Shown one piece after another: positions 1-42,715 of a stretch of DNA of 42,715 bases. How positions within the stretch are numbered: position 1 is the first letter of the stretch; the number at the start of each line of letters is the position of its first letter. This stretch comes from a virus. The stretch spans positions 1-42,715 of the IMG/VR virus record IMGVR_UViG_3300047440_000309. The stretch is one strand, 5' to 3'. A program made the position numbers and the translations under genes. Under the pieces are notes generated by a model, which searched no databases, was not told the DNA's origin, and was given only the letters and a program-made list of their open reading frames with translations.

Positions 1-97
1 GCCCAAGAGTGGGAATACAGGTGGTCACCCTGCGCCCGGCCGTGCGCGACTAGCGCGACAATCTCACCGCAAAGCTGATCGTATTCGCGTTTAGCAT
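1..97 (-). pseudogene. Left-end variant of the small leftward gene, reading frame broken
   Basis: This is the left-end counterpart of the intact 51-codon gene at 42475-42630. The leader motif and first ATG (at 97) are kept, but the 25-bp core replaces the normal 5' coding part. Translation from the ATG gives a peptide that stops after about 15 codons. The frame encoding the shared C-terminal part (GEIVALVAHGRAQGDH) is open further upstream but has no ATG, GTG or TTG before the next stop. The window edge cuts the copy off before its stop codon. It may be a disabled allele or an assembly chimera. Confidence 0.5.
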
Positions 98-101
98 CGC
101 T

Positions 102-110
102 TGAGCATCC
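102..110 (-). promoter_or_regulatory. GGATGCTCA leader motif, leftward copy
   Basis: Read on the minus strand this is GGATGCTCA followed by AGCG and ATG. It is the leftward-facing copy of the motif that precedes seven plus-strand genes. The same copy appears at 42635-42643, in front of the intact leftward gene. Confidence 0.75.
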
Positions 111-134
111 CTTATTGGCTAGTAACTAAGACCC

Positions 135-163
135 TATCTAATGGCCCATGCTACGCGGGTCAA
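135..163 (-). promoter_or_regulatory. Leftward sigma70-like promoter in the inverted repeat
   Basis: On the minus strand TTGACC (163-158) is followed after 17 bp by TAGATA (140-135). This is a near-consensus pair pointing toward the small leftward gene, whose intact copy is at 42475-42630. The -10 lies in the left arm of the inverted repeat. Confidence 0.6.
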
Positions 164-208
164 TCGCCATCGCAAACTTTCTTCGTAACGCCGTTATCAA
201 CAAACCCG

Positions 209-237
209 TTGCATCCCACATACTAGGCCATTAGAAG
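209..237 (+). promoter_or_regulatory. Rightward sigma70-like promoter in the inverted repeat
   Basis: TTGCAT (209-214) is followed after 17 bp by TAGAAG (232-237), with the -10 in the right arm of the inverted repeat. It points at the early genes from 282. Its -35 lies about 45 bp from that of the leftward promoter, so the two polymerase sites are back to back. Confidence 0.55.
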
Positions 238-269
238 GGTCTTAGTTACTAGATACGAACACAGACAAG

Positions 270-278
270 GGATGCTCA
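270..278 (+). promoter_or_regulatory. GGATGCTCA leader motif before the gene at 282
   Basis: GGATGCTCA with 3 nt to the ATG at 282. The GGA may act as a weak Shine-Dalgarno sequence; the internal ATG is out of frame with the gene. Confidence 0.75.
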
Positions 279-281
279 CTC

Positions 282-557
282 ATGATCCATTACCGCACCT
301 TAAGGGAACGCGCCGAAGCCGCGCGCTGGCGCCGGTTCCACAAGGCCGAAGCGCTCATTCGCGCGGCCGGTTGCTGCGACGCGGGCCACGGCCACAATGC
401 CCAGGTTTCCCGCGATTACGGCAAAGCATGGCCTCGCGTGGACTATGCGAAGCTCGACTCGGGGATGCGCCTAATGCACGGCCAATTCCGCGCCACCGCA
501 TGGCTTTCGGCGCTCTATACGCGCCTTGGCCCGTTCGCCTTCAATTTCGAGGCCTAG
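282..557 (+). CDS. Small early protein, unknown function
   Basis: 91 aa, the first gene of the rightward early run. I do not recognise the family. It is rich in Arg and Ala, carries a Cys-Cys pair near residue 31 followed by His-rich GHGHN, and has no membrane segment or signal peptide, so it is probably cytoplasmic. The ATG at 282 is chosen because GGATGCTCA lies 3 nt upstream, as at six other early genes; the overlapping frame that starts at 272 inside the motif has poor codon use. The downstream gene begins 5 bp after the stop, so the two are probably co-transcribed from the promoter at 209-237. Confidence 0.75.
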   Translation: MIHYRTLRERAEAARWRRFHKAEALIRAAGCCDAGHGHNAQVSRDYGKAWPRVDYAKLDSGMRLMHGQFRATAWLSALYTRLGPFAFNFEA

Positions 558-561
558 GGCT

Positions 562-747
562 GTGACCGCCTATCAGCAAGGCTACGCTATCGGCCTGCGG
601 GCGCGAATTGCTCGCATCCCCAGGTTCGCCGAACCCGGTGACCGGGCGCGCTGGCAATCCGGGTTCCTTGACGCGTCGCAGGCGCGCCGCGCGGCCGAAT
701 TGACCCGCGCGAACCCTTTTCGCTTTTTCTCTCAATCCGACGCCTAA
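562..747 (+). CDS. RMF/CrpP-like small protein
   Basis: 61 aa from the GTG at 562, five bases after the previous stop. The N-terminal half reads YQQGYAIGLRARIARIPRF and then RARWQSGFLDAS. This spacing of GY-x-x-G, R, P and RW-x-x-G-F/W resembles ribosome modulation factor, the small protein that dimerises 100S ribosomes in stationary phase, and the related CrpP fold. RMF is about 55 aa, so the length fits. Function in this phage is inferred: it could alter host ribosomes early in infection. The match is by eye and has not been tested against a profile. An upstream in-frame start at 526 would lie inside the preceding gene and is less likely. Confidence 0.6.
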   Translation: MTAYQQGYAIGLRARIARIPRFAEPGDRARWQSGFLDASQARRAAELTRANPFRFFSQSDA

Positions 748-763
748 CCGCGTTCACCGAACA

Positions 764-772
764 GGATGCTCA
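764..772 (+). promoter_or_regulatory. GGATGCTCA leader motif before the gene at 775
   Basis: GGATGCTCA with 2 nt to the ATG at 775. Here the ATG inside the motif (766) is in frame and could give a three-residue extension. Confidence 0.75.
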
Positions 773-774
773 AA

Positions 775-1164
775 ATGAACCATGCTCAATTGATCGCCCA
801 TATGGGCGAAGTCGCTAAACCCGTAATCGAAGCCTATTGGACCGATTTCACCCATGATGCGCGCCTGATCGCAGACGCGCCGCGCGGGTCAACCTTCCTT
901 TGGGCGCCCTACAAACACGGAACGCGGGTTATCGTCCTAGGGCGCGGCGAGCGGCCGAACATTCGCGCCGCGTCGATTTTCAGCGCTATGCAGGACAACG
1001 CCAAAACGGCTAGCGATACCCCGCTCGCGTGGCATTGCCTGCGGGTGGAAGGCGACGACTCCGCGATGGCGCTATGCACGGCGGATGAAGCCTGCGCCGA
1101 AGCATGGAACGCGACCCGCAAAGCGGAATGCGACCCGCGCCACATTTCCGAACTGAACATGTAA
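775..1164 (+). CDS. Early protein, unknown function
   Basis: 129 aa, soluble, family not recognised. It has aromatic-rich patches (YWTDF near residue 21, TFLWAPYKHGTRV around 40-52) and a Cys-containing C-terminal half. The start at 775 is chosen because it keeps the spacing of the GGATGCTCA leader seen at other genes; the in-frame ATG at 766 is part of that motif. It is followed by a hairpin and a new promoter region, so it probably ends the first early unit. Confidence 0.75.
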   Translation: MNHAQLIAHMGEVAKPVIEAYWTDFTHDARLIADAPRGSTFLWAPYKHGTRVIVLGRGERPNIRAASIFSAMQDNAKTASDTPLAWHCLRVEGDDSAMALCTADEACAEAWNATRKAECDPRHISELNM

Positions 1165-1166
1165 CC

Positions 1167-1271
1167 GCCAAAACGTCGCACCCTCACCGCGCATTTTTTT
1201 CGCGGTGAGGGTTGACGCGCCCCACATAGTCTATAAGTTACCTCTTGCGGCCTAGGTAAGCCGCTTAACCG
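1167..1271 (+). promoter_or_regulatory. Early leader region with U-loop hairpin and candidate promoters
   Basis: A perfect 11-bp stem (1181-1191 with 1201-1211) encloses a 9-nt loop of seven Ts; the T-run lies in the loop, not after the stem, so this is not a standard terminator. Downstream are TTGACG (1212) with TATAAG (1232, short 14-bp spacing), and TTGCGG (1245) followed by CCTAGG, as in the cassettes at 2779 and 4096. The 13-mer GCCAAAACGTCGC (1167-1179) recurs at 41463-41475. Which -35 is used is unclear. Confidence 0.5.
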
Positions 1272-1293
1272 GGCCTCGCGCCCACCCTCTCTA

Positions 1294-1302
1294 GGATGCT
1301 CA
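1294..1302 (+). promoter_or_regulatory. GGATGCTCA leader motif before the DUF932 gene
   Basis: GGATGCTCA with 3 nt to the ATG at 1306. The motif's own ATG is out of frame and would give a competing overlapping reading frame. Confidence 0.75.
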
Positions 1303-1305
1303 AAA

Positions 1306-2220
1306 ATGACCTACGGTTTTCAACAACAGTTCAAGCAAGTCCGCTTCGGTTCTGGTGCTACGATCCTGAACGCCCGCGACAGCGAAGGCCTTTCCCTCGA
1401 CCTGATCGCAGCCCGCGCCCCTTCGGTGTTCGCCACCGAAGCGCACGAATCCCGCTCCGCTCGTTACGAATTCCTCGACACGCGGGCTGTCATGGAAGGC
1501 CTGATTTCCAACGGCTTCCGGGTGTTCGAAGTCCGCCAAGGCGGTTCGCGCATCGAAGGAAAGCGCGAATTTACGAAGCATATGCTTCGCCTTCGCTACA
1601 TGGGCGAGAGCGGCGCGGGCGCATTGGTGCGGGGTAACGACCGAATCTTGCCTGAAGTCGTCATTACGAACGCCCATGACGGGACCGCATCATGGCAAAT
1701 GGGCGCGGGCGTGTTCCGCATCGTCTGCGCTAACGGCCTGATCGCTGGGGATATGTTCGATTATACCCGCATCCGCCATAATCAGGCGGGACCGCAGCAA
1801 GTTATCGAGGGCGCCTATCGCGTTATCGAGCAATTCCCCCGCATGATCGACGGCGCCCACAACATGGGCGAAATCGAGCTTAAGCCGGAAGAGTCGGCCG
1901 TGTTCGCCCGCGCCGCGCTTCAACTCCGGTGGGATAACCCGGAAGCCGCTCCGGTGGCGGCCGAAGCCATCCTGCGCCCGAAGCGCCGCGATGATATGCG
2001 GTCTGACCTGTGGACAACCTTCAACGTCGCTCAAGAGCACATTTTGCGCGGTGGTGACCAGTACCGCCACAGGTCGGAAAACACCGGCCGCGTGTCCTAT
2101 CGTCAGACCGGAGAAATCCGCTCGATTGACGATACGTCGAAACTGAACCGCGCCTTGTGGACCCTGGCCCAAGGCATGGCGGACATTAAGAGCGGCCAAG
2201 GCCTTTCGCTCGCCGCCTAG
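1306..2220 (+). CDS. DUF932 domain protein
   Basis: 304 aa. The body matches the DUF932 family found on phages, plasmids and integrative elements (YfjQ/YafZ-like): an N-terminal region around residues 1-100 with RYEFLDTR, then a central block near 130-165 with the typical FRIVCANGLIAGD signature, where family members have a conserved C-x-NG. The biochemical role of DUF932 is not established; links to plasmid maintenance and anti-defence have been suggested for relatives. Length is usual for the family. The ATG at 1306 follows GGATGCTCA. It is the largest gene of the early region and is set apart by its own leader, so it is probably strongly expressed. Confidence 0.8.
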   Translation: MTYGFQQQFKQVRFGSGATILNARDSEGLSLDLIAARAPSVFATEAHESRSARYEFLDTRAVMEGLISNGFRVFEVRQGGSRIEGKREFTKHMLRLRYMGESGAGALVRGNDRILPEVVITNAHDGTASWQMGAGVFRIVCANGLIAGDMFDYTRIRHNQAGPQQVIEGAYRVIEQFPRMIDGAHNMGEIELKPEESAVFARAALQLRWDNPEAAPVAAEAILRPKRRDDMRSDLWTTFNVAQEHILRGGDQYRHRSENTGRVSYRQTGEIRSIDDTSKLNRALWTLAQGMADIKSGQGLSLAA

Positions 2221-2288
2221 CCCTTCACACGCGGGGGCGGCGCTTCGGCCGTCCCTGCCCTTCCCTGGCCGCGTGTCGGCCCTTCTAT

Positions 2289-2297
2289 GGATGCTCA
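2289..2297 (+). promoter_or_regulatory. GGATGCTCA leader motif before the gene at 2304
   Basis: GGATGCTCA with 6 nt to the ATG at 2304, the longest spacing among the copies. Confidence 0.7.
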
Positions 2298-2303
2298 AAC
2301 CCT

Positions 2304-2777
2304 ATGACCCAATATCCCGACCTGACTCCCGAACAATCGGCCGCGCTTGAGGCCTTCGCAGAGGCGAACACGCGACCCGGTAAAAACTGGCGCGATACCC
2401 TTTGCGAAGGGTGGATGCGCGCGGCCTATCCTGGCCCGCTTCAACAGGTCCGAAACCGCTATGGCGGACTCTGGCTTACGACCGTTTACGCCTATGGCTG
2501 GCGCGCCAGCCTGCCCGAGTGGGCGCGCCCCACATTCGACGCGAGCGGCGCTGTCACGTCGCACCCTCTGCCCGGCAATGTCCGATGGTCGGCCCTCGCA
2601 TTCGACCCGCCCGCGATAGGCGCTCGCGTGGACTGCGGCGCGCGTCTGAAGTGTGGCGCGGTCACCGGCTACTTTGTGCAGGATGGCTGGCTAGGCCTGA
2701 TTGTTCGCCTTGATACGGCGCTCGAAAGCGGCTCGATTTTGGTTCACGTCTTCGGCGCGGAATGCCGCCCGGTCTGA
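2304..2777 (+). CDS. Early protein with LQQVRNRYGGLWL motif, unknown function
   Basis: 157 aa, soluble. Residues 8-60 (TPEQSAALEAFAEANTRPGK, then WRDTLCEGWMRAAYPGPLQQ and a VRN-x-x-G-x-x-WL block) resemble a small protein family common on alphaproteobacterial plasmids and prophages, of unknown function. The C-terminal half (about 105-157) alternates hydrophobic and polar residues like a small beta-barrel. The ATG at 2304 follows the GGATGCTCA leader. Frames on either strand through the same DNA lack this leader and coding character. Confidence 0.7.
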   Translation: MTQYPDLTPEQSAALEAFAEANTRPGKNWRDTLCEGWMRAAYPGPLQQVRNRYGGLWLTTVYAYGWRASLPEWARPTFDASGAVTSHPLPGNVRWSALAFDPPAIGARVDCGARLKCGAVTGYFVQDGWLGLIVRLDTALESGSILVHVFGAECRPV

Positions 2778-2778
2778 C

Positions 2779-2843
2779 CTGACAGAATGTCGCACCTAGA
2801 TCGTAAGTTAACTCTTGCGGTCTAGGTGGTGACCTGCCATAAA
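2779..2843 (+). promoter_or_regulatory. Early promoter cassette B with CCTAGA/TCTAGG hairpin
   Basis: Bases 2779-2796 (CTGACAGAATGTCGCACC) are identical to 4096-4113 and contain the small inverted repeat GACA-gaa-TGTC. A 9-bp hairpin with one G-T pair (2795-2803 with 2818-2826) overlaps the -35 TTGCGG (2815-2820); CATAAA follows after 17 bp (2838-2843). The layout equals that at 4096-4159, suggesting a shared operator-promoter cassette. Confidence 0.55.
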
Positions 2844-3059
2844 GGGGTCAGACCAGACGCGGCTAGAGGGCAAACACCCACCGCGAAAAGCTTTCTAGGG
2901 GCGAGCGGCCTAGGTCGAGCCGGGGCGACTTCCCCGGCGCTCTAACCGGGTAGCGACCTACCCCGCGCGCTCGGGATAGGTCGCCGGGGGGGTATTCGCC
3001 AGTGGCAGAGACCCGGCCCCTAGGACGCGAAGCCGGACTCACCCGGCCAGCGTAACGCA
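2844..3059. other. Non-coding leader region with strong hairpin
   Basis: About 215 bp without a convincing gene. It holds a 13-bp near-perfect stem (2953-2965 with 2972-2984, one mismatch, 6-nt loop), a smaller GCCGGGG/CCCCGGC hairpin just upstream, and several CTAG tetramers including CCTAGG at about 2907. CTAGGACGCG at 3020-3029 recurs at 42161 and 42450. It is probably the untranslated leader of the transcript that starts near 2850. No tRNA features (T-loop, CCA end) were found. Confidence 0.5.
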
Positions 3060-3066
3060 AATTGAA

Positions 3067-3075
3067 GGATGCTCA
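3067..3075 (+). promoter_or_regulatory. GGATGCTCA leader motif before the gene at 3077
   Basis: GGATGCTCA with 1 nt to the ATG at 3077. It decides the start: a TTG at 3062 in the same frame reads through the motif and is rejected. Confidence 0.75.
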
Positions 3076-3076
3076 A

Positions 3077-3598
3077 ATGTCCGCTTGGATTGTTTCAGAT
3101 ACCCACGTTCGCTTGATGGTGACCGGCGCGATTGCGCTCGATATCCACAACCGAATCCCGCTTCCGCCGCGCGCCATGCTAGAGCGCCACCCGCGCGCCT
3201 TCGCCGACCTGCTAAACAGCAACATCGCCAATATGACGGGCGTGCAATGGGCGAAGGCCTTTCCAACCGAATTCGGCCGCGCCTTGATCCTGGCGAATTA
3301 TGACAGCGTGGACGCGCTGCGCCCCCGCGACGCAGGGACAGAGGCCGAAACGCTGGCGACCCTCCTCGACTATCGCCACGCCGAAACGAAGGCCCCCGCG
3401 CCCACCGTAATCGCCGCGTGCGACTGCTACAGCTATCAAGCGTGCGAAGTTTCCGATTGGGATTCGGCGTGGGCGAATAAGGCCTGCGACATGCTCCGCG
3501 AGGCCGCAATTCACGAAGTCACGAAGGGTCAGCCGTGGGGAATTCCTGACGGTTACCGCGCCCCCGGCGCGCCTGCCCTCGCCCTTGTGAAAGGCTAG
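3077..3598 (+). CDS. Early protein, unknown function
   Basis: 173 aa, soluble, family not recognised. Residues 1-30 contain VSDTHVRLMVTGAIALDIHN; a later part has CDCYSY near residue 116 and a C-terminal PWGIPDGYRAPGAP. The DTH triplet recalls metallophosphoesterases, but no further motif of that fold is present, so no function is given. The ATG at 3077 follows the GGATGCTCA leader. It is the first gene of a run with those at 3603 and 3866, which follow with a 4-bp gap and an ATGA overlap. Confidence 0.75.
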   Translation: MSAWIVSDTHVRLMVTGAIALDIHNRIPLPPRAMLERHPRAFADLLNSNIANMTGVQWAKAFPTEFGRALILANYDSVDALRPRDAGTEAETLATLLDYRHAETKAPAPTVIAACDCYSYQACEVSDWDSAWANKACDMLREAAIHEVTKGQPWGIPDGYRAPGAPALALVKG

Positions 3599-3602
3599 GA
3601 CT

Positions 3603-3869
3603 ATGAACAATCAACGCCGCAAGGTGCTGGCGAAAATCAGCATCCGCTTGCAAGAGCTTCAAGGGGTTATCGACTCCCTGGCTGAAGACCTCGAATATGA
3701 GCGGGACGCCGAACAGGAAGCGTTCGATAACCTGCCCGAGTCCCTGCAAAACGGGGACAGGGGTATGGCGATGCAGTCCGCAATCGAGGCCTTGGACAAC
3801 GCCTGTAGCGCCCTATCCGAATTCGACCCCAGCGCCCTAAGCGGCGAAATCGACGGGGCGTGCGAATGA
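3603..3869 (+). CDS. Small conserved phage protein with coiled coil and FDNLPESLQ motif
   Basis: 88 aa. The first 45 residues form a predicted amphipathic or coiled-coil helix (RRKVLAKISIRLQELQ onward), followed by QEAFDNLPESLQNGDRG and a second helix with AIEALDNACSAL. This arrangement (EEQEA-[FY]-NLPES-x-Q, then a helix) is widespread in small phage and prophage proteins of Gram-negative and Gram-positive hosts, whose role is not known. It starts 4 bp after the preceding stop and overlaps the next gene by ATGA. Confidence 0.8.
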   Translation: MNNQRRKVLAKISIRLQELQGVIDSLAEDLEYERDAEQEAFDNLPESLQNGDRGMAMQSAIEALDNACSALSEFDPSALSGEIDGACE

Positions 3870-4099
3870 AAATCGAATGCACCCCCGCCGAAGCCGGGAG
3901 CCTCCGCGCGGCCTGCCGCTCATTCGAAGAAAAGCTAATCGAGGCGATAGCGAGCCGTCAGGCGCAGCTAGACCCCGAATGGAAGGCGGCGCTTAAGGCC
4001 GATCAAGCGAACCTGCAAAAGGCGATTCGGCTGCTGTCCTGTATCGCCGCGTGCATGGGCGAGGCGAAGCCGGGCGATAAGGTGACCGCCGAAAACTGA
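3866..4099 (+). CDS. Small helical protein, unknown function
   Basis: 77 aa from the ATG at 3866, which overlaps the preceding stop as ATGA, implying translational coupling. It is almost wholly helical and charged, with Cys at about positions 5, 17, 59 and 63. A GTG two codons upstream is possible but loses the overlap pattern. No family is recognised. Its stop codon lies inside the 18-bp repeat that begins the next promoter cassette. Confidence 0.75.
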   Translation: MKIECTPAEAGSLRAACRSFEEKLIEAIASRQAQLDPEWKAALKADQANLQKAIRLLSCIAACMGEAKPGDKVTAEN

Positions 4100-4159
4100 C
4101 AGAATGTCGCACCCTAGGCCAAAAGTAACCGTTGACCTTTTGGCCTAGGTCTTTATAAC
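4096..4159 (+). promoter_or_regulatory. Early promoter cassette C with 13-bp CCTAGG hairpin
   Basis: The 18-mer shared with 2779-2796 is followed by a perfect 13-bp stem (4113-4125 with 4137-4149, 11-nt loop), each arm containing CCTAGG or its complement. TTGACC (4132-4137) and TATAAC (4154-4159) with 16-bp spacing form the best sigma70-like promoter of the early region. The hairpin covers the -35 and the spacer, so as duplex DNA it reads as a palindromic operator across the promoter. Confidence 0.7.
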
Positions 4160-4190
4160 AGTCTTACGCGCTGCGGCGCACCACTTAGAC

Positions 4191-4199
4191 GGATGCTCA
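4191..4199 (+). promoter_or_regulatory. GGATGCTCA leader motif before the gene at 4202
   Basis: GGATGCTCA with 2 nt to the ATG at 4202, about 35 bp downstream of the TATAAC promoter element. Confidence 0.75.
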
Positions 4200-4201
4200 A
4201 C

Positions 4202-4366
4202 ATGACCCATTGGACCTCGGAACGCGTGTCAGCGGGAACCCCCGCTTACAACGCAGCGAAGGCGGACGCGGCGACAATCGCCCGTCAGAACCCCGGAACC
4301 CGCGCCGAATGGCGGGATGAATATAACGATTACAGCGTGCGCGGCGTGTGGGCGGTGGTGTCGTGA
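4202..4366 (+). CDS. Small protein, unknown function
   Basis: 54 aa beginning MTHWTSERVSAGTPAYNAAK and ending RGVWAVVS. Support comes from position: the ATG lies 2 nt after a GGATGCTCA leader, itself downstream of a good promoter, and the stop overlaps the GTG start of the next gene (GTGA). The protein is soluble and rich in Ala, Arg and Trp, with no recognised family. It is the first gene of a coupled run that reaches the recombinase at 5033. Confidence 0.75.
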   Translation: MTHWTSERVSAGTPAYNAAKADAATIARQNPGTRAEWRDEYNDYSVRGVWAVVS

Positions 4367-4665
4367 CTATTCAAGAGCGCATCGCCGCCTTCCCGGCCGC
4401 AATCGCGGTTGACCTTCGCCCGCTCTGTGCAGAGGCCCCTTACGGCGTCGTGAAGCCGGGCGAGCGCGGTTACACCCCGATATGGTCGCCGCTGTCGCTG
4501 GCCGAACTGAGCAAGATTACGGCCGATGTTCACCACACCCGCGAACCGACCGAACAGGAACGCGGCGCGGCTTTGTTCGGCTCGATGTTCGGATGGGAAG
4601 CGCCCGGCGCAGACCCGGCGCTGTACGACCTTGAAGGCCGCTTCAAGCGGAAGGGGGGGCGGTGA
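4363..4665 (+). CDS. Early protein, unknown function
   Basis: 100 aa from the GTG at 4363, which overlaps the previous stop as GTGA; a GTG five codons earlier keeps the frame but lacks the coupling. The protein is soluble, with GYTPIWSPLSLAELSKI in the middle and a basic tail (RFKRKGGR). No domain is recognised. It is part of the tightly packed early run transcribed from 4132-4159. Confidence 0.7.
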   Translation: MTIQERIAAFPAAIAVDLRPLCAEAPYGVVKPGERGYTPIWSPLSLAELSKITADVHHTREPTEQERGAALFGSMFGWEAPGADPALYDLEGRFKRKGGR

Positions 4666-4698
4666 CTCTGTTTAACGGCCGAACTGGTTTGGAGCGGC

Positions 4699-4818
4699 AT
4701 GGCGCGCCACGCGCCCGGCGCTATCGAGGCCGCGAAGAAGACGCTTCGCCCGAGTGACCGCCCTTACCTATTCGCCCGCGCCGACGATAACGACAACTAT
4801 AAGCAAGGCGCGGGCTAG
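4699..4818 (+). CDS. Very small protein, unknown function
   Basis: 39 aa beginning MARHAPGAIEAAKKTLRPSD and ending NYKQGAG. The ATG is preceded by GGAG with 4-nt spacing, and the stop overlaps the next start (TAGTG). The competing GTG frame at 4662 overlaps the previous gene as GTGA but gives 31 aa of Arg-rich sequence and has no ribosome site. The region is coding on balance; the exact frame is less sure. Confidence 0.5.
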   Translation: MARHAPGAIEAAKKTLRPSDRPYLFARADDNDNYKQGAG

Positions 4819-5036
4819 TGGGTCCAATCTGCCGCCAGATGCTAACCCGCCTCGCCGATGATCCTACGGGCGAAGGCGGGTTTAGGGTCGGCGAAATCAG
4901 CGGCGCGGCTGTCCGTCATGGGTGGGTCTGCGCCGTGTGGGAGACCCGAAAGATTCGCTTCTACAAGATCACCGAAACCGGCCGCGCGGCGATTGTCGCA
5001 TGGCGCGCCAAGCAACCGAAGGAACCCCGAACGTGA
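4818..5036 (+). CDS. Small winged-helix-like protein
   Basis: 72 aa starting at a GTG that shares a base with the previous stop. The N-terminal half (CRQMLTRLADDPTGEGGFRV) resembles the first helices of a winged helix and the C-terminal KIRFYKITETGRAAIVAWRA resembles the wing and last helix of small MarR/PadR-like phage proteins. DNA binding is inferred from this pattern only. Its stop overlaps the recombinase start (GTGA), so it may be co-expressed with it and regulate it. Confidence 0.65.
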   Translation: MGPICRQMLTRLADDPTGEGGFRVGEISGAAVRHGWVCAVWETRKIRFYKITETGRAAIVAWRAKQPKEPRT

Positions 5037-5686
5037 GCCGTCGAACCCCCGCACCCGCCACGCCTGCCGCGCCTATTCGCAGCGGCCCCGCGCGCTTTGC
5101 TTACTACCGTGTGTCGTCGTCCGATCAGACGATAGACGCGCAGCGGCAAGAGCTAGGCGGCGGACCCTACGACCGCGAATTCACCGATGAAGACACTAGC
5201 GGGACGATCCCGATGGCGCAGCGGCCGGGCTTCGCCGCCCTCTTGGCTGCGGCGCGCGAGGGTGACACCCTTTATGTCGCGGCGGTTGACCGGCTGGGGC
5301 GGGACGCTATCGACGTTCAATCAACCGTCCGCCGCCTGATCGATGCGGGCGTTGTGGTGGACGTGAAAGGCCTTGGACCTATCGGCCGGGGCGTGGGCGA
5401 AATTATTATTGCCGTGCTGGCGCAGGTCGCCGACCTCGAACGCCGCCGCATCCTGGCGAGAGCGAACGCAGGCCGCGACGCAGCCCGCGCGAGCCTCGCC
5501 GCGACCGGCCGCACACATCGGGGCGCGGAAAGCCTCGGGCGACCTCGCGAGGTTGACCCCGAAATGGTCGCCGCGTGGCGGCTTCAGAACAACGCCAGCA
5601 TATCGGCGACCGCGCGCCACTTCGGAACGTCTGACACTACCGTCAAGCGGTGCTGCGCCGCGTTCCGGCCGAAGGTGGCGGCTTAA
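5033..5686 (+). CDS. Serine recombinase of the resolvase/invertase family
   Basis: 217 aa from the GTG at 5033 that overlaps the previous stop; longer upstream starts run through the preceding gene. It has an unusual Pro/Ala-rich N-terminal extension of about 20 residues, then FAYYRVSSSDQTIDAQRQEL with the catalytic Ser at about residue 28 and Arg 26, followed by VDRLGRD (Arg 87, Arg 90) and a long helix. A C-terminal helix-turn-helix lies near 176-208 (VDPEMVAAWRLQNNASISAT onward). Family members form a phosphoserine link to DNA and resolve or invert sites. Here it could resolve multimers or switch DNA; no invertible segment was seen. It is distinct from the tyrosine integrase at 19897. Confidence 0.9.
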   Translation: MSRRTPAPATPAAPIRSGPARFAYYRVSSSDQTIDAQRQELGGGPYDREFTDEDTSGTIPMAQRPGFAALLAAAREGDTLYVAAVDRLGRDAIDVQSTVRRLIDAGVVVDVKGLGPIGRGVGEIIIAVLAQVADLERRRILARANAGRDAARASLAATGRTHRGAESLGRPREVDPEMVAAWRLQNNASISATARHFGTSDTTVKRCCAAFRPKVAA

Positions 5687-5707
5687 CTGTCAACTCATTT
5701 TGCGTTA

Positions 5708-5716
5708 GGATGCTCA
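5708..5716 (+). promoter_or_regulatory. GGATGCTCA leader motif before the gene at 5718
   Basis: GGATGCTCA with 1 nt to the ATG at 5718. TTAGGATGCTCA sits in the 31-bp gap after the recombinase gene; no clear promoter is visible in so short a gap. Confidence 0.75.
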
Positions 5717-5717
5717 G

Positions 5718-5918
5718 ATGACCACCATAGAAACAGCCGCGACGGAACGAGATGCGCGGGTGCGCCAACTCATCGCCGACGCCGAACGGAAGCGGCAGGA
5801 AATCGCCTTGGCGCCGCGTCAGGTGTTCGCGCAATTGCTCGCGGCCTTCGCTGCGGCAGGGGTCGCGGCTGGCGCGCTTATCAGCGCCGGAATCGCAATC
5901 GGGCGGCTGCTGCTGTGA
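5718..5918 (+). CDS. Small membrane protein with one C-terminal transmembrane helix
   Basis: 66 aa. Residues 1-36 form a charged, probably coiled helix; residues 37-64 (FAQLLAAFAAAGVAAGALIS onward) are a Gly/Ala/Leu-rich membrane segment with a single Arg near the end. This is typical of a tail-anchored inner-membrane protein with a cytoplasmic N-terminus. Function is unknown; superinfection exclusion, membrane targeting or an accessory lysis role are possible. The start follows GGATGCTCA and the stop overlaps the next gene (GTGA). Confidence 0.75.
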   Translation: MTTIETAATERDARVRQLIADAERKRQEIALAPRQVFAQLLAAFAAAGVAAGALISAGIAIGRLLL

Positions 5919-6136
5919 TCTGTTTTCGGGATACAACTTTCTGCACGGCTCGCTGCGCCACGGTGCGGTGCGCGCGGCGGTGGACGCCCGAGCTACAGGC
6001 GAAAGCGCGGGCGTGGTGGGGGAAAGAAGGCGCGCCCGTCGCGTGGGCGAATTTCCAGCCTAAATGCGACGTGTACAGCCGCCCGAGCGGTCAGTTTGAC
6101 GAACGGGCGCTACAGCCCGGCGAGGCGAATTCCTAA
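5915..6136 (+). CDS. Cysteine-rich small protein
   Basis: 73 aa from a GTG that overlaps the previous stop. Five Cys (residues 3, 10, 14, 19 and about 51) spaced C-x6-C-x3-C-x4-C suggest a metal site, followed by RRWTPELQAKARAWWGKEGA. I have seen similar small Cys/Trp proteins in alphaproteobacterial phages but know no function. It is the last gene of the rightward early run, ending 5 bp from the stop of the convergent terminase gene, with no terminator between them. Confidence 0.7.
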   Translation: MICFRDTTFCTARCATVRCARRWTPELQAKARAWWGKEGAPVAWANFQPKCDVYSRPSGQFDERALQPGEANS

Positions 6137-6141
6137 CGACC

Positions 6142-7728
6142 CTACCCGGCCCACACGCTAGGCCCGCCTGCGGTCTTTCTGAGGCCCTTACGCCATGCCC
6201 TGTCCTCGTCACTCGCGCGGCTCGGCATGGCGACCGGGGACGCAAATGTCAGCGCCAGTGAATCCCATCCATCGGGGCTGCGTAGGCCTCGCTTGCGTAT
6301 ATCTTCCTTGCTTTCGAGCAAAAGGTATTGCCGCATATCGTACTTAAAGCCCGGCGCGACCGCATCGGCGTGAAGCGCGTCGTCATCTGGAATATCCGCG
6401 CCGCCCTCATCTTCTAACCACTCGCGCGAACGCATCCACATTTCCGCGCGTCTATTCTTCGGGCCGGGGATAATCTCTCCGCGTTCGTTCGTCTTCGGTT
6501 GATCCTGCGGCGACCCGCCGAAGTTTACTGAAACGACTAGATCGCTGTACGGCTCGCCATAGTCGCGCAGGATATCGATGACCCCCGCACCCATGTTCCC
6601 AACGTCAATGAACACCGCTCGCGGGCTGTACTGATCGATAACGGCCTTAACCCAATTCGCGCCCTCAATCGTGTTCAGGCGATAGCGCCGCTCGACCTTC
6701 AGAACCTTGCGGCCCTGGCGCCAGCAAATGGCAAAGCTGTCGTCACCGAACCGCGCCGGATCGACGCCCACCACAAGCCCGCCGATGGCCTCACAGGTGC
6801 GCTTGCGAGCTTCTAGAACCAGGCGAGTCGGGATGAAGGATTCATGGCCTGTGGATTGGAAGGCCATCGCCGCCGACGATGGGTATTCCTGATTGAACAA
6901 GGCCACGTCTTTTAGTTCGGCCATCTTCACGCGCCGCCATGCCATTTGCGGCAAGGTCAGCCCGTACATTCGGGCTTCGTGTTCTTCCTCGTCCGTCAGT
7001 TCAAAGCCGACCGGGGGCGTGCGCTGGTACTCGTCAGACACGAACCAGGGAACGAAGATGGCCTGCCAGTCGCCCTCGCCGTTTTCGGCCATGCGCCAGC
7101 GTTCATGAAACTCGCCGCCGATCCCGTTCGCGGTGGACTCTAGAATGGCCTCGGTTCCCGGTAGGTCGGGAAGGGCTTGGACGACGCCCGCGAAGTGGTC
7201 GGCCGCGTTCGGCCAGAAGGCGACCTCGGAACCGTGGAAGCATTGGATGGTCTTAGACCGCCCGACCGCCCGCGTGCCTGCCGTGCCGACGCTGTAGCCG
7301 CTATCTGCGGCCGGGAATGACAGTTCCTTGGCGTTGGACGCGCCCGCCTTCAGCCGTTCCTCGGCGCTCATGTACTTGTGGAACCGATCGACCATGTTGA
7401 AAAGGTTATCGGTCGCATCCTGTTCGTGGGTCAGGATGAAGACTTGGGTTCCCATGAAGAATTGCGTTCGGTGGAAGAAGCGAGAACCTATATAAGTGGA
7501 CACGCCTTGTTGACGTGCCTTGAGAACTAGCGCCCTAACCTTTCCGGTTTTGGCTTTCTGTTCTTCTAGCTTTGCGTGGATGATGCGCTGTGCGTTGTTA
7601 AGCTTGAAACGCTCTAGCGTCGCGGCCTTAGTCTTCAGGATCAGGCAATCGGCCGTGAACTTGAGGTAGTCGTCTTTCCAGGCCTGCCGCTGGCCTAGCT
7701 TTTCGGTCTGGTAAGCGACCCCTGCCAC
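6142..7728 (-). CDS. terL: Terminase large subunit (packaging ATPase and nuclease)
   Basis: 528 aa from a GTG. It docks on the portal, cuts concatemeric DNA and pumps it into the prohead. The ATPase half carries the Walker A-like KARQQGVST (residues 70-78) and the coupling motif ESTANG (197-202). The RNase H-like nuclease half has GVDPARFGDD (Asp 323), AVFIDVGNMG (Asp 375) and a late Asp near 489 in GWDSLAL, the three metal ligands. Length is normal. It follows the small subunit with a 4-bp gap. It is the last gene of this leftward run, about 30 kb away from the portal, an unusual split of the packaging module on the linear map. Confidence 0.95.
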   Translation of the reverse strand: MAGVAYQTEKLGQRQAWKDDYLKFTADCLILKTKAATLERFKLNNAQRIIHAKLEEQKAKTGKVRALVLKARQQGVSTYIGSRFFHRTQFFMGTQVFILTHEQDATDNLFNMVDRFHKYMSAEERLKAGASNAKELSFPAADSGYSVGTAGTRAVGRSKTIQCFHGSEVAFWPNAADHFAGVVQALPDLPGTEAILESTANGIGGEFHERWRMAENGEGDWQAIFVPWFVSDEYQRTPPVGFELTDEEEHEARMYGLTLPQMAWRRVKMAELKDVALFNQEYPSSAAMAFQSTGHESFIPTRLVLEARKRTCEAIGGLVVGVDPARFGDDSFAICWRQGRKVLKVERRYRLNTIEGANWVKAVIDQYSPRAVFIDVGNMGAGVIDILRDYGEPYSDLVVSVNFGGSPQDQPKTNERGEIIPGPKNRRAEMWMRSREWLEDEGGADIPDDDALHADAVAPGFKYDMRQYLLLESKEDIRKRGLRSPDGWDSLALTFASPVAMPSRASDEDRAWRKGLRKTAGGPSVWAG

Positions 7729-7732
7729 GCGG

Positions 7733-8239
7733 TTACCGCAGAAGCTTCACGGCGTCGTCTTGCGACAGGTAACCGACATTCTGCCCGTCATCGATTTTGT
7801 CGCCCCACGTCGCGGGGTCTAGCCGCTTGGCGACCCGCTCGCGAAAGTCGGCCCTGATCTTCGACCGCTGCACCGAAACCGGGTTAGGCAAGAGCCGGTC
7901 TTCAATCTCGATCAGGTCATTTCTGGCGTCGTCTACAATCTCGATAATCTGATCCATGAACATCGCGGCGCGCATCCGCTGCGCCATCATGAAGACCCGG
8001 TTGAAGTCCTCATGCTGCACCCGCCACCGGAAGATTGTCGTGAAGTGCGGCCAGCCCTTTTCTTTGCAGACGGTCATCAGGCCGCGCGGGTCGCTGGCGA
8101 CCGACTCGCAAATCGCCTCGGCAAGCGCGGGCGTGTATTTCGTTATGCCGCGCCGATCACGCGGCGGCGCCGGGTCGCGGAACATCACGCGCGCCGGGTC
8201 TAGGACGACCAAATTGGAGTCGTCTTCCTCGTCAGACAC
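7733..8239 (-). CDS. terS: Terminase small subunit (Sf6 gp1-like)
   Basis: 168 aa from a GTG, directly upstream of terL. Residues 35-90 (TKYTPALAEAICESVASDPR, then GLMTVCKEKGWPHFTTIFRW) form the N-terminal helix-turn-helix of the Sf6/P22-type small terminase, which recognises the packaging start and forms a ring. The remainder is the helical oligomerisation domain, with SVQRSKIRADFRERVAKRLD and PATWGDK, a common end block of this family. Sf6-type subunits usually go with headful packaging, which would fit a circularly permuted genome. Confidence 0.92.
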   Translation of the reverse strand: MSDEEDDSNLVVLDPARVMFRDPAPPRDRRGITKYTPALAEAICESVASDPRGLMTVCKEKGWPHFTTIFRWRVQHEDFNRVFMMAQRMRAAMFMDQIIEIVDDARNDLIEIEDRLLPNPVSVQRSKIRADFRERVAKRLDPATWGDKIDDGQNVGYLSQDDAVKLLR

Positions 8240-8251
8240 CGGGCGTAACCC

Positions 8252-8434
8252 CTACTTCTTATAGGGGCTGTTCGGGACCGGAGCGCCGCCGATGTTGGAC
8301 GACTTGTAAGGCGAATAGTTCGCCCCGCCGCCGTCGATTGACTTGGTTTTTGGGGAGCCGTTCAGCGTGTCGCCGCGCGGCGTGGAACCCGAACCGGAAG
8401 ACTTCGGGTTAATGATCGGATCACGTTCGGCCAT
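8252..8434 (-). CDS. Small low-complexity protein, unknown function
   Basis: 60 aa, rich in Ser, Gly, Pro and Asn, with two SPYK repeats (ANYSPYKSSN and PNSPYKK) and no hydrophobic core, so it is probably disordered. It starts with ATG 13 bp before the small terminase gene and lies just downstream of the 29-bp element that also precedes the gene at 41057. Similar disordered small proteins sit beside terminase genes in other podoviruses. Function unknown. Confidence 0.65.
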   Translation of the reverse strand: MAERDPIINPKSSGSGSTPRGDTLNGSPKTKSIDGGGANYSPYKSSNIGGAPVPNSPYKK

Positions 8435-8452
8435 CGGATGCGTCCTATGTTG

Positions 8453-8481
8453 GGCGCACCGGAACCAAAGGCTGTGGGGTG
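8453..8481 (-). promoter_or_regulatory. 29-bp element shared with 41081-41109
   Basis: The two copies agree at 26 of 29 bases, with the shared core GGAACCAAA and GCTGTGGGGTG on the plus strand. Each copy lies about 20-25 bp upstream of the ATG of the first gene of a minus-strand run: the terminase run here, the portal run at 41057. This is the position of a late promoter or activator site. It does not match sigma70 consensus. Confidence 0.6.
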
Positions 8482-8482
8482 T

Positions 8483-8689
8483 TTAACGCAAGCCCATAGA
8501 CTGGCCTATGTGCCAGCCGTCGCAATGCGGGCACCTGAAGGTTTCCATCCGCGTATGTTTCGACTTCGCCATGCGCGAAGCGACCTGCCGCGCTAGGTCG
8601 CGGCGGTGCGGTTCGAAGCGGACCTTTCCCCAGCATGACGGCATCGCCCCGCCCCGGCTGTCGCGGATTTCACGCTGCTCGTTCATCAT
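8483..8689 (-). CDS. Small zinc-ribbon-like phage protein
   Basis: 68 aa. The C-terminal part reads FRCPHCDGWHIGQ, a C-x2-C and W-H-x-G pattern common in small phage proteins that may form half of a zinc site; the N-terminal half is basic. The ATG at 8689 is chosen because GGGAGG lies 6 nt upstream, one of the better ribosome sites in the window; an adjacent ATG at 8686 is possible. It overlaps the end of the GcrA-like gene by 20 bp, so the two are co-transcribed. Function unknown. Confidence 0.75.
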   Translation of the reverse strand: MMNEQREIRDSRGGAMPSCWGKVRFEPHRRDLARQVASRMAKSKHTRMETFRCPHCDGWHIGQSMGLR

Positions 8690-9104
8690 GGCAGGCCTCC
8701 CGCACGGTTAGGGTCAGGTGAAAGGCGCAGTACCGGCGCCGTGACCCGGCCGCGACGTGCCCGCCGCAAGCGATAAGGCCTTGGTCATCGTCGCCGACCG
8801 GGAAGGCGCATTCGGACCACGCCCGCGCGTCCATCGGCTTAGGGTCTGAATCTGGTCCAAGGCGCGCCAGCGTCGGCATGGGGGCGCTGGGCTTCAGCGT
8901 GGATGACGCGGCTTTCCGCTTCCCGCCGAAGGACGTTTCAATCACCCCACGCGGGCGCAGACCCAGGTGGGTACGTCGCCGCCGAACTGACGTTGCCGTC
9001 GCCCCGCCGCCTAGCAGCACGGCGATCTGTGAAGCGCTTAAGCCCGCCTTCCATGCGACCTCTAAGGCCGCGTCCATCGGCGGAAACCAAAAGGCCTTAG
9101 TCAC
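8670..9104 (-). CDS. GcrA-like cell-cycle transcription regulator
   Basis: 144 aa from the GTG at 9104, which overlaps the upstream stop as GTGA and has AGGAGG 7 nt before it; an ATG at 9110 lies too close to that site. Residues 8-50 (DAALEVAWKAGLSASQIAVL, then SVRRRRTHLGLRPRG) match the N-terminal helix-turn-helix of GcrA. The C-terminal CAFPVGD, LIACGGH and RRYCAFH match the sigma70-binding C-terminal region with its conserved Cys/His. Cellular GcrA binds CcrM-methylated GANTC promoters with sigma70 and drives cell-cycle genes in Alphaproteobacteria. The phage copy could reprogram host or phage promoters; that role is inferred. Confidence 0.85.
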   Translation of the reverse strand: MTKAFWFPPMDAALEVAWKAGLSASQIAVLLGGGATATSVRRRRTHLGLRPRGVIETSFGGKRKAASSTLKPSAPMPTLARLGPDSDPKPMDARAWSECAFPVGDDDQGLIACGGHVAAGSRRRYCAFHLTLTVREACHDERAA

Positions 9105-9697
9105 TCCCATTCCTCCTCTTGCTGCCCGCCGAACGGGATAGGATCGTCAAACGGAATTTCATTCCCACTACGGCGATAGGGGTTCGGCTTCAGAACCTTC
9201 GCGCCGGGGAATTCGGTTTTCGCGGCCTGTAGGCTCGCGGGAATTGAATCGATCACGTTGCCGATTTCGGCCGCCGTGTAGACGCGCAGATAGCGGCCCT
9301 CGGCGATGACTTTCGAGGCCTCGGCGTCGGACTGAACCAGGGCGGCAATTGAGCCGTCCGCTAGCCTGACCTCCCAAACCCACGGCGCGACCGGCCGATG
9401 GCCTGCGGCCTCTGCCGCATCATCCAGGGCGGCCCACGCCCGCTGCATTGCGCCGGTCTTCTTCTCGACCTCGCCTAGGGTCGCCACGGTCAGGAATTCG
9501 GACTTCCAACAGGCTTCCAACGCCTTGCGCCACCGCGCCTGCTGACCCCTGAACCGCGCCAGTAGCGAGGCGTCGATTTGGCCGCATAGGATTTCGAGAC
9601 GGCCCACGCCCCACTTGCGTTCGGCCTCGGTGCGCGCCGCGTCGGCGGCTTCGAAGTAGCCGGTGAGCTTGGCCGCGTCGTCTGGTGAAATCGCCAT
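9101..9697 (-). CDS. Conserved replication-region protein, unknown function
   Basis: 198 aa, soluble. Residues 1-100 are helical with many charged residues; a middle part (APWVWEVRLADGSIAALVQS, about 103-122) looks like a small beta domain; the C-terminus is acidic (GGQQEEEWE). I do not recognise a named family. It lies between the GcrA-like gene and a Cys protein with one-to-four-base overlaps on both sides, within the replication run. A role in DNA metabolism is suggested only by location. Confidence 0.75.
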   Translation of the reverse strand: MAISPDDAAKLTGYFEAADAARTEAERKWGVGRLEILCGQIDASLLARFRGQQARWRKALEACWKSEFLTVATLGEVEKKTGAMQRAWAALDDAAEAAGHRPVAPWVWEVRLADGSIAALVQSDAEASKVIAEGRYLRVYTAAEIGNVIDSIPASLQAAKTEFPGAKVLKPNPYRRSGNEIPFDDPIPFGGQQEEEWE

Positions 9698-9936
9698 TAG
9701 AAGTCGTCCTCTGGTGCTGGGGGCTGGTGCGCTGCGGGCGCAAATCCAGGGACAGTGACTTGATTCTCTTTGGCTTTAGGGTGGTGCTGAAGACACCACC
9801 ATTCCGGGCTCACCATTGGAAACGGCGTCCACATTTCGTTGCGAACATCGCGGACCCCGATGGGCGGATTCAGGTGACAGCGGCCTTGCCCGTTATCCCA
9901 CGGCTCATAGGCGGCGCAGGTTTCACACTGGCGCAT
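9697..9936 (-). CDS. Small Cys/His protein with acidic DDF tail
   Basis: 79 aa from the ATG at 9936, with a GTG at 9945 as alternative. The N-terminal MRQCETCAAYEPWDNGQGRC followed by WWCLQHH gives four Cys and two His in a zinc-finger-like spacing. The C-terminal tail is Pro-rich and ends PEDDF, like the acidic tip of single-stranded DNA-binding proteins. The last base of the stop overlaps the next start. It sits directly downstream of the primase-helicase, so it may bind primed or single-stranded DNA or partner proteins; this is inference. Confidence 0.7.
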   Translation of the reverse strand: MRQCETCAAYEPWDNGQGRCHLNPPIGVRDVRNEMWTPFPMVSPEWWCLQHHPKAKENQVTVPGFAPAAHQPPAPEDDF

Positions 9937-12391
9937 GAGGTTCACCCCCGTTCGCCTTGAAACGACTTAGGACTTTCGCCTTACGCTCAACCTCTTCGGT
10001 GCGTCTGTCTGCGAACCGGGCGCGCAGGCCTTCAGCCATGATCCAGGCCCGGCCGTCTTCAATCAGCCACCCGCCGCTGACAAAAGGCGACAGCAACGCG
10101 TTCATTTCCCACGCTGTTTTCACGTCGCGCAGGGGGCGCGCATTGTACCGAAGGTCGGACAGGGTGAAGCGGTCTAGATCGCTGGTGAGAAGGTAGCTGG
10201 CGACGGTCTGAAGGCCCTCGCCGCTATCGAGGTTCAAGGCCTCGGAATAGAAGGCCCGGCCGTGCGGGATAAGGAAGTCGGTCAGGATAGCGGTTGCGTT
10301 CCTGACGGTCTGTTCGCCCACCTGAAGGAATGGCGCCTCTGTCCGGTTTTCGAGGATATGCAGGACCAGGGCCAAGCTGCCGTGCGTCCCGGCCAGCTTG
10401 CCCGCCCACGCGCAGAACCCACGGCCTAAGACGGTCGGCTCGCTTTCCAGTTCATAGATCAGGGCGCGGAATTCCTCGGCCGCGACCAAAGCCGCGTCCG
10501 TCATTTGGAACGTCTGCGGCTTCATTTGAACTAGGTGCCCGATCATGTCGGCATACCGCATCGCGGCTAGCTCGCTTTCGACCTCGGCCGAAGGGCTGCC
10601 CCGCGTAATCATGACCGGGTTGAAGCGCTGCAAAAGTCCGTCCGTCATCAGGTCGGACAGGTCGGTAAGCCGGTCAGGCTGCACCCCGCCTAGGAAGGCG
10701 ACGCAGAGGTTTGAAACATATAAGGATCGCTGCATACGATCCACGGTGTAGGGACCGCCGTTGTAGGCGGTGAGCCAAAAGGCCCGGTCCCCCGCGCCAC
10801 GGCTGTTTCCGTAGCGGTCCAGCGACCCGATGAACCCGGCTAGCTCGTCATGCACGACCAGGGAACCGCGCGCCTGTCGGCCTAGGATTTCGCCCGCTAT
10901 CTCAATCGTCACGTCTGACATGGTGAAGCGGGTAGACTCGGGCGGCTTCGCGCCACGGTCGGCCTTATCGGTCGCCTCCCAAATCGCGTAGTCCTTGCGC
11001 TGCTGGGCTGCGTAATCCGCCTCGATGCGGCGCAGCGGCTTCAGGACCGCGTTAATGATCGGGGTCTTTTTGGTGGACGGCTCACCTATCATCATCGTCC
11101 ACAGGCGCGGCGGAACGAACCAGTCACCCGACCGCCGCATCTTCAGGGCGATACGCTGATCCAGGGCGCCGGAAATCGCGGTCAGGGTTGCCATAGCGAC
11201 CCCTGACGGATCGGCCCCCAGGCTCTTTGTCTGGTAGTCTATGAAGGCCTGTATCCCGGCCGGTAAGACCTCCACCGGGAAGGACGGCAAGGGCGACCGC
11301 GCCCAAGGGTCAAACACGTCATCGGCGGAAGCTTGGGGCTTTGGGGGCGGACCCGGTTTCGGTAGCGCCGCCTCCCGCTGTAGCTTGTCGTTCCATTGCG
11401 CGAGCGCGCGGCCCCAGCGGTCATTGAAGGCTGTCCGCCCTCGCCCTTCCTGTTCAAGGCCTTCGGCTTGGCTGACGCCCTGAACGTGGGATTTGACCTC
11501 AAACAGGTACAGGCCCCACGCCCGCTCTTGCTCCTGTAGAACCAGGGGAAGGCCTTCAGGGCTAGCCGCATCAGGAAGCGCACGCCGAAGGTCACAGGCT
11601 ACCCCCCATATGATGTTCGCCATGCGGGCTTCGCGACCGTCTGCGGTCAGGCCAAAGGCGTTCTGTTCGGTTGAATGTTCCGGCCGCGACACGCCGTTTC
11701 CGGCGTTGCGGGCGAATTCCTCGCGCAGCCTGTCGATCCCATCCAACAGCCATTGCGGCGCGGGTAGGATTGGCAGGTTCCACGGCTCGCGGCCTAGCTC
11801 CCACGCGTACTGAAGGCCGCTGATATGCCGCGACGGCGGAAGCATCGCGAAGCCGCCCTGCCCCCGGATATCGACGCCCATAGCGGTCTTGAAGGTCGGC
11901 GGTGTCCAGCCTTCCGGGGCGATGAAGAAAAGCTGTCGGCCGCCGCCTCCGGTGCGCTGTGAAGGCGTCTCGGGCTCAAGCCCGTTATTGTGGACGGCCA
12001 GCAAGCCGACCCACCACGACATGCCGTCCTTACCCTCGCCTTGGTCTAGGTCGAGAACGAACAGCCTGCCGCTCGCCGCGCCGGGGATGACGCCCATATT
12101 CCAGCGGGCGACAAACTGACCGTCGATCCCGTACCACCGCGCGAAGGTCGCCTGCGGGGCTAAGGCGTCTTCATGCTCGCGCCACTTGATAACCGGGCGC
12201 TTCCATTCCGGGTCTTCGCCGGGCGCGTGAGCGGGCACGACCTGCCAGCCTTGGGCGCGGTACATCGCGGCCCATGCTGACGGGTCTGCGAATTCGGGTT
12301 CGAATTCGACGCTCTTGAACGCCATCACGGCTAAACCTTTGCCCCCAAAATCTGAGACAGCCCGGCGCCCATTCGCCGGGCTGGTGGTCAT
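9923..12391 (-). CDS. Prim-pol and DUF3987 primase-helicase
   Basis: 822 aa. The N-terminal domain (about 30-225) is a bifunctional primase-polymerase: GRLFVLDLDQ supplies the metal-binding Asp 114 and Asp 116, with TGGGGRQLFF and DIRGQGGFAMLPPSRH completing it. From about 365 to 640 comes a DUF3987 helicase-like ATPase with the degenerate Walker A GEPSTKKT (436-443), VVHDELAGF as Walker B and an LQRFNPVMITRG segment. Such proteins prime and unwind DNA at phage and plasmid origins. The ATG at 12391 overlaps the upstream stop as ATGA; an ATG at 12325 is an alternative. No phage DNA polymerase is present, so host polymerase III is presumably used. Confidence 0.9.
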   Translation of the reverse strand: MTTSPANGRRAVSDFGGKGLAVMAFKSVEFEPEFADPSAWAAMYRAQGWQVVPAHAPGEDPEWKRPVIKWREHEDALAPQATFARWYGIDGQFVARWNMGVIPGAASGRLFVLDLDQGEGKDGMSWWVGLLAVHNNGLEPETPSQRTGGGGRQLFFIAPEGWTPPTFKTAMGVDIRGQGGFAMLPPSRHISGLQYAWELGREPWNLPILPAPQWLLDGIDRLREEFARNAGNGVSRPEHSTEQNAFGLTADGREARMANIIWGVACDLRRALPDAASPEGLPLVLQEQERAWGLYLFEVKSHVQGVSQAEGLEQEGRGRTAFNDRWGRALAQWNDKLQREAALPKPGPPPKPQASADDVFDPWARSPLPSFPVEVLPAGIQAFIDYQTKSLGADPSGVAMATLTAISGALDQRIALKMRRSGDWFVPPRLWTMMIGEPSTKKTPIINAVLKPLRRIEADYAAQQRKDYAIWEATDKADRGAKPPESTRFTMSDVTIEIAGEILGRQARGSLVVHDELAGFIGSLDRYGNSRGAGDRAFWLTAYNGGPYTVDRMQRSLYVSNLCVAFLGGVQPDRLTDLSDLMTDGLLQRFNPVMITRGSPSAEVESELAAMRYADMIGHLVQMKPQTFQMTDAALVAAEEFRALIYELESEPTVLGRGFCAWAGKLAGTHGSLALVLHILENRTEAPFLQVGEQTVRNATAILTDFLIPHGRAFYSEALNLDSGEGLQTVASYLLTSDLDRFTLSDLRYNARPLRDVKTAWEMNALLSPFVSGGWLIEDGRAWIMAEGLRARFADRRTEEVERKAKVLSRFKANGGEPHAPV

Positions 12392-13101
12392 CAGAAGTCG
12401 TCGTCAACAGACGCAAGCTGACGCTGGGCGGGAGCCGGGGGCGGGGGTGGCGCAGGCGCAGCGACAGGGGGCGGCGCGACCGGAGCGGCCTGCGTTTGAG
12501 CCTGTGGCGCTGCGGGTGCGGCCCCGCTTTGCGGATCGTAGCCGGGCTGTAGCTGCGACGGCCGGGGAACCCATTTCACGATTTCCCAAACGGGTTGGTA
12601 GTTCGTGGATGAGACCGGCTGTCCATTGGCCTTGCCGGAAGTCGTGACAGGGATAGTGCCAGAAAGCCGAACGACCGGCAGAAGGCCAAGCTTCATGTCG
12701 GGGCTCGCCATATAGGCGTCGTGCAGCGCATCCATTCCCTTGATCGCGACTGCGGCATTGGCGGCCATTTCGCGCACGTCACCGCCCGACTGCGCCCCGA
12801 GAAGCATCAGCACGCGGAAGCCGGTGCGGTGCTTGTCGGTTGGCCGGTCGGGGAGCGCCGAACCTATCTTCACGGTGCGGATATCCGGCGCGCCGCCAGT
12901 CGGGAAATGCAGCCACCCGGTTTCGATGTTTTCCAAATCGAAGATGGCTTGGAAAACAGGCGTTACCTCGGTGGGGTTACTTTCCCAGGAACCGGAAGCG
13001 TCCGAACGATCCACGCGGAAGAGACGGCCAGCGCGGGAGTCGTACTTGATAATGGGTAGCCTGTGGCCTGCGTCGTCTTTAGTTGGAAGATTAAGAGCCA
13101 T
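12391..13101 (-). CDS. SSB-like protein with Pro-rich linker and DDDF tip
   Basis: 236 aa. Residues 1-170 form a mixed alpha/beta domain (LPIIKYDSRAGRLFRVDRSD near the start, TVKIGSALPDRPTDKHRTGF in the middle), followed by a 60-residue Pro/Ala/Gln linker and the tip ASVDDDF. A disordered linker ending in an acidic, phenylalanine-terminated tip is the hallmark by which SSB proteins recruit partners. The domain itself lacks an OB-fold signature I can name, so the function is inferred from the tail and from its place upstream of the primase-helicase, which it overlaps by ATGA. Confidence 0.65.
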   Translation of the reverse strand: MALNLPTKDDAGHRLPIIKYDSRAGRLFRVDRSDASGSWESNPTEVTPVFQAIFDLENIETGWLHFPTGGAPDIRTVKIGSALPDRPTDKHRTGFRVLMLLGAQSGGDVREMAANAAVAIKGMDALHDAYMASPDMKLGLLPVVRLSGTIPVTTSGKANGQPVSSTNYQPVWEIVKWVPRPSQLQPGYDPQSGAAPAAPQAQTQAAPVAPPPVAAPAPPPPPAPAQRQLASVDDDF

Positions 13102-13159
13102 GACTAGAAGTCCTTACGTCCTCAATAGCAGCATAAGGGCGCTGCGGTCCCACGCCCGA

Positions 13160-13426
13160 CTAAAAGTCGAAGCGATCTAAAAGAACTTGCGACACGTCTT
13201 CCGCTTTCAATTCTTCGCGTTGACGTTCGATAAGGGATTGAAGCTCAAAGACCCATGCACCGGGCAGGTCCAGGGGGCGAAGGTCTAGCCAAACCTCAAG
13301 CTCGACTAGCTGCGCGTCGAACAACGCGCCGTTGATCTTATCGACAAGCTCGCCCCACAGGCCCGGCTGATCCCGCTTCACGGAATAGGCGGATGGGGGG
13401 GACAAGGCCTTGGCGAGCATCCCCAT
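13160..13426 (-). CDS. Small protein, unknown function
   Basis: 88 aa, soluble, amphipathic, with DLRPLDLPGAWVFELQSLIE and a C-terminal VLLDRFDF. No family is recognised. The ATG at 13426 overlaps the preceding stop as ATGA; an internal ATG two codons later is possible. It is separated by 58 bp from the SSB-like gene, whose own ribosome site (AAGGA) lies in that gap. It belongs to the leftward replication run. Confidence 0.7.
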   Translation of the reverse strand: MGMLAKALSPPSAYSVKRDQPGLWGELVDKINGALFDAQLVELEVWLDLRPLDLPGAWVFELQSLIERQREELKAEDVSQVLLDRFDF

Positions 13427-13611
13427 CAGCGTGCATCCGCGACGGCCAGGACGCGGGCGTAGGTCGAACCGACCTTCAGCTTATCCTTGCGGCTGCTCCA
13501 AACCGGGCTGTCGGTGAAAGGGCCGGTCCCGCGTCGGCGGTAAATGATCGTGTAGCCGGGCTTCTCGACCACGCGAAAAACCACGCCATCCAACTCGACC
13601 CGCTTAGACAT
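13426..13611 (-). CDS. Small basic protein, unknown function
   Basis: 61 aa, mostly beta (RVELDGVVFRVVEKPGYTII followed by RRRGTGPF), with a basic centre that could contact nucleic acid. The start overlaps the previous gene by 8 bp and the stop overlaps the next start (ATGA). No family is recognised; co-expression with the replication genes is likely from the overlaps. Confidence 0.7.
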   Translation of the reverse strand: MSKRVELDGVVFRVVEKPGYTIIYRRRGTGPFTDSPVWSSRKDKLKVGSTYARVLAVADAR

Positions 13612-13909
13612 GCTGCGGCCCCCGCGTCTTCACCTGACGGCAGGCGCGGACGGCTATCGTCCACATATCCAGCATGAAGGTGTCACCGGGCCGGGAACTG
13701 TCGCGGCCATAGGCCCACTTCGGGGTCTTATCGCCGTCCAGCACATGCCCCACGGCCTTGTCGATAATCGCTAGCTTGCGGGTCACCGTCAGGGCGCAGG
13801 CGCGGGGGTCTTCGGCTAGCGCGAACAGCGCGGCTTCCTGATAGGGCGCCATATTCACCCGCTTGTGGGCCATCGGCAGGAGAAGCCCATCTTCGCCGCG
13901 TGGACGCAT
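13604..13909 (-). CDS. Small protein, unknown function
   Basis: 101 aa, mainly helical (MAPYQEAALFALAEDPRACA, then VTRKLAIIDKAVGHVLDGDK), with a Trp-Ala-Tyr-Gly turn and a basic C-terminus. A helix-turn-helix is conceivable but not clear. The ATG at 13909 overlaps the RuvC-like gene stop as ATGA; a later ATG (residue 13 or 20) is possible. It lies in the replication run. Confidence 0.7.
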   Translation of the reverse strand: MRPRGEDGLLLPMAHKRVNMAPYQEAALFALAEDPRACALTVTRKLAIIDKAVGHVLDGDKTPKWAYGRDSSRPGDTFMLDMWTIAVRACRQVKTRGPQHV

Positions 13910-14400
13910 CAGGCGACCCTCGCGACGGCCGGGTGAGACCGTCCGTAGACGGCCATAAGCGCCGCCTCGGCGCGGCCATCATCCTTGACCCGCTTCCATT
14001 GGTCGGCGTCCTGCGGAAAGGCCTTGGTCGCGGCGAGACGGCTGGCGTCCTTCCCTTCGCCGGTAAGCTGCATGAAGCGCTTCCACGACTGCGGGGACAC
14101 TTGCCGATAGGGGATGAAATTCGAGGCCAGCAACATGCGGAGCGCGCCGAAGCCGCACCCGACCTTGAAGGCGCTTGGCCCGCTATCGGTCGGCCGCGCC
14201 CATTGCTGTTCTAGGATGGCATATTCGATATCCCGCGACCGTGCGTCGAGGATGCGGGACAGGGACGCTTCGTCTAGCTCGCGGCCGTGCTTGCCCTTGA
14301 AGACCGGCATATCGAACGTCTCGACCCGGTTGTTCGCGTGAAGGAAAGCGAGCGCGCCGCTGATACCGGGGTCGATTGCCAGGATGACGCCCCCAGCCAT
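13909..14400 (-). CDS. RuvC-like Holliday-junction resolvase
   Basis: 163 aa from the ATG at 14400, which gives the usual N-terminus MAGGVILAIDPGISGALAFL; longer starts run through the upstream gene. The RNase H-fold acidic residues are visible: Asp 10 in the first strand, Glu 64 in YAILEQQ, and Asp 140/141 in KDDGRAEAAL. Length suits phage RuvC relatives. Such enzymes resolve branched or recombination intermediates before packaging. It is the second gene after the Cro-like repressor, 1 bp from its stop, so it is under the same control. Confidence 0.88.
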   Translation of the reverse strand: MAGGVILAIDPGISGALAFLHANNRVETFDMPVFKGKHGRELDEASLSRILDARSRDIEYAILEQQWARPTDSGPSAFKVGCGFGALRMLLASNFIPYRQVSPQSWKRFMQLTGEGKDASRLAATKAFPQDADQWKRVKDDGRAEAALMAVYGRSHPAVARVA

Positions 14401-14401
14401 G

Positions 14402-14623
14402 TCACGCCGCCGTCCGCGAGCGCTGGCGCCGGGTCGCGGCGGCAAGCGCCAACTCGGGCAGGCTCGCCATGTCGTGCTGCGCGATCAACAGCCAATATTC
14501 GCCGGGGATGGAGTCGCGCTGCCACCACGACTGAACCGTGGTGGGTCGTTGCGACAGGCTCAGTTTTTTCGCGACCGCTGTGACGCCCCCGGCGTCGTGG
14601 ATCACGTCTCGATGAGTACGCAT
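14402..14623 (-). CDS. Cro/YdaS-like helix-turn-helix repressor
   Basis: 73 aa. Residues 5-45 (DVIHDAGGVTAVAKKLSLSQ, then TTVQSWWQRDSIPGEYWLLI) match the small Cro/YdaS-type fold: AVA-KKL turn, recognition helix with TVQSWW, then the RDSIPGEYW segment that follows the helix in this family. The C-terminus is basic. Being first in the leftward replication run and facing a region with inverted-repeat operators, it is the best candidate for the lysis-lysogeny switch. No CI-like protein with a cleavage domain was found opposite it. Confidence 0.8.
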   Translation of the reverse strand: MRTHRDVIHDAGGVTAVAKKLSLSQRPTTVQSWWQRDSIPGEYWLLIAQHDMASLPELALAAATRRQRSRTAA

Positions 14624-14698
14624 GGCCGGAATCCATGCGCCGCGAAAATTTACTTGGCAAGATCGAAATGAGTGTTAATCGAATCGCGTTGTTACCGA

Positions 14699-14730
14699 TT
14701 TCTGGTGTTCGGGTGTCCGGTTACCAGAAA
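14699..14730. repeat. Operator-like inverted repeat TTTCTGGT...ACCAGAAA
   Basis: Two perfect 8-bp arms 16 bp apart, centre to centre about 24 bp, which would place the half sites on nearly the same face of the helix. They are a likely target of the Cro-like protein or another phage regulator. Confidence 0.65.
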
Positions 14731-14734
14731 GAAT

Positions 14735-14753
14735 TTGGTGCGTTCTGCACCAA
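14735..14753. repeat. Operator-like palindrome TTGGTGC-N5-GCACCAA
   Basis: Perfect 7-bp arms with a 5-bp spacer, 4 bp from the neighbouring inverted repeat. Size and symmetry suit a dimeric helix-turn-helix repressor. Confidence 0.7.
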
Positions 14754-14834
14754 CGCATTTTGCATTGAGGGTTTTTCCTTGGATTACCTAGAGAACGCCC
14801 CCACGAACAACGCAATTTGCAGGTGCATAGTCAG

Positions 14835-15107
14835 GTGAAACCCTTGCCTCGCACCCTCGTTCTTCTTGATACCGCAGACTGGTCAGACGCCATTTTGACC
14901 GGCCGCGACGGCATTGAAGATTTGGCACATGGAGAGCAAGGCCTTCGAATTACGTATGAATTCAGCGCGAGCGGCCCGTCGCTGATCCTCAACGGCCCTG
15001 ATGGGGAGGTCATTTTGTTCGGTATTGCGGAAATCGTTTATGCAACGAACGCCCTCGCTCATGGGCGGTCTATCGCGGAAACCGACGTTAAGAAGAACAG
15101 GCTCTAG
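14835..15107 (+). CDS. First gene of rightward accessory run, unknown function
   Basis: About 90 aa, starting with VKPLPRTLVLLDTADWSDAI if the GTG at 14835 is used; TTG 14817 and GTG 14823 are in frame, and none has a good ribosome site. The protein is soluble, with an alternating beta pattern (LRITYEFSASGPSLILNGPD) and a basic tail. No family is recognised. Facing the Cro-like gene across the operators, it holds the place where a lysogeny gene is expected, but it shows no helix-turn-helix. Confidence 0.65.
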   Translation: MKPLPRTLVLLDTADWSDAILTGRDGIEDLAHGEQGLRITYEFSASGPSLILNGPDGEVILFGIAEIVYATNALAHGRSIAETDVKKNRL

Positions 15108-15108
15108 T

Positions 15109-15312
15109 ATGTCGCAAATGCGCGCTTGGTTTAGTCTTCATTCCATTCACAGGGCTGTGGATAACTTGAACACTTGGCCCCCACTCGCCACCGCTCCACT
15201 CAGGATAGCGTTTCAGCTTGTTTCAGTAAGCCGGGCTGTAATCCGTAAGGTGGACAACGCATTCCGAATGATGCAGCCTGAACGGGTAAGGGTTGTGGGG
15301 GAGCACACCTGA
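15109..15312 (+). CDS. Small basic protein, unknown function
   Basis: 67 aa from the ATG at 15109, two bases after the previous stop and with AGG 7 nt upstream; the open frame extends further back but into the preceding gene. It begins MSQMRAWFSLHSIHRAVDNL and is rich in Arg, His and Val. Its stop overlaps the next start (TGATG). No family is recognised. Base composition is lower in GC than its neighbours. Confidence 0.55.
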   Translation: MSQMRAWFSLHSIHRAVDNLNTWPPLATAPLRIAFQLVSVSRAVIRKVDNAFRMMQPERVRVVGEHT

Positions 15313-15947
15313 TGATCGTGACCCGGTTTCCAGAAGCGCCACCGCAAATACAGCGTCTTCCCTTGGACGAACGCGGGTTCCCCGTTCCGTGGTTCACGCC
15401 TTGGATTAAGGGCAAGCCCGACTTCCGCGCCGTCTACCCCGATCAGTCGCAGAAGGCGCACACCAAAGGCCTTTGCTGGATATGCGGCGGCCGGAATATC
15501 GGGGTGAAGGCCTTCGTCATTGGCCCTATGTGCGCGGTGAACCGGGTCAGCGCCGAACCGCCCTCTCACCTGTCCTGCGCCCGGTTTGCGGCTGTCGCCT
15601 GCCCGTTCCTGTCAAGGCCGCTGGCGAAGCGTGCGGACGTGAGCGACCTAAACGGCCAGCCGCCTCCCGGCATTATGATCGAACGCAATCCAGGGGTCAC
15701 CCTAATCTGGTCAACGCAGACCTACCGCGCCGAAAAGCACGATACCGGCCTTCTGTTCAGGATCGGCGCGCCGATCAAAACGGAATGGTTCGCCTATGGC
15801 CGCGCGGCGACCCGCGCCGAGGTTGTCGAGAGTATCGAAACCGGCCTGCCCCGGCTGGTGGAAGTCGCAAAGCAAGACGGCCCCTTAGCGATGGCCGAGC
15901 TTCGCAAATGTCTAGAACGCGCCGTGAAACTGGTTCCGGCCGAATAA
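15312..15947 (+). CDS. Conserved phage zinc-binding protein, unknown function
   Basis: 211 aa. A metal site is evident: LCWICGG around residue 55, then GPMCAVNRVSAEPPSHLSCA and ACPFLSRP with further Cys and His. This block, GPMC-x-NR-x2-EPP-H-x2-CA-x-F-AA-x-x-CPFL, recurs in proteins of phages of many hosts, with no assigned role. The C-terminal half (LIWSTQTYRAEK, LFRIGAPIKTEWFAYGRAAT) is a mixed domain. It is coupled to the preceding gene by TGATG and precedes a strong ribosome site. Confidence 0.8.
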   Translation: MIVTRFPEAPPQIQRLPLDERGFPVPWFTPWIKGKPDFRAVYPDQSQKAHTKGLCWICGGRNIGVKAFVIGPMCAVNRVSAEPPSHLSCARFAAVACPFLSRPLAKRADVSDLNGQPPPGIMIERNPGVTLIWSTQTYRAEKHDTGLLFRIGAPIKTEWFAYGRAATRAEVVESIETGLPRLVEVAKQDGPLAMAELRKCLERAVKLVPAE

Positions 15948-15958
15948 GGAGACTTTGA

Positions 15959-15988
15959 ATGTCACAGCTTAATTCGGCGAACCTCTGA
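15959..15988 (+). CDS. Micro-ORF MSQLNSANL, possible translational leader
   Basis: Nine codons and a stop, preceded by AAGGAG with about 8-nt spacing, the best ribosome site in this run. Its stop overlaps the ATG of the next gene (TGATG), so ribosomes would reinitiate on the HTH gene. No conserved peptide is recognised, and it may be a coupling device rather than a functional peptide. Confidence 0.4.
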   Translation: MSQLNSANL

Positions 15989-16365
15989 TGGGAGTCGTTG
16001 CCATGAAGGAACCTCCGGTCAGGTCGTTCGCCGCTAACCCCAGCGCGACGGCCTATCGCAGCAACGCCCAATGGGCCAAGCCCATGCCGAAGCGAAAAAA
16101 CTTCATCCCGGCGCAGAGCTACCTTTCCTATAATTGGGGGGCTGAAGAACGCGACCCGGACTTAGAATTCGTGCTTTTCGCTATCTCTGAATCCGGGATG
16201 ACCCTTGAGCAAATCGAGGAACTTACCGAGCGCGCCGGAAGGAAGGTCAGCCGGTATTGCCTCCTAGGCTGGCACTACAAAAATGTCCGCCGTCCGCAAA
16301 ACGCGACCCTCTCAATCGTGGCCGCCGTGCTGGGTTGGGAAAGGCCTTGGGTTCACGGCAAATGA
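15988..16365 (+). CDS. Helix-turn-helix protein
   Basis: 125 aa from the ATG at 15988; an in-frame ATG at 16003 is an alternative. The C-terminal half reads FAISESGMTLEQIEELTERA, RKVSRYCLLGWHYKNVRRPQ and NATLSIVAAVLGW. The SG-x-T-x-EQI helix, a turn, and a VRRPQNATL segment recall XRE-type DNA-binding proteins in phages. The N-terminal half is basic and Asn/Ser-rich. It could regulate this run or the switch region at 14.7 kb. Translation probably depends on the micro-ORF upstream. Confidence 0.7.
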   Translation: MGVVAMKEPPVRSFAANPSATAYRSNAQWAKPMPKRKNFIPAQSYLSYNWGAEERDPDLEFVLFAISESGMTLEQIEELTERAGRKVSRYCLLGWHYKNVRRPQNATLSIVAAVLGWERPWVHGK

Positions 16366-16583
16366 AGCCGGTTCCACCCCCGCCAATTCTGCCGTCCCTT
16401 CCTGATACGGCAATCCTATTGGCCCTGATGGCGATTCAGATTGGGCGCTCCGTCGCCTTCTTTGAGGTCGCCGCGCTCCGGTTTGAAAAACTGAAAGACG
16501 ATGAGGGTCGCGAGCTAATGCACGGCGCTCAACGTCAGATTCACGCGCTGCTAGCCGAGTTTCAGCGAGGCATAGGCAAATGA
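16362..16583 (+). CDS. Small protein, unknown function
   Basis: 73 aa starting at an ATG that overlaps the previous stop (ATGA). It has a Pro-rich start (MKPVPPPPILPSLPDTAILL) and then a moderately hydrophobic helix (LLALMAIQIGRSVAFFEVAA), with a charged C-terminal helix. It may be membrane-associated, though the central Arg and Glu argue against a full membrane span. No family is recognised. Confidence 0.65.
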   Translation: MKPVPPPPILPSLPDTAILLALMAIQIGRSVAFFEVAALRFEKLKDDEGRELMHGAQRQIHALLAEFQRGIGK

Positions 16584-16792
16584 GCGAGCCCCGCCTAGTC
16601 ATGGAACGCTTTCGGGCGCACCGCAAAACGCTGCGGAGCGAGGAAGGCGAACACATGGCCTATATCGACGGCCTCTTTGGCGTCGGGCTGCTGTTAGGCG
16701 GCGGCTGGCCCGGCGCGGCGGCGGCGTTTTCAGTCCTGATCGAAGATCGGTTCAAGGATCAGGATTTGCCGTGGGACGATCACGATGACTGA
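16580..16792 (+). CDS. Small protein with glycine-rich hydrophobic segment
   Basis: 70 aa, overlapping both neighbours. A basic N-terminus (RFRAHRKTLRSEEGEH) is followed by YIDGLFGVGLLLGGGWPGAA, a Gly-rich hydrophobic stretch that could be a single membrane helix, then an acidic end (LPWDDHDD). A superinfection-exclusion or membrane role is possible but unproven. Confidence 0.65.
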   Translation: MSEPRLVMERFRAHRKTLRSEEGEHMAYIDGLFGVGLLLGGGWPGAAAAFSVLIEDRFKDQDLPWDDHDD

Positions 16793-17015
16793 AATTGTGA
16801 AGGTCCAGCGCCCGGTAAATCAGCCGAACGATAACGTCTGTCTGCTGTACGCCGAGGGTCGAAAAAAGCTGACCACGACGCCCCTGACGAGGCTTCCGTT
16901 TTGGGCGCGGAACGAACTCGCCCACACCCCGAAGATTTACTGCCACGGCCAGTTCACGCGCGCTGAAGGCGGCCGGTGGGATTTGAAGTCGCTCGCCGCG
17001 ACACAGGATTGGTGA
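16785..17015 (+). CDS. Small protein, unknown function
   Basis: 76 aa from the ATG at 16785, overlapping the previous gene by 8 bp. It is soluble and basic, with TPLTRLPFWARNELAHTPKI and a single Cys in IYCHG. No family is recognised. The next gene follows after 9 bp, with GAAGGAA as its ribosome site. Confidence 0.7.
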   Translation: MTEIVKVQRPVNQPNDNVCLLYAEGRKKLTTTPLTRLPFWARNELAHTPKIYCHGQFTRAEGGRWDLKSLAATQDW

Positions 17016-17024
17016 AGGAATTTT

Positions 17025-18146
17025 ATGACACAGACCGACCTTATGACGATGGCCCGGTTTCTCGTGCTGCCCGGCGCGAGCGAACTGCTAGAGGCCTTTT
17101 CGCAGATACCACCCGGCCGTCTGCGCGAAAGCGCCGTGGCCCACGTCCAGGCTATCGCAGAGACCTATTCCAGCGCTCCGGTCGAACAGCAAATGCCTGA
17201 CCCGCTGTTGACAGCCGCACAGGGCGCACCGGAGCCCGTCAGGGTCATTGAGACGCCGCGCGAGACCCTACCCGCCCTGACCCCGATTGAAGCCCTCAGT
17301 AACCGCCGCAGGGGCGTTCCGAAGTCCGACGATCCAGACGTGAAGGCTATCGAGCTAGCGCTTCAGGGTATGTCGCCGCAGAACATCGCCGTCGAACTGA
17401 ACATGCCGATTTCATCGGTCATGTGGGCCAGGAAGAAGGCCCTGCGCGCCGGGCTGATTTTCCCGAAAATCGTTGGTCGCCGTGGCGGGTCGAAGAAGAA
17501 GAAGAAGTTTCAGGCGAGCTTCGCCATGACGCTTGATGATCTGGATATGCGCGGCATCGGGATTGCTACGGCGGCTGCGTCGCGGCGCGGCCTGACCTTG
17601 GAGTCCTATATCGAGCGACGGCGCATCACGGTCGAAATGGCCCAGGACGGTCGCCATATCCAGGCGATTATAAACGCGGTGAAGGAAGACGAACCGACCA
17701 TCCGTTCATGGCTGAATAAGGCTCGCGCGGCCGGGCTTCCGGTTCCTTATGTCGCCGTGGATTACGGCATGGCGAACGTCGCGCCGGTTGAACCGGAGCC
17801 CGAGCCCGAGCCTGAACCCGAGGCGATAGTTCCGGTGCAAAGCTCTGTGGTGGTGAACCTGCGGTCAGCGGGGATAGACCCGCCGCCGCGCCATCGCGCC
17901 TTCTCCGTCTCGCTAGAAGGCCTTAGCGGGACGCAGGTTTCCGCCATCGAACGCGGCGCGGCGCTACTGAGTGTCAGCGTCGAGGAATATCTAGAGGTTC
18001 GCCGCCAAGCGCTCGAAATGATGCGGAACGGCATCGATACAGGGACCGTCGCTAAGACCCTGAACATTACCCCCAAAATGTCTTCGAACTGGCGTCAGCG
18101 GGCTATCGACGCCGGGGTTCTTATCGTCCCGCGCAAACAGGCCTGA
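17025..18146 (+). CDS. Multi-HTH DNA-binding protein with duplicated domain
   Basis: 373 aa. Three helix-turn-helix units can be seen: HTH1 at 104-147 (AIELALQGMSPQNIAVELNM); repeat A at 166-241, ending with a helix-turn-helix (IRSWLNKARAAGLPVP); and repeat B at 292-369 (TGTVAKTLNITPKMSSNWRQ). Repeats A and B align over about 75 residues, including L-x-SYIERRR versus VEEYLEVRR and the ARAAGLPVP versus AIDAGVLIVP ends, so they arose by duplication. A Lys-rich stretch (157-161) and an EP-repeat linker (256-266) separate the units. It probably binds several operator half sites at once. It is the largest gene of the accessory run. Confidence 0.8.
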   Translation: MTQTDLMTMARFLVLPGASELLEAFSQIPPGRLRESAVAHVQAIAETYSSAPVEQQMPDPLLTAAQGAPEPVRVIETPRETLPALTPIEALSNRRRGVPKSDDPDVKAIELALQGMSPQNIAVELNMPISSVMWARKKALRAGLIFPKIVGRRGGSKKKKKFQASFAMTLDDLDMRGIGIATAAASRRGLTLESYIERRRITVEMAQDGRHIQAIINAVKEDEPTIRSWLNKARAAGLPVPYVAVDYGMANVAPVEPEPEPEPEPEAIVPVQSSVVVNLRSAGIDPPPRHRAFSVSLEGLSGTQVSAIERGAALLSVSVEEYLEVRRQALEMMRNGIDTGTVAKTLNITPKMSSNWRQRAIDAGVLIVPRKQA

Positions 18147-18204
18147 CCATGAATAGCCGCCAACAGACAGGAGGGCCGCTGTCTTAGTACCCTAGGAGGT
18201 CGCC

Positions 18205-18405
18205 ATGACCCGAAACAGCGGACGGAAGGGCGCGCACGTCGCCCGTATCGAGCGGCTTGAAGACCGCACGCGCGGCCTTGTCGAATGCGTGCGGATTGCC
18301 GCCAGCCATTTTCATTCAATGGCCGAAGGCTTTGAGAAGTCGCGGGAGCCCAGCAAGGCCGCCGCCTGTCACAGCATGGCCGCCCTTATGGAGGATCAGC
18401 TATGA
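18205..18405 (+). CDS. Small helical protein, unknown function
   Basis: 66 aa. The ATG is preceded by AGGAGGT with 4-nt spacing, a full Shine-Dalgarno match and the strongest in the window, so the gene is probably well expressed. The protein is helical and charged, with HVARIERLEDRTRGLVECVR and a His/Met-rich middle (SHFHSMAEGF). No family is recognised. It opens a new run of six coupled genes after a 58-bp gap. Confidence 0.75.
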   Translation: MTRNSGRKGAHVARIERLEDRTRGLVECVRIAASHFHSMAEGFEKSREPSKAAACHSMAALMEDQL

Positions 18406-18602
18406 GACAAGCGCGCCCTGTCCGCGACGATTTTGAAGCTGGCGAAAAACTGGTCTGCGTCATCGCCCAAGGGTCGAACCTGAAGCGCGGGGCGATCTAC
18501 ACGATGAAGGTCGCCGAGCCGCCCAGCGCGCTTATCAGCCTTGAGGAACACCCCGAACTTGCCTTCCACCATTCCCGCTTTCGCCGGGCGCCGCAGTCAT
18601 GA
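18402..18602 (+). CDS. Small SH3/KOW-like protein
   Basis: 66 aa, start overlapping the previous stop (ATGA). The middle reads FEAGEKLVCVIAQGSNLKRG AIYTM in two strands, a pattern seen in small beta-barrel phage proteins of the SH3/KOW type (GE-x-x-VC, L-x-x-G-x-IYT). The function of such proteins is not known. The end again overlaps the next start. Confidence 0.7.
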   Translation: MRQARPVRDDFEAGEKLVCVIAQGSNLKRGAIYTMKVAEPPSALISLEEHPELAFHHSRFRRAPQS

Positions 18603-18886
18603 CCGCCGCCACACCACCACCCCCGGCTGATCCTGAAGCTTGGCTTAACCGGATACCTATGGTGCGCCATTCCATGCGGATTCTCATGCCCGACCCGAAG
18701 AACCCGAAAAGCCAATCCAGGGTCGAGGTCACTGAACAGCGGAAGACGGTTCGGCTTCACGTCTTCGATGGGAACAGCGGCCTTGATCGCGCCGTCGATC
18801 TAACCCTCCCCGAAGCCCGCAAACTATCGGAGCATTTGAATCTCATATGCAGACGCATAGCCACCCGCCCGGCGTTTCGCCCATGA
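18599..18886 (+). CDS. Small protein, unknown function
   Basis: 95 aa with a Pro-rich start, then VEVTEQRKTVRLHVFDGNSG and LDRAVDLTLPEARKLSEHLN, a beta-strand pair followed by a helix. It is soluble and basic at the end. No family is recognised. The gene overlaps its neighbours by four bases on each side. Confidence 0.7.
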   Translation: MTAATPPPPADPEAWLNRIPMVRHSMRILMPDPKNPKSQSRVEVTEQRKTVRLHVFDGNSGLDRAVDLTLPEARKLSEHLNLICRRIATRPAFRP

Positions 18887-19137
18887 TGACCACGTTGAAC
18901 CTGTTGCACGACAACCGCGACAGGCTGCCAATGTTCGTCATCTACGACAGCCCGGCCGACGCGCCGGGGCAGTATGTCGCCCGCCTGTGGTGGACGCTGC
19001 CCGAGAATGTCGCGACGAACTTCACCATCAGGGCGAAGGACCACGACGCCATTCAGGACGCTATGGAGCGCTGCGGACTGGTGAAGCTGATGCGCCACCC
19101 TGACGACGATCCAAAGATTATGGAGACGTGGCTGTGA
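18883..19137 (+). CDS. Small protein, unknown function
   Basis: 84 aa from the ATG at 18883 (ATGATGA overlap with the previous stop); an ATG at 18847 would overlap more and is less likely. The sequence MFVIYDSPADAPGQYVARLW, then an acidic end, suggests a compact alpha/beta domain. Small phage proteins with a PMFVIYD-x-P-xD-YP-x-x-fVAR-W pattern are common, without assigned function. Confidence 0.75.
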   Translation: MMTTLNLLHDNRDRLPMFVIYDSPADAPGQYVARLWWTLPENVATNFTIRAKDHDAIQDAMERCGLVKLMRHPDDDPKIMETWL

Positions 19138-19379
19138 CCCGGCCCGCCCTCAAGCTTATCCCGACCATGAAGGAGGTTGAGCGCTACGGCTACGCGGTGT
19201 TCGCCGATGAAGTCGTAGACGCCCTGCTAGGGCCGCTGCCGCCCGGTATGAAGCGCGAAGACACGCGACCCTATCATCCCGAGACGTGGCCCCCGGATAT
19301 ACCCGGTGGGGAGTACCTACACCGCGCCCTAGCCCGCAAACTGATCGCGAAGATGAAGCGCAATAGGAGGCTGATATGA
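19134..19379 (+). CDS. Small protein, unknown function
   Basis: 81 aa from a GTG that overlaps the previous stop (GTGA). It is rich in Pro and Arg with YGYAVFADEVVDALLGPLPP and a basic C-terminal helix (RALARKLIAKMKRNRRLI) that could bind nucleic acid. No family is recognised. The AGGAGG inside its last codons serves the next gene. Confidence 0.7.
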   Translation: MTRPALKLIPTMKEVERYGYAVFADEVVDALLGPLPPGMKREDTRPYHPETWPPDIPGGEYLHRALARKLIAKMKRNRRLI

Positions 19380-19684
19380 CCGGCCCGATTGACGGCTACG
19401 CGACCGACCTAGACGCCCGCATCACGGCCTTGGAGAAAGAGCGCGAGGCCCTAAAGACCATCGCCCTCCTGTACTGCCAAATCGCCTTCCGCGACGGCTT
19501 CAGGGCGGGCGTGCTGTTCGTTCCTGACGCGTGGAACGCCGAAGCCCATGAACAATCCGTGGCGTGGGTCGCGGAGCGGAAAGAGCGGCTTGAAGCTGAC
19601 CTCGCCGACTTGGGCGATGATGAAACGACCCACGGCGAAACGCTGAATGAGGTCTTCGGAATTAAGCCGGAAAAGGAGGCCTGA
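19376..19684 (+). CDS. Small coiled-coil protein, unknown function
   Basis: 102 aa, with AATAGGAGG about 6 nt before the ATG and an ATGA overlap. A leucine- and charge-rich N-terminal helix (YATDLDARITALEKEREALK) suggests a coiled coil; the rest is helical and acidic. No family is recognised. It ends 32 bp before the excisionase gene. Confidence 0.7.
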   Translation: MTGPIDGYATDLDARITALEKEREALKTIALLYCQIAFRDGFRAGVLFVPDAWNAEAHEQSVAWVAERKERLEADLADLGDDETTHGETLNEVFGIKPEKEA

Positions 19685-19716
19685 TCTGTCGCAGACCGTT
19701 CAAATGGATACCTCCA

Positions 19717-19914
19717 ATGCCCCCCGTCGAGATTGCCGAGAAACTTGCGTACACCGTGCCCGAGGCCGCGAAGGCTATGGGCGTCGGCCGCACTACCATG
19801 TGGAAACAGGTTCGAGAGAGAACCGTGTCATCCTTCAAGTGGGGCGGCCGAGTCCTTATCGAGAAAGACGAACTTCAGCGGCAGATTGACCGCGCATCAG
19901 GCCGCCATCCTTAG
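19717..19914 (+). CDS. xis: Excisionase-like MerR/HTH_17 protein
   Basis: 65 aa. Residues 11-56 follow the excisionase-family winged helix: YTVPEAAKAMGVGRTTMWKQ (helix-turn-helix), VSSFKWGGRVLIEKDELQRQ (wing and last helix). Such proteins bend att DNA and turn the integrase toward excision, or act as AlpA-like activators. The gene is tail-to-tail with the integrase and overlaps its 3' end by 18 bp, an arrangement that lets each transcript interfere with the other. The name is assigned by domain and neighbourhood. Confidence 0.8.
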   Translation: MPPVEIAEKLAYTVPEAAKAMGVGRTTMWKQVRERTVSSFKWGGRVLIEKDELQRQIDRASGRHP

Positions 19915-21132
19915 CGTCGGCGCCACCACCGCAGGCGCGGCGCAGTAGACCGAATAGGCCTTCATCATGGGGCGGCGAAGCTCTAGAATTTTGGTCCGCT
20001 GGTAGGCTGAAGACGTTTCGTCGCCGACCGCATGGGCTAGCTGATAATCGACCCACTCGCGGCTGTAGCCCGCTTCCTTGGCCCAATCGGCGAAGGTCGA
20101 ACGGAAGCCGTGAACCGTAGGCTCGCCAAGCTTGAAATGCTGAAGCATCTGCCAAATGGAATTCGGCGTGTAGTGGGCTTTCTTCCGGCCGCGCGGGTTC
20201 GGAAAGATCAGGTCATCCGGCCGGGGCTTCCGGTGACGCGGCCGGGCGTTTAGCAGAACCCGCAACATCGCCCGCGTAATCGGCCGCTCGCAAGCCTCGC
20301 CGTCCGTATTGTCCTGCCCCTTCAGGTGGGCGGCTGGCACGGTCCAGACCATGCGCCGAAGGTCGATTTCCTTCCATTGCGCCTGACACACTTCGTTAGA
20401 TCGGCTGGCCGAAAGGATGATCCATTCGAGCGCCAGATTCGACATTTGGTCCTTCACCCGCAGCCGCGCCAGGAAGGCCGGAAGCGCCGGATAGGGGAGC
20501 GCGGGATAGTGCTTCACCCGGCGCTTGGGGAGCTTCTTCAGCTTATGTTGCAGCGGCCCCTTTTTGAGCGCCGGGTTCGTGTCATCAGCCGCGATAAGGC
20601 CGTCAGCCTGCGCCGCGAACCACACCGTTTCGATTGCCCGCCGCAGCCGTTGGGCGGTGGGCTGACGATCCAGCCAATAAGGCCGTAGGGCGTCGGCGAC
20701 GTGATCCACTTTGACCGCCGCAGGGTGCATATCTGATATCGCCCCTATCTTCGTGGTCATGTCCCGAACGAAGATTTCGAGGCCTGACTTCGAACCAAGG
20801 CGCGCGGCGTTGGCTTCAGCGAATGCGCCAAAGGTCACCTTGCCGAGGCCTTGAATTTTTCCCTTGCGCTGGTCCTTCGGATTGAACCCGCCGCGCACCT
20901 TCAGCCGCGCCGCATCCCGCAGGTCGCGGGCGTCGTCAGGGTCTTCAAGCCCGTCCTTCACATGCCCCAGGACCATCGTTTGCTGGTCGCCGCGCAGCGG
21001 ACAGGTGAACCGATAAGTCCAGAAGCGACGGGCGCCTTGGACGTTGAGAGTTAGGCCGTTGCCGTCCGGTAAGGTCGCCGACGCCGACAACACCTGTTCG
21101 CGGGTCAAAGCGCCACGGCGCGTTCTTTTCAT
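19897..21132 (-). CDS. int: Tyrosine-recombinase integrase (P4 type)
   Basis: 411 aa. It has the N-terminal arm-binding layout of P4-like integrases (LTLNVQGARRFWTYRFTCPL), a core-binding helical domain (about 100-185), and a catalytic domain with Arg 244 (SASRSNEV), Lys 271 (AHLKGQD), His 341 and Arg 344 (HGFRSTFADWA), His 367 (QLAH) and nucleophile Tyr 377 (SSAYQRT). All key residues are present, so it should be active. It inserts phage DNA into the host chromosome. The region directly upstream (21133-21422) is full of repeats and is the likely attP. Temperate life is therefore well supported. Confidence 0.95.
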   Translation of the reverse strand: MKRTRRGALTREQVLSASATLPDGNGLTLNVQGARRFWTYRFTCPLRGDQQTMVLGHVKDGLEDPDDARDLRDAARLKVRGGFNPKDQRKGKIQGLGKVTFGAFAEANAARLGSKSGLEIFVRDMTTKIGAISDMHPAAVKVDHVADALRPYWLDRQPTAQRLRRAIETVWFAAQADGLIAADDTNPALKKGPLQHKLKKLPKRRVKHYPALPYPALPAFLARLRVKDQMSNLALEWIILSASRSNEVCQAQWKEIDLRRMVWTVPAAHLKGQDNTDGEACERPITRAMLRVLLNARPRHRKPRPDDLIFPNPRGRKKAHYTPNSIWQMLQHFKLGEPTVHGFRSTFADWAKEAGYSREWVDYQLAHAVGDETSSAYQRTKILELRRPMMKAYSVYCAAPAVVAPTLRMAA

Positions 21133-21148
21133 CTAGTGTCTCCTGTCT

Positions 21149-21171
21149 AGTCACTAAAATGGTCACTAGTT
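21149..21171 (+). repeat. 23-bp direct repeat, copy 1
   Basis: Identical to 21361-21383. It contains GTCACTA twice (GTCACTAAAATG, GTCACTAGTT), so each copy has two half sites 11 bp apart. It lies 17 bp upstream of the integrase start codon. It may be an arm-type Int site or an operator for int. Confidence 0.85.
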
Positions 21172-21360
21172 TTGTGCCGATATGTTCCGACACGGAGAGA
21201 CACCCGGCGACACCGGCTAGTCAATATGCGTTTGAATTAAAACGCGTTTCCGACACAGGGCGACATGATGCGAACAGCTTTTTTTAGTTGGAGGTGTTTC
21301 GGTGTCTTCCGCCGAAAACGCCTGACTTTTCAAAGCCTTTCAGCCCCAGGATTTCCAGAC

Positions 21361-21383
21361 AGTCACTAAAATGGTCACTAGTT
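21361..21383 (+). repeat. 23-bp direct repeat, copy 2
   Basis: Identical to 21149-21171, 212 bp apart start to start. It lies 40 bp from the end of the gene at 21423. Confidence 0.85.
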
Positions 21384-21422
21384 CGGGGGCAGGTAGTATG
21401 TGCCTGCGACAGCGCGCCGCAC

Positions 21423-21929
21423 CTATTGCAGCGTCCCTTCCCGCTCAAACAGGTCCGTCAGGGCGCCACCGAAAATATGCGTGCCGTCATTGGGGAGGCG
21501 CAGCAGCTTCCGCACCCCACCCGACCGGCCACGGATAATGTCTTGCACTACGGACACCGGCTGCGGGAGACGCCGATCACAGACCACCGTGAAAACCCGC
21601 TCCTTCCGGTTCGGGTCATCCCTTGGCATGACCTTCGGTGAAAGCGGCGAGTCGTCAGAAGCCTCGCTAACCCACACTTCGGCGAAGAAGCCGTAACGGA
21701 CCACGTTGAAGGCCTTCATCATCGCCCGCAGGGCTATCAGGATGAACCGCCGTTCGTCTGCGTTCCCCCAAGGGCAACCGATAATTTCGTAGGTTCCATC
21801 GGGCTTCTCGACAATCACCGTCTGACAAAGCTCGCCCTTCGGCATGGCGCGGTAAAAATCCTCATGCCGCGCGGCGATGGCGTCGGCGAATTGCTGCGCC
21901 GTCATGTCGGGTCGTAGGGGTTCCGTCAT
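21423..21929 (-). CDS. Late-region protein, unknown function
   Basis: 168 aa, soluble, the last gene of the long late run. The N-terminal half (AQQFADAIAARHEDFYRAMP, KPDGTYEIIGC) is followed by ALRAMMKAFNVVRYGFFAEV and a charged end. I do not recognise the family; paired small proteins like this and the next occur downstream of ejection genes in related phages. The ATG at 21929 overlaps the preceding stop (ATGA). Confidence 0.75.
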   Translation of the reverse strand: MTEPLRPDMTAQQFADAIAARHEDFYRAMPKGELCQTVIVEKPDGTYEIIGCPWGNADERRFILIALRAMMKAFNVVRYGFFAEVWVSEASDDSPLSPKVMPRDDPNRKERVFTVVCDRRLPQPVSVVQDIIRGRSGGVRKLLRLPNDGTHIFGGALTDLFEREGTLQ

Positions 21930-22315
21930 CCGGCCGCCTCCTGATGCGCCCCTAGCAGGGCCTTCATAACTTCCGCGTGCATAGCCTCCGCTTCAGCCCA
22001 TGTGGCCGTGCGGCCCTGATAGCCGACCATCGGGCCGTCTAGCCGCCTGTCAGCGAACACCATCGTCTCAAAAATATGCGGCGGGCTATCGCCCCAAAAA
22101 TTGTGATCGATACCAAGGAAAACGGTCGAGACGGTCGCCAGCGGTAGGCGGTCAAACGCGACCTGCCGGTCCAGCTTTTCCCATGCCTTCGCCCATTCAA
22201 TGTAAGAGCCGTCCTCTAGGTCGGCGCGAACCTCGTAGGCTTCCCGGCCGCGAAGGAGGTAATGACGGAGCATCGCCCGCAGACTGACGCAAAACGCGTT
22301 ATCAGGCCAGCCCAC
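21926..22315 (-). CDS. Conserved phage protein with TVFLGIDHNF motif
   Basis: 129 aa from a GTG; an ATG at 22273 is an alternative start. The core STVFLGIDHNFWGDSPPHIF, ETMVF and GYQGRTATWAEAEAMHAEV is found in small phage and prophage proteins of many Gram-negative hosts, always without assigned function. It is coupled to the following gene by ATGA. It starts 70 bp after the ejection-protein gene. Confidence 0.75.
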   Translation of the reverse strand: MGWPDNAFCVSLRAMLRHYLLRGREAYEVRADLEDGSYIEWAKAWEKLDRQVAFDRLPLATVSTVFLGIDHNFWGDSPPHIFETMVFADRRLDGPMVGYQGRTATWAEAEAMHAEVMKALLGAHQEAAG

Positions 22316-22384
22316 AGGAAATCGCCCAGGAAGCCCCTGAACCCGTTTTGGCTACTAGGGTAGCGGCTGGCCCGGCTTAGAGGC

Positions 22385-24064
22385 CTACTGGCGCGCCTGT
22401 GGCTCCTCTTGAGCCTGTCCGCGCGAGAACCCACCCGTGCGCGCCGCCGTATCCCGAAGCTGTTGCATATAGGCCGCGACTTGCGGGTTCGAAGCCATTT
22501 GCGACTGAAGCTGTTTCATCGCGAGCTTCGCGTTCGCATCGCCGGTCGCAATCATCGAAACCAGCTTATCGACGTTCCGCTGCACAACCTTGTCACCCGC
22601 CACCCGCGCGACCATCGTTCCGGCCATCGCCGGGATAGTGCCAGGATGCGCGATTGCCAGCCCCAAGCCGCCGAGGCTCATCAGGCCACCGCGCGACGGG
22701 TCCATCTTCCCGACCTGCCGCAGAACGTCTTCGCCGAGCCCCGGCTTAGTCGTCTTCTTAAGCTGTGCGGCCTGCGCCTCTGAAAGGCCTTGCATGACCT
22801 GCCGAGGCTTCGTGGGGTCGCGTAGCGGCTGAAGCTTCTGGCGAATCTTGTTCGCAACATTCTTCCCGGAGTCGGTGGTCGCGGCCTGATCGACGGCGCT
22901 CGTCACCCGGTTCGTGATGTTCTCAACTTTCGCCGCGCGACCCCATAGGGTTCGCGCCTGCGCCAGCGCCATCTGCGCGCTCTGCGCCTTCGCCTGCGCC
23001 GCGCCGGGTTGCCACGGTAGCGTGGCCTGAACCGCGAAATTGTGAGGCCCGGCCGACCGAACAAAATCGTCGATCTTGTTCAACATCGCGTAGCCAAGCC
23101 GCCTGTCGTTCTTATTCGAATTCGGGCCGGTCGTGGAATTGCGGACGACCTGCCGCAGTTCGTCCAGCACGGTCATAGACATAGGCTGACCACTGGTCAG
23201 GTGCGGCATAACCTCATCACGCAAGGTCGCGAACGCGTTCGGGCTTAAGGTCGGATGCACGCCGCCCGGCCGGTTCGTCGGCGAGACTTCTGCAAAAATC
23301 TGGCGCCCAAGGTCGCGTAGCGAGTCGGGCCGGAAGCTCGCGCCCATCTGGTCAAGCGACTTGTAGAGGCCTTGCGCCTCCTGCCGCAGGTCCGCGACCA
23401 ATTCGGCGGCGGGCTTCTGTTTTGCCACCTTACCTTTCGGAACGCCTATCCCCCCGGTCGCCGCGCCGATCGCCACCGTAACCGGATCAATCATCGCCTT
23501 CCCGGCATTGGTGAGCCGTTCAGGGATTGAGCCTGCGTCAGTGAGCGCCCCCACGCCCGCGCCCATAGACGACTGCCCTATGCCGCGCGCCACGGCCCCA
23601 GGAAGCGCCTTCAGGCCCGTTTTAAGGACCGGGGCTGCAACCTGTGGCGCGGCGCTTTCCCCCATCGTCAGCGCCAGCGGAACGGCGTTCCCGAGGCCAG
23701 TTAGCAGGCCATGCACGTTCGGGTGCGCCTTAGCGAACTCGCCTTCCATTTGGCGCTGTTTCGCAAGCTCAGTGTCGTAGCTCTGCCGGTTAACGGCCTT
23801 CATCGATCCGCGCACGTCATGCGGATCGAGCTTTATATCGCCGCCCAAAAGGCCTGCGCCTGTCCGCAGCTTTGAGAGCATTTCCGCCGCGAACTCATCA
23901 CCAAGCCCGGTCCCGCGATAGACCGTCGCGAGGCCGCCCGACACATCGTCCATAACCGAGCGCTTCGGTTTCGCCGGGGCGGCCTTTACCGGCGCCGCAT
24001 CCTTGAACTGGCCGTAAGGATCAGCGGCCGGGGCGTCTTTGAATTGGTCCCACTCGTCAGCCAT
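22385..24064 (-). CDS. Large internal virion (ejection) protein
   Basis: 559 aa, Ala/Gly-rich. The N-terminus has two near copies of DQFKDAP/GQFKDAA (residues 5-25), often seen at the start of internal virion proteins of podoviruses. Long helical stretches follow, with small hydrophobic segments (GVGALTDAG, SLGGLGLAIAHPGTIPAMAG) that could enter a membrane. Such proteins leave the capsid with DNA and form a conduit through the envelope, as P22 gp7/gp16/gp20 do. It overlaps the upstream transglycosylase gene by ATGA. The assignment rests on composition and position. Confidence 0.65.
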   Translation of the reverse strand: MADEWDQFKDAPAADPYGQFKDAAPVKAAPAKPKRSVMDDVSGGLATVYRGTGLGDEFAAEMLSKLRTGAGLLGGDIKLDPHDVRGSMKAVNRQSYDTELAKQRQMEGEFAKAHPNVHGLLTGLGNAVPLALTMGESAAPQVAAPVLKTGLKALPGAVARGIGQSSMGAGVGALTDAGSIPERLTNAGKAMIDPVTVAIGAATGGIGVPKGKVAKQKPAAELVADLRQEAQGLYKSLDQMGASFRPDSLRDLGRQIFAEVSPTNRPGGVHPTLSPNAFATLRDEVMPHLTSGQPMSMTVLDELRQVVRNSTTGPNSNKNDRRLGYAMLNKIDDFVRSAGPHNFAVQATLPWQPGAAQAKAQSAQMALAQARTLWGRAAKVENITNRVTSAVDQAATTDSGKNVANKIRQKLQPLRDPTKPRQVMQGLSEAQAAQLKKTTKPGLGEDVLRQVGKMDPSRGGLMSLGGLGLAIAHPGTIPAMAGTMVARVAGDKVVQRNVDKLVSMIATGDANAKLAMKQLQSQMASNPQVAAYMQQLRDTAARTGGFSRGQAQEEPQARQ

Positions 24065-25968
24065 CAGCGCACCTTCGACCGCCCGTCAGGCGTAATGAAC
24101 GGCGTCCCCGGCTTTAGGGCCTGCGCCTCCGCGACGGACTTCACCCGAACCGGAGCCGTCGCGCCTGAATTTCTCTCGGGCGTCGGCTGCGCTTCGAACT
24201 TGCTGAAATCGACCGGCTCCATACCCGCGTCCTCGCGGTTCTGGTTCACCATCGCCTTATGTAGGTCGATAGCCTGCCGGTTGTAGTCCTGAATTTCGGC
24301 GAGCCGTTGCCGCACGAATTTCGGGTCCGTCAGGTTCGTCAGTATTTCATTCCATGCCCGCTGCGCGTCACCCTCCGTCTGCACCCCCTTATTCAAACGC
24401 AGGCTGTCGTTCCGAAGCTTTTCAAGGTCCGACTTGAACGAATTGAACGCCCGTTGCTGCGGCGTCGAGACACCCACCTTACCGGCCGCCCACGACTCGG
24501 CGCTGTTGAGCAAGCTAGGCGTCAGAAGGCCGCTATCCAGTTGCTTCGTCGTCTTGTCGATCCGGCTGTTAATGGACGACGCCGTACCTAGGGCGAAAAG
24601 GCTTTCGTTGACCTGTTTCGTCTGCGGCGCGCTCAGTTTGCCGGGACCGGGCGCCTTCACGCCATGCGTCTCGCCGTTCACCGTGTTGCGCTGGCCGCCA
24701 CCCGGCAAATCGACCCAATGCTCTTTCGGCGCGGCCGGGCCGGGCGAGAACCATTGGTAGCCCTCCGGCGCGGGCGGCAGGTTCGGCGGCGGGCTTGTGA
24801 TCCGGTCGCCCGCATCTGATCCTTCCAAGCTCGCCGAAGCGGCCTGCGGTGCGGGACCGGGCGCGCCGACCCGTGACCTGATCGCCTGTGCGTAAGCCCG
24901 CGTCTTCGGTCCCCACAGCTTTTCATCGGGGCCGCCGTGGTAGTACATCGCGGCCTTGTCCTCATCGCCGCCGTACTTTTGCAGGCCTTCATCGTAATAG
25001 GCGCGGCCAAGCTGACGCTGATATTCAGCCCCTTCCGGGGTGGTGGCGCGCATTAAATCCGGCCGCCACGGAACGCCGAGCTTTTTCGCTACCCCTTCCG
25101 CCGTCGCGGGAAGCATCTGCGACAAACCTTCAGCCCGGCCGTACTGCGTCTGAGGCCCGAGCACACCCGGCCGGTTGTGACTCTCTTGCTGAATGAGCGC
25201 GTCAAAGTGAGGACTGGCGGCAGGCGCCACCGGTTGCGCCATCTTCTCGCCGACCGGAGGCGGCGGGGGCGGCGGAAGGCCATCGGCGGTCGGCGTAGCA
25301 GCCGCAGACGGCGCACCCTCACCCTTCGGGATTAGATACCACTTGCCGGGGTCGAACTCAGTCTGTTCCGGGCCGCCCTTTTGCAGGGTTTCAAGCTTCC
25401 CGCTTTCGGGGTCATAGGACGTGATCTGTCCGCGTGCGCCTTGGAAAAGCTGCGGGTCATCGTGAAGGGCTTTCGCCTCCTTCATCGCCGTGCCGATATC
25501 GCCCTTATAGCCGCGCTTAATCAGCGCCGCCGTGTGGGCTTTCCGATCATACCGCGACCGGCCTTTTTCATCCGTAATGAAGGCTTCATTGAAGGCCTCG
25601 TTCTTCGCGTCGAGGTCGGACTTAAGGTCCGCTTCCTTCGCCTGTGTATCCCACCGGGCGCGCACGCGGGCTTGATCGTTGAAGGCGTTTTCGTTGCCGG
25701 TCCCCGCCCGAAGCGTCGTGCCAATTGCAAGGCGGCCTTCCGGCGAAATCAGATAGTTCCCGAACTGCGATAGCAGGCCCTGCTTGTGCTGCGTCGTCGG
25801 CGCGGCCTGAAGCTCCTGCGGCTTAAAATCCCGCACGGCCCGGTTCAGGCTGGGGTCGAACATGGCCGCCTGCGGGTCAGGCGTAGGCACGCCAACGGTC
25901 GCGGTCGCGCCGGGAACCGGCGTGTCGCCGCCTAACAGCAGTTCTCTCAGGCCGGAAAGAAACCCCAT
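24064..25968 (-). CDS. Virion protein with lytic transglycosylase (SLT) domain
   Basis: 634 aa. Residues 253-367 form a soluble lytic transglycosylase domain: SPHFDALIQQESHNRPGVLG with the catalytic Glu near 262, YGRAEGLSQMLPATA, and MYYHGGPDEKLWG, close to the usual Y-x-G-GP. A Pro-rich hinge (231-239) precedes it and long helical regions flank it. Such ejection proteins open a local hole in peptidoglycan for DNA entry. Since no separate endolysin is recognised, it might also contribute to release, but that is a guess. Confidence 0.85.
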   Translation of the reverse strand: MGFLSGLRELLLGGDTPVPGATATVGVPTPDPQAAMFDPSLNRAVRDFKPQELQAAPTTQHKQGLLSQFGNYLISPEGRLAIGTTLRAGTGNENAFNDQARVRARWDTQAKEADLKSDLDAKNEAFNEAFITDEKGRSRYDRKAHTAALIKRGYKGDIGTAMKEAKALHDDPQLFQGARGQITSYDPESGKLETLQKGGPEQTEFDPGKWYLIPKGEGAPSAAATPTADGLPPPPPPPVGEKMAQPVAPAASPHFDALIQQESHNRPGVLGPQTQYGRAEGLSQMLPATAEGVAKKLGVPWRPDLMRATTPEGAEYQRQLGRAYYDEGLQKYGGDEDKAAMYYHGGPDEKLWGPKTRAYAQAIRSRVGAPGPAPQAASASLEGSDAGDRITSPPPNLPPAPEGYQWFSPGPAAPKEHWVDLPGGGQRNTVNGETHGVKAPGPGKLSAPQTKQVNESLFALGTASSINSRIDKTTKQLDSGLLTPSLLNSAESWAAGKVGVSTPQQRAFNSFKSDLEKLRNDSLRLNKGVQTEGDAQRAWNEILTNLTDPKFVRQRLAEIQDYNRQAIDLHKAMVNQNREDAGMEPVDFSKFEAQPTPERNSGATAPVRVKSVAEAQALKPGTPFITPDGRSKVR

Positions 25969-25971
25969 GAC

Positions 25972-26334
25972 CTACTGTCCAGAAAAGAGCCGCGCGAGCT
26001 TGGCCGAAAATCCGTTTCCTGCGGGCGGTTGCTGGGGCGCACCCTGCGGCGGCGCACCCTGCGGCGGACCACCTTGCGGCATCAGCCCCGACAGTAGGCC
26101 GCCCTGCCGCTGCATCGTCGGCGCGCCCATCAGGTCTTCACCGTTCGGCCCCTGCCCCACGACGCCGCCCGGCGCGGGAGCCTTCGCCCCCAACAGACCG
26201 TCTAGCAGGCCTTTGATATCAACATGCGGCGCGCCCATGCCTGCGCCGCCGCCGCCCGTCGCGGTCATGCCCCCGCCGCCAGCAATACCGCCCGGCGTGT
26301 TCTGGATTAGGTTCTGATCGATTTCAAACGGCAT
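25972..26334 (-). CDS. Gly/Pro-rich small virion-region protein
   Basis: 120 aa, with Gly runs (GGIAGGGGMTATGGGGAGMG) and a PQGGPPQGAPPQGAPQQPPA stretch of tandem PQGAP units; only the ends look ordered. It lies between two ejection-protein genes with 3-bp and 20-bp gaps. It may be a flexible linker or chaperone of internal virion proteins. No family is recognised. Confidence 0.65.
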   Translation of the reverse strand: MPFEIDQNLIQNTPGGIAGGGGMTATGGGGAGMGAPHVDIKGLLDGLLGAKAPAPGGVVGQGPNGEDLMGAPTMQRQGGLLSGLMPQGGPPQGAPPQGAPQQPPAGNGFSAKLARLFSGQ

Positions 26335-26354
26335 CGCCTAGTCTCCAACATGGG

Positions 26355-27368
26355 TCATGCGGGCGCTCCCGCAGCGGCCTTCGCCGCGCTACTCGCACCG
26401 CCAGCGGAGGCCAGCAGCCAATCGCCAAGCCACGCGCCGAGGCTTTGGTTCGCTGTCGTTTCGGAAGACCCGGTTCCTGTGCTGTCGCCGGTTATCGACT
26501 GGCCGGTGTAGAGCGACGGGTCGAGGCCAGCTAGAAGGCCTTCAAGCTGTTTCTGATACTCAAGCGGGTACTGCGTAATTTCATTCGCCGTCTCGTGCAT
26601 ATTCTGCCCGGCGTTGACCTGCGCGCCCACGTTCGCCCGGTCGGCCGCGCTCGCGCTTTCGGCGAGGCTTCCTAAGCCCTGCGCCCGGTTAAACTCCGTC
26701 CCGACATTGAATTCACCGGCCCGCTGATTTGCTGACTGGTTCGTCTGCGCGGCCTGAAGCTGCGCCGCCTGATTGGCAAGCGCGGCTTGCTGGCGACGGT
26801 TCGCGTCGTCCGCAGATAGCCGCGTGGACTCGCTGAACATATCCTTCAGCAAGCCGCCTTCCGTGGTCGCCCGGCCGCGCGCCAACGCCCCTTCTGTCTC
26901 GCCCTCCTGAACCCCGTAGCGCGACCCTCGGAAGCTGGCGTTCCGCGCCGCGTCGGCCGCCTGCGCGGCCCGCGTCTGCCCTGACTGAAAGTCGTAGTCG
27001 TTCAGGACCGGATTAGTGATCTGATCCTTGAACGGGTTGTAATAGGCCTCAAGGTTCGTCAGCAGGCTTTGGCCTTCAACGTCACCCGCTGACACCTGAT
27101 CGGCCGAGGTCGAGCCAATCCCGTTCAGGATATCCCGCGACTGGCTATAGTCGGGCGTGTTCAGCTTAAGCGCGCCCTCCCACCCGGCTTGCTGCACCGG
27201 ATTAACGGACGGCGTGAAGCTCGCCGACTGCCCCATGAGGTCGCCGATGTTCTTCGCAAAACCCTGCGCCGGTTGCTGAATCCAGTCGGGCACGTTCGGC
27301 GTGGTGGTCCCGGTCTGATGCTGCGTTTGCGTCGTCTCGGTTTTTTGCTTTTTGTCTGAAAAGCCCAT
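26355..27368 (-). CDS. Putative ejection protein, Ala/Gln-rich helical
   Basis: 337 aa. A Thr/Gln-rich start (KQKTETTQTQHQTGTTTPNV) is followed by VPDWIQQPAQGFAKNIGDLM, then a long helical, Ala/Gln/Asn-rich body with FRGSRYGVQEGETEGALARG, and a small C-terminal hydrophobic segment (LGAWLGDWLLASAGGASSAA). Proteins of this type follow the tail hub and the GNAT-like gene in many podoviruses and are taken as ejection or tail-needle-region proteins. Role inferred from order and composition. Confidence 0.65.
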   Translation of the reverse strand: MGFSDKKQKTETTQTQHQTGTTTPNVPDWIQQPAQGFAKNIGDLMGQSASFTPSVNPVQQAGWEGALKLNTPDYSQSRDILNGIGSTSADQVSAGDVEGQSLLTNLEAYYNPFKDQITNPVLNDYDFQSGQTRAAQAADAARNASFRGSRYGVQEGETEGALARGRATTEGGLLKDMFSESTRLSADDANRRQQAALANQAAQLQAAQTNQSANQRAGEFNVGTEFNRAQGLGSLAESASAADRANVGAQVNAGQNMHETANEITQYPLEYQKQLEGLLAGLDPSLYTGQSITGDSTGTGSSETTANQSLGAWLGDWLLASAGGASSAAKAAAGAPA

Positions 27369-27369
27369 C

Positions 27370-27786
27370 TTACAGAGCCTTGTTCAGCGTGACCGAAAAC
27401 AGGTCGTAGCCGTTCGCGGCCAGCAGCTTTTTCCAAGCCGGGCGGCCTTCGATCAGCATGGACGTACAGCCCATCATGCGGGCCAAGGCTTCGACGCCGG
27501 GCAGAATGATAATGGCCTCGGTTACGTCGCCCGCCGCCCACAGCACTTGGAAGATGCGCTCGCCACCGGGGTAGACTTCAATCTGACCCACCAGGGCCGC
27601 GCCCTTGCCGGGAAAGAAGAACGCCCGCTTCGCCGCGATCTTCTGTTCAAGGTCTTCCAGGGTCCAGAAGCCGTCGCGCATCCCTTCGGCGAATTGGTCG
27701 CGCCACTTGGCCCATTGAACCAAGGTCGGGTCGTCAGGCTCGCCAGCGATCCGGTGAACGTCCGCAGTATCGAAAGCTTCGCTCAT
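27370..27786 (-). CDS. GNAT-like virion-region protein
   Basis: 138 aa from the ATG at 27786, which overlaps the upstream stop as ATGA; longer frames run through the tail-hub gene. The C-terminal part, AALVGQIEVYPGGERIFQVL, GVEALARMMGCTSMLIEGRP and WKKLLAANGYDLFSVTLNK, has the strand-helix order of the N-acetyltransferase fold, with an EGR-x-xW-x-x-LLAANGY end. Similar GNAT-like proteins occur among T7-type internal virion genes (gp13). Catalysis is not established. It sits between tail-hub and ejection genes. Confidence 0.7.
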   Translation of the reverse strand: MSEAFDTADVHRIAGEPDDPTLVQWAKWRDQFAEGMRDGFWTLEDLEQKIAAKRAFFFPGKGAALVGQIEVYPGGERIFQVLWAAGDVTEAIIILPGVEALARMMGCTSMLIEGRPAWKKLLAANGYDLFSVTLNKAL

Positions 27787-29291
27787 CGGCCACCTATCGC
27801 TTGCACATCGAACATGGGCTGACCGCCACGCGCGTAAGCCGGGGCGGAAGACCAGTCGAAACGAACTCGGGCGATCCGACCGGAGAGGCGGAAACTCCGC
27901 TTCATCATGCCGGGCGCCAGCGGCCACGGACCATGAGCCCGTGGAGTCGATTGTGGAAACTCTCTTGTGTAGATCGTCAGGTAGATTTGCCCGATCTGGT
28001 TTTTGAAGTCGGGCCATAGGCCGTTCACCAGAACGCCGCCTTCAGCCTGATCTAAGTAGAAGTCCGTACTTTCAATGAAGCCGGTCAGCACGCCGCCATC
28101 GGCCGAATTCCCCTTCTCCTGCCAAAAGGCCTGTCCGTCAGGCGAGACGCCGATCACCAAAGGCTGCGGGCCTGTGTCGGCGTAGGCGGTGCGAGCCAGG
28201 ATATCGCGCGACCACCCATCCGGCGAATAGGTGATAGCCCGGCTGCATTCGAACCCGTCGCGGTCATCGGGCCAGAACCACGTAAGCTCACTATATGCCG
28301 AGACGGATGACCCAACGATTTTGTCGTCCTGCCCCTGCGTAATGTGGTCGTTGAACATGGTGCGAATTTCGCACTCGACTTGCTGCGGCGCGCCACCGAG
28401 AACGCAGGTCCAAAACGTCCTATCGGGCGTGATCCACGCCACGGTCTGAGACTTCACAATCGGCGCGCCGGGGCTGATTGAACCGCAGTTCGCGCCGATC
28501 TGTTCGAACTTCCACGTCTGACCGGGGGCGCCGATGAAGGTTCCCAGGAAGACGCTTGAGGTTGTCCAGACGAACACGTAATCGCCGACCACGCGGGCGC
28601 AGACGATCCGGCCACCCGACTCCAAAATCCACTCGCCCGCGTTGTTATTCGCCGCAGTCGTCCAGTCGGTCGGGTCTTCGATATCAGACCACCGGATGCA
28701 GAGCGGATTGAAGACCGCGCCGATTTCCTCATTGCAGCCGAACGCCATGACCTGCCGTTGGGCGTTGGTGACCATGTAGGTGACCCGCGCTGGGGCGTTC
28801 GCGAGCGGAATGGCGATGTTCGGGGTTATCGCGTTCCAAGTGAAAATCGTCTGGTTTCGCGGGTTCGCCATAAGCTCGCCGCCGTAGAAGGCCAGCGACC
28901 ACGTAAGCGGGAAATAAGCGTCGGCCGAGGGCGTTCCGTAGGTTCCGACGCCATAAGCCCCGGTCCCGTAGCCCCGGCCGCCTGTGCCGTCGATCATCCC
29001 CGCGACGAAGGCGGCCGGGGTGATATCCCACACAATGCTGCTCTGCCACACCTTCAGGCCGTTATGCAGACCAAAGGCGATGTTCAGATTATCGGCCGCG
29101 TCGGTCCAGGGAAGCACCGCCCGACAGACCCCGCCAAGGTTATCGAGGGTCAGGCGTTCCCACCCGTTTTTGACCTGCCACCCTTGCTGAAAGAACCGAG
29201 CGAGCGAGCCATTCGCCCAGCGGCCGGGGCTGGCGAACAAGGTGTCATTGTTCGTCAGGCCGGGCGGCGGGTTGAATGGCGTGTTTCTCAT
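27783..29291 (-). CDS. P22 gp10-like tail hub / DNA stabilisation protein
   Basis: 502 aa, nearly all beta, without membrane segments. It begins RNTPFNPPPGLTNNDTLFAS and contains the Gly/Tyr signature RGYGTGAYGVGTYGTPSADA near residues 104-123, a Trp-rich middle (IRWSDIEDPTDWTTAANNNA) and many YVFVW-x-TSSVFLG-like strands. This matches the packaged-DNA stabilisation family (P22 gp10), which plugs the portal-adaptor channel and bears tail parts. The order, downstream of the gp4-like adaptor and upstream of ejection genes, agrees with P22. Confidence 0.75.
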   Translation of the reverse strand: MRNTPFNPPPGLTNNDTLFASPGRWANGSLARFFQQGWQVKNGWERLTLDNLGGVCRAVLPWTDAADNLNIAFGLHNGLKVWQSSIVWDITPAAFVAGMIDGTGGRGYGTGAYGVGTYGTPSADAYFPLTWSLAFYGGELMANPRNQTIFTWNAITPNIAIPLANAPARVTYMVTNAQRQVMAFGCNEEIGAVFNPLCIRWSDIEDPTDWTTAANNNAGEWILESGGRIVCARVVGDYVFVWTTSSVFLGTFIGAPGQTWKFEQIGANCGSISPGAPIVKSQTVAWITPDRTFWTCVLGGAPQQVECEIRTMFNDHITQGQDDKIVGSSVSAYSELTWFWPDDRDGFECSRAITYSPDGWSRDILARTAYADTGPQPLVIGVSPDGQAFWQEKGNSADGGVLTGFIESTDFYLDQAEGGVLVNGLWPDFKNQIGQIYLTIYTREFPQSTPRAHGPWPLAPGMMKRSFRLSGRIARVRFDWSSAPAYARGGQPMFDVQAIGGR

Positions 29292-29713
29292 GCGGGCTGC
29301 GCGCTCGCCGCGACCGCAAAATTGGCCGCCATGCCCGACTGCACCGCGCCCCCGGCCTGAACGCCGACCGCCGTAATGAACACGTCGCCGAGGGTGAAAG
29401 TCGGCTGGTGGTCATACCAATCCTTAAACTCGTTCCCGAGCGCGTTGACCGCGTTTTGAAACTGCACTTGAACGCCCGCGCGGCGTAGGGCGACCCGGAA
29501 AGCGCCCGCGTTCACCGTTACCCCGGTAGGCGGCGCGGGGACCGGAAAGAACCCGGTGTTGAGGTAGCCAAGCTGCGTTGCAGCGGGCACGCCGACAGCT
29601 AGAGTCACGTCCGCAAGGGACACGTCCATGAGGCCGTCGAGGTCGTGAGGAACCGGGCCGGGCAAGCCAACATTGGCGAGCGGGACCAGGGTTTTCCGTT
29701 GATAGTCGGTCAT
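29288..29713 (-). CDS. Virion-region protein, unknown function
   Basis: 141 aa, Val/Ala-rich and probably beta, with LGYLNTGFFPVPAPPTGVTV and ALGNEFKDWYDHQPTFTLGD. No family is recognised. It overlaps the tail-hub start by ATGA and follows a Gly-rich fibre-like gene, so it may be a tail-tip or fibre-associated protein. Inferred from position only. Confidence 0.65.
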   Translation of the reverse strand: MTDYQRKTLVPLANVGLPGPVPHDLDGLMDVSLADVTLAVGVPAATQLGYLNTGFFPVPAPPTGVTVNAGAFRVALRRAGVQVQFQNAVNALGNEFKDWYDHQPTFTLGDVFITAVGVQAGGAVQSGMAANFAVAASAQPA

Positions 29714-29722
29714 CGAATTTTC

Positions 29723-30271
29723 CTAACCCTTCAAGAAGACGGCAAAGGCCATTGGATCGCCCGGCTGACCGTTACCCCCGCCGCCCCCGCCGCCAGGAGA
29801 GGCGTTCACGTTGCCACCGCGATAAGGCCCGTAGCTTGGCGCTAGGCCTTCAGCCCCCCCGAAATTGCCGGAGAGATTCACGTCGCCGCCAGAGCCAATT
29901 CCGGGGTTTGGACCGTCAGAGTCACCAGAACCCGCCGTCGCAAGCAAAACCCGCCCACTCGGCAACGTCATCTGAGCCTGACCTTGGGTTCCACCAATCA
30001 GGACAACGACCTTGGACGCCGTAGTGAGGAAGACGGTCGCTTTGCAAAAGCCGCCGCTATCGCCATTCACCGCGCTCGCAAACGTCAGCTTGCCGCCGCC
30101 CCACAGGACCAAATCCCAGAAGCCCGCACGCGGCGGAAACCAGTTGCCCGAAAAGCCAGCCGGGAAATTCGTCATATAGCCAGGACCGGCCGAATCGCTC
30201 GGCTGCGCGTTAATTCCACGACTGGCAATCGTGACGCGCGGAATGCGGTTTTGAGCAATAATCCGAGGCAT
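29723..30271 (-). CDS. Glycine-rich tail tip / adhesin-like protein
   Basis: 182 aa. The N-terminal half is beta (RIPRVTIASRGINAQPSDSA, WDLVLWGGGKLTFASAVNGD). The C-terminal half is very glycine-rich, with GSGGDVNLSGNFGGAEG and a run of eight Gly in SPGGGGGGGGNGQPG-like sequence. Glycine-rich, probably polyglycine-helix, domains form receptor-binding tips of phage fibres such as T4-type gp38. Its place among tail genes supports this. Receptor unknown. Confidence 0.6.
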   Translation of the reverse strand: MPRIIAQNRIPRVTIASRGINAQPSDSAGPGYMTNFPAGFSGNWFPPRAGFWDLVLWGGGKLTFASAVNGDSGGFCKATVFLTTASKVVVLIGGTQGQAQMTLPSGRVLLATAGSGDSDGPNPGIGSGGDVNLSGNFGGAEGLAPSYGPYRGGNVNASPGGGGGGGNGQPGDPMAFAVFLKG

Positions 30272-30277
30272 GACGAC

Positions 30278-30688
30278 CTAGAGGTTTTCCCCCGTCGCGT
30301 CGAACATGACACCCGCCGCGAAAGCAACGCCGGTCGCCGCGTACAGTTCTTCAGCCGCCGCCATCCGCAGCGGTGCACCTTCGGCATATCCGAGGTCAAT
30401 AATGCCAGGGGCGGTAGTCGCCGCCAGCGTGTAGGCGGGCATGACGACAAGGTTGATAAGCTGAAGGGTCACCCCCGCATCACGGGAGCGATAAAGCTGA
30501 AGCTGAACCGCCGTCACCGTCACCCGAGGTTCGGCTTTGATGCTGTAGACAATCGCGCCATTCGGCCCGGCCGTGAACAGCTTCACCGCGTTAACGGCAT
30601 CGCCATAGGTGGTCTTCGCCGCGACGCAAAGCGCGTTTCCGGTGTTCAGCCCTTGGGCTGTGACGACCTTATTCTGAGACACAGCCAT
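30278..30688 (-). CDS. Tail-region protein, unknown function
   Basis: 136 aa from the ATG at 30688, preceded by AGGAG 7-8 nt upstream; a longer frame runs through the neighbouring gene. It is beta-rich and small-residue-rich (AVSQNKVVTAQGLNTGNALC, PRVTVTAVQLQLYRSRDAGV). It might be a fibre or decoration protein. It resembles the 125-aa proteins at 32245-33382 in length and style, but I cannot align it to them convincingly. Confidence 0.65.
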   Translation of the reverse strand: MAVSQNKVVTAQGLNTGNALCVAAKTTYGDAVNAVKLFTAGPNGAIVYSIKAEPRVTVTAVQLQLYRSRDAGVTLQLINLVVMPAYTLAATTAPGIIDLGYAEGAPLRMAAAEELYAATGVAFAAGVMFDATGENL

Positions 30689-30698
30689 AGTCGCGCTC

Positions 30699-31313
30699 CT
30701 AGAGGGTGAGAGCCCACGCGACGGCCTTGTCCTCAATCGTGGCAAGCGCCGCGTCGAGGCCGGAAACGTCGGTGACTTGAAGGAAATCTGGAACCCAGGT
30801 GGGCGCGAGCGGGAACCCGGCCATGCGGACAATCAGCACTTTGCCGAGGTTGCCGACAGCGGGCGGGAAGGTCGCGCCGCCGCTGATAATCGCGGCCGAA
30901 ATATAGTCGATCAGACTAAGACCCGCGAGCATGATCGGGTAGACGGCCGAGCCGTCCGTAAACACCGGCCCAGCGTCCCCCGGCCCGAGCGCGCATGGCC
31001 CCGGCCCCCCGGTCGTAATCGACACAAGGCCTGCGCTCGCGTTGCGGATGAAGTAGCCCTTTGGGACCGCAGGGATGACCACCGCCCCGCCTATGCCCCC
31101 CGTGATATCGAGGAAGGCGTTTCGGGCTTCATCGGTGGCGCCTAGCGCCGTGGTCAGGGTCTTCGTGGTCGAGAGCGCGAACGCCAACCGCCCGTTGATG
31201 TTGTCGTCTACGAGTTTGAAGACGCCATTGTTGAGGATGACGCCCCAAGTATTGTTGTTCTCGCCGGTCGCCTGAAGCGTGTAGCGGGCTGACGCTGAAT
31301 AGGATGAAGGCAT
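30699..31313 (-). CDS. Tail fibre-like protein
   Basis: 204 aa from the ATG at 31313 (ATGA overlap with the preceding stop). The N-terminus PSSYSASARYTLQATGENNN, TWGVILNNGVFKLVDDNING is a well-known start of phage tail-fibre-region proteins (TLQ-x-tGeN-x-x-WG-x-x-LN-x-G-x-x-LVDDaI-G). The rest is beta with Gly-rich turns (LDITGGIGGAVVIPAVPKGY). It probably attaches to the tail and takes part in host binding, alone or with the glycine-rich protein downstream. Confidence 0.75.
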   Translation of the reverse strand: MPSSYSASARYTLQATGENNNTWGVILNNGVFKLVDDNINGRLAFALSTTKTLTTALGATDEARNAFLDITGGIGGAVVIPAVPKGYFIRNASAGLVSITTGGPGPCALGPGDAGPVFTDGSAVYPIMLAGLSLIDYISAAIISGGATFPPAVGNLGKVLIVRMAGFPLAPTWVPDFLQVTDVSGLDAALATIEDKAVAWALTL

Positions 31314-31585
31314 CAGACCGGCCCCCCAAGGCTGATCCGCCGCCACACCCCGGCGCGGGAAATGGCGATACAATCCTGATCGACCACGACGCAGAGCGCG
31401 CCCGGCCAGTCGGCGGCGGGCGGCAGGTCAACCTTGTTCACGTACCAAATCTTATTCGGCGCGATTGGGTTGATCGGCTGGAAAAAGGCCAGCAGCTTGA
31501 AAATCATCCGCTGCGCCCACATCGGCGAGCCGGGTTCGGCCATAACCGAGGTCGCCGACGCCTTCTGATAAAGCTGCGCTACCAT
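31313..31585 (-). CDS. Small virion-region protein, unknown function
   Basis: 90 aa, with YQKASATSVMAEPGSPMWAQ and IWYVNKVDLPPAADWPGALC. Its ATG overlaps the adaptor gene by 7 bp and its stop overlaps the next start. It is soluble and probably compact beta. No family is recognised; a tail connector or fibre adaptor is possible. Confidence 0.65.
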   Translation of the reverse strand: MVAQLYQKASATSVMAEPGSPMWAQRMIFKLLAFFQPINPIAPNKIWYVNKVDLPPAADWPGALCVVVDQDCIAISRAGVWRRISLGGPV

Positions 31586-32226
31586 GACGGCTGAAGCCTC
31601 CCCGTCGCGGTGCGACGTGTGCTTTCAGCCCGCAGGCGCGAATAGGCGTCCTTCTCCTGCGCGAGCGCTAGGACTAGCCGACTGTCGCTGGCGATGGCTG
31701 ACAGGTTGTCGCGGTACAGGCGGATTTTAGCCTGCGCGACGATCAGGTCTTGGCCTTGGTTCGTCCAGGCGTTGGAGTCGGTGTCCGCCACCAGGGCGGG
31801 GGTCACGTTGACAATCAAATCCCAGCCGAGCGCATAGATTTGGTTCGGGATGGGGAACAGCTTCACCCGGTCATCGGCCACCAGATAATCGGTGGGCTGG
31901 CCGAAGGTGGAGGGCTGCGACAGCGCTTCGAATTCAGCTATCGAACGCGCCATGATCGGCCAGCGCGTATTGCCTCCGTTTTGGTTCAGGTAAAGCTCGT
32001 CAATCCACCGCGCCTCGCCGGTTACCCCAACCGGCCACAGAACATAGTCCTGACCGGCCACGGTAGCCGTGAACAGGTGGCGTTCGTTGAACCACCACCG
32101 TTCGGCCGCGTACTGATCTATGCTTTTTGCAATAATGTTGGCGAACTGAACCGCCATGTCGTCGGCAAGGTCATCACGCGTGGTTTCGCTGATGATCCTC
32201 TGTTTCAGGTCACCAAGGGTCGCCAT
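31579..32226 (-). CDS. Head-completion adaptor (P22 gp4-like)
   Basis: 215 aa. The N-terminus MATLGDLKQRIISETTRDDL, followed by VQFANIIAKSIDQYAAERWW and FNERHLFTATVAGQDYVLWP, matches the gp4-like adaptor family: an N-terminal helical part that inserts between portal subunits and a following beta part. A closing helix (LIVAQAKIRLYRDNLSAIAS) also fits. The adaptor extends the portal channel for tail assembly. Its place between capsid and tail-hub genes agrees. Confidence 0.75.
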   Translation of the reverse strand: MATLGDLKQRIISETTRDDLADDMAVQFANIIAKSIDQYAAERWWFNERHLFTATVAGQDYVLWPVGVTGEARWIDELYLNQNGGNTRWPIMARSIAEFEALSQPSTFGQPTDYLVADDRVKLFPIPNQIYALGWDLIVNVTPALVADTDSNAWTNQGQDLIVAQAKIRLYRDNLSAIASDSRLVLALAQEKDAYSRLRAESTRRTATGRLQPSW

Positions 32227-32244
32227 GAAGACACCCCCGTCGCC

Positions 32245-32619
32245 TTAAAATTCGCGGATGAAATCAAGGTAGACGACAGTTTGGCCGAGCGCTGGAATAG
32301 GCCCGGTGAAGGCCAGCGTGTACCAAATCGGGGTGTCAGCAAACGACACGCCGTTGTTCTGCATACCCGTCAGAATATCTTGCCGCGCCACCGGCTTAAT
32401 ATTGGTCGCGGGGAGCCAGTTGACGCCGCCCGGCGTCGTCCCAAGAGCCAGCGTTGCGGTCGTGCTATCCCAGCCTTGCGCCGTGACAAGGTGAATTCCA
32501 TTCACCAGCGCGACACCGGGCAGATAGCCAATAATCCCCGACAGCGGAGACGCGGGCGTCAGCAGGAGCGAAATTTCCTGAACGACTTGAAGATAGGACT
32601 TACGCGCACCCGTCGCCAT
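32245..32619 (-). CDS. Tandem paralogue 3 of a capsid-proximal protein
   Basis: 124 aa, third of three consecutive related genes. Shared features: IIGYLPGVALVNGIHLVTAQ, WDSTTATLALGTTPGGVNWL, and a closing DTPIWYTLAFTGPIPALGQT then VYLDFI. The motifs TT-x-TLALGTTPGG and DTPI are nearly identical in all three. It is probably a beta-sandwich virion protein (decoration or tail spike part); no named family is recognised. It overlaps the preceding start by ATGA. Confidence 0.8.
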   Translation of the reverse strand: MATGARKSYLQVVQEISLLLTPASPLSGIIGYLPGVALVNGIHLVTAQGWDSTTATLALGTTPGGVNWLPATNIKPVARQDILTGMQNNGVSFADTPIWYTLAFTGPIPALGQTVVYLDFIREF

Positions 32620-33008
32620 CAGCCCGCTCCCGCAAGGTAATCAAGCCACACTTCGGTCTGACCGGCGCCCGGTGCGGCGCCGGTGTAAGTCACGGTCGCG
32701 TAAATTGGCGTGTCGAACGCGAACGGCCCCATCTGCGCCACCGGAACCGGGATTTCCGTCCGCCCGGTCACCTTCAGGTCGATTGTCGCGATTTGCGCGC
32801 CACCGGGCGTGACCCCGATAGCCAAGCTTGCCGTGGTCGGAGACCACGCCTGATTGACGTTCACCCGCAGCGTATTCAAAATCGCGCTGGCCGGAACGAC
32901 GCCCAAAACTCCGTTCAGGGAGCCAAGCGAAATCGCGCCGAACACGCCCCATTGCGTCGCGAGTTCGTGCATCAGTTGAGGGACAACTTTCCGACCGCCC
33001 GTCGCCAT
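32619..33008 (-). CDS. Tandem paralogue 2 of a capsid-proximal protein
   Basis: 129 aa from the ATG at 33008 (ATGA overlap); the longer frame to 33254 is antisense noise over the neighbour. It begins MATGGRKVVPQLMHELATQW and contains GVLGVVPASAILNTLRVNVN, TTASLAIGVTPGGAQI, a GPFAFDTPIYATVTYTGAAP segment and the end EVWLDYLAGAG. It is closest to paralogue 1 in the GPF-x-DTPIY and WLDYL-x-G-x-G blocks. Confidence 0.8.
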   Translation of the reverse strand: MATGGRKVVPQLMHELATQWGVFGAISLGSLNGVLGVVPASAILNTLRVNVNQAWSPTTASLAIGVTPGGAQIATIDLKVTGRTEIPVPVAQMGPFAFDTPIYATVTYTGAAPGAGQTEVWLDYLAGAG

Positions 33009-33382
33009 CAGCCCACCCCCGGAAGGTAATCGAGCCAAACCGTCGCAACGCCCTGAGTGGGCGCCGGGCCGGTCGAAACAATGGTCCCGTAAATCGGGGT
33101 GTCCGCCGCAAATGGGCCGCAGACCGCGACGGGCGCGTTGGTATCCGTCCGTGCCAGCGTTTTGATATCGGTCGCGGCCAGCAATTGCGCGCCGCCCGGC
33201 GTCGTTCCGAGAGCCAGGGTGTTCGTGGTCGAATTCCAGACCTGAGACACGCACAGGTGCGAGGCGTTCAGCACCGCACCCGCAGGCAGGACACCAATAA
33301 TTCCGTCCGTCTGACCAAACCCGAATTGCTTCGAGATTTGGTGCATTGCCTGATAATGCGTTTTCCGCGCCGGGACAGTCAT
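33008..33382 (-). CDS. Tandem paralogue 1 of a capsid-proximal protein
   Basis: 124 aa, directly downstream of the major capsid gene (9-bp gap). It begins MTVPARKTHYQAMHQISKQF; then GIIGVLPAGAVLNASHLCVS, TTNTLALGTTPGGAQLLAAT, a GPFAADTPIYGTIVSTGPAP block and VWLDYLPGVG. A gene directly after the capsid gene often encodes a decoration or cement protein, and triplication could give a mixed lattice; this is inference. Confidence 0.8.
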   Translation of the reverse strand: MTVPARKTHYQAMHQISKQFGFGQTDGIIGVLPAGAVLNASHLCVSQVWNSTTNTLALGTTPGGAQLLAATDIKTLARTDTNAPVAVCGPFAADTPIYGTIVSTGPAPTQGVATVWLDYLPGVG

Positions 33383-33391
33383 TGCGACCCC

Positions 33392-34447
33392 CTACAGCGT
33401 AAAGGTCGAAAGAACGATTGTCCCGAAATCAGCATTGTTGAAGCGGGACTTCTTCAGACCGTGGATAAGCCCGGCTTCGACGCCAAGTTTGTTGCCATAG
33501 TCGAAGAGTTCTTCATTCCAGTCGAAGTTATCGAACGACTGACCTTTACCGAAGGCAATGAAACCAGCCTGCGCGCCCATCAGGACGGCGCGGCGGGTGT
33601 TCGGAACCGCGAGGCCGGTCGCGGCCGACACGCCTTGGGTAATCCGCGTGCTTTCGTGCAGCACGACGCCGTTATACATGCCGAGCGCGCCGGTCATGAT
33701 CGGGTTACCCTTCGACCCGTCGCCGGTCATCGCCGCCTTTTGGATATCGAGCCAAAGCCCGGTGCCCGTCGCGGTGCGAAGCTGCGTCACCTGATTGGTG
33801 TGCAGGACCATCACGTAACGGTCGTCACCATCGACTTTGATCGGCCGGATCACCGGGGTCGCCAGCTTCGCGATAGCGACAAGCTGATCGATCAGGGTGA
33901 GGGTCATTTCGTCGCCAGCGGCGAGCGATTGGTCGTTCGCCTTGGCGTTCGGCCGGAAGACGTGCGCGGCGTCAGGACCAAGCACCGCGTTCATGCCGGT
34001 AAAGCGCGGATCGACGGCAGGGGTGAACCCGCATTCCTGATTAAAGAACGCGGTGTCCATCCGCCCCGCCCACCAATCCTTGAGGCCTTGCATGGCTTCT
34101 TCGCGGATCGACCAGGGGATGCGCTGTTCAGTCATCTTCCCGGCCGACTTCACGGCATGGCGAAGCTGATCGATGAACAGGTCATCGGTGTAGGTGGAGA
34201 GAGCTTCTTCGTTGCCCTCAAGCGTCCCGTCGCCCAGGACGCCATCGCCGGTCAACTGCATCCGCAGCGTGATACGAACGCGGTCGCCCGCGTCTTTCTT
34301 CGTGTCGCTGTACGTTTGCAGGACTGCATCGGACCCGTCACCGATGAAGCGCTGAATCCATGTCGCCTTGAGCGCTTCGCGGGCAAGCTGCGATGACCAC
34401 AGCTTTTTTGCCTCGGGAGCGTTGACGCCGTATGCGGTTTCGGCCAT
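33392..34447 (-). CDS. Major capsid protein (N4 gp56 family)
   Basis: 351 aa. The N-terminus ETAYGVNAPEAKKLWSSQLA, REALKATWIQRFIGDGSDAV and a following LRMQLTGDGVLGDGTLEGNE segment match the N4 gp56/DUF4043 major capsid family: N-arm, a GD-x-LEG-NEE-x-L loop, then TDDLFIDQLRHAVKSAGKMT. A later part has RYVMVLHTNQVTQLRTATGT and GVYNGVV-like strands. This HK97-fold protein builds the head. Length is slightly below the usual 380-400 aa. Its leader contains a small hairpin followed by Ts. Confidence 0.88.
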   Translation of the reverse strand: MAETAYGVNAPEAKKLWSSQLAREALKATWIQRFIGDGSDAVLQTYSDTKKDAGDRVRITLRMQLTGDGVLGDGTLEGNEEALSTYTDDLFIDQLRHAVKSAGKMTEQRIPWSIREEAMQGLKDWWAGRMDTAFFNQECGFTPAVDPRFTGMNAVLGPDAAHVFRPNAKANDQSLAAGDEMTLTLIDQLVAIAKLATPVIRPIKVDGDDRYVMVLHTNQVTQLRTATGTGLWLDIQKAAMTGDGSKGNPIMTGALGMYNGVVLHESTRITQGVSAATGLAVPNTRRAVLMGAQAGFIAFGKGQSFDNFDWNEELFDYGNKLGVEAGLIHGLKKSRFNNADFGTIVLSTFTL

Positions 34448-34610
34448 GTGCTTGATTCCACAAGAGAAAACGGAAAGTTTGGGTTTTCCGCTTCCGTGCC
34501 GTGGAAGCCATCGAGGCCCTTGCGGGCTGGCCCTTACCGGGGGCGAGGCGAGCGCTGATAAGGCCCAGCAAGGCCGTAGTTAGCCGACCTGAAGACGTGG
34601 AGTTAGGGCG
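34448..34610. other. Intergenic region before the capsid gene, with hairpin
   Basis: About 163 bp, the largest gap inside the late run. On the minus strand CGGAAA-N8-TTTCCG (34490-34471) is followed by TTTTCTC, a weak terminator-like or processing hairpin, 24 bp before the capsid start. GGA lies about 10 nt before the ATG. No promoter of sigma70 type and no copy of the 29-bp element was seen. Confidence 0.4.
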
Positions 34611-34913
34611 TCAAGCCGGATTTCGAAGGTGGATCAGCACACAGGCGGCGCTGCACAGACATTCGGACGGCGAATTGGCGTTCACCGCCACCGGCCTACC
34701 GCACACGTCGCAGGGCTGTTTGATCCCGCGCCAGCCGGGGTATTGGTCCGCCGCGCCGGGGTCGGCGTTTTCGCAGGGCTCAACGATTTCATCGAAATAG
34801 CGCCACATCATATGGACGAAACAGTAGCCGAGCGCCCGCGTGCGGCTGTTCTTTATGTGCCCGCCGTAGTGGGCGCAGTCGCCGCAGGGGAGCGTGTTAA
34901 AGCCATTCTTCAT
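34611..34913 (-). CDS. Cysteine-rich small protein, probable zinc binder
   Basis: 100 aa from the ATG at 34913; a GTG at 34919 is an alternative. It has eight or more Cys in pairs: LPCGDCAHYGGH, GYCFVHMMW, PCDVCGRPVAVNANSPSECL, CSAACVL. Two zinc-ribbon-like sites are plausible. No family is recognised. It lies, with the next three genes, between scaffold and capsid genes, where no structural role is required, so the group looks like a moron cluster carried in the late run. Confidence 0.7.
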   Translation of the reverse strand: MKNGFNTLPCGDCAHYGGHIKNSRTRALGYCFVHMMWRYFDEIVEPCENADPGAADQYPGWRGIKQPCDVCGRPVAVNANSPSECLCSAACVLIHLRNPA

Positions 34914-35121
34914 CGCCACAGACCCGACAGCGGTAGACCATGAAGGTATTGCCGAGGAAGTTTTCGATATCGTGCTTGCCGGTGGCGCACTTCGGAACGG
35001 TCGCCCGAATTTCGGCCCAATAAGCCGCCTCTAACTCGTTCGCGACACGCAACGCCCGGCCCGCCGTCTTCCGGTAGCGGGCGATTTCGGCAAGCTGCAT
35101 CGCGCGGTCTTCAGGACTCAT
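34897..35121 (-). CDS. Small protein with C-terminal zinc-ribbon half
   Basis: 74 aa from the ATG at 35121, which overlaps the SLOG gene by 11 bp; ATG or GTG codons further up overlap more. A helical N-terminal half (EDRAMQLAEIARYRKTAGRA) is followed by PKCATGKHDIENFLGNTFMV and YRCRVCGDEEW, giving C-x-H and C-x2-C ligands. No family is recognised. Probably a small metal-binding protein of the same accessory cluster. Confidence 0.65.
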   Translation of the reverse strand: MSPEDRAMQLAEIARYRKTAGRALRVANELEAAYWAEIRATVPKCATGKHDIENFLGNTFMVYRCRVCGDEEWL

Positions 35122-35503
35122 CGGAAGCTCGCCCATACCAATCGCCGCCCTCTCCGGTGATGACAATAGTTACGACGCCCCTGCGGCGCGCCCGGCTCAC
35201 CATGTCCGCCGTGTCCTTCCCGCCAGGAAAGGCGAGAACCACGTCAGGCTTGCCGTGGTCGAGCATCGCCTGATTTCGGATCGGCCCGGCCGCGCCCCTG
35301 TAGCGCGCCCAATCGGCCGGGTAGGACTCGATTGCTGCGCCGTGGTCGAACCCCCATTGGGCGCCCATCCGGTCGGCCCCGCGTGCGTCGCCGTGGATAA
35401 TTACCGCGTCGTGCGGGTGCAGGATCAGCGCCGCGAGCGCCTTATCGAGCAAGGCTTGGTCCGTGAAGTTTCGTCCCCCGCAAATCAGATATCGCGTTGT
35501 CAT
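35111..35503 (-). CDS. SLOG/DUF2493 (YspA-like) nucleotide-binding protein
   Basis: 130 aa. RYLICGGRNFTDQALLDKAL, VIIHGDARGADRMGAQWGFD and IRNQAMLDHGKPDVVLAFPG give the whole DUF2493 signature: GGR-x-F, HG-x-ArGaD and RN-x-xML. These SLOG-fold proteins, related to DprA and lysine-decarboxylase-like folds, bind nucleotide-derived ligands and are common in phages; relatives appear in defence and counter-defence settings, but the role here is unknown. It overlaps both neighbours by a few bases. Confidence 0.88.
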   Translation of the reverse strand: MTTRYLICGGRNFTDQALLDKALAALILHPHDAVIIHGDARGADRMGAQWGFDHGAAIESYPADWARYRGAAGPIRNQAMLDHGKPDVVLAFPGGKDTADMVSRARRRGVVTIVITGEGGDWYGRASDES

Positions 35504-36135
35504 TTTGCGCTAGATCCAATTGGCGGGGGTGAAAGCGTCCAATTAAACGCCGAAGTACGCACGATCTGCCCTAAAGGCCTGTGGTCAGGTCCGAAGGTGT
35601 TTGAGGGGATACCTACGTCGCCGCCCTTCACTAGGCCGGGGTGATCGGCGACCGCGAGACAGCTTCCGTCAGGGCAGACCACATGGCCGGTCCAGGGTGC
35701 GGTTCCGATAGCGACGATGCAGTTCCATTGGGTCGCCAGCGTCGAGAGGATCGTCTGACCCCATATCGAGCGCCACGCATCCGGCCGCTTCGGGTCAGGG
35801 TGTGCGGTGACCACGCCGGGGAAGCGGTCAAGGCGGTTGAAGCTCAACATGAAGCCGATTTCGGATGGCTTCGCCCACTCGGGCAACCATTGGTCGGACA
35901 TACGCCAGAGGCATTGAAATTGGCGGCAGACCTGCGGACGCTTCGCGTAGATCGAACACGACTGGCCGGGCTCGCCGTCCAAGTGGATGCAGGGCACGCC
36001 GGGCGGCTTGTTCATTTCGTGGATCGGCGGGGCGGAACAGCAGAGGTCGCAGCCCTCACAGGTCCGCGTCGTCGGGGACGCGGCGGCGATCATCTTCGCG
36101 CGCCGGTCGCGCAGCTTCGCCAGAGCGTCAGCCAT
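35500..36135 (-). CDS. YkgJ-type cysteine-cluster protein
   Basis: 211 aa from the ATG at 36135 (ATGA overlap). Residues 22-80 contain CEGCDLCCSAPPI, VPCIHLDGEPGQSCSIYAKR and PQVCRQFQCLWRMSD, the eight-Cys pattern of the YkgJ/UPF0153 family, which binds zinc or an iron-sulfur cluster. The rest includes a GFMLSFNRLDRFPGVVTAHP segment. Phage relatives are frequent and of unknown function. Location in the late run between scaffold and capsid suggests an accessory gene. Confidence 0.85.
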   Translation of the reverse strand: MADALAKLRDRRAKMIAAASPTTRTCEGCDLCCSAPPIHEMNKPPGVPCIHLDGEPGQSCSIYAKRPQVCRQFQCLWRMSDQWLPEWAKPSEIGFMLSFNRLDRFPGVVTAHPDPKRPDAWRSIWGQTILSTLATQWNCIVAIGTAPWTGHVVCPDGSCLAVADHPGLVKGGDVGIPSNTFGPDHRPLGQIVRTSAFNWTLSPPPIGSSAK

Positions 36136-36419
36136 CAGCGGCGTTCCCGCTCGACCTTGGCCCAAAGCTCGTCCAGCCGCTTCCTGATTTCCCGCAGCCG
36201 CAGGATCGACCACCGCACCATAATGTGCTGAACGATCAGATTCACCACGGCGACAGGCGCCCACCAGAAGGCAAGAATCCAGTAGAGCGGTGGGTCGGGC
36301 CGGTAGTTGCTAATCCAGACCGCGAGGTTATTCGCACACCCGAGGTAGCAGCAAAAATAGGCGAGCCTGCCAAAACGATCAGCCCAAGGCGCTACGTCTT
36401 CGAACTGTGGAGCTTTCAA
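36135..36419 (-). CDS. Two-helix membrane protein, holin candidate
   Basis: 94 aa from the TTG at 36419, chosen because GGAGG lies 8 nt upstream; a GTG at 36458 in the same frame has no ribosome site. Two membrane segments are visible (RLAYFCCYLGCANNLAVWI, then YWILAFWWAPVAVVNLIVQH), followed by a basic and charged C-terminal tail (IRKRLDELWAKVERERR). This size and layout suit a class II holin or spanin-related protein, but no sequence family is recognised and no endolysin is adjacent. Confidence 0.6.
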   Translation of the reverse strand: MKAPQFEDVAPWADRFGRLAYFCCYLGCANNLAVWISNYRPDPPLYWILAFWWAPVAVVNLIVQHIMVRWSILRLREIRKRLDELWAKVERERR

Positions 36420-36540
36420 GCCGAGGCCTCCGCTTGAGCGTGCGGGGTGACCCGCCACCGCGCGACTGGCTTGAGGGCTCTGCGCGGCGACGGGTCGTGT
36501 CGGATGCTCAAATCACGACGCAATCAGCATAGATCGGCCG
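36420..36540. other. Intergenic region with orphan GGATGCTCA
   Basis: About 120 bp between the scaffold gene and the membrane-protein gene. GGATGCTCA at 36502-36510 faces right, against the surrounding genes, and no start codon with an open frame follows it within usable distance. It is the only copy not placed before a gene and may be a relic of a moved early gene or a protein site. Confidence 0.55.
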
Positions 36541-37416
36541 TCAGGCTTTTCCAAGCTCCCGCGCCCGAAGCTTTTCAAAGGCCTTGTCGCGCGCCGGTCC
36601 CTTCAGCTTCGCAACCTCGCCCCAGGTCAGGCCATTGTCGGCCCCCTTCCCACGCGGCCCCCCGGCCGTCGCGGACGCCCGCTGAAGCTTCTGAAGCTTA
36701 TCGGTCGCCGCAGCCTTGCCGCTCGCGAACCCCCGGCGCTTCGCCATATTGTAGACGGCTTCAGCCGGGTCGCGGCCCGACTTCATCACGTCATTGGTCA
36801 GGCCGAACAGTTCGGACGCCAGCTTTTGATTCAGCCGCGCGCCGACATATCCGAGGTCTTCCAATTCGGCGACCCGCTGTTGGCGGTAGAAGGTCGCGGC
36901 CTTGTAATAGTCGGGGTGTTCTTCGGCGAAGTCGGCTTCGAACGCCGACATACCTTCCGACACGGCGCGGGTCGATTTGATATAGTTCTGCCGCTCGCCT
37001 TCGGCCTTATCGTCATCAGCCTGCCGGGCGATGAAGGTCTTCAGAACCTTCTTAATCTGCGCGAGGTCGGTAATCGGTTCGTCATCGTCATCCCGCAGGG
37101 CGGCGACCAAATCGGCGATATCGTCGGACTGTTTGCCGCTGGTGCGCGCCTCGATTTGCTCGATGCGACTTAGAAGCTCCGCGTTCTGTCGTTCGGCGGC
37201 CCGTCGCCGCGACCGTTCCTTGGCGGCGAGTCCAGCCTTGTCGTGCGCCTGCTTTTCCCAATCTGTGGCTTTCGCGCGTCGTTCACCCTCGCCTTCGCCC
37301 TCTTCATCGCCTTCAGCTTCATCGCCGTCCTCGATTTCGGGCGTCTCGACTTCATGCTCCTCAACTTCCGACTCCGGGGCTTCGGTTTCAGGGGTGGCGG
37401 ATGGGGCTTCGCTCAT
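36541..37416 (-). CDS. Scaffolding protein
   Basis: 291 aa. The N-terminal 50 residues are extremely acidic (EVEEHEVETPEIEDGDEAEG), then comes a coiled coil (AAKERSRRRAAERQNAELLS, RIEQIEARTSG) and a helical body, ending with a basic, capsid-binding-like C-terminus (DKAFEKLRARELGKA). This is the classic layout of podovirus scaffold proteins, which guide capsid assembly and then leave. It lies downstream of the portal gene and upstream of the capsid gene as expected. The start overlaps the previous stop by ATGA. Confidence 0.85.
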   Translation of the reverse strand: MSEAPSATPETEAPESEVEEHEVETPEIEDGDEAEGDEEGEGEGERRAKATDWEKQAHDKAGLAAKERSRRRAAERQNAELLSRIEQIEARTSGKQSDDIADLVAALRDDDDEPITDLAQIKKVLKTFIARQADDDKAEGERQNYIKSTRAVSEGMSAFEADFAEEHPDYYKAATFYRQQRVAELEDLGYVGARLNQKLASELFGLTNDVMKSGRDPAEAVYNMAKRRGFASGKAAATDKLQKLQRASATAGGPRGKGADNGLTWGEVAKLKGPARDKAFEKLRARELGKA

Positions 37417-37562
37417 TGGGGCTTCTCCGTAACTGAGACAGGCCCGTGTGGATGATCCCGCCGCCAGTTACGGCGGCTGCGCTCATAGGCCAGTTTTTTG
37501 CGCTTTGCCCCAAGCGCGGTGAACGGTTTCGTGCGGATGCGTTTTCGCGGCACCTTACCCAT
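37413..37562 (-). CDS. Very small basic protein
   Basis: 49 aa, beginning MGKVPRKRIRTKPFTALGAK and continuing RKKLAYERSRRNWRRDH; about a third of residues are Arg or Lys. It overlaps the preceding gene by 8 bp and the scaffold start by ATGA, so it fills the gap exactly and is very probably real. The charge suggests nucleic-acid or scaffold binding. No family is recognised. Confidence 0.65.
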   Translation of the reverse strand: MGKVPRKRIRTKPFTALGAKRKKLAYERSRRNWRRDHPHGPVSVTEKPQ

Positions 37563-37758
37563 CGGGAGACGCGCTCCCGAGCGCCACCAGGGCGGCGTTT
37601 ATCTCACCCCGACGCGCCTTTAAGGCCTCGCTGCGTTGGGTCAGGGCGTTGGCGTCGTCACTGTCCGGTTCGGCTTTTTCGAGCTTCCGGGTGGCGATCT
37701 TGATTTCAGCCGCATAGGCGGCGCTCGCGCGCAGAAGGAGGTTCACAGCCTCACTCAT
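37555..37758 (-). CDS. Small coiled-coil protein
   Basis: 67 aa (SEAVNLLLRASAAYAAEIKI, then RKLEKAEPDSDDANALTQRS), almost wholly helical. The ATG at 37758 overlaps the portal stop by 8 bp. Small helical proteins between portal and scaffold genes are usual in P22-like and N4-gp56-capsid podoviruses, without a known role. Confidence 0.7.
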   Translation of the reverse strand: MSEAVNLLLRASAAYAAEIKIATRKLEKAEPDSDDANALTQRSEALKARRGEINAALVALGSASPDG

Positions 37759-39793
37759 TCGGCAGGCCTCCCCCTTGGTTCACGGTCACCTTGTGGCCGG
37801 GCGCCGGGGGCGGCTGCGACGCCTTCATCAGCTTCGCGACGATTTCGCCCTTCGCCTTCATCTGCTCACCGGCCGCCTGTTGGTCCTTCAGGTTCGCGGT
37901 GGCGAGCTTTTCCTTCGTGTCGGCCGACTGGTTCGCCATTTCCGAGGCGAAGCCGACGCGTTCGGCCTCATCGCGCTCTTGCTGTTCCGGGTCGGGCTGC
38001 GACTTCGCTTTCGCCCGCTGGCGTATCCCTTGGGCCAGCTTTTCGGCGACGGCGGCCGGGATATCCATGTACGGCAGCATGTCGGCGATTTCCTCCTCGC
38101 CGATGATCCCGTTCGCGTACATTTCCGGCAGCAGCGGGCCGAGGGTCGCCATGACCTTCGCCTTTTGGTTCGGCCCGGCCGGGGCTTCATCCACGATAAT
38201 GTCGTACTGGCCTGTCCCCATCGCCTTCGCGAGCGGGATATATTTCACGATCCCCTTCTCGACGATTTTCATGAGCTTATCGGCGGGCAGGAACAGCCGC
38301 ATTTGCTCAAGCTGAAGCCGCCCTTGGTCGCGCTGATAGCGGCGCTTGGAGTCGAAGAAGGCCGAGAGAATGCCGTAGGCGGCCTGTTTGCGCTGTTGCT
38401 CTAGAACCCCGGCCTGCTCGCGGCCGACAAGGCCTAGGATTTCCTCGTTTACGCCTGTGCAGGCGCGAACCATGTCCTTCGCGAATTCCATGAGCGAGAA
38501 CAGGGACGGATTGATCGGCGGCGGGGTCTTTGGGCTGACTTTCGGCCCCTGCGCGTTCGACAGAGAGCCAGGTTTGACCCAAGTAATCCGGTCGGACGCC
38601 GCCCAGGTCGCCTCGAATTTCCGAATGTCCGCAACCGCGTCTTCTTCCATCAGAAGGCCGCCGTTGGCATTGGTCCGCACGATATGCAGGATTTCCGAGT
38701 AGAGCTTATTCATGAACCGCTGCGGGTCGATCATCGCCCGCACCAGCCCGAACCACGTTCCCTTGTTCCGGTCGCGCTTGGCGGTGATCGCCTGATAGCG
38801 GAACGCCTTTTCAGGAAGCTCCTCGTCAAACAGGATCACCGCGTCAGCGACGATAGCCCGATAATAGACCTTCTCCGTCGAACGGGTGTGCGGCAGGCCG
38901 GGGTTATCCCGCAGGGCTTCGGCGAATTCCTCCGGCCGCAGCTTGCCGATCTTCACCACATTCGGGTCTTCCGGCGACGGCAGCGGCGCGAGGAAGATCG
39001 GCTGTTTCTCCCACCATTGCCATTCGCAGACCGTGACCTCATCGGACCCGGCCGAGCTTCCGATCATGCCTGACGTGTAGCGGGTTTTCGGATTTACAAT
39101 CGTCAGCCGCTTTCCGGTATCGACCCCCGCGTAATTATCCGGCTCCGCATCGGGCTGGCCGAGGTCGGCCGCGTAATCTTCGAAGTCGTCGCGGCTCATC
39201 GGCCATTCGCGCTTCAGGTAGCGGGCATCCTCGAAATTCGGCTTCCGCGAAGACGGATCGGCCTTCATTTCCAGCGGATCGACCCGCTCTTTCGTCAACT
39301 CGATATCGTCGCCGTCGATTTCAGGGACGCTGACCGTCCAGCCGATCCCGCAGACCAGGGCGTCGTAAAAGGCCTCGCTGTCCTCCATGTCGCCGTTGCA
39401 TTGGTCGCTGACATATTGGGCCGACTGCGTAAGCACGTCCGACACGCCCTGATCGCCGGGCTCGCGGGCGATATATTGCACTTGTTGGCGGTTCTGGATT
39501 TCGGCGCCCTGAACGGCGTCGAGGGTCGGCGCGGTGATGTTGAAGACCACCGGGATTTTCTGGTTATCCTCCATCGCCGACTTATCGGTGGGGTTCCACT
39601 GATGACCGGCCGCGAAGTCGTAGGCCTGTTTCGCGTCCTCCTGCCACGACGACCACTTCGCCGACAAAAGCACGTCCCACCGGGCGAACATCGACAGCAG
39701 CCGTTCGTCGCGCGCCTCATCCCCGCCGCCTTCGGCCGGGGTGGGTTGGGCGTCGAACTGCGGCCCACGGTCGGGGACATAGGATTCGGTCAT
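37751..39793 (-). CDS. Portal protein (P22 type)
   Basis: 680 aa from the ATG at 39793 (ATGA overlap). The N-terminal part, SSWQEDAKQAYDFAAGHQWN, PVVFNITAPTLDAVQGAEIQ, NRQQVQYIAREPGD, is the typical beginning of P22-type portals; the middle has the KRDRNKGTWFGLVRAMIDPQ segment and the ACTGVNEEILGLVGREQAGV block. The C-terminal 60 residues are charged and helical, the barrel end. It forms the dodecameric DNA channel and terminase dock. Length is normal. Confidence 0.92.
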   Translation of the reverse strand: MTESYVPDRGPQFDAQPTPAEGGGDEARDERLLSMFARWDVLLSAKWSSWQEDAKQAYDFAAGHQWNPTDKSAMEDNQKIPVVFNITAPTLDAVQGAEIQNRQQVQYIAREPGDQGVSDVLTQSAQYVSDQCNGDMEDSEAFYDALVCGIGWTVSVPEIDGDDIELTKERVDPLEMKADPSSRKPNFEDARYLKREWPMSRDDFEDYAADLGQPDAEPDNYAGVDTGKRLTIVNPKTRYTSGMIGSSAGSDEVTVCEWQWWEKQPIFLAPLPSPEDPNVVKIGKLRPEEFAEALRDNPGLPHTRSTEKVYYRAIVADAVILFDEELPEKAFRYQAITAKRDRNKGTWFGLVRAMIDPQRFMNKLYSEILHIVRTNANGGLLMEEDAVADIRKFEATWAASDRITWVKPGSLSNAQGPKVSPKTPPPINPSLFSLMEFAKDMVRACTGVNEEILGLVGREQAGVLEQQRKQAAYGILSAFFDSKRRYQRDQGRLQLEQMRLFLPADKLMKIVEKGIVKYIPLAKAMGTGQYDIIVDEAPAGPNQKAKVMATLGPLLPEMYANGIIGEEEIADMLPYMDIPAAVAEKLAQGIRQRAKAKSQPDPEQQERDEAERVGFASEMANQSADTKEKLATANLKDQQAAGEQMKAKGEIVAKLMKASQPPPAPGHKVTVNQGGGLPNE

Positions 39794-40095
39794 GCCGCGA
39801 GCCGCCAAACAATCGAGCGCCGGGTTTTCCCGGCAGGCACGCGACGTTCGCCGCTATCCACGACAAGCTGAACTTCGGTCAGCTTCTTCATGCGCGGCGA
39901 AATGCTGTCACGCGGCAGGCCGACTTCTTCGGCAATCTCAGTCGTGGTCAGGCCTTCCGGGTGCGCGGCCAGCCGTTCGCAAACAAGCTTCTGAAGGTGG
40001 GCCAGCGTTTCACTCGTCAGCGACGACGCCGCGTCGTGGGCGGTGTGGGGGTCGGTACGGCGCGCCCATGCGAACAGGTCTTCTTCGTCGCTCAT
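39790..40095 (-). CDS. Winged-helix protein
   Basis: 101 aa from the ATG at 40095 (ATGA overlap on both sides). LAHLQKLVCERLAAHPEGLT, TTEIAEEVGLPRDSISPRMK and KLTEVQLVVDSGERRVPAGK give a clear MarR/IclR-like winged helix with recognition helix and beta wing. A DNA-binding gene in front of the portal gene might tune late transcription or act in packaging. Common in alphaproteobacterial podoviruses at this place, by memory; role unknown. Confidence 0.75.
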   Translation of the reverse strand: MSDEEDLFAWARRTDPHTAHDAASSLTSETLAHLQKLVCERLAAHPEGLTTTEIAEEVGLPRDSISPRMKKLTEVQLVVDSGERRVPAGKTRRSIVWRLAA

Positions 40096-40319
40096 GGCGC
40101 CCGCCAATCCGGCTTCCGGTCGTAGCCGCGTATCGCCTCAACGAACCCTTCGAAGCTCGCCTCGCCTGCCCTCGCGTGGATTTCCTGCGGGTTCGGGCCG
40201 CCGAACCGAATTATAATTTCCCCGTCAATCGACTCGTAGCCAAGCACCGGATAGCCGCGCGACAGCAGCAGGTCGGCGATATCGCAAGCCTTCTGATAGG
40301 CGACCTGCGTGCTATTCAT
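40092..40319 (-). CDS. Small protein, unknown function
   Basis: 75 aa (NSTQVAYQKACDIADLLLSR, GYPVLGYESIDGEIIIRFGG), a compact helix-strand layout. Both ends overlap the neighbours, by 8 bp upstream and ATGA downstream. No family is recognised. It is part of the run that leads to the portal. Confidence 0.7.
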   Translation of the reverse strand: MNSTQVAYQKACDIADLLLSRGYPVLGYESIDGEIIIRFGGPNPQEIHARAGEASFEGFVEAIRGYDRKPDWRAP

Positions 40320-40536
40320 GGCCGGGAACCGTCGTCGTCAGGACCGACACATCTAAAAGCTGATCGAACTCGACCGCTTGAAGCGGGGTCACCAGGATTC
40401 TCGCGACACTTTCGTTAAACCGCGGCCATTGGCCGAACACGTTCGAATAGAACACCGCAGCCGCGTTCAGGCCCTTCAAGGCCGCCTGTAGACCGGCGAT
40501 AGCCTGCGCGGCCTGTGCGGGTGCGGGACCGCTCAT
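40312..40536 (-). CDS. Small protein, unknown function
   Basis: 74 aa, beginning SGPAPAQAAQAIAGLQAALK and containing VFYSNVFGQWPRFNESVARI. It is small, helical at first and hydrophobic in parts but without a clear membrane span. It overlaps the preceding gene by ATGA. No family is recognised. Confidence 0.65.
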   Translation of the reverse strand: MSGPAPAQAAQAIAGLQAALKGLNAAAVFYSNVFGQWPRFNESVARILVTPLQAVEFDQLLDVSVLTTTVPGHE

Positions 40537-41057
40537 TCCGGGTCCGACGCGGCTTGATTTTCAGCGGCCGGATCACCCGGCGCAGCCTGCGGGTCTTCCG
40601 CTTCGTCCGCTTCGGTCGGCGGAAGCTCCTGCGCCTCCGTCCGCATCGCCTGTTGATAATCGCGGCAGGCTTCCATGTAAGTCCCGGCGTCGGCGACCAT
40701 TCGCTCAACCGAGGCCAACAGGGCTTCTTCGCCTTCAGACCCGGCGATGCGGTTCAGGGGCGTCGAGGTTTCGCAAAGAACGATCCCCTCGAAATCGCAG
40801 GACGCCTTCAGGCGGAATTCGTTATCGACAACCTCGCGGACGAACAGCCACCGTCGCCCATTGCTATCGAACCGGCGACACTCGCCGAACATATATCCCT
40901 GTAGGGCGTCCTGCGCGATGGCCCCGGCCTCGGACGGCTGAACCTTCTTAACCGGCCGAATTTCGCGCTCTAGCGCGTCCACCTGTTCTCGCCACAGCGG
41001 GGGCAGGTCAGGCGCGGCCGGGGGCTTTTCGGTCGGGGTGTGCGGCTTTCGAGCCAT
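40533..41057 (-). CDS. First gene of the portal run, unknown function
   Basis: 174 aa from the ATG at 41057; an earlier in-frame start at 41096 lies inside the 29-bp element and is rejected. A Pro-rich start (ARKPHTPTEKPPAAPDLPPL) is followed by ALEREIRPVKKVQPSEAGAI, a beta part (GRRWLFVREVVDNEFRLKAS) and a disordered acidic tail (EADEAEDPQAAPGDPAAENQ). No family is recognised. It is 24 bp downstream of the repeat shared with the terminase run. Confidence 0.7.
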   Translation of the reverse strand: MARKPHTPTEKPPAAPDLPPLWREQVDALEREIRPVKKVQPSEAGAIAQDALQGYMFGECRRFDSNGRRWLFVREVVDNEFRLKASCDFEGIVLCETSTPLNRIAGSEGEEALLASVERMVADAGTYMEACRDYQQAMRTEAQELPPTEADEAEDPQAAPGDPAAENQAASDPE

Positions 41058-41080
41058 CGGGCGCGCCTTCGCTTGCTTGG

Positions 41081-41109
41081 GGCGCGTCGGAACCAAAAGC
41101 TGTGGGGTG
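41081..41109 (-). promoter_or_regulatory. 29-bp element shared with 8453-8481
   Basis: Second copy, 26 of 29 bases identical. It lies between the holin-like gene and the portal run. Both copies precede the first gene of a late run by the same distance, so a common activator or late promoter is likely. Confidence 0.6.
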
Positions 41110-41129
41110 CGCCGGTCAACCGGCTCCGG

Positions 41130-41309
41130 TTACCGCAGGTTCAGCGGCCCGATCAGGCCCGCGAACGACAGCAGCACGGCAATCATCAGCAGCACGGCAA
41201 GCACGCTGATAACCGTCTTCACCGGCTGCGGAATCGGCAGGTAGGTCGTGACCAGCCACCAGACCAAACCCAGGACCACCAGCAGGACGATCAATTGAAG
41301 GATTGGCAT
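41130..41309 (-). CDS. Small two-helix membrane protein (holin-like)
   Basis: 59 aa beginning MPILQLIVLLVVLGLVWWLV and continuing TTYLPIPQPVKTVISVLAVL. Two membrane helices are joined by the short YLPIPQPVKT loop, a pattern widespread in small phage and bacterial proteins (YIPM-x-PPIK-x-I). GGAGG lies 6 nt before the ATG. It is the first gene after the candidate late promoter at 41483-41511, as expected for a lysis gene, but membrane-permeabilising activity is inferred only from size and topology. Confidence 0.75.
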   Translation of the reverse strand: MPILQLIVLLVVLGLVWWLVTTYLPIPQPVKTVISVLAVLLMIAVLLSFAGLIGPLNLR

Positions 41310-41451
41310 GTCGAGCCTCCGTTTCAGCCGAAACGCACGGCGACCCGAAATCGTCTCGTCTACAAGGCCTTTGTCAGCAGGACACGACGCAGAAAGAGTA
41401 GATATGCAAATTGCGTTTGGTGTCGTCGGGGTGTCCGACTCGGGACGCTAT

Positions 41452-41470
41452 GTTTTGGTGTAGCCAAAAC
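41452..41470. repeat. Perfect GTTTTGG/CCAAAAC hairpin
   Basis: Seven-bp arms with a 5-nt loop, about 15-20 bp downstream of the -10 element of the candidate late promoter, in the expected start of its transcript. It may be an operator or an RNA hairpin at the 5' end. The right arm is continuous with the 13-mer GCCAAAACGTCGC, which also occurs at 1167-1179. Confidence 0.65.
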
Positions 41471-41482
41471 GTCGCGTTGCGG

Positions 41483-41511
41483 CGGATACACCCCTAGCGG
41501 CCAGAAGTCAA
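41483..41511 (-). promoter_or_regulatory. Candidate late promoter
   Basis: On the minus strand TTGACT (41511-41506) and TATCCG (41488-41483) have 17-bp spacing. It points at the holin-like gene and the whole late run. The -10 is weak, which suits a promoter needing an activator; the phased AGTCGGG array begins 33 bp upstream of the -35. Confidence 0.55.
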
Positions 41512-41543
41512 CCTAGGCAAAATGAAAGGAGAACAGACCAACC

Positions 41544-41634
41544 AGTCGGGAACAGTCGGGATTAGTCGGGGTCCACCTGTGGCGACCATTGGCGTCCAGT
41601 CGGGTTTAGTCTGATCCAGTCGGGTTTAGTCGGG
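41544..41634 (+). repeat. 10-bp-phased AGTCGGG array
   Basis: AGTCGGG occurs at 41544, 41554 and 41564, then at 41598, 41608 (variant AGTCTGA), 41618 and 41628. Within each cluster the starts are exactly 10 bp apart, about one helical turn, so all sites face the same side of the DNA. The clusters are 34 bp apart. This looks like binding sites for a multimeric regulator or like replication iterons. It lies upstream of the candidate late promoter and downstream of the gene at 41666. Confidence 0.85.
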
Positions 41635-41665
41635 AAAATAGTTTGGGGGATTTTCCGAAAAAATA

Positions 41666-42007
41666 TTACGCGCCCGCATCCCAATGCCGTTTCGGCGGCG
41701 GTTCGTCGGCGTCGAGGTCCACCCCCAAGGCTTCGCGAACCACATTGAAATAGTTCAGCGACGACATGGCGAACTTCTGTGTCTTCGTGTGCGCCTCGAT
41801 ATCGAGCTTCGATCCAGGCGGCGCATTGAAGCCGATCTGTTTCCACGAATGGTATTGCTGAAGGGCGTAAATCCCCTCTTGCAGCGCTTTCAGCGCGCGG
41901 GCCTGTCGCCGCTTCTCCTGCGTCTTCAGCCACCGTTGGATGCGGGTCGGGCGTTCGGTCGGGGCGGGGTTATGGTCGATTTCGGGTTCTAGAGAGGGTG
42001 AGGTCAT
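41666..42007 (-). CDS. Protein next to the phased array, unknown function
   Basis: 113 aa with GGAGCAGGA before the ATG. A Pro-rich acidic start is followed by a strongly basic, Gln/Arg-rich helix (RIQRWLKTQEKRRQARALKA), LQEGIYALQQYHSWKQIGFN, then DIEAHTKTQKFAMSSLNYFN and an acidic tail. The basic helices could bind nucleic acid, and the gene ends only 31 bp from the array, so it is a candidate regulator or replication protein acting there; that link is inferred. Family not recognised. Confidence 0.7.
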   Translation of the reverse strand: MTSPSLEPEIDHNPAPTERPTRIQRWLKTQEKRRQARALKALQEGIYALQQYHSWKQIGFNAPPGSKLDIEAHTKTQKFAMSSLNYFNVVREALGVDLDADEPPPKRHWDAGA

Positions 42008-42474
42008 GGGTTCCTGCTCCGATGCGTGGGACTCCGGTCGAAACCGCCTACCCCCGGTGGGGGTGGGGGTCGGTTTTTCCGAACGCTGTTCAGCGAACTG
42101 CGCTCGCCTCGTCTAGCCTGCGTCACCTAGCGCAGCGCACCCCATGCGAGTCGCCACACGCTAGGACGCGCAACGCATATTGCCTAGGTCACAAGAGGGT
42201 CGCGAGGGGACATAGCCCAAAACCCTAGGGCAGAACCCCGAATGGCCTAGGTTGCGCCCCTAGGTCCGAAGGCCTGCGTTATGACCCAATGGGCGCAGCA
42301 TGGGCGCGGGATGCGAGGTCGCAGCCTATCAGGCGCGCCGCTTCGTTCCTGCGTCATGTATGCACGCGAGGCCTAGCGCGTTTGAGCGCCATGCACGCAG
42401 CGAATATCCCCCGCTCGCCACCGGACAACGCGGAGAACACGACGCGCCACTAGGACGCGCCGCGCGCTGCGGTC
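42008..42474. other. Long CTAG-rich region without clear genes
   Basis: About 470 bp. CTAG occurs ten times between 42113 and 42475 (about two expected at this GC), five of them as CCTAGG. CTAGGACGCG occurs at 42161 and 42450 (also at 3020). On the minus strand two tiny coupled frames can be read (GTG at about 42440 giving 28 codons, then ATG at about 42356 giving 36 codons, joined by ATGA), without ribosome sites. A C/G-rich hairpin-like tract (CCCCCGGTGGGGGTGGGGG) lies near 42050. The region may be a leader or a packaging or replication site. Confidence 0.45.
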
Positions 42475-42630
42475 CTAGGCTTTCGAGCGCTCGCCGATGG
42501 CCCAAGAGTGGGAATACAGGTGGTCACCCTGCGCCCGGCCGTGCGCGACTAGCGCGACAATCTCACCCTCTGTCATGCGCTCCGTTTGCACCGTGGCATT
42601 CGGAAACCGCGCCGCCCATTGTTCCCGCAT
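42475..42630 (-). CDS. Small leftward early protein, intact copy
   Basis: 51 aa (MREQWAARFPNATVQTERMT, EGEIVALVAHGRAQGDHLYS, HSWAIGERSKA). The ATG at 42630 is preceded by GGATGCTCA and 4 nt, the only leftward use of this leader, and by the TTGACC/TAGATA promoter whose left-end copy is at 135-163. Codon use fits the phage and the frame is open throughout. No family is recognised; the length and the helical middle recall small regulators. The left end carries a broken version of the same gene. Its stop TAG is part of a CCTAGG. Confidence 0.7.
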   Translation of the reverse strand: MREQWAARFPNATVQTERMTEGEIVALVAHGRAQGDHLYSHSWAIGERSKA

Positions 42631-42715
42631 CGCTTGAGCATCCCTTATTGGCTAGTAACTAAGACCCTATCTAATGGCCCATGCTACGCGGGTCAATCGC
42701 CATCGCAAACTTTCT
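42500..42715. repeat. Right copy of terminal direct repeat
   Basis: 42500-42567 and 42627-42715 are identical to 1-68 and 94-182. The 59-bp core (42568-42626) keeps the leftward gene open, unlike the 25-bp core at the left end. Joining the ends gives a circle of 42533 bp with this core or 42499 bp with the left core. The right copy stops inside the promoter spacer, so the full divergent promoter exists only at the left end. Confidence 0.9.

Follow-up and report, generated by a model that had tools for sequence, protein, structure and literature searches.

Genes and features at the divergent junction

The DNA examined here, termed the window, is the whole of IMG/VR virus record IMGVR_UViG_3300047440_000309 (42,715 nucleotides). 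Its gene content (integrase, portal, major head protein and terminase) is that of a temperate, podovirus-like phage, and the closest named relatives of its portal include phages of Paracoccus and Rhizobium. Among genome contigs searched for a host, a single proteobacterial MAG carried a matching portal (50%), which is insufficient for assignment. Given these portal relatives and a -10 element of the form TAGAA that fits the Caulobacter consensus, the host is probably an alphaproteobacterium.

Near the start of the window two small genes diverge from a short intergenic region. The features of this locus are as follows.

42475 to 42630, minus strand: leftward gene in the copy at the window's end (51 amino acids; 54% identity with the portal-side gene in relative L037)
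50 to 97, minus strand: leftward ORF in the copy at the window's start (15 codons, a broken version)
102 to 110, minus strand: GGATGCTCA, start-associated leader ahead of the leftward gene's ATG at 97
119 to 146, minus strand: left arm of an inverted repeat, CTAGTAACTAAGACCCTATCTAATGGCC, 28 bp, containing the leftward -10 and predicted start site
120 to 128, strand not applicable: palindrome TAGTNACTA spanning the predicted leftward start (near 128), a candidate operator
135 to 140, minus strand: leftward -10, TAGATA, within the left arm
158 to 163, minus strand: leftward -35, TTGACC, 17 bp from the -10
209 to 214, plus strand: rightward -35, TTGCAT, weak, 17 bp from the -10
226 to 252, plus strand: right arm of the inverted repeat, GGCCATTAGAAGGGTCTTAGTTACTAG, 27 bp, containing the rightward -10 and predicted start site
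232 to 237, plus strand: rightward -10, TAGAAG, within the right arm
243 to 251, strand not applicable: palindrome TAGTNACTA spanning the predicted rightward start (about 244), a candidate operator
270 to 278, plus strand: GGATGCTCA, start-associated leader of the rightward gene (ATG at 282)
282 to 557, plus strand: first rightward gene (91 amino acids)
42627 to 42715, strand not applicable: second copy of 94 to 182 (left arm, leftward promoter and part of the loop) in the contig-end overlap

Among the fetched loci, a relative of the leftward gene was found only in L037, and none of the first rightward gene was found in any. The two ends of the contig overlap, with 1-68 identical to 42501-42568 and 94-182 identical to 42627-42715, which places the site within a circular map, where the contig happens to be broken; the "genome junction" of the initial annotation is thus a contig break and not a physical genome end. 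Between the overlapping blocks, 25 bp in the start copy take the place of an unrelated 58 bp in the end copy, and the leftward gene therefore exists in two versions, the start copy being broken. These versions (1-93 versus 42501-42627) reflect either population variation or assembly. The overlap and its variant block could also suggest that the repeat is itself an artefact of assembly at a contig end, but its arms differ by an indel, the loop itself is unrepeated and the same layout occurs in the independent contig of L038, making this reading scarcely credible. Between the leftward small gene and a gene of 113 amino acids lie approximately 450 bp (42020-42470) with no called gene and many CTAGG/CCTAGG words.

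Inverted repeat and promoter elements

The arms at 119-146 and 226-252 are reverse complements of each other apart from one 1-nt indel, lie 79 bp apart on opposite strands, lead to two genes and occur once in the window. An outer block, TGAGCATCCCTT/AAGGGATGCTCA, also pairs. The extended repeat (102-146/226-278) gave an alignment score of 51 compared to a maximum of 31 among 5000 first-order Markov shuffles of the region, and when the window was examined in tiles, that of the repeat scored 49 and the runner-up 28. The large inverted repeat with arms of 27-28 bp described in the initial annotation is therefore real.

The positions of the hexamers agree with what had been described from the sequence, namely a -10 element in each arm and a -35 element in the loop at a spacing of 17 bp. 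Both strands thus carry outward-facing primary-sigma hexamers with a spacing within 16-18 bp, the rightward -35 being weak. With only three of six matches, TTGCAT is much poorer than the leftward TTGACC, which argues against equal output in the two directions. Matches to the Escherichia coli hexamers (8/12 leftward, 7/12 rightward) are unremarkable, as 59 and 413 sites in the window reach these respective thresholds, approximately the Markov expectation, and a generic promoter scan of the window had neither junction promoter among its listed sites. Support for the promoters consequently comes from relatives. A hexamer matrix was trained on nine promoters of relatives, none of them from the window, and used to score 85,372 positions; the leftward promoter ranked second (tied with its own copy at 42696) and the rightward one 19th. 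Only these two of eight leaders tested had a strong matrix match upstream (14.7 and 8.2, with background values of 6.4 at 95% and 8.9 at 99%). The training promoters were chosen by pattern, so the matrix favours that form of promoter, and the two -10 boxes, both lying in one repeat, are partly dependent on each other.

The -10 form TAGAAN and the spacing agree with the sigma-73 consensus of Caulobacter crescentus, TTGaCg(c/g)-x11-14-GCtAxA(a/t)C, as quoted in PMC5324124. The likeness to alphaproteobacterial primary-sigma promoters (Caulobacter, PMC5324124) consists of a TTGAC -35, a TANA(A/T) -10 and compatible spacing; the consensus differs in having C as the sixth base of the -10, where the window has G or A.

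A start-associated leader shared across the phage

Each arm leads to a leader and an ATG, as first described, with GGATGCTCA at 110-102 and 270-278 ahead of the start codons at 97 and 282. This leader is a property of the phage as a whole. Ten exact copies are present in the window against 0.18 expected, and nine of the ten have a start codon within 8 nt; the other copies include those at 764, 1294, 2289, 3067, 4191 and 5708, all on the plus strand. GGATGCTCA is similarly present in L037, L042, L044 and L062, ahead of many starts in relatives. It exceeds the length that a Shine-Dalgarno sequence needs and is common to the clade. A search for an RNA hairpin in the leaders found none, the leaders being unstructured (z of +1.4 to +1.6), and an Rfam search returned no match.

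A word lying a few nucleotides from several starts and nearly absent elsewhere is what defines a start-associated sequence (SAS), and GGATGCTCA behaves in this way. The leader, used throughout the phage, can be likened to the SAS described in cluster K mycobacteriophages, which are temperate and likewise have a short, conserved, asymmetric word a few nucleotides from the starts of many small non-structural genes. The word itself differs, being GGATGCTCA in the phage of the window and GGGATAGGAGCCC in cluster K. Some cluster K SAS also carry imperfect 17-bp inverted repeats upstream, forming extended SAS whose arms mostly lie 4-13 bp apart before a single gene and which are recurrent. The repeat of the window, by comparison, has arms 79 bp apart on opposite strands, serves two divergent promoters and occurs once; it was therefore not classed as an extended SAS, a type that calls for 17-bp repeats with 4-13 bp between their arms ahead of many SAS.

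As GGATGCTCA is phage-wide, it makes no special tie between the two divergent genes. Of the promoter, leader and start that had been proposed as duplicated in opposite orientation, the mirrored promoter pair stands, while leader and start are not peculiar to the pair, with GGATGCTCA preceding at least six other starts. The proposal that the two 5' ends are nearly identical is true of the first 9-11 nt or so of the predicted RNAs and of the AAGGGATGCTCA block, but the leaders between these differ in sequence and length.

Conservation of the promoter pair in relatives

Relatives were sought with five proteins or with alignments. The clade is small, consisting of L037, L038, L042/L044 and L062, with portal identities to the phage of the window of 83%, 74%, 69% and 71%, respectively (portal searches). 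A DNA search of window positions 1-8000 against 50,697 phage records gave no match, and a search of IMG/VR for the exact 17-bp arm gave a single chance match, within a coding gene of L036. Searching for promoter plus leader identified ten stretches, the true ones being confined to the L037 and L038 contigs and the rest attributable to chance, bar a possible case in L060.

A divergent pair was found in L037 (6889, minus; 6996, plus) and L038 (2184, minus; 2313, plus). The junction of L037 has TTGACA-17-TAGAAG and TTGACG-17-TAGAAC, and that of L038 has TTTACC-17-TAGAAG and TTGACC-17-TAGAGG, in each case facing outward and followed by GGATGCTC and a start codon. On both strands, the window, L037 and L038 thus share one architecture, being a TTGAC-like element, 17 bp, TAGA, 28-38 nt, GGATGCTC and a start. 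L042/L044 have only one promoter and L062 has neither. This conservation, together with the matrix ranks of second and 19th, upholds the original reading of the site as a divergent promoter. The genes flanking the pair are mostly non-homologous between the window, L037 and L038, so the promoter cassette outlasts its neighbours. Further TTGAC-17-TAGAAC promoters are present in L037 (3484, 4098 and 5413, minus strand) and L038 (54 and 1759, minus strand), mostly with CTAACT next, and lie ahead of genes that carry the leader; in these relatives, several small genes seem to be served by individual promoters.

Comparison of the arms, which the initial annotation had put forward as a check, gave a mixed outcome. 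The inverted repeat is recognisable in L038 (score of 43), whereas L037 has none above threshold, and L042/L044 and L062 have no counterpart and lack the pair. As L037 has the closest portal found and is without the repeat, mirror symmetry as such is not required. Another account takes both promoters to be ordinary ones that share no regulator. One arm would recently have been copied in inverted orientation, or converted, and the resulting repeat would have no function as such. This account is compatible with a divergent promoter pair and competes with the proposal of an operator. The stretch after the -10 scores 17 between the two arms of the window, whereas the leftward arm, aligned with the arm at the same position in L038, reaches only 5, as would fit copying between arms; L037 retains the promoters and not the repeat. 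Moreover, the leftward 17-bp spacer of the window is closest to the opposite-side promoter of L038 (14/17; 9/12 outside the shared end, approximately 0.002 after four comparisons), as expected from cross-copied arms. Against it, both arms of L038 also retain TTAGTNACT directly following the -10, with the same change of its central base (T in both arms of the window, C in both of L038). We regard this account as a serious contender, falling a little short of an even chance. Arm against arm, the stretch after the -10 scores 6 in L038, and the early-side arm of L038 scores 13 against each arm of the window. Together, the arm and spacer similarities hint at exchange between arms, though alignment of the whole loop gave no significant inversion.

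Exchange could also be catalysed, with the arms acting as recombination sites for a serine recombinase encoded in the same gene cluster (4922-5686), which would invert the loop and exchange the strong and weak -35 boxes between the two directions. This resolvase-family enzyme is encoded nearby and is conserved, and the spacer resemblance to the opposite side of L038 would fit. However, the recombinase is kept in L037 (82%), L044 (63%) and L062 (69%), all of which lack such a repeat, so inverted sites are not conserved along with it as they would be in an invertible segment of this kind. In addition, loop alignment was not significant when inverted (p 0.47) and weak in the same orientation (p 0.06), and the loop has the same orientation in both contig-end copies. 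This explanation is very unlikely.

Candidate operator and regulation

The best operator candidate is the short palindrome TAGTNACTA, which lies over both predicted start sites. Elsewhere in the window it is found only upstream of the integrase gene, within a 22-bp repeat present twice, so a shared binder is possible, and one regulator may act on both promoters through TAGTNACTA. No regulator match was found among the genes flanking the pair. Genes elsewhere in the window that may encode DNA-binding proteins are those at 14405-14620, 17025-18146 and 19897-21132. The lockstep early expression and single regulator proposed initially exceed this evidence.

The 22-bp repeat, ACTAGTGACCATTTTAGTGACT, at 21147-21169 and 21360-21381, may represent integrase arm sites or operators. 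It contains a related word, TTAGTGACTAG, which would suit a site for some other process (replication origin, integrase arm sites or packaging) with an incidental resemblance to promoters, as would AGTCGGG repeats at 41544-41634. The latter are arranged in 10-bp steps followed by an A/T-rich tract and may mark a replication origin. About 0.1 one-mismatch 11-mer matches are expected per window (scaled), making the integrase similarity weak evidence, and two relatives whose flanking genes are different retain the order of -35, 17 bp, -10 and leader on each strand. We consider such a process an unlikely explanation of the repeat.

Divergent phage early promoters with shared operators are of the lambda PL/PR type. 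The pair described here resembles PL/PR in that both promoters are of the primary-sigma type, face away from each other and have like sequences around their start sites; it differs in that no repressor gene lies between the promoters and that the gene for a Cro/YdaS-like HTH protein, at 14405-14620, has no palindrome beside it. With neither an adjacent repressor gene nor its operators at both promoters, the site was not classed as a lambda-type early control region. As no TAGTNACTA sites occur near 14405-14620, the arms were also rejected as operators of the Cro/YdaS-like gene. That gene adjoins a divergent intergenic gap, and 14405-14835 is probably the true immunity region.

A probable bidirectional promoter for accessory genes

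Beyond the observed repeat, promoter-like elements, leader and conservation of the pair in two relatives, we infer from sequence that the promoter pair is active and early, early expression being plausible. The favoured explanation, held with good though incomplete confidence, is a predicted divergent primary-sigma pair, active early, in a temperate podovirus-like phage whose host is probably an alphaproteobacterium. In this arrangement the loop would hold the -35 boxes, and the mirrored arms the -10 elements, start sites and initial transcribed sequences. Transcription by host RNA polymerase would run rightward into a series of small genes (from 282 to approximately 5.9 kb) and leftward into one small gene lying upstream of the structural genes. 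The two transcripts would have almost identical short initial sequences, and the phage-wide GGATGCTCA leader would bring each to its start codon.

That TAGTNACTA is bound at both start sites by a dimeric regulator, from phage or host, which would thereby keep the arms alike, is a more tentative suggestion that we would not bet on. More speculative, and rather improbable, is a fuller scheme for the bidirectional promoter in which exchange, by gene conversion or loop inversion, would maintain the likeness of the arms, one putative dimeric regulator would see the same site at both starts, and flanking genes would be swapped between lineages around a fixed cassette.

Such an arrangement is common, and the pair illustrates it with unusual neatness; it is not a new kind of control system. 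If the favoured explanation is true, a compact bidirectional promoter cassette persists while the small genes adjoining it are exchanged. Cassette and GGATGCTCA leader would together form a code for the expression of accessory genes in this uncultured phage group, one that helps in finding such genes and their start codons, while the general picture of phage gene control would be unchanged.

Follow-up and report, generated by a model that had tools for sequence, protein, structure and literature searches.

The 9-nt leader GGATGCTCA, repeated immediately upstream of early genes in this virus, is probably the target site of a small antisense RNA made by the phage itself, which would block translation of many early genes together. 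The window, i.e. the whole stretch of DNA analysed here, is a 42.7 kb virus record encoding a terminase, portal, scaffold, major capsid protein (MCP), integrase and a primase/helicase-like protein. The contig ends overlap, with bases 94–182 identical to 42627–42715, so the genome is circular; the joint carries a sequence variant, bases 1–93 being a variant form of the sequence preceding it. The isolated phages nearest by MCP infect Paracoccus (48%) and Rhizobium (47%), and hence an alphaproteobacterial host is likely. An MCP search of 398 genomes from one phylum returned only distant matches.

Ten exact matches to the leader are present in the window, compared to 0.35 expected from dinucleotide shuffles, and ten or more were reached in 0 of 100 shuffles. 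All copies listed in the earlier note were recovered at their coordinates, although the two at 102–110 and 42635–42643 are one and the same copy because they lie in the overlapping contig ends, leaving nine distinct copies. Eight of the nine share the direction of their gene and end 1–6 nt ahead of its ATG, in agreement with the claim that the copies sit immediately before starts. Seven are on the plus strand. The first (270–278) lies 3 nt from the ATG at 282 of an ORF without a family match (282–557, 91 aa), the second (764–772) lies 2 nt from the start at 775 of an ORF matching phrog_18883, of unknown function (775–1164), and the third (1294–1302) lies 3 nt from the start at 1306 of a gene for a DUF932 protein (1306–2220). 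The next two, at 2289–2297 and 3067–3075, are separated by 6 and 1 nt from the starts at 2304 (ORF 2304–2777) and 3077 (ORF 3077–3598), and the last two, at 4191–4199 and 5708–5716, by 2 and 1 nt from the starts at 4202 (ORF 4202–4366) and 5718 (ORF 5718–5918). The copy at 102–110 is on the minus strand, 4 nt from the start of the divergent leftward gene. The ninth copy, at 36502, does not precede any start codon. The only Shine-Dalgarno-like bases, GGA, lie within the leader. Promoter-like sites stand upstream of some leaders as consensus matches only; these take the form TTGAC-N16/17-TAGAA or TATAA and carry CTAG-rich inverted repeats (e.g. 119–135/236–252), and one such site, TTGACC-N16-TATAA, lies ~32 nt upstream of the copy at 4191. 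These sites point to a possible second, transcriptional layer of control.

Relatives with MCP identities of 83–93% carry the motif, while those at or below 79% contain 0, 1 or 2 copies. Exact copies were counted in the six phages that include the early region (the window, W, together with G002, G006, G009, G010 and G017). Among 44 distinct copies, 36 precede an ATG or GTG, five are the 'orphan' antisense copy and three are neither (G006 9665, G010 19341 and G017 444), so that the motif is not equally frequent away from starts in the relatives. The leader is exact between phages and the surrounding sequence is divergent. G006, G009 and G017 contain a few extra copies before starts in which the final base is T or C instead of A, which defines the leader core as GGATGCTC. 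We also scored the association of all 8-mers with starts genome-wide, relying on simple ORF rules. Leader 8-mers ranked first in W, G002, G008, G009 and G017 (Bonferroni-corrected values of 0.0002 to 0.003); they also ranked first in G010 (0.2) and the short fragment G006 (0.36), where they were not significant after correction. No 8-mer outside the leader families passed 0.05 in any relative in this genome-wide test, and the Paracoccus, Rhizobium and Manatee Spring phages (47–49% MCP identity) had no significant leader. The apparent leaders of G031 were rejected as a coding repeat. The closest homologues of the DUF932 gene, L009 and L010 (74% identity), lack the leader, which indicates that it follows the phage lineage rather than the gene.

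The copy at 36502 had been taken for an orphan. That description did not survive, as the same copy recurs just past the end of the scaffold gene, oriented against the structural genes, in almost all close relatives whose sequence includes this region. On the structural strand this copy reads TTGAGCATCC. In the window the scaffold-like gene (36541–37416, minus strand) lies upstream of the MCP gene and is followed by the anti-leader TGAGCATCC (36502–36510, minus strand), a perfect antisense of all leader copies at about +10 of a putative sRNA. Its perfect 9-nt complement is found at eight starts, within the ribosome-binding region of phage genes. A promoter-like element precedes it on the same strand, comprising a −35-like hexamer, TTGGAA (36549–36554), that overlaps the last scaffold codons, a 17-nt spacer and a −10-like hexamer, TATGCT (36526–36531).

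We collected ten distinct versions of this unit (W, G002, G005, G006, G009, G017, L047, L056, L060 and G010), each following the scaffold gene. The position of the antisense copy is constant in the ten phages and the flanking bases have diverged; the G010 unit retains only GAGCATCC and can pair over 8 nt only. Every one of the ten has TTGGnn-spacer-TATNNT or a similar element before the anti-leader; eight have a 17-nt spacer, G005 one of 16 nt and G017 one of 15 nt, and the anti-leader lies 8–18 nt from the predicted start. In most phages CTTGG doubles as the end codons of the scaffold protein. In G009 it is located behind the scaffold stop codon, where coding cannot explain it. A scan for E. 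coli-type promoters and terminators around 36500 found none; the element is instead of an alphaproteobacterial type, resembling the sigma-70 consensus CTTGAC-N17-CTATAT that precedes sRNAs of S. meliloti (PMC2873474). The unit is present in phages with repeated leaders, and about 20 relatives without it show no repeated leader. Scanning all viral contigs for CTTGG...GAYTTGAGCATCC gave 64 stretches; promoter, hairpin and leaders are combined only in the known MCP relatives, and the other stretches look like chance.

Behind the anti-leader, all ten units contain a stem of 12–25 bp. In the window this is a long GC-rich hairpin of 17 bp (36449–36496, minus strand) whose fold is kept in the ten phages and whose sequence is not. 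The 5' arms have a mean identity of 39%, and since the fold is nevertheless kept, substitutions in one arm have matching counterparts in the opposite arm. Relative to dinucleotide shuffles the hairpins gave z values of −3.1, −3.3, −2.2, −2.1, −3.2, −5.1, −1.4, −2.6, −3.1 and −3.0; the combined Stouffer z was −9.1 with mononucleotide shuffles, which preserve base composition only. In nine of ten cases the segment folds more stably when read on the anti-leader strand, consistent with an RNA of that strand containing G-U pairs. No T run accompanies the W hairpin; a T-run terminator is found only in G025. Most phages allow a small stem to be drawn that places the anti-leader in its loop, although this closing stem is not significant in most single sequences. 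Duplex energies over long windows did not separate leader starts from other starts, a comparison that is uninformative in this GC-rich DNA.

A second leader and antisense pair was identified in G025 (MCP 73%), the only other repeated start leader found in a search across all relatives (about 30 genomes). Its leader AGGACAGACA, also written AGGACAGAC(A), precedes six genes, and one further copy lies away from starts. On the opposite strand this copy reads GTCTGTCCTGT, with a TATATC box six nt upstream of it; next downstream comes CAGCCCCGGCGCCGCGTGCGTCGGGGCTTTTTC, which is a standard rho-independent terminator and includes a T run. The −35 region of this putative sRNA is poor. The leader and its antisense change together. 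The G025 and window-type leaders share only AGGA, the Shine-Dalgarno-like part. The letters beyond AGGA behave like a code, the second version of which comes from one genome, G025, whose relatives yielded no further leader family. The small-RNA option raised in the earlier note gains strong support from this co-change and from the conserved antisense copy within a promoter/hairpin unit.

The complementarity, fixed position, promoter-like element, conserved hairpin and co-change seen in the sequences suggest the following mechanism. A sigma-70 promoter of host type, located where the scaffold gene ends, would drive leftward transcription of the sRNA from a start near 36519, and the sRNA would carry UGAGCAUCC near its 5' end followed by the strong hairpin. 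Acting in trans, it would then base-pair with GGAUGCUCA on the transcripts of eight or more genes, which lie to either side of the divergent early promoters. Pairing over 8–11 nt would cover GGA; as these are the only Shine-Dalgarno-like bases and the leader ends 1–6 nt from the start, pairing should block ribosome binding, and all tagged genes would lose translation together. The letters after GGA would serve as an exchangeable recognition code, as in G025. Because the promoter is of a host type, the sRNA may be made without other phage factors, e.g. in a lysogen. We infer that the RNA is transcribed, pairs in the cell and represses rather than activates, and that it would act during lysogeny and superinfection or in early-gene shut-off.

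The same RNA pair could operate with the other sign or in the other direction. The sRNA might activate or stabilise the early mRNAs, or the leaders might serve as sponges, titrating an sRNA that is really directed at something else, such as host or late genes. Many identical sites could indeed titrate, and the sign of regulation cannot be read from sequence. We consider this unlikely, as pairing over the only Shine-Dalgarno-like bases normally blocks initiation, as reported for the c4 RNA of P1 at the ribosome-binding region of ant (PMC12197685). Less probable still, the leader would be an ordinary strong ribosome-binding site that recombination has spread, and the copy at the scaffold end a product of chance or a relic. 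The early genes of these phages are mosaic and GGA lies at a normal Shine-Dalgarno distance; however, most of the nine bases are unable to pair with the 16S 3' end and are invariant all the same, and this explanation does not anticipate an antisense copy that is kept with promoter and hairpin in ten phages and changes with the leader in G025. A translation enhancer alone, as the earlier note had also suggested, likewise gives no account of an antisense copy changing together with the leader. The decoy AUG proposed there, or an upstream ORF, was rejected since the AUG frames differ in the window and the G025 leader is without an AUG.

Slightly lower again we place the reading in which a translational regulator, an RNA-binding protein of the phage or the host, recognises the leader and the unit on the minus strand is a separate RNA. 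Position and orientation of the leader suit such an mRNA site, and the comparable sequences of cluster K mycobacteriophages were described with host or phage RNA or protein left open as the acting factor (PMC3203893). A protein bound to GGAUGCUCA would leave unexplained why the strand transcribed in a promoter/hairpin unit contains an antisense copy, and also the co-change in G025. A DNA operator for a repressor is very improbable: the early promoters do carry operator-looking CTAG-rich inverted repeats, but the leader copies are positioned by the start codon rather than the promoter and always in the gene's orientation, and many of the genes have no promoter-like site nearby.

The closest match in layout to the leader targeted by the putative sRNA is the start-associated sequence (SAS/ESAS) of cluster K mycobacteriophages, described by Pope et al. 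in 2011 (PMC3203893), whose role was still called ill-defined in 2024–2025 papers (PMC11373665, PMC12699233). Both are short and non-palindromic, with a Shine-Dalgarno-like core plus conserved letters unable to pair with 16S rRNA, and both lie a few nt before many non-structural gene starts, in the gene's orientation and mostly after gaps. Inverted-repeat promoter elements stand upstream of some SAS copies; the sites upstream of some leaders here, which are consensus matches only, may be their counterpart. Pope et al. also reported one opposite-orientation SAS copy, away from gene starts, in four K1 phages (PMC3203893). SAS differs in sequence (GGGATAGGAGCCC) and in host, and neither GGATGCTCA nor AGGACAGACA matches GGGATAGGAGCCC with up to two mismatches, so the leader is an analogue of the cluster K SAS and not a member. 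In eight Anayavirus phages a hairpin loop, CCTCCTATCC, is the antisense of the SAS core; it lies in a non-coding region before the last genes, behind a late-type promoter. This hairpin is absent at that place in four other Anayavirus phages and in other genera, and Pixie (K3) and Kratio (K5) had no 8-nt antisense stretch in the parts of their genomes examined. We regard the Anayavirus hairpin as a lead, not as support.

In mechanism, the putative sRNA resembles the c4 antisense RNA of P1 and P7, which is phage-encoded and trans-acting, has complementary letters thought to lie in loops, and bears on immunity (PMC12197685). The c4 RNA targets one mRNA (ant), whereas the putative sRNA matches 5–8 or more separate genes through a repeated leader. 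For the window and four loci, no Rfam covariance model, the C4 type included, gave a match at the gathering score. The CI RNA of P4 is likewise a small phage immunity RNA that pairs with short sites in an early transcript; it differs in acting on termination of one early operon, and we know of no repeated start leader in P4. Trans-acting bacterial sRNAs with many targets also use one seed for many mRNAs and pair with Shine-Dalgarno sequences, but there the target sequences vary and pairing is imperfect. In the present phages one identical 8–9 nt tag is the target, and tag and seed are exchanged as a unit.

The putative antisense RNA gene appears to be kept by selection and to change with its tag. 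Repeated start-associated sequences were described in 2011 and have had no assigned function since; the phages studied here carry such tags together with a candidate gene for a matching antisense RNA. We tentatively extend the proposal to immunity, a role that seems possible though rather doubtful: with lineage-specific codes, the sRNA of a prophage would silence at translation both its own early genes and those of an incoming phage with the same code. If this code reading is true, immunity groups would be set by an RNA code of 8–9 nt, instead of or atop a repressor protein, and some mycobacteriophages may use their start-associated sequences on the same principle. Grouping genes into a regulon through a common translation tag suggests a compact means of controlling many genes with one RNA, and the tag/sRNA pair could serve as a part for synthetic gene circuits.

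A perfect 17-bp inverted repeat (CTAGTAACTAAGACCCT/AGGGTCTTAGTTACTAG) at 119-252 of the window spans a divergent pair of promoter-like sites (TTGCAT-N17-TAGAA; TTGACC-N17-TAGAT) and probably serves as operator for the early promoters. The leftward gene differs between the overlapping contig ends, with a shorter variant in 1-93 and a longer one before 42627, so the joint of the contig probably combines sequence from two strains.

Upstream of three genes carrying the 9-nt leader we found a repeated intergenic block, consisting of CTGACAGAATGTCGCACC followed by CTTGCGGCCTAGGT, at 1165-1257, 2779-2827 and 4096-4150. The layout of these blocks resembles that of the extended start-associated sequence (SAS) elements of cluster K mycobacteriophages, which are inverted-repeat promoter elements upstream of some SAS copies. 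The leader-tagged region also holds a serine resolvase/invertase-like gene (5033-5686).

In eight Anayavirus mycobacteriophages (L212, L214-L219 and L222), the loop of a long hairpin, CCTCCTATCC, is the antisense of the SAS core. The hairpin, located at 59873 in Anaya (L212), lies in a non-coding region after a late-type promoter, TTGGCG...CTTTTAGACT; none with this loop was seen in the K3, K5 and K6 phages examined.

Contig L023, which encodes a DUF932 relative, contains three copies each of 9-mers of the types GGGTTGACA and CCCTAGGCG. These constitute a putative promoter/operator repeat of similar kind in a different phage.

Follow-up and report, generated by a model that had tools for sequence, protein, structure and literature searches.

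The window, i.e., the whole stretch of DNA analysed here, comprises 42,715 bases and is a virus record of IMG/VR. Two runs of genes are encoded on its minus strand. The terminase run opens with a gene of 60 aa that is kept in relatives (8252..8434) and contains the small subunit (7733..8239, phrog_1482) and the large subunit (6142..7728, phrog_2) of terminase. The portal run opens with a gene of 174 aa, counted from its ATG (40533..41057), and contains the portal protein (37751..39808, phrog_156). These phrog matches agree with the terminase and portal labels that a first-pass annotation had given to the two runs. The major capsid protein (33392..34447, phrog_334) is also encoded on the minus strand, as are a phage GcrA homologue of 146 aa (8670..9110) and a small ORF (8483..8689, phrog_15216) between gcrA and the predicted terminase-side promoter; the last codons of this ORF overlap the −35 element. 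A serine recombinase is encoded on the opposite, plus strand (4922-5686) between the terminase and portal runs, and the records that carry one (4 of 19) have a long terminase-portal gap of about 9-11 kb. A cluster of AGTCGGG repeats with a spacing of about 10 bases, possibly a binding array, was seen at 41544-41634. Relatives were gathered by their terminase and portal proteins, and the full reading covered 19 records, one of them the window.

The repeated element and the map of the phage

The starting point was a 29-bp element at 8453-8481 that recurs at 41081-41109. The identity of 26 of the 29 bases was confirmed. Both copies lie on the minus strand, the one that encodes the two runs. When a 28-base consensus was searched with up to three mismatches, only the two copies were matched in the window, and no copy appeared in 100 dinucleotide shuffles. 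A BLAST search of the first site against the whole record returned the second one (E = 1.3 × 10−6). A chance origin of the 26/29 repeat is excluded. The distance to the first ATG had been described as the same at both places; it is similar, but not identical, with 18 nt before ATG 8434 and 23 nt before ATG 41057.

The two runs had also been taken to lie 30 kb apart. However, the ends of the record overlap (1-68 equals 42500-42567, and 94-182 equals 42627-42715), so the map is circular with a length of about 42.5 kb. The argument from a 30 kb distance therefore falls as an artefact of the linear map, and the copies are about 9.9 kb apart across the junction. In the close relative G001, whose terminase and portal protein are 80% and 83% identical to those of the window, both copies were found in one uninterrupted contig, 10.3 kb apart. 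The repeats at the record ends are interrupted by one short variable stretch (25 versus 59 bases), as if two variants of one site had both been assembled. Self-repeating ends were also seen in 9 other records of the 19.

A near-identity DNA search with the window element returned no match in deposited phages. The exact pattern of the element had 0 matches in viral_contigs, because the part of it that we call the box changes between phages.

Predicted promoters and gene starts

Each copy has TTGAC or TTGCG at the −35 position and, some 11 nt further on, a box within the spacer; a −10 hexamer is lacking. The −35 element sits at a fixed distance just outside the 29 bases of the first-pass annotation. 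The predicted terminase-side late promoter (8453..8491, minus strand) has the −35 element TTGCGT at 8486-8491 and the box CCCCACAGCCTTTG at 8466-8479, and its predicted transcription start is near 8453-8456. The predicted portal-side late promoter (41081..41119, minus strand) has TTGACC at 41114-41119 and the box CCCCACAGCTTTTG at 41094-41107. A third copy, the predicted capsid promoter (34576..34614, minus strand), has TTGACG at 34609-34614 and the box CTCCACGTCTTCAG at 34589-34602. In a held-out search that used the sites of G001, each left-out window copy was the best-ranked position outside the training set (rank 3 of 85,372 positions, behind the two training sites). When the search was trained on the two window sites without G001, the held-out capsid copy took rank 7 of 85,372. 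Without its nearest relative, the case for the predicted third copy of the window is weak.

The two original copies are direct repeats, and on the circle the serine recombinase lies between them, which would suit a recombination site or a duplication bounding a segment. This explanation is very improbable, since the capsid gene has a third copy, the copies keep their −35 element and their spacing to the gene start, and the recombinase occurs in 4 of 19 records (G000, G001, G012 and G032) whereas the sites occur in 17.

We compiled a table of 56 sites from 17 records, aligned at TTG, where TTG was a requirement of the search. Base 3 was A or C in all 56 aligned sites, so that among these TTG-sought sites 46 had TTGA and 10 had TTGC. 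Further conserved positions were base 17 (C in 53), base 14 (G in 41) and base 21 (T or C in 56). Base 24, which corresponds to the −11 A of a −10 element, was A in 35 of the 56. The place of the −10 hexamer is GC-rich across the sites, and a TATAAT-like hexamer at 16-18 nt with four matches including the key A and T was found in 0/56. Judged by the criteria of a canonical sigma70 promoter, the −35 hexamer TTGAC is present and the −10 hexamer is absent. The statement of the first-pass annotation that the element is not a sigma70 promoter is thus right with respect to the −10 hexamer, but it overlooks the TTGAC or TTGCG −35 element at fixed spacing. A −35 element at fixed spacing without a −10 hexamer makes the host sigma70 holoenzyme, working with a cofactor, the likely polymerase. 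A single-subunit phage RNA polymerase was also considered and was rejected; none was seen among the ORFs of the window, because the sole ORF of more than 800 aa is a primase.

We investigated the position of gene starts relative to the sites. An ATG opening at least 50 aa was found at base 33-40, counted from the TTG, in 14 of the 22 copies at portal or tail genes, against a background of 5.0%. Leaderless mRNAs would fit these 14 copies, because the ATG coincides with the transcription start expected from a −35 element at base 0. Leaderless mRNAs with AUG starts are known in S. meliloti, where the −10 region of sigma70 promoters is reportedly poorly conserved (PMC3616915). Longer leaders, with a possible ribosome site, precede the genes of the window. 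The ATG position supports a transcription start at these sites, which would be late promoters.

Both window copies lie shortly upstream of a start codon, as would an RNA element of the leader, such as a hairpin, a terminator or an antiterminator site. This possibility is slight: the leaders fold no better than shuffled sequences (z = −0.40 and −0.11), there is neither a terminator-like site nor an Rfam match, and the predicted RNA of the leaderless relatives starts downstream of the box. Hairpins were seen elsewhere, in the capsid leader (34447-34585, minus strand in the window). The stretch from promoter to ATG there is 114-142 nt long in 16/16 records, and 14/16 records contain a hairpin or two there, of variable stem and with a CG(G/U)nA loop (for example, GCUUCC(acggcac)GGAAGC in the window, CCGCC(acgucag)GGCGG elsewhere). 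These hairpins had no Rfam match, and RNAalifold gave no consensus on a rough alignment.

Distribution of the sites and sharing of the box

Seventeen of the 19 fully read records form the site table, each with a terminase-side site of the same build. A capsid-side site stands 141-169 nt before the gene in 16/16 site-table records that include the capsid gene; the contig of G013 lacks the capsid region. A portal-side site, about 0.9-1.6 kb before the portal gene, was found in 12 of 17 records and a tail-gene site in 10 of 17. The portal copy was not found in G014, G023, G024, G031 and G032, and the tail copy was not found in 7 of 17 records, some contigs of which end before the tail region. The record G033 had neither sites nor gcrA. 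The terminase-side sites of G025, whose contig lacks the capsid region, and of G037 were seen, and they stand outside the 56-site table. A portal-side copy was also found in L009 (G006), outside the 19 records. Gapped local alignment of terminase and portal leaders recovered the pair in four records, while elsewhere long coding matches won; the missed pairs were recovered by anchoring on TTG. A copy on the opposite strand, before an ORF of 386-387 aa ahead of the capsid gene, was seen in L149 (G021) at about 4554 and in L165 (G028) at about 18390.

The search of relatives for a third copy, suggested by the first-pass annotation, thus yielded a capsid-gene copy, and in 10 relatives also a fourth one before tail genes. 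The idea of a shared late promoter element also holds up, as both copies stay in place among the relatives and every phage has a sequence pair of its own. The promoter family is well supported.

The −35 element and the spacing are constant, while the box varies between phages and is repeated within each. The window and G001 have a CCCCAC box; G012 has GCAACAGGCTTC; G020, G021, G027, G028 and G031 have ACGAACG; G023, G024 and G030 have TGATCACTC, TGCACGCTC and GCGAGCGCGTT, respectively. In G012, G023 and others, the box has been replaced and the promoter set retained. The box pattern AAACGAACG gave 12 stretches in viral_contigs, 4 of them within G027 and G028.

The likeness of portal and tail copies within a phage is inflated, because these copies were partly found by their likeness to terminase or capsid copies. 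The unbiased measure of sharing is a comparison of terminase and capsid leaders in which the candidates were picked on their position and the TTG alone, without regard to the box. In 17 records the mean agreement was 12.4/18 within phages and 9.1/18 between phages (permutation, p = 0.00005), and a reduced set of 11 also gave p = 0.00005. The gcrA-negative records G032 and G033 had 8/18 and 9/18, which is the chance level. The terminase-capsid pair of the window was at the chance level as well (9/18), and its terminase-portal pair had 15/18.

This result bears on a simpler explanation, namely ordinary sigma70 promoters of the host, with a strong −35 element, no dedicated activator and a −10 region of poor conservation, the usual case in alphaproteobacteria; gene conversion or descent would account for the shared box. 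The conserved TTGAC argues for it, as do the poorly conserved −10 region reported for S. meliloti and its leaderless mRNAs (PMC3616915). However, the box is closely similar among the copies of one phage and differs between phages; such simple promoters would have no need of a private box, and all 56 sites lack a −10-like hexamer. We consider this explanation improbable.

A phage GcrA as candidate reader of the box

The ORF at 8670-9110 scored 31.6 bits against the Pfam family PF07750, above the cut-off of 26.9, which places it in the GcrA family. Its helix-turn-helix covers residues 10-49, and a putative sigma-interacting domain lies at about 98-145. In a PDB search by sequence, both domains aligned weakly with the Caulobacter protein (7ye1/5yiu, E = 0.011). 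An AlphaFold model from 14 sequences (mean pLDDT 80.9) had GcrA as its three best PDB matches. The N-terminal DNA-binding domain has the GcrA fold, with an rmsd of 1.2 Å to 5yiv over 46 columns and 41% identity. For the C-terminal domain, positions 109-153 of the Pfam profile are covered, and the match to 5yix_B is weak (rmsd 2.5 Å, E = 1.7). The three-helix DNA-binding domain is shared with Caulobacter GcrA (PF07750; 5yiv, 5yix, 7ye1, 7ye2), the cofactor of host sigma70, and the C-terminal domain of this two-domain protein would resemble its sigma2-binding one. From its GcrA gene, the phage would have an alphaproteobacterium as host.

As a cofactor of sigma70, GcrA contacts DNA through its N-terminal domain and binds sigma2 through its C-terminal one (PMC7403470). 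A protein of this kind fits the predicted promoters, in which the −35 element is good, the −10 hexamer is missing and the box adjoins the −10 place. In the host, methylated GANTC is the site of GcrA action (PMC7987155). GANTC was found in none of the 56 boxes, so the sites fall outside the host-type class of GcrA promoters, which carry an m6A-methylated GANTC. Unlike in Caulobacter, the protein here is encoded by the phage, and the site is a phage-specific one without GANTC in the spacer of predicted late promoters. The whole window has 72 GANTC against about 148 expected from base composition, a deficit that may reflect avoidance of CcrM-type sites.

In 16/16 gcrA-positive site-table records, the distance from the terminase-side TTG to the stop codon of gcrA is −37 to +189 nt. 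The record G032 has TTG-anchored sites, and gcrA was not found there by a search at maximum sensitivity. Two deposited phages outside the clade that bear GcrA, RHph_Y1_10 and Mwe-JY13, have no recurrent TTGAC-plus-box; the promoter family is therefore not general to phage GcrA.

We analysed the correlation between the box and the recognition helix of GcrA. Like boxes go with like helices in G023 and G025, in G024 and G026, in G030 and G037, and in G020, G021, G027, G028 and G031. An exception is G014, which has a box like that of G021 and a GcrA helix nearest to that of G013. The helix-box correlation was significant in 17 records (Mantel, r = 0.68, p = 1 × 10−4), and also after the terminase distance was removed (r = 0.56, p = 1 × 10−4). 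Depending on the subset, the helix had r = 0.64-0.76 with the box, while 17 other proteins had 0.34-0.70 and were lower in every subset. For the capsid protein distance, a box correlation of 0.37 was kept.

The second-best correlate of the box (r = 0.70) was the ORF at 17025-18146 (plus strand), which encodes 373 aa, has several HTH matches including Sigma70_r4_2, and occurs in 15 of the 19 records. It may share in reading the box because of this rank. A stronger version would be that the promoters are real and that the box is read by another phage protein, most plausibly this multi-HTH one or else a YdaS-like one (14402-14623), with GcrA acting elsewhere. The multi-HTH protein is present in 14 of 17 gcrA-positive records and in G032 as well, so it would cover the record in which gcrA was not found. 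Yet its correlation drops to 0.31 once the GcrA helix is removed, whereas the helix keeps 0.45 after this ORF is removed; moreover, the ORF is unlinked to the promoters, whereas gcrA adjoins one in 16/16. We regard this reading as unlikely, although it has more in its favour than the other alternatives.

Linkage, fold and co-variation together suggest that the phage GcrA binds both the box and sigma70. We give a probability of about 70% to the reading that it is a late-gene activator acting through a box private to the lineage. In the mechanism that we propose, sigma70 of the host RNA polymerase would grip TTGAC or TTGCG at −35. GcrA, produced from the end of the replication gene block, would tether to sigma70 domain 2 by its C-terminal domain, and its helix-turn-helix would read the box at about −23 to −10, compensating for the absent −10 hexamer. 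The terminase, portal and capsid units would then fire together, and in relatives the tail units too. The box and the recognition helix would change together, giving each phage lineage a private late-promoter code. A bolder generalisation, for which we see even odds, is that phage GcrA is a detachable specificity subunit that is bound to sigma70 domain 2, needs no methylation and reads, with its helix-turn-helix, a box in the spacer instead of a −10 hexamer, with helix and late promoters rewired together in each lineage into mutually private codes.

Other phages divert the host holoenzyme to their own promoters with middle or late activators, such as T4 MotA/AsiA, Mu C and lambda Q. Their promoters likewise have one good hexamer and one missing; the present ones keep the −35 and lack the −10 hexamer. 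None of these activators is known to belong to the GcrA family.

The gp222 GcrA homologues of phiCbK are likewise encoded by an alphaproteobacterial phage, and were proposed to raise the expression of host replication genes or to serve cell-cycle control; unlike here, that account names no phage target promoters in its treatment of GcrA (PMC3556154). In Brevundimonas subvibrioides, the 26-gene prophage operon Bresu_0058-0084 depends on GcrA for a reason that was unclear to its authors (PMC7987155). It likewise has GcrA-dependent portal and terminase genes, but it depends on the GcrA of the host (PMC7987155). The role of a brucellaphage GcrA was left unknown by the authors who described it (PMC11836647). 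Within the open-licence literature on phage GcrA and late promoters or genes, we found no report naming phage promoters for a phage GcrA.

Since 2012, phage copies of GcrA have been viewed as possible tools for steering the host cell cycle (PMC3556154). One group of them now gains a concrete candidate job, namely the activation of packaging, capsid and tail genes of the phage itself. Because several natural pairs of helix and box occur in one clade, the code by which GcrA reads DNA, and whether it requires methylation, can be tested directly. The pairs are also a possible source of mutually private promoters for alphaproteobacteria. The virus itself may switch on its packaging and capsid genes with a regulator borrowed from its host.
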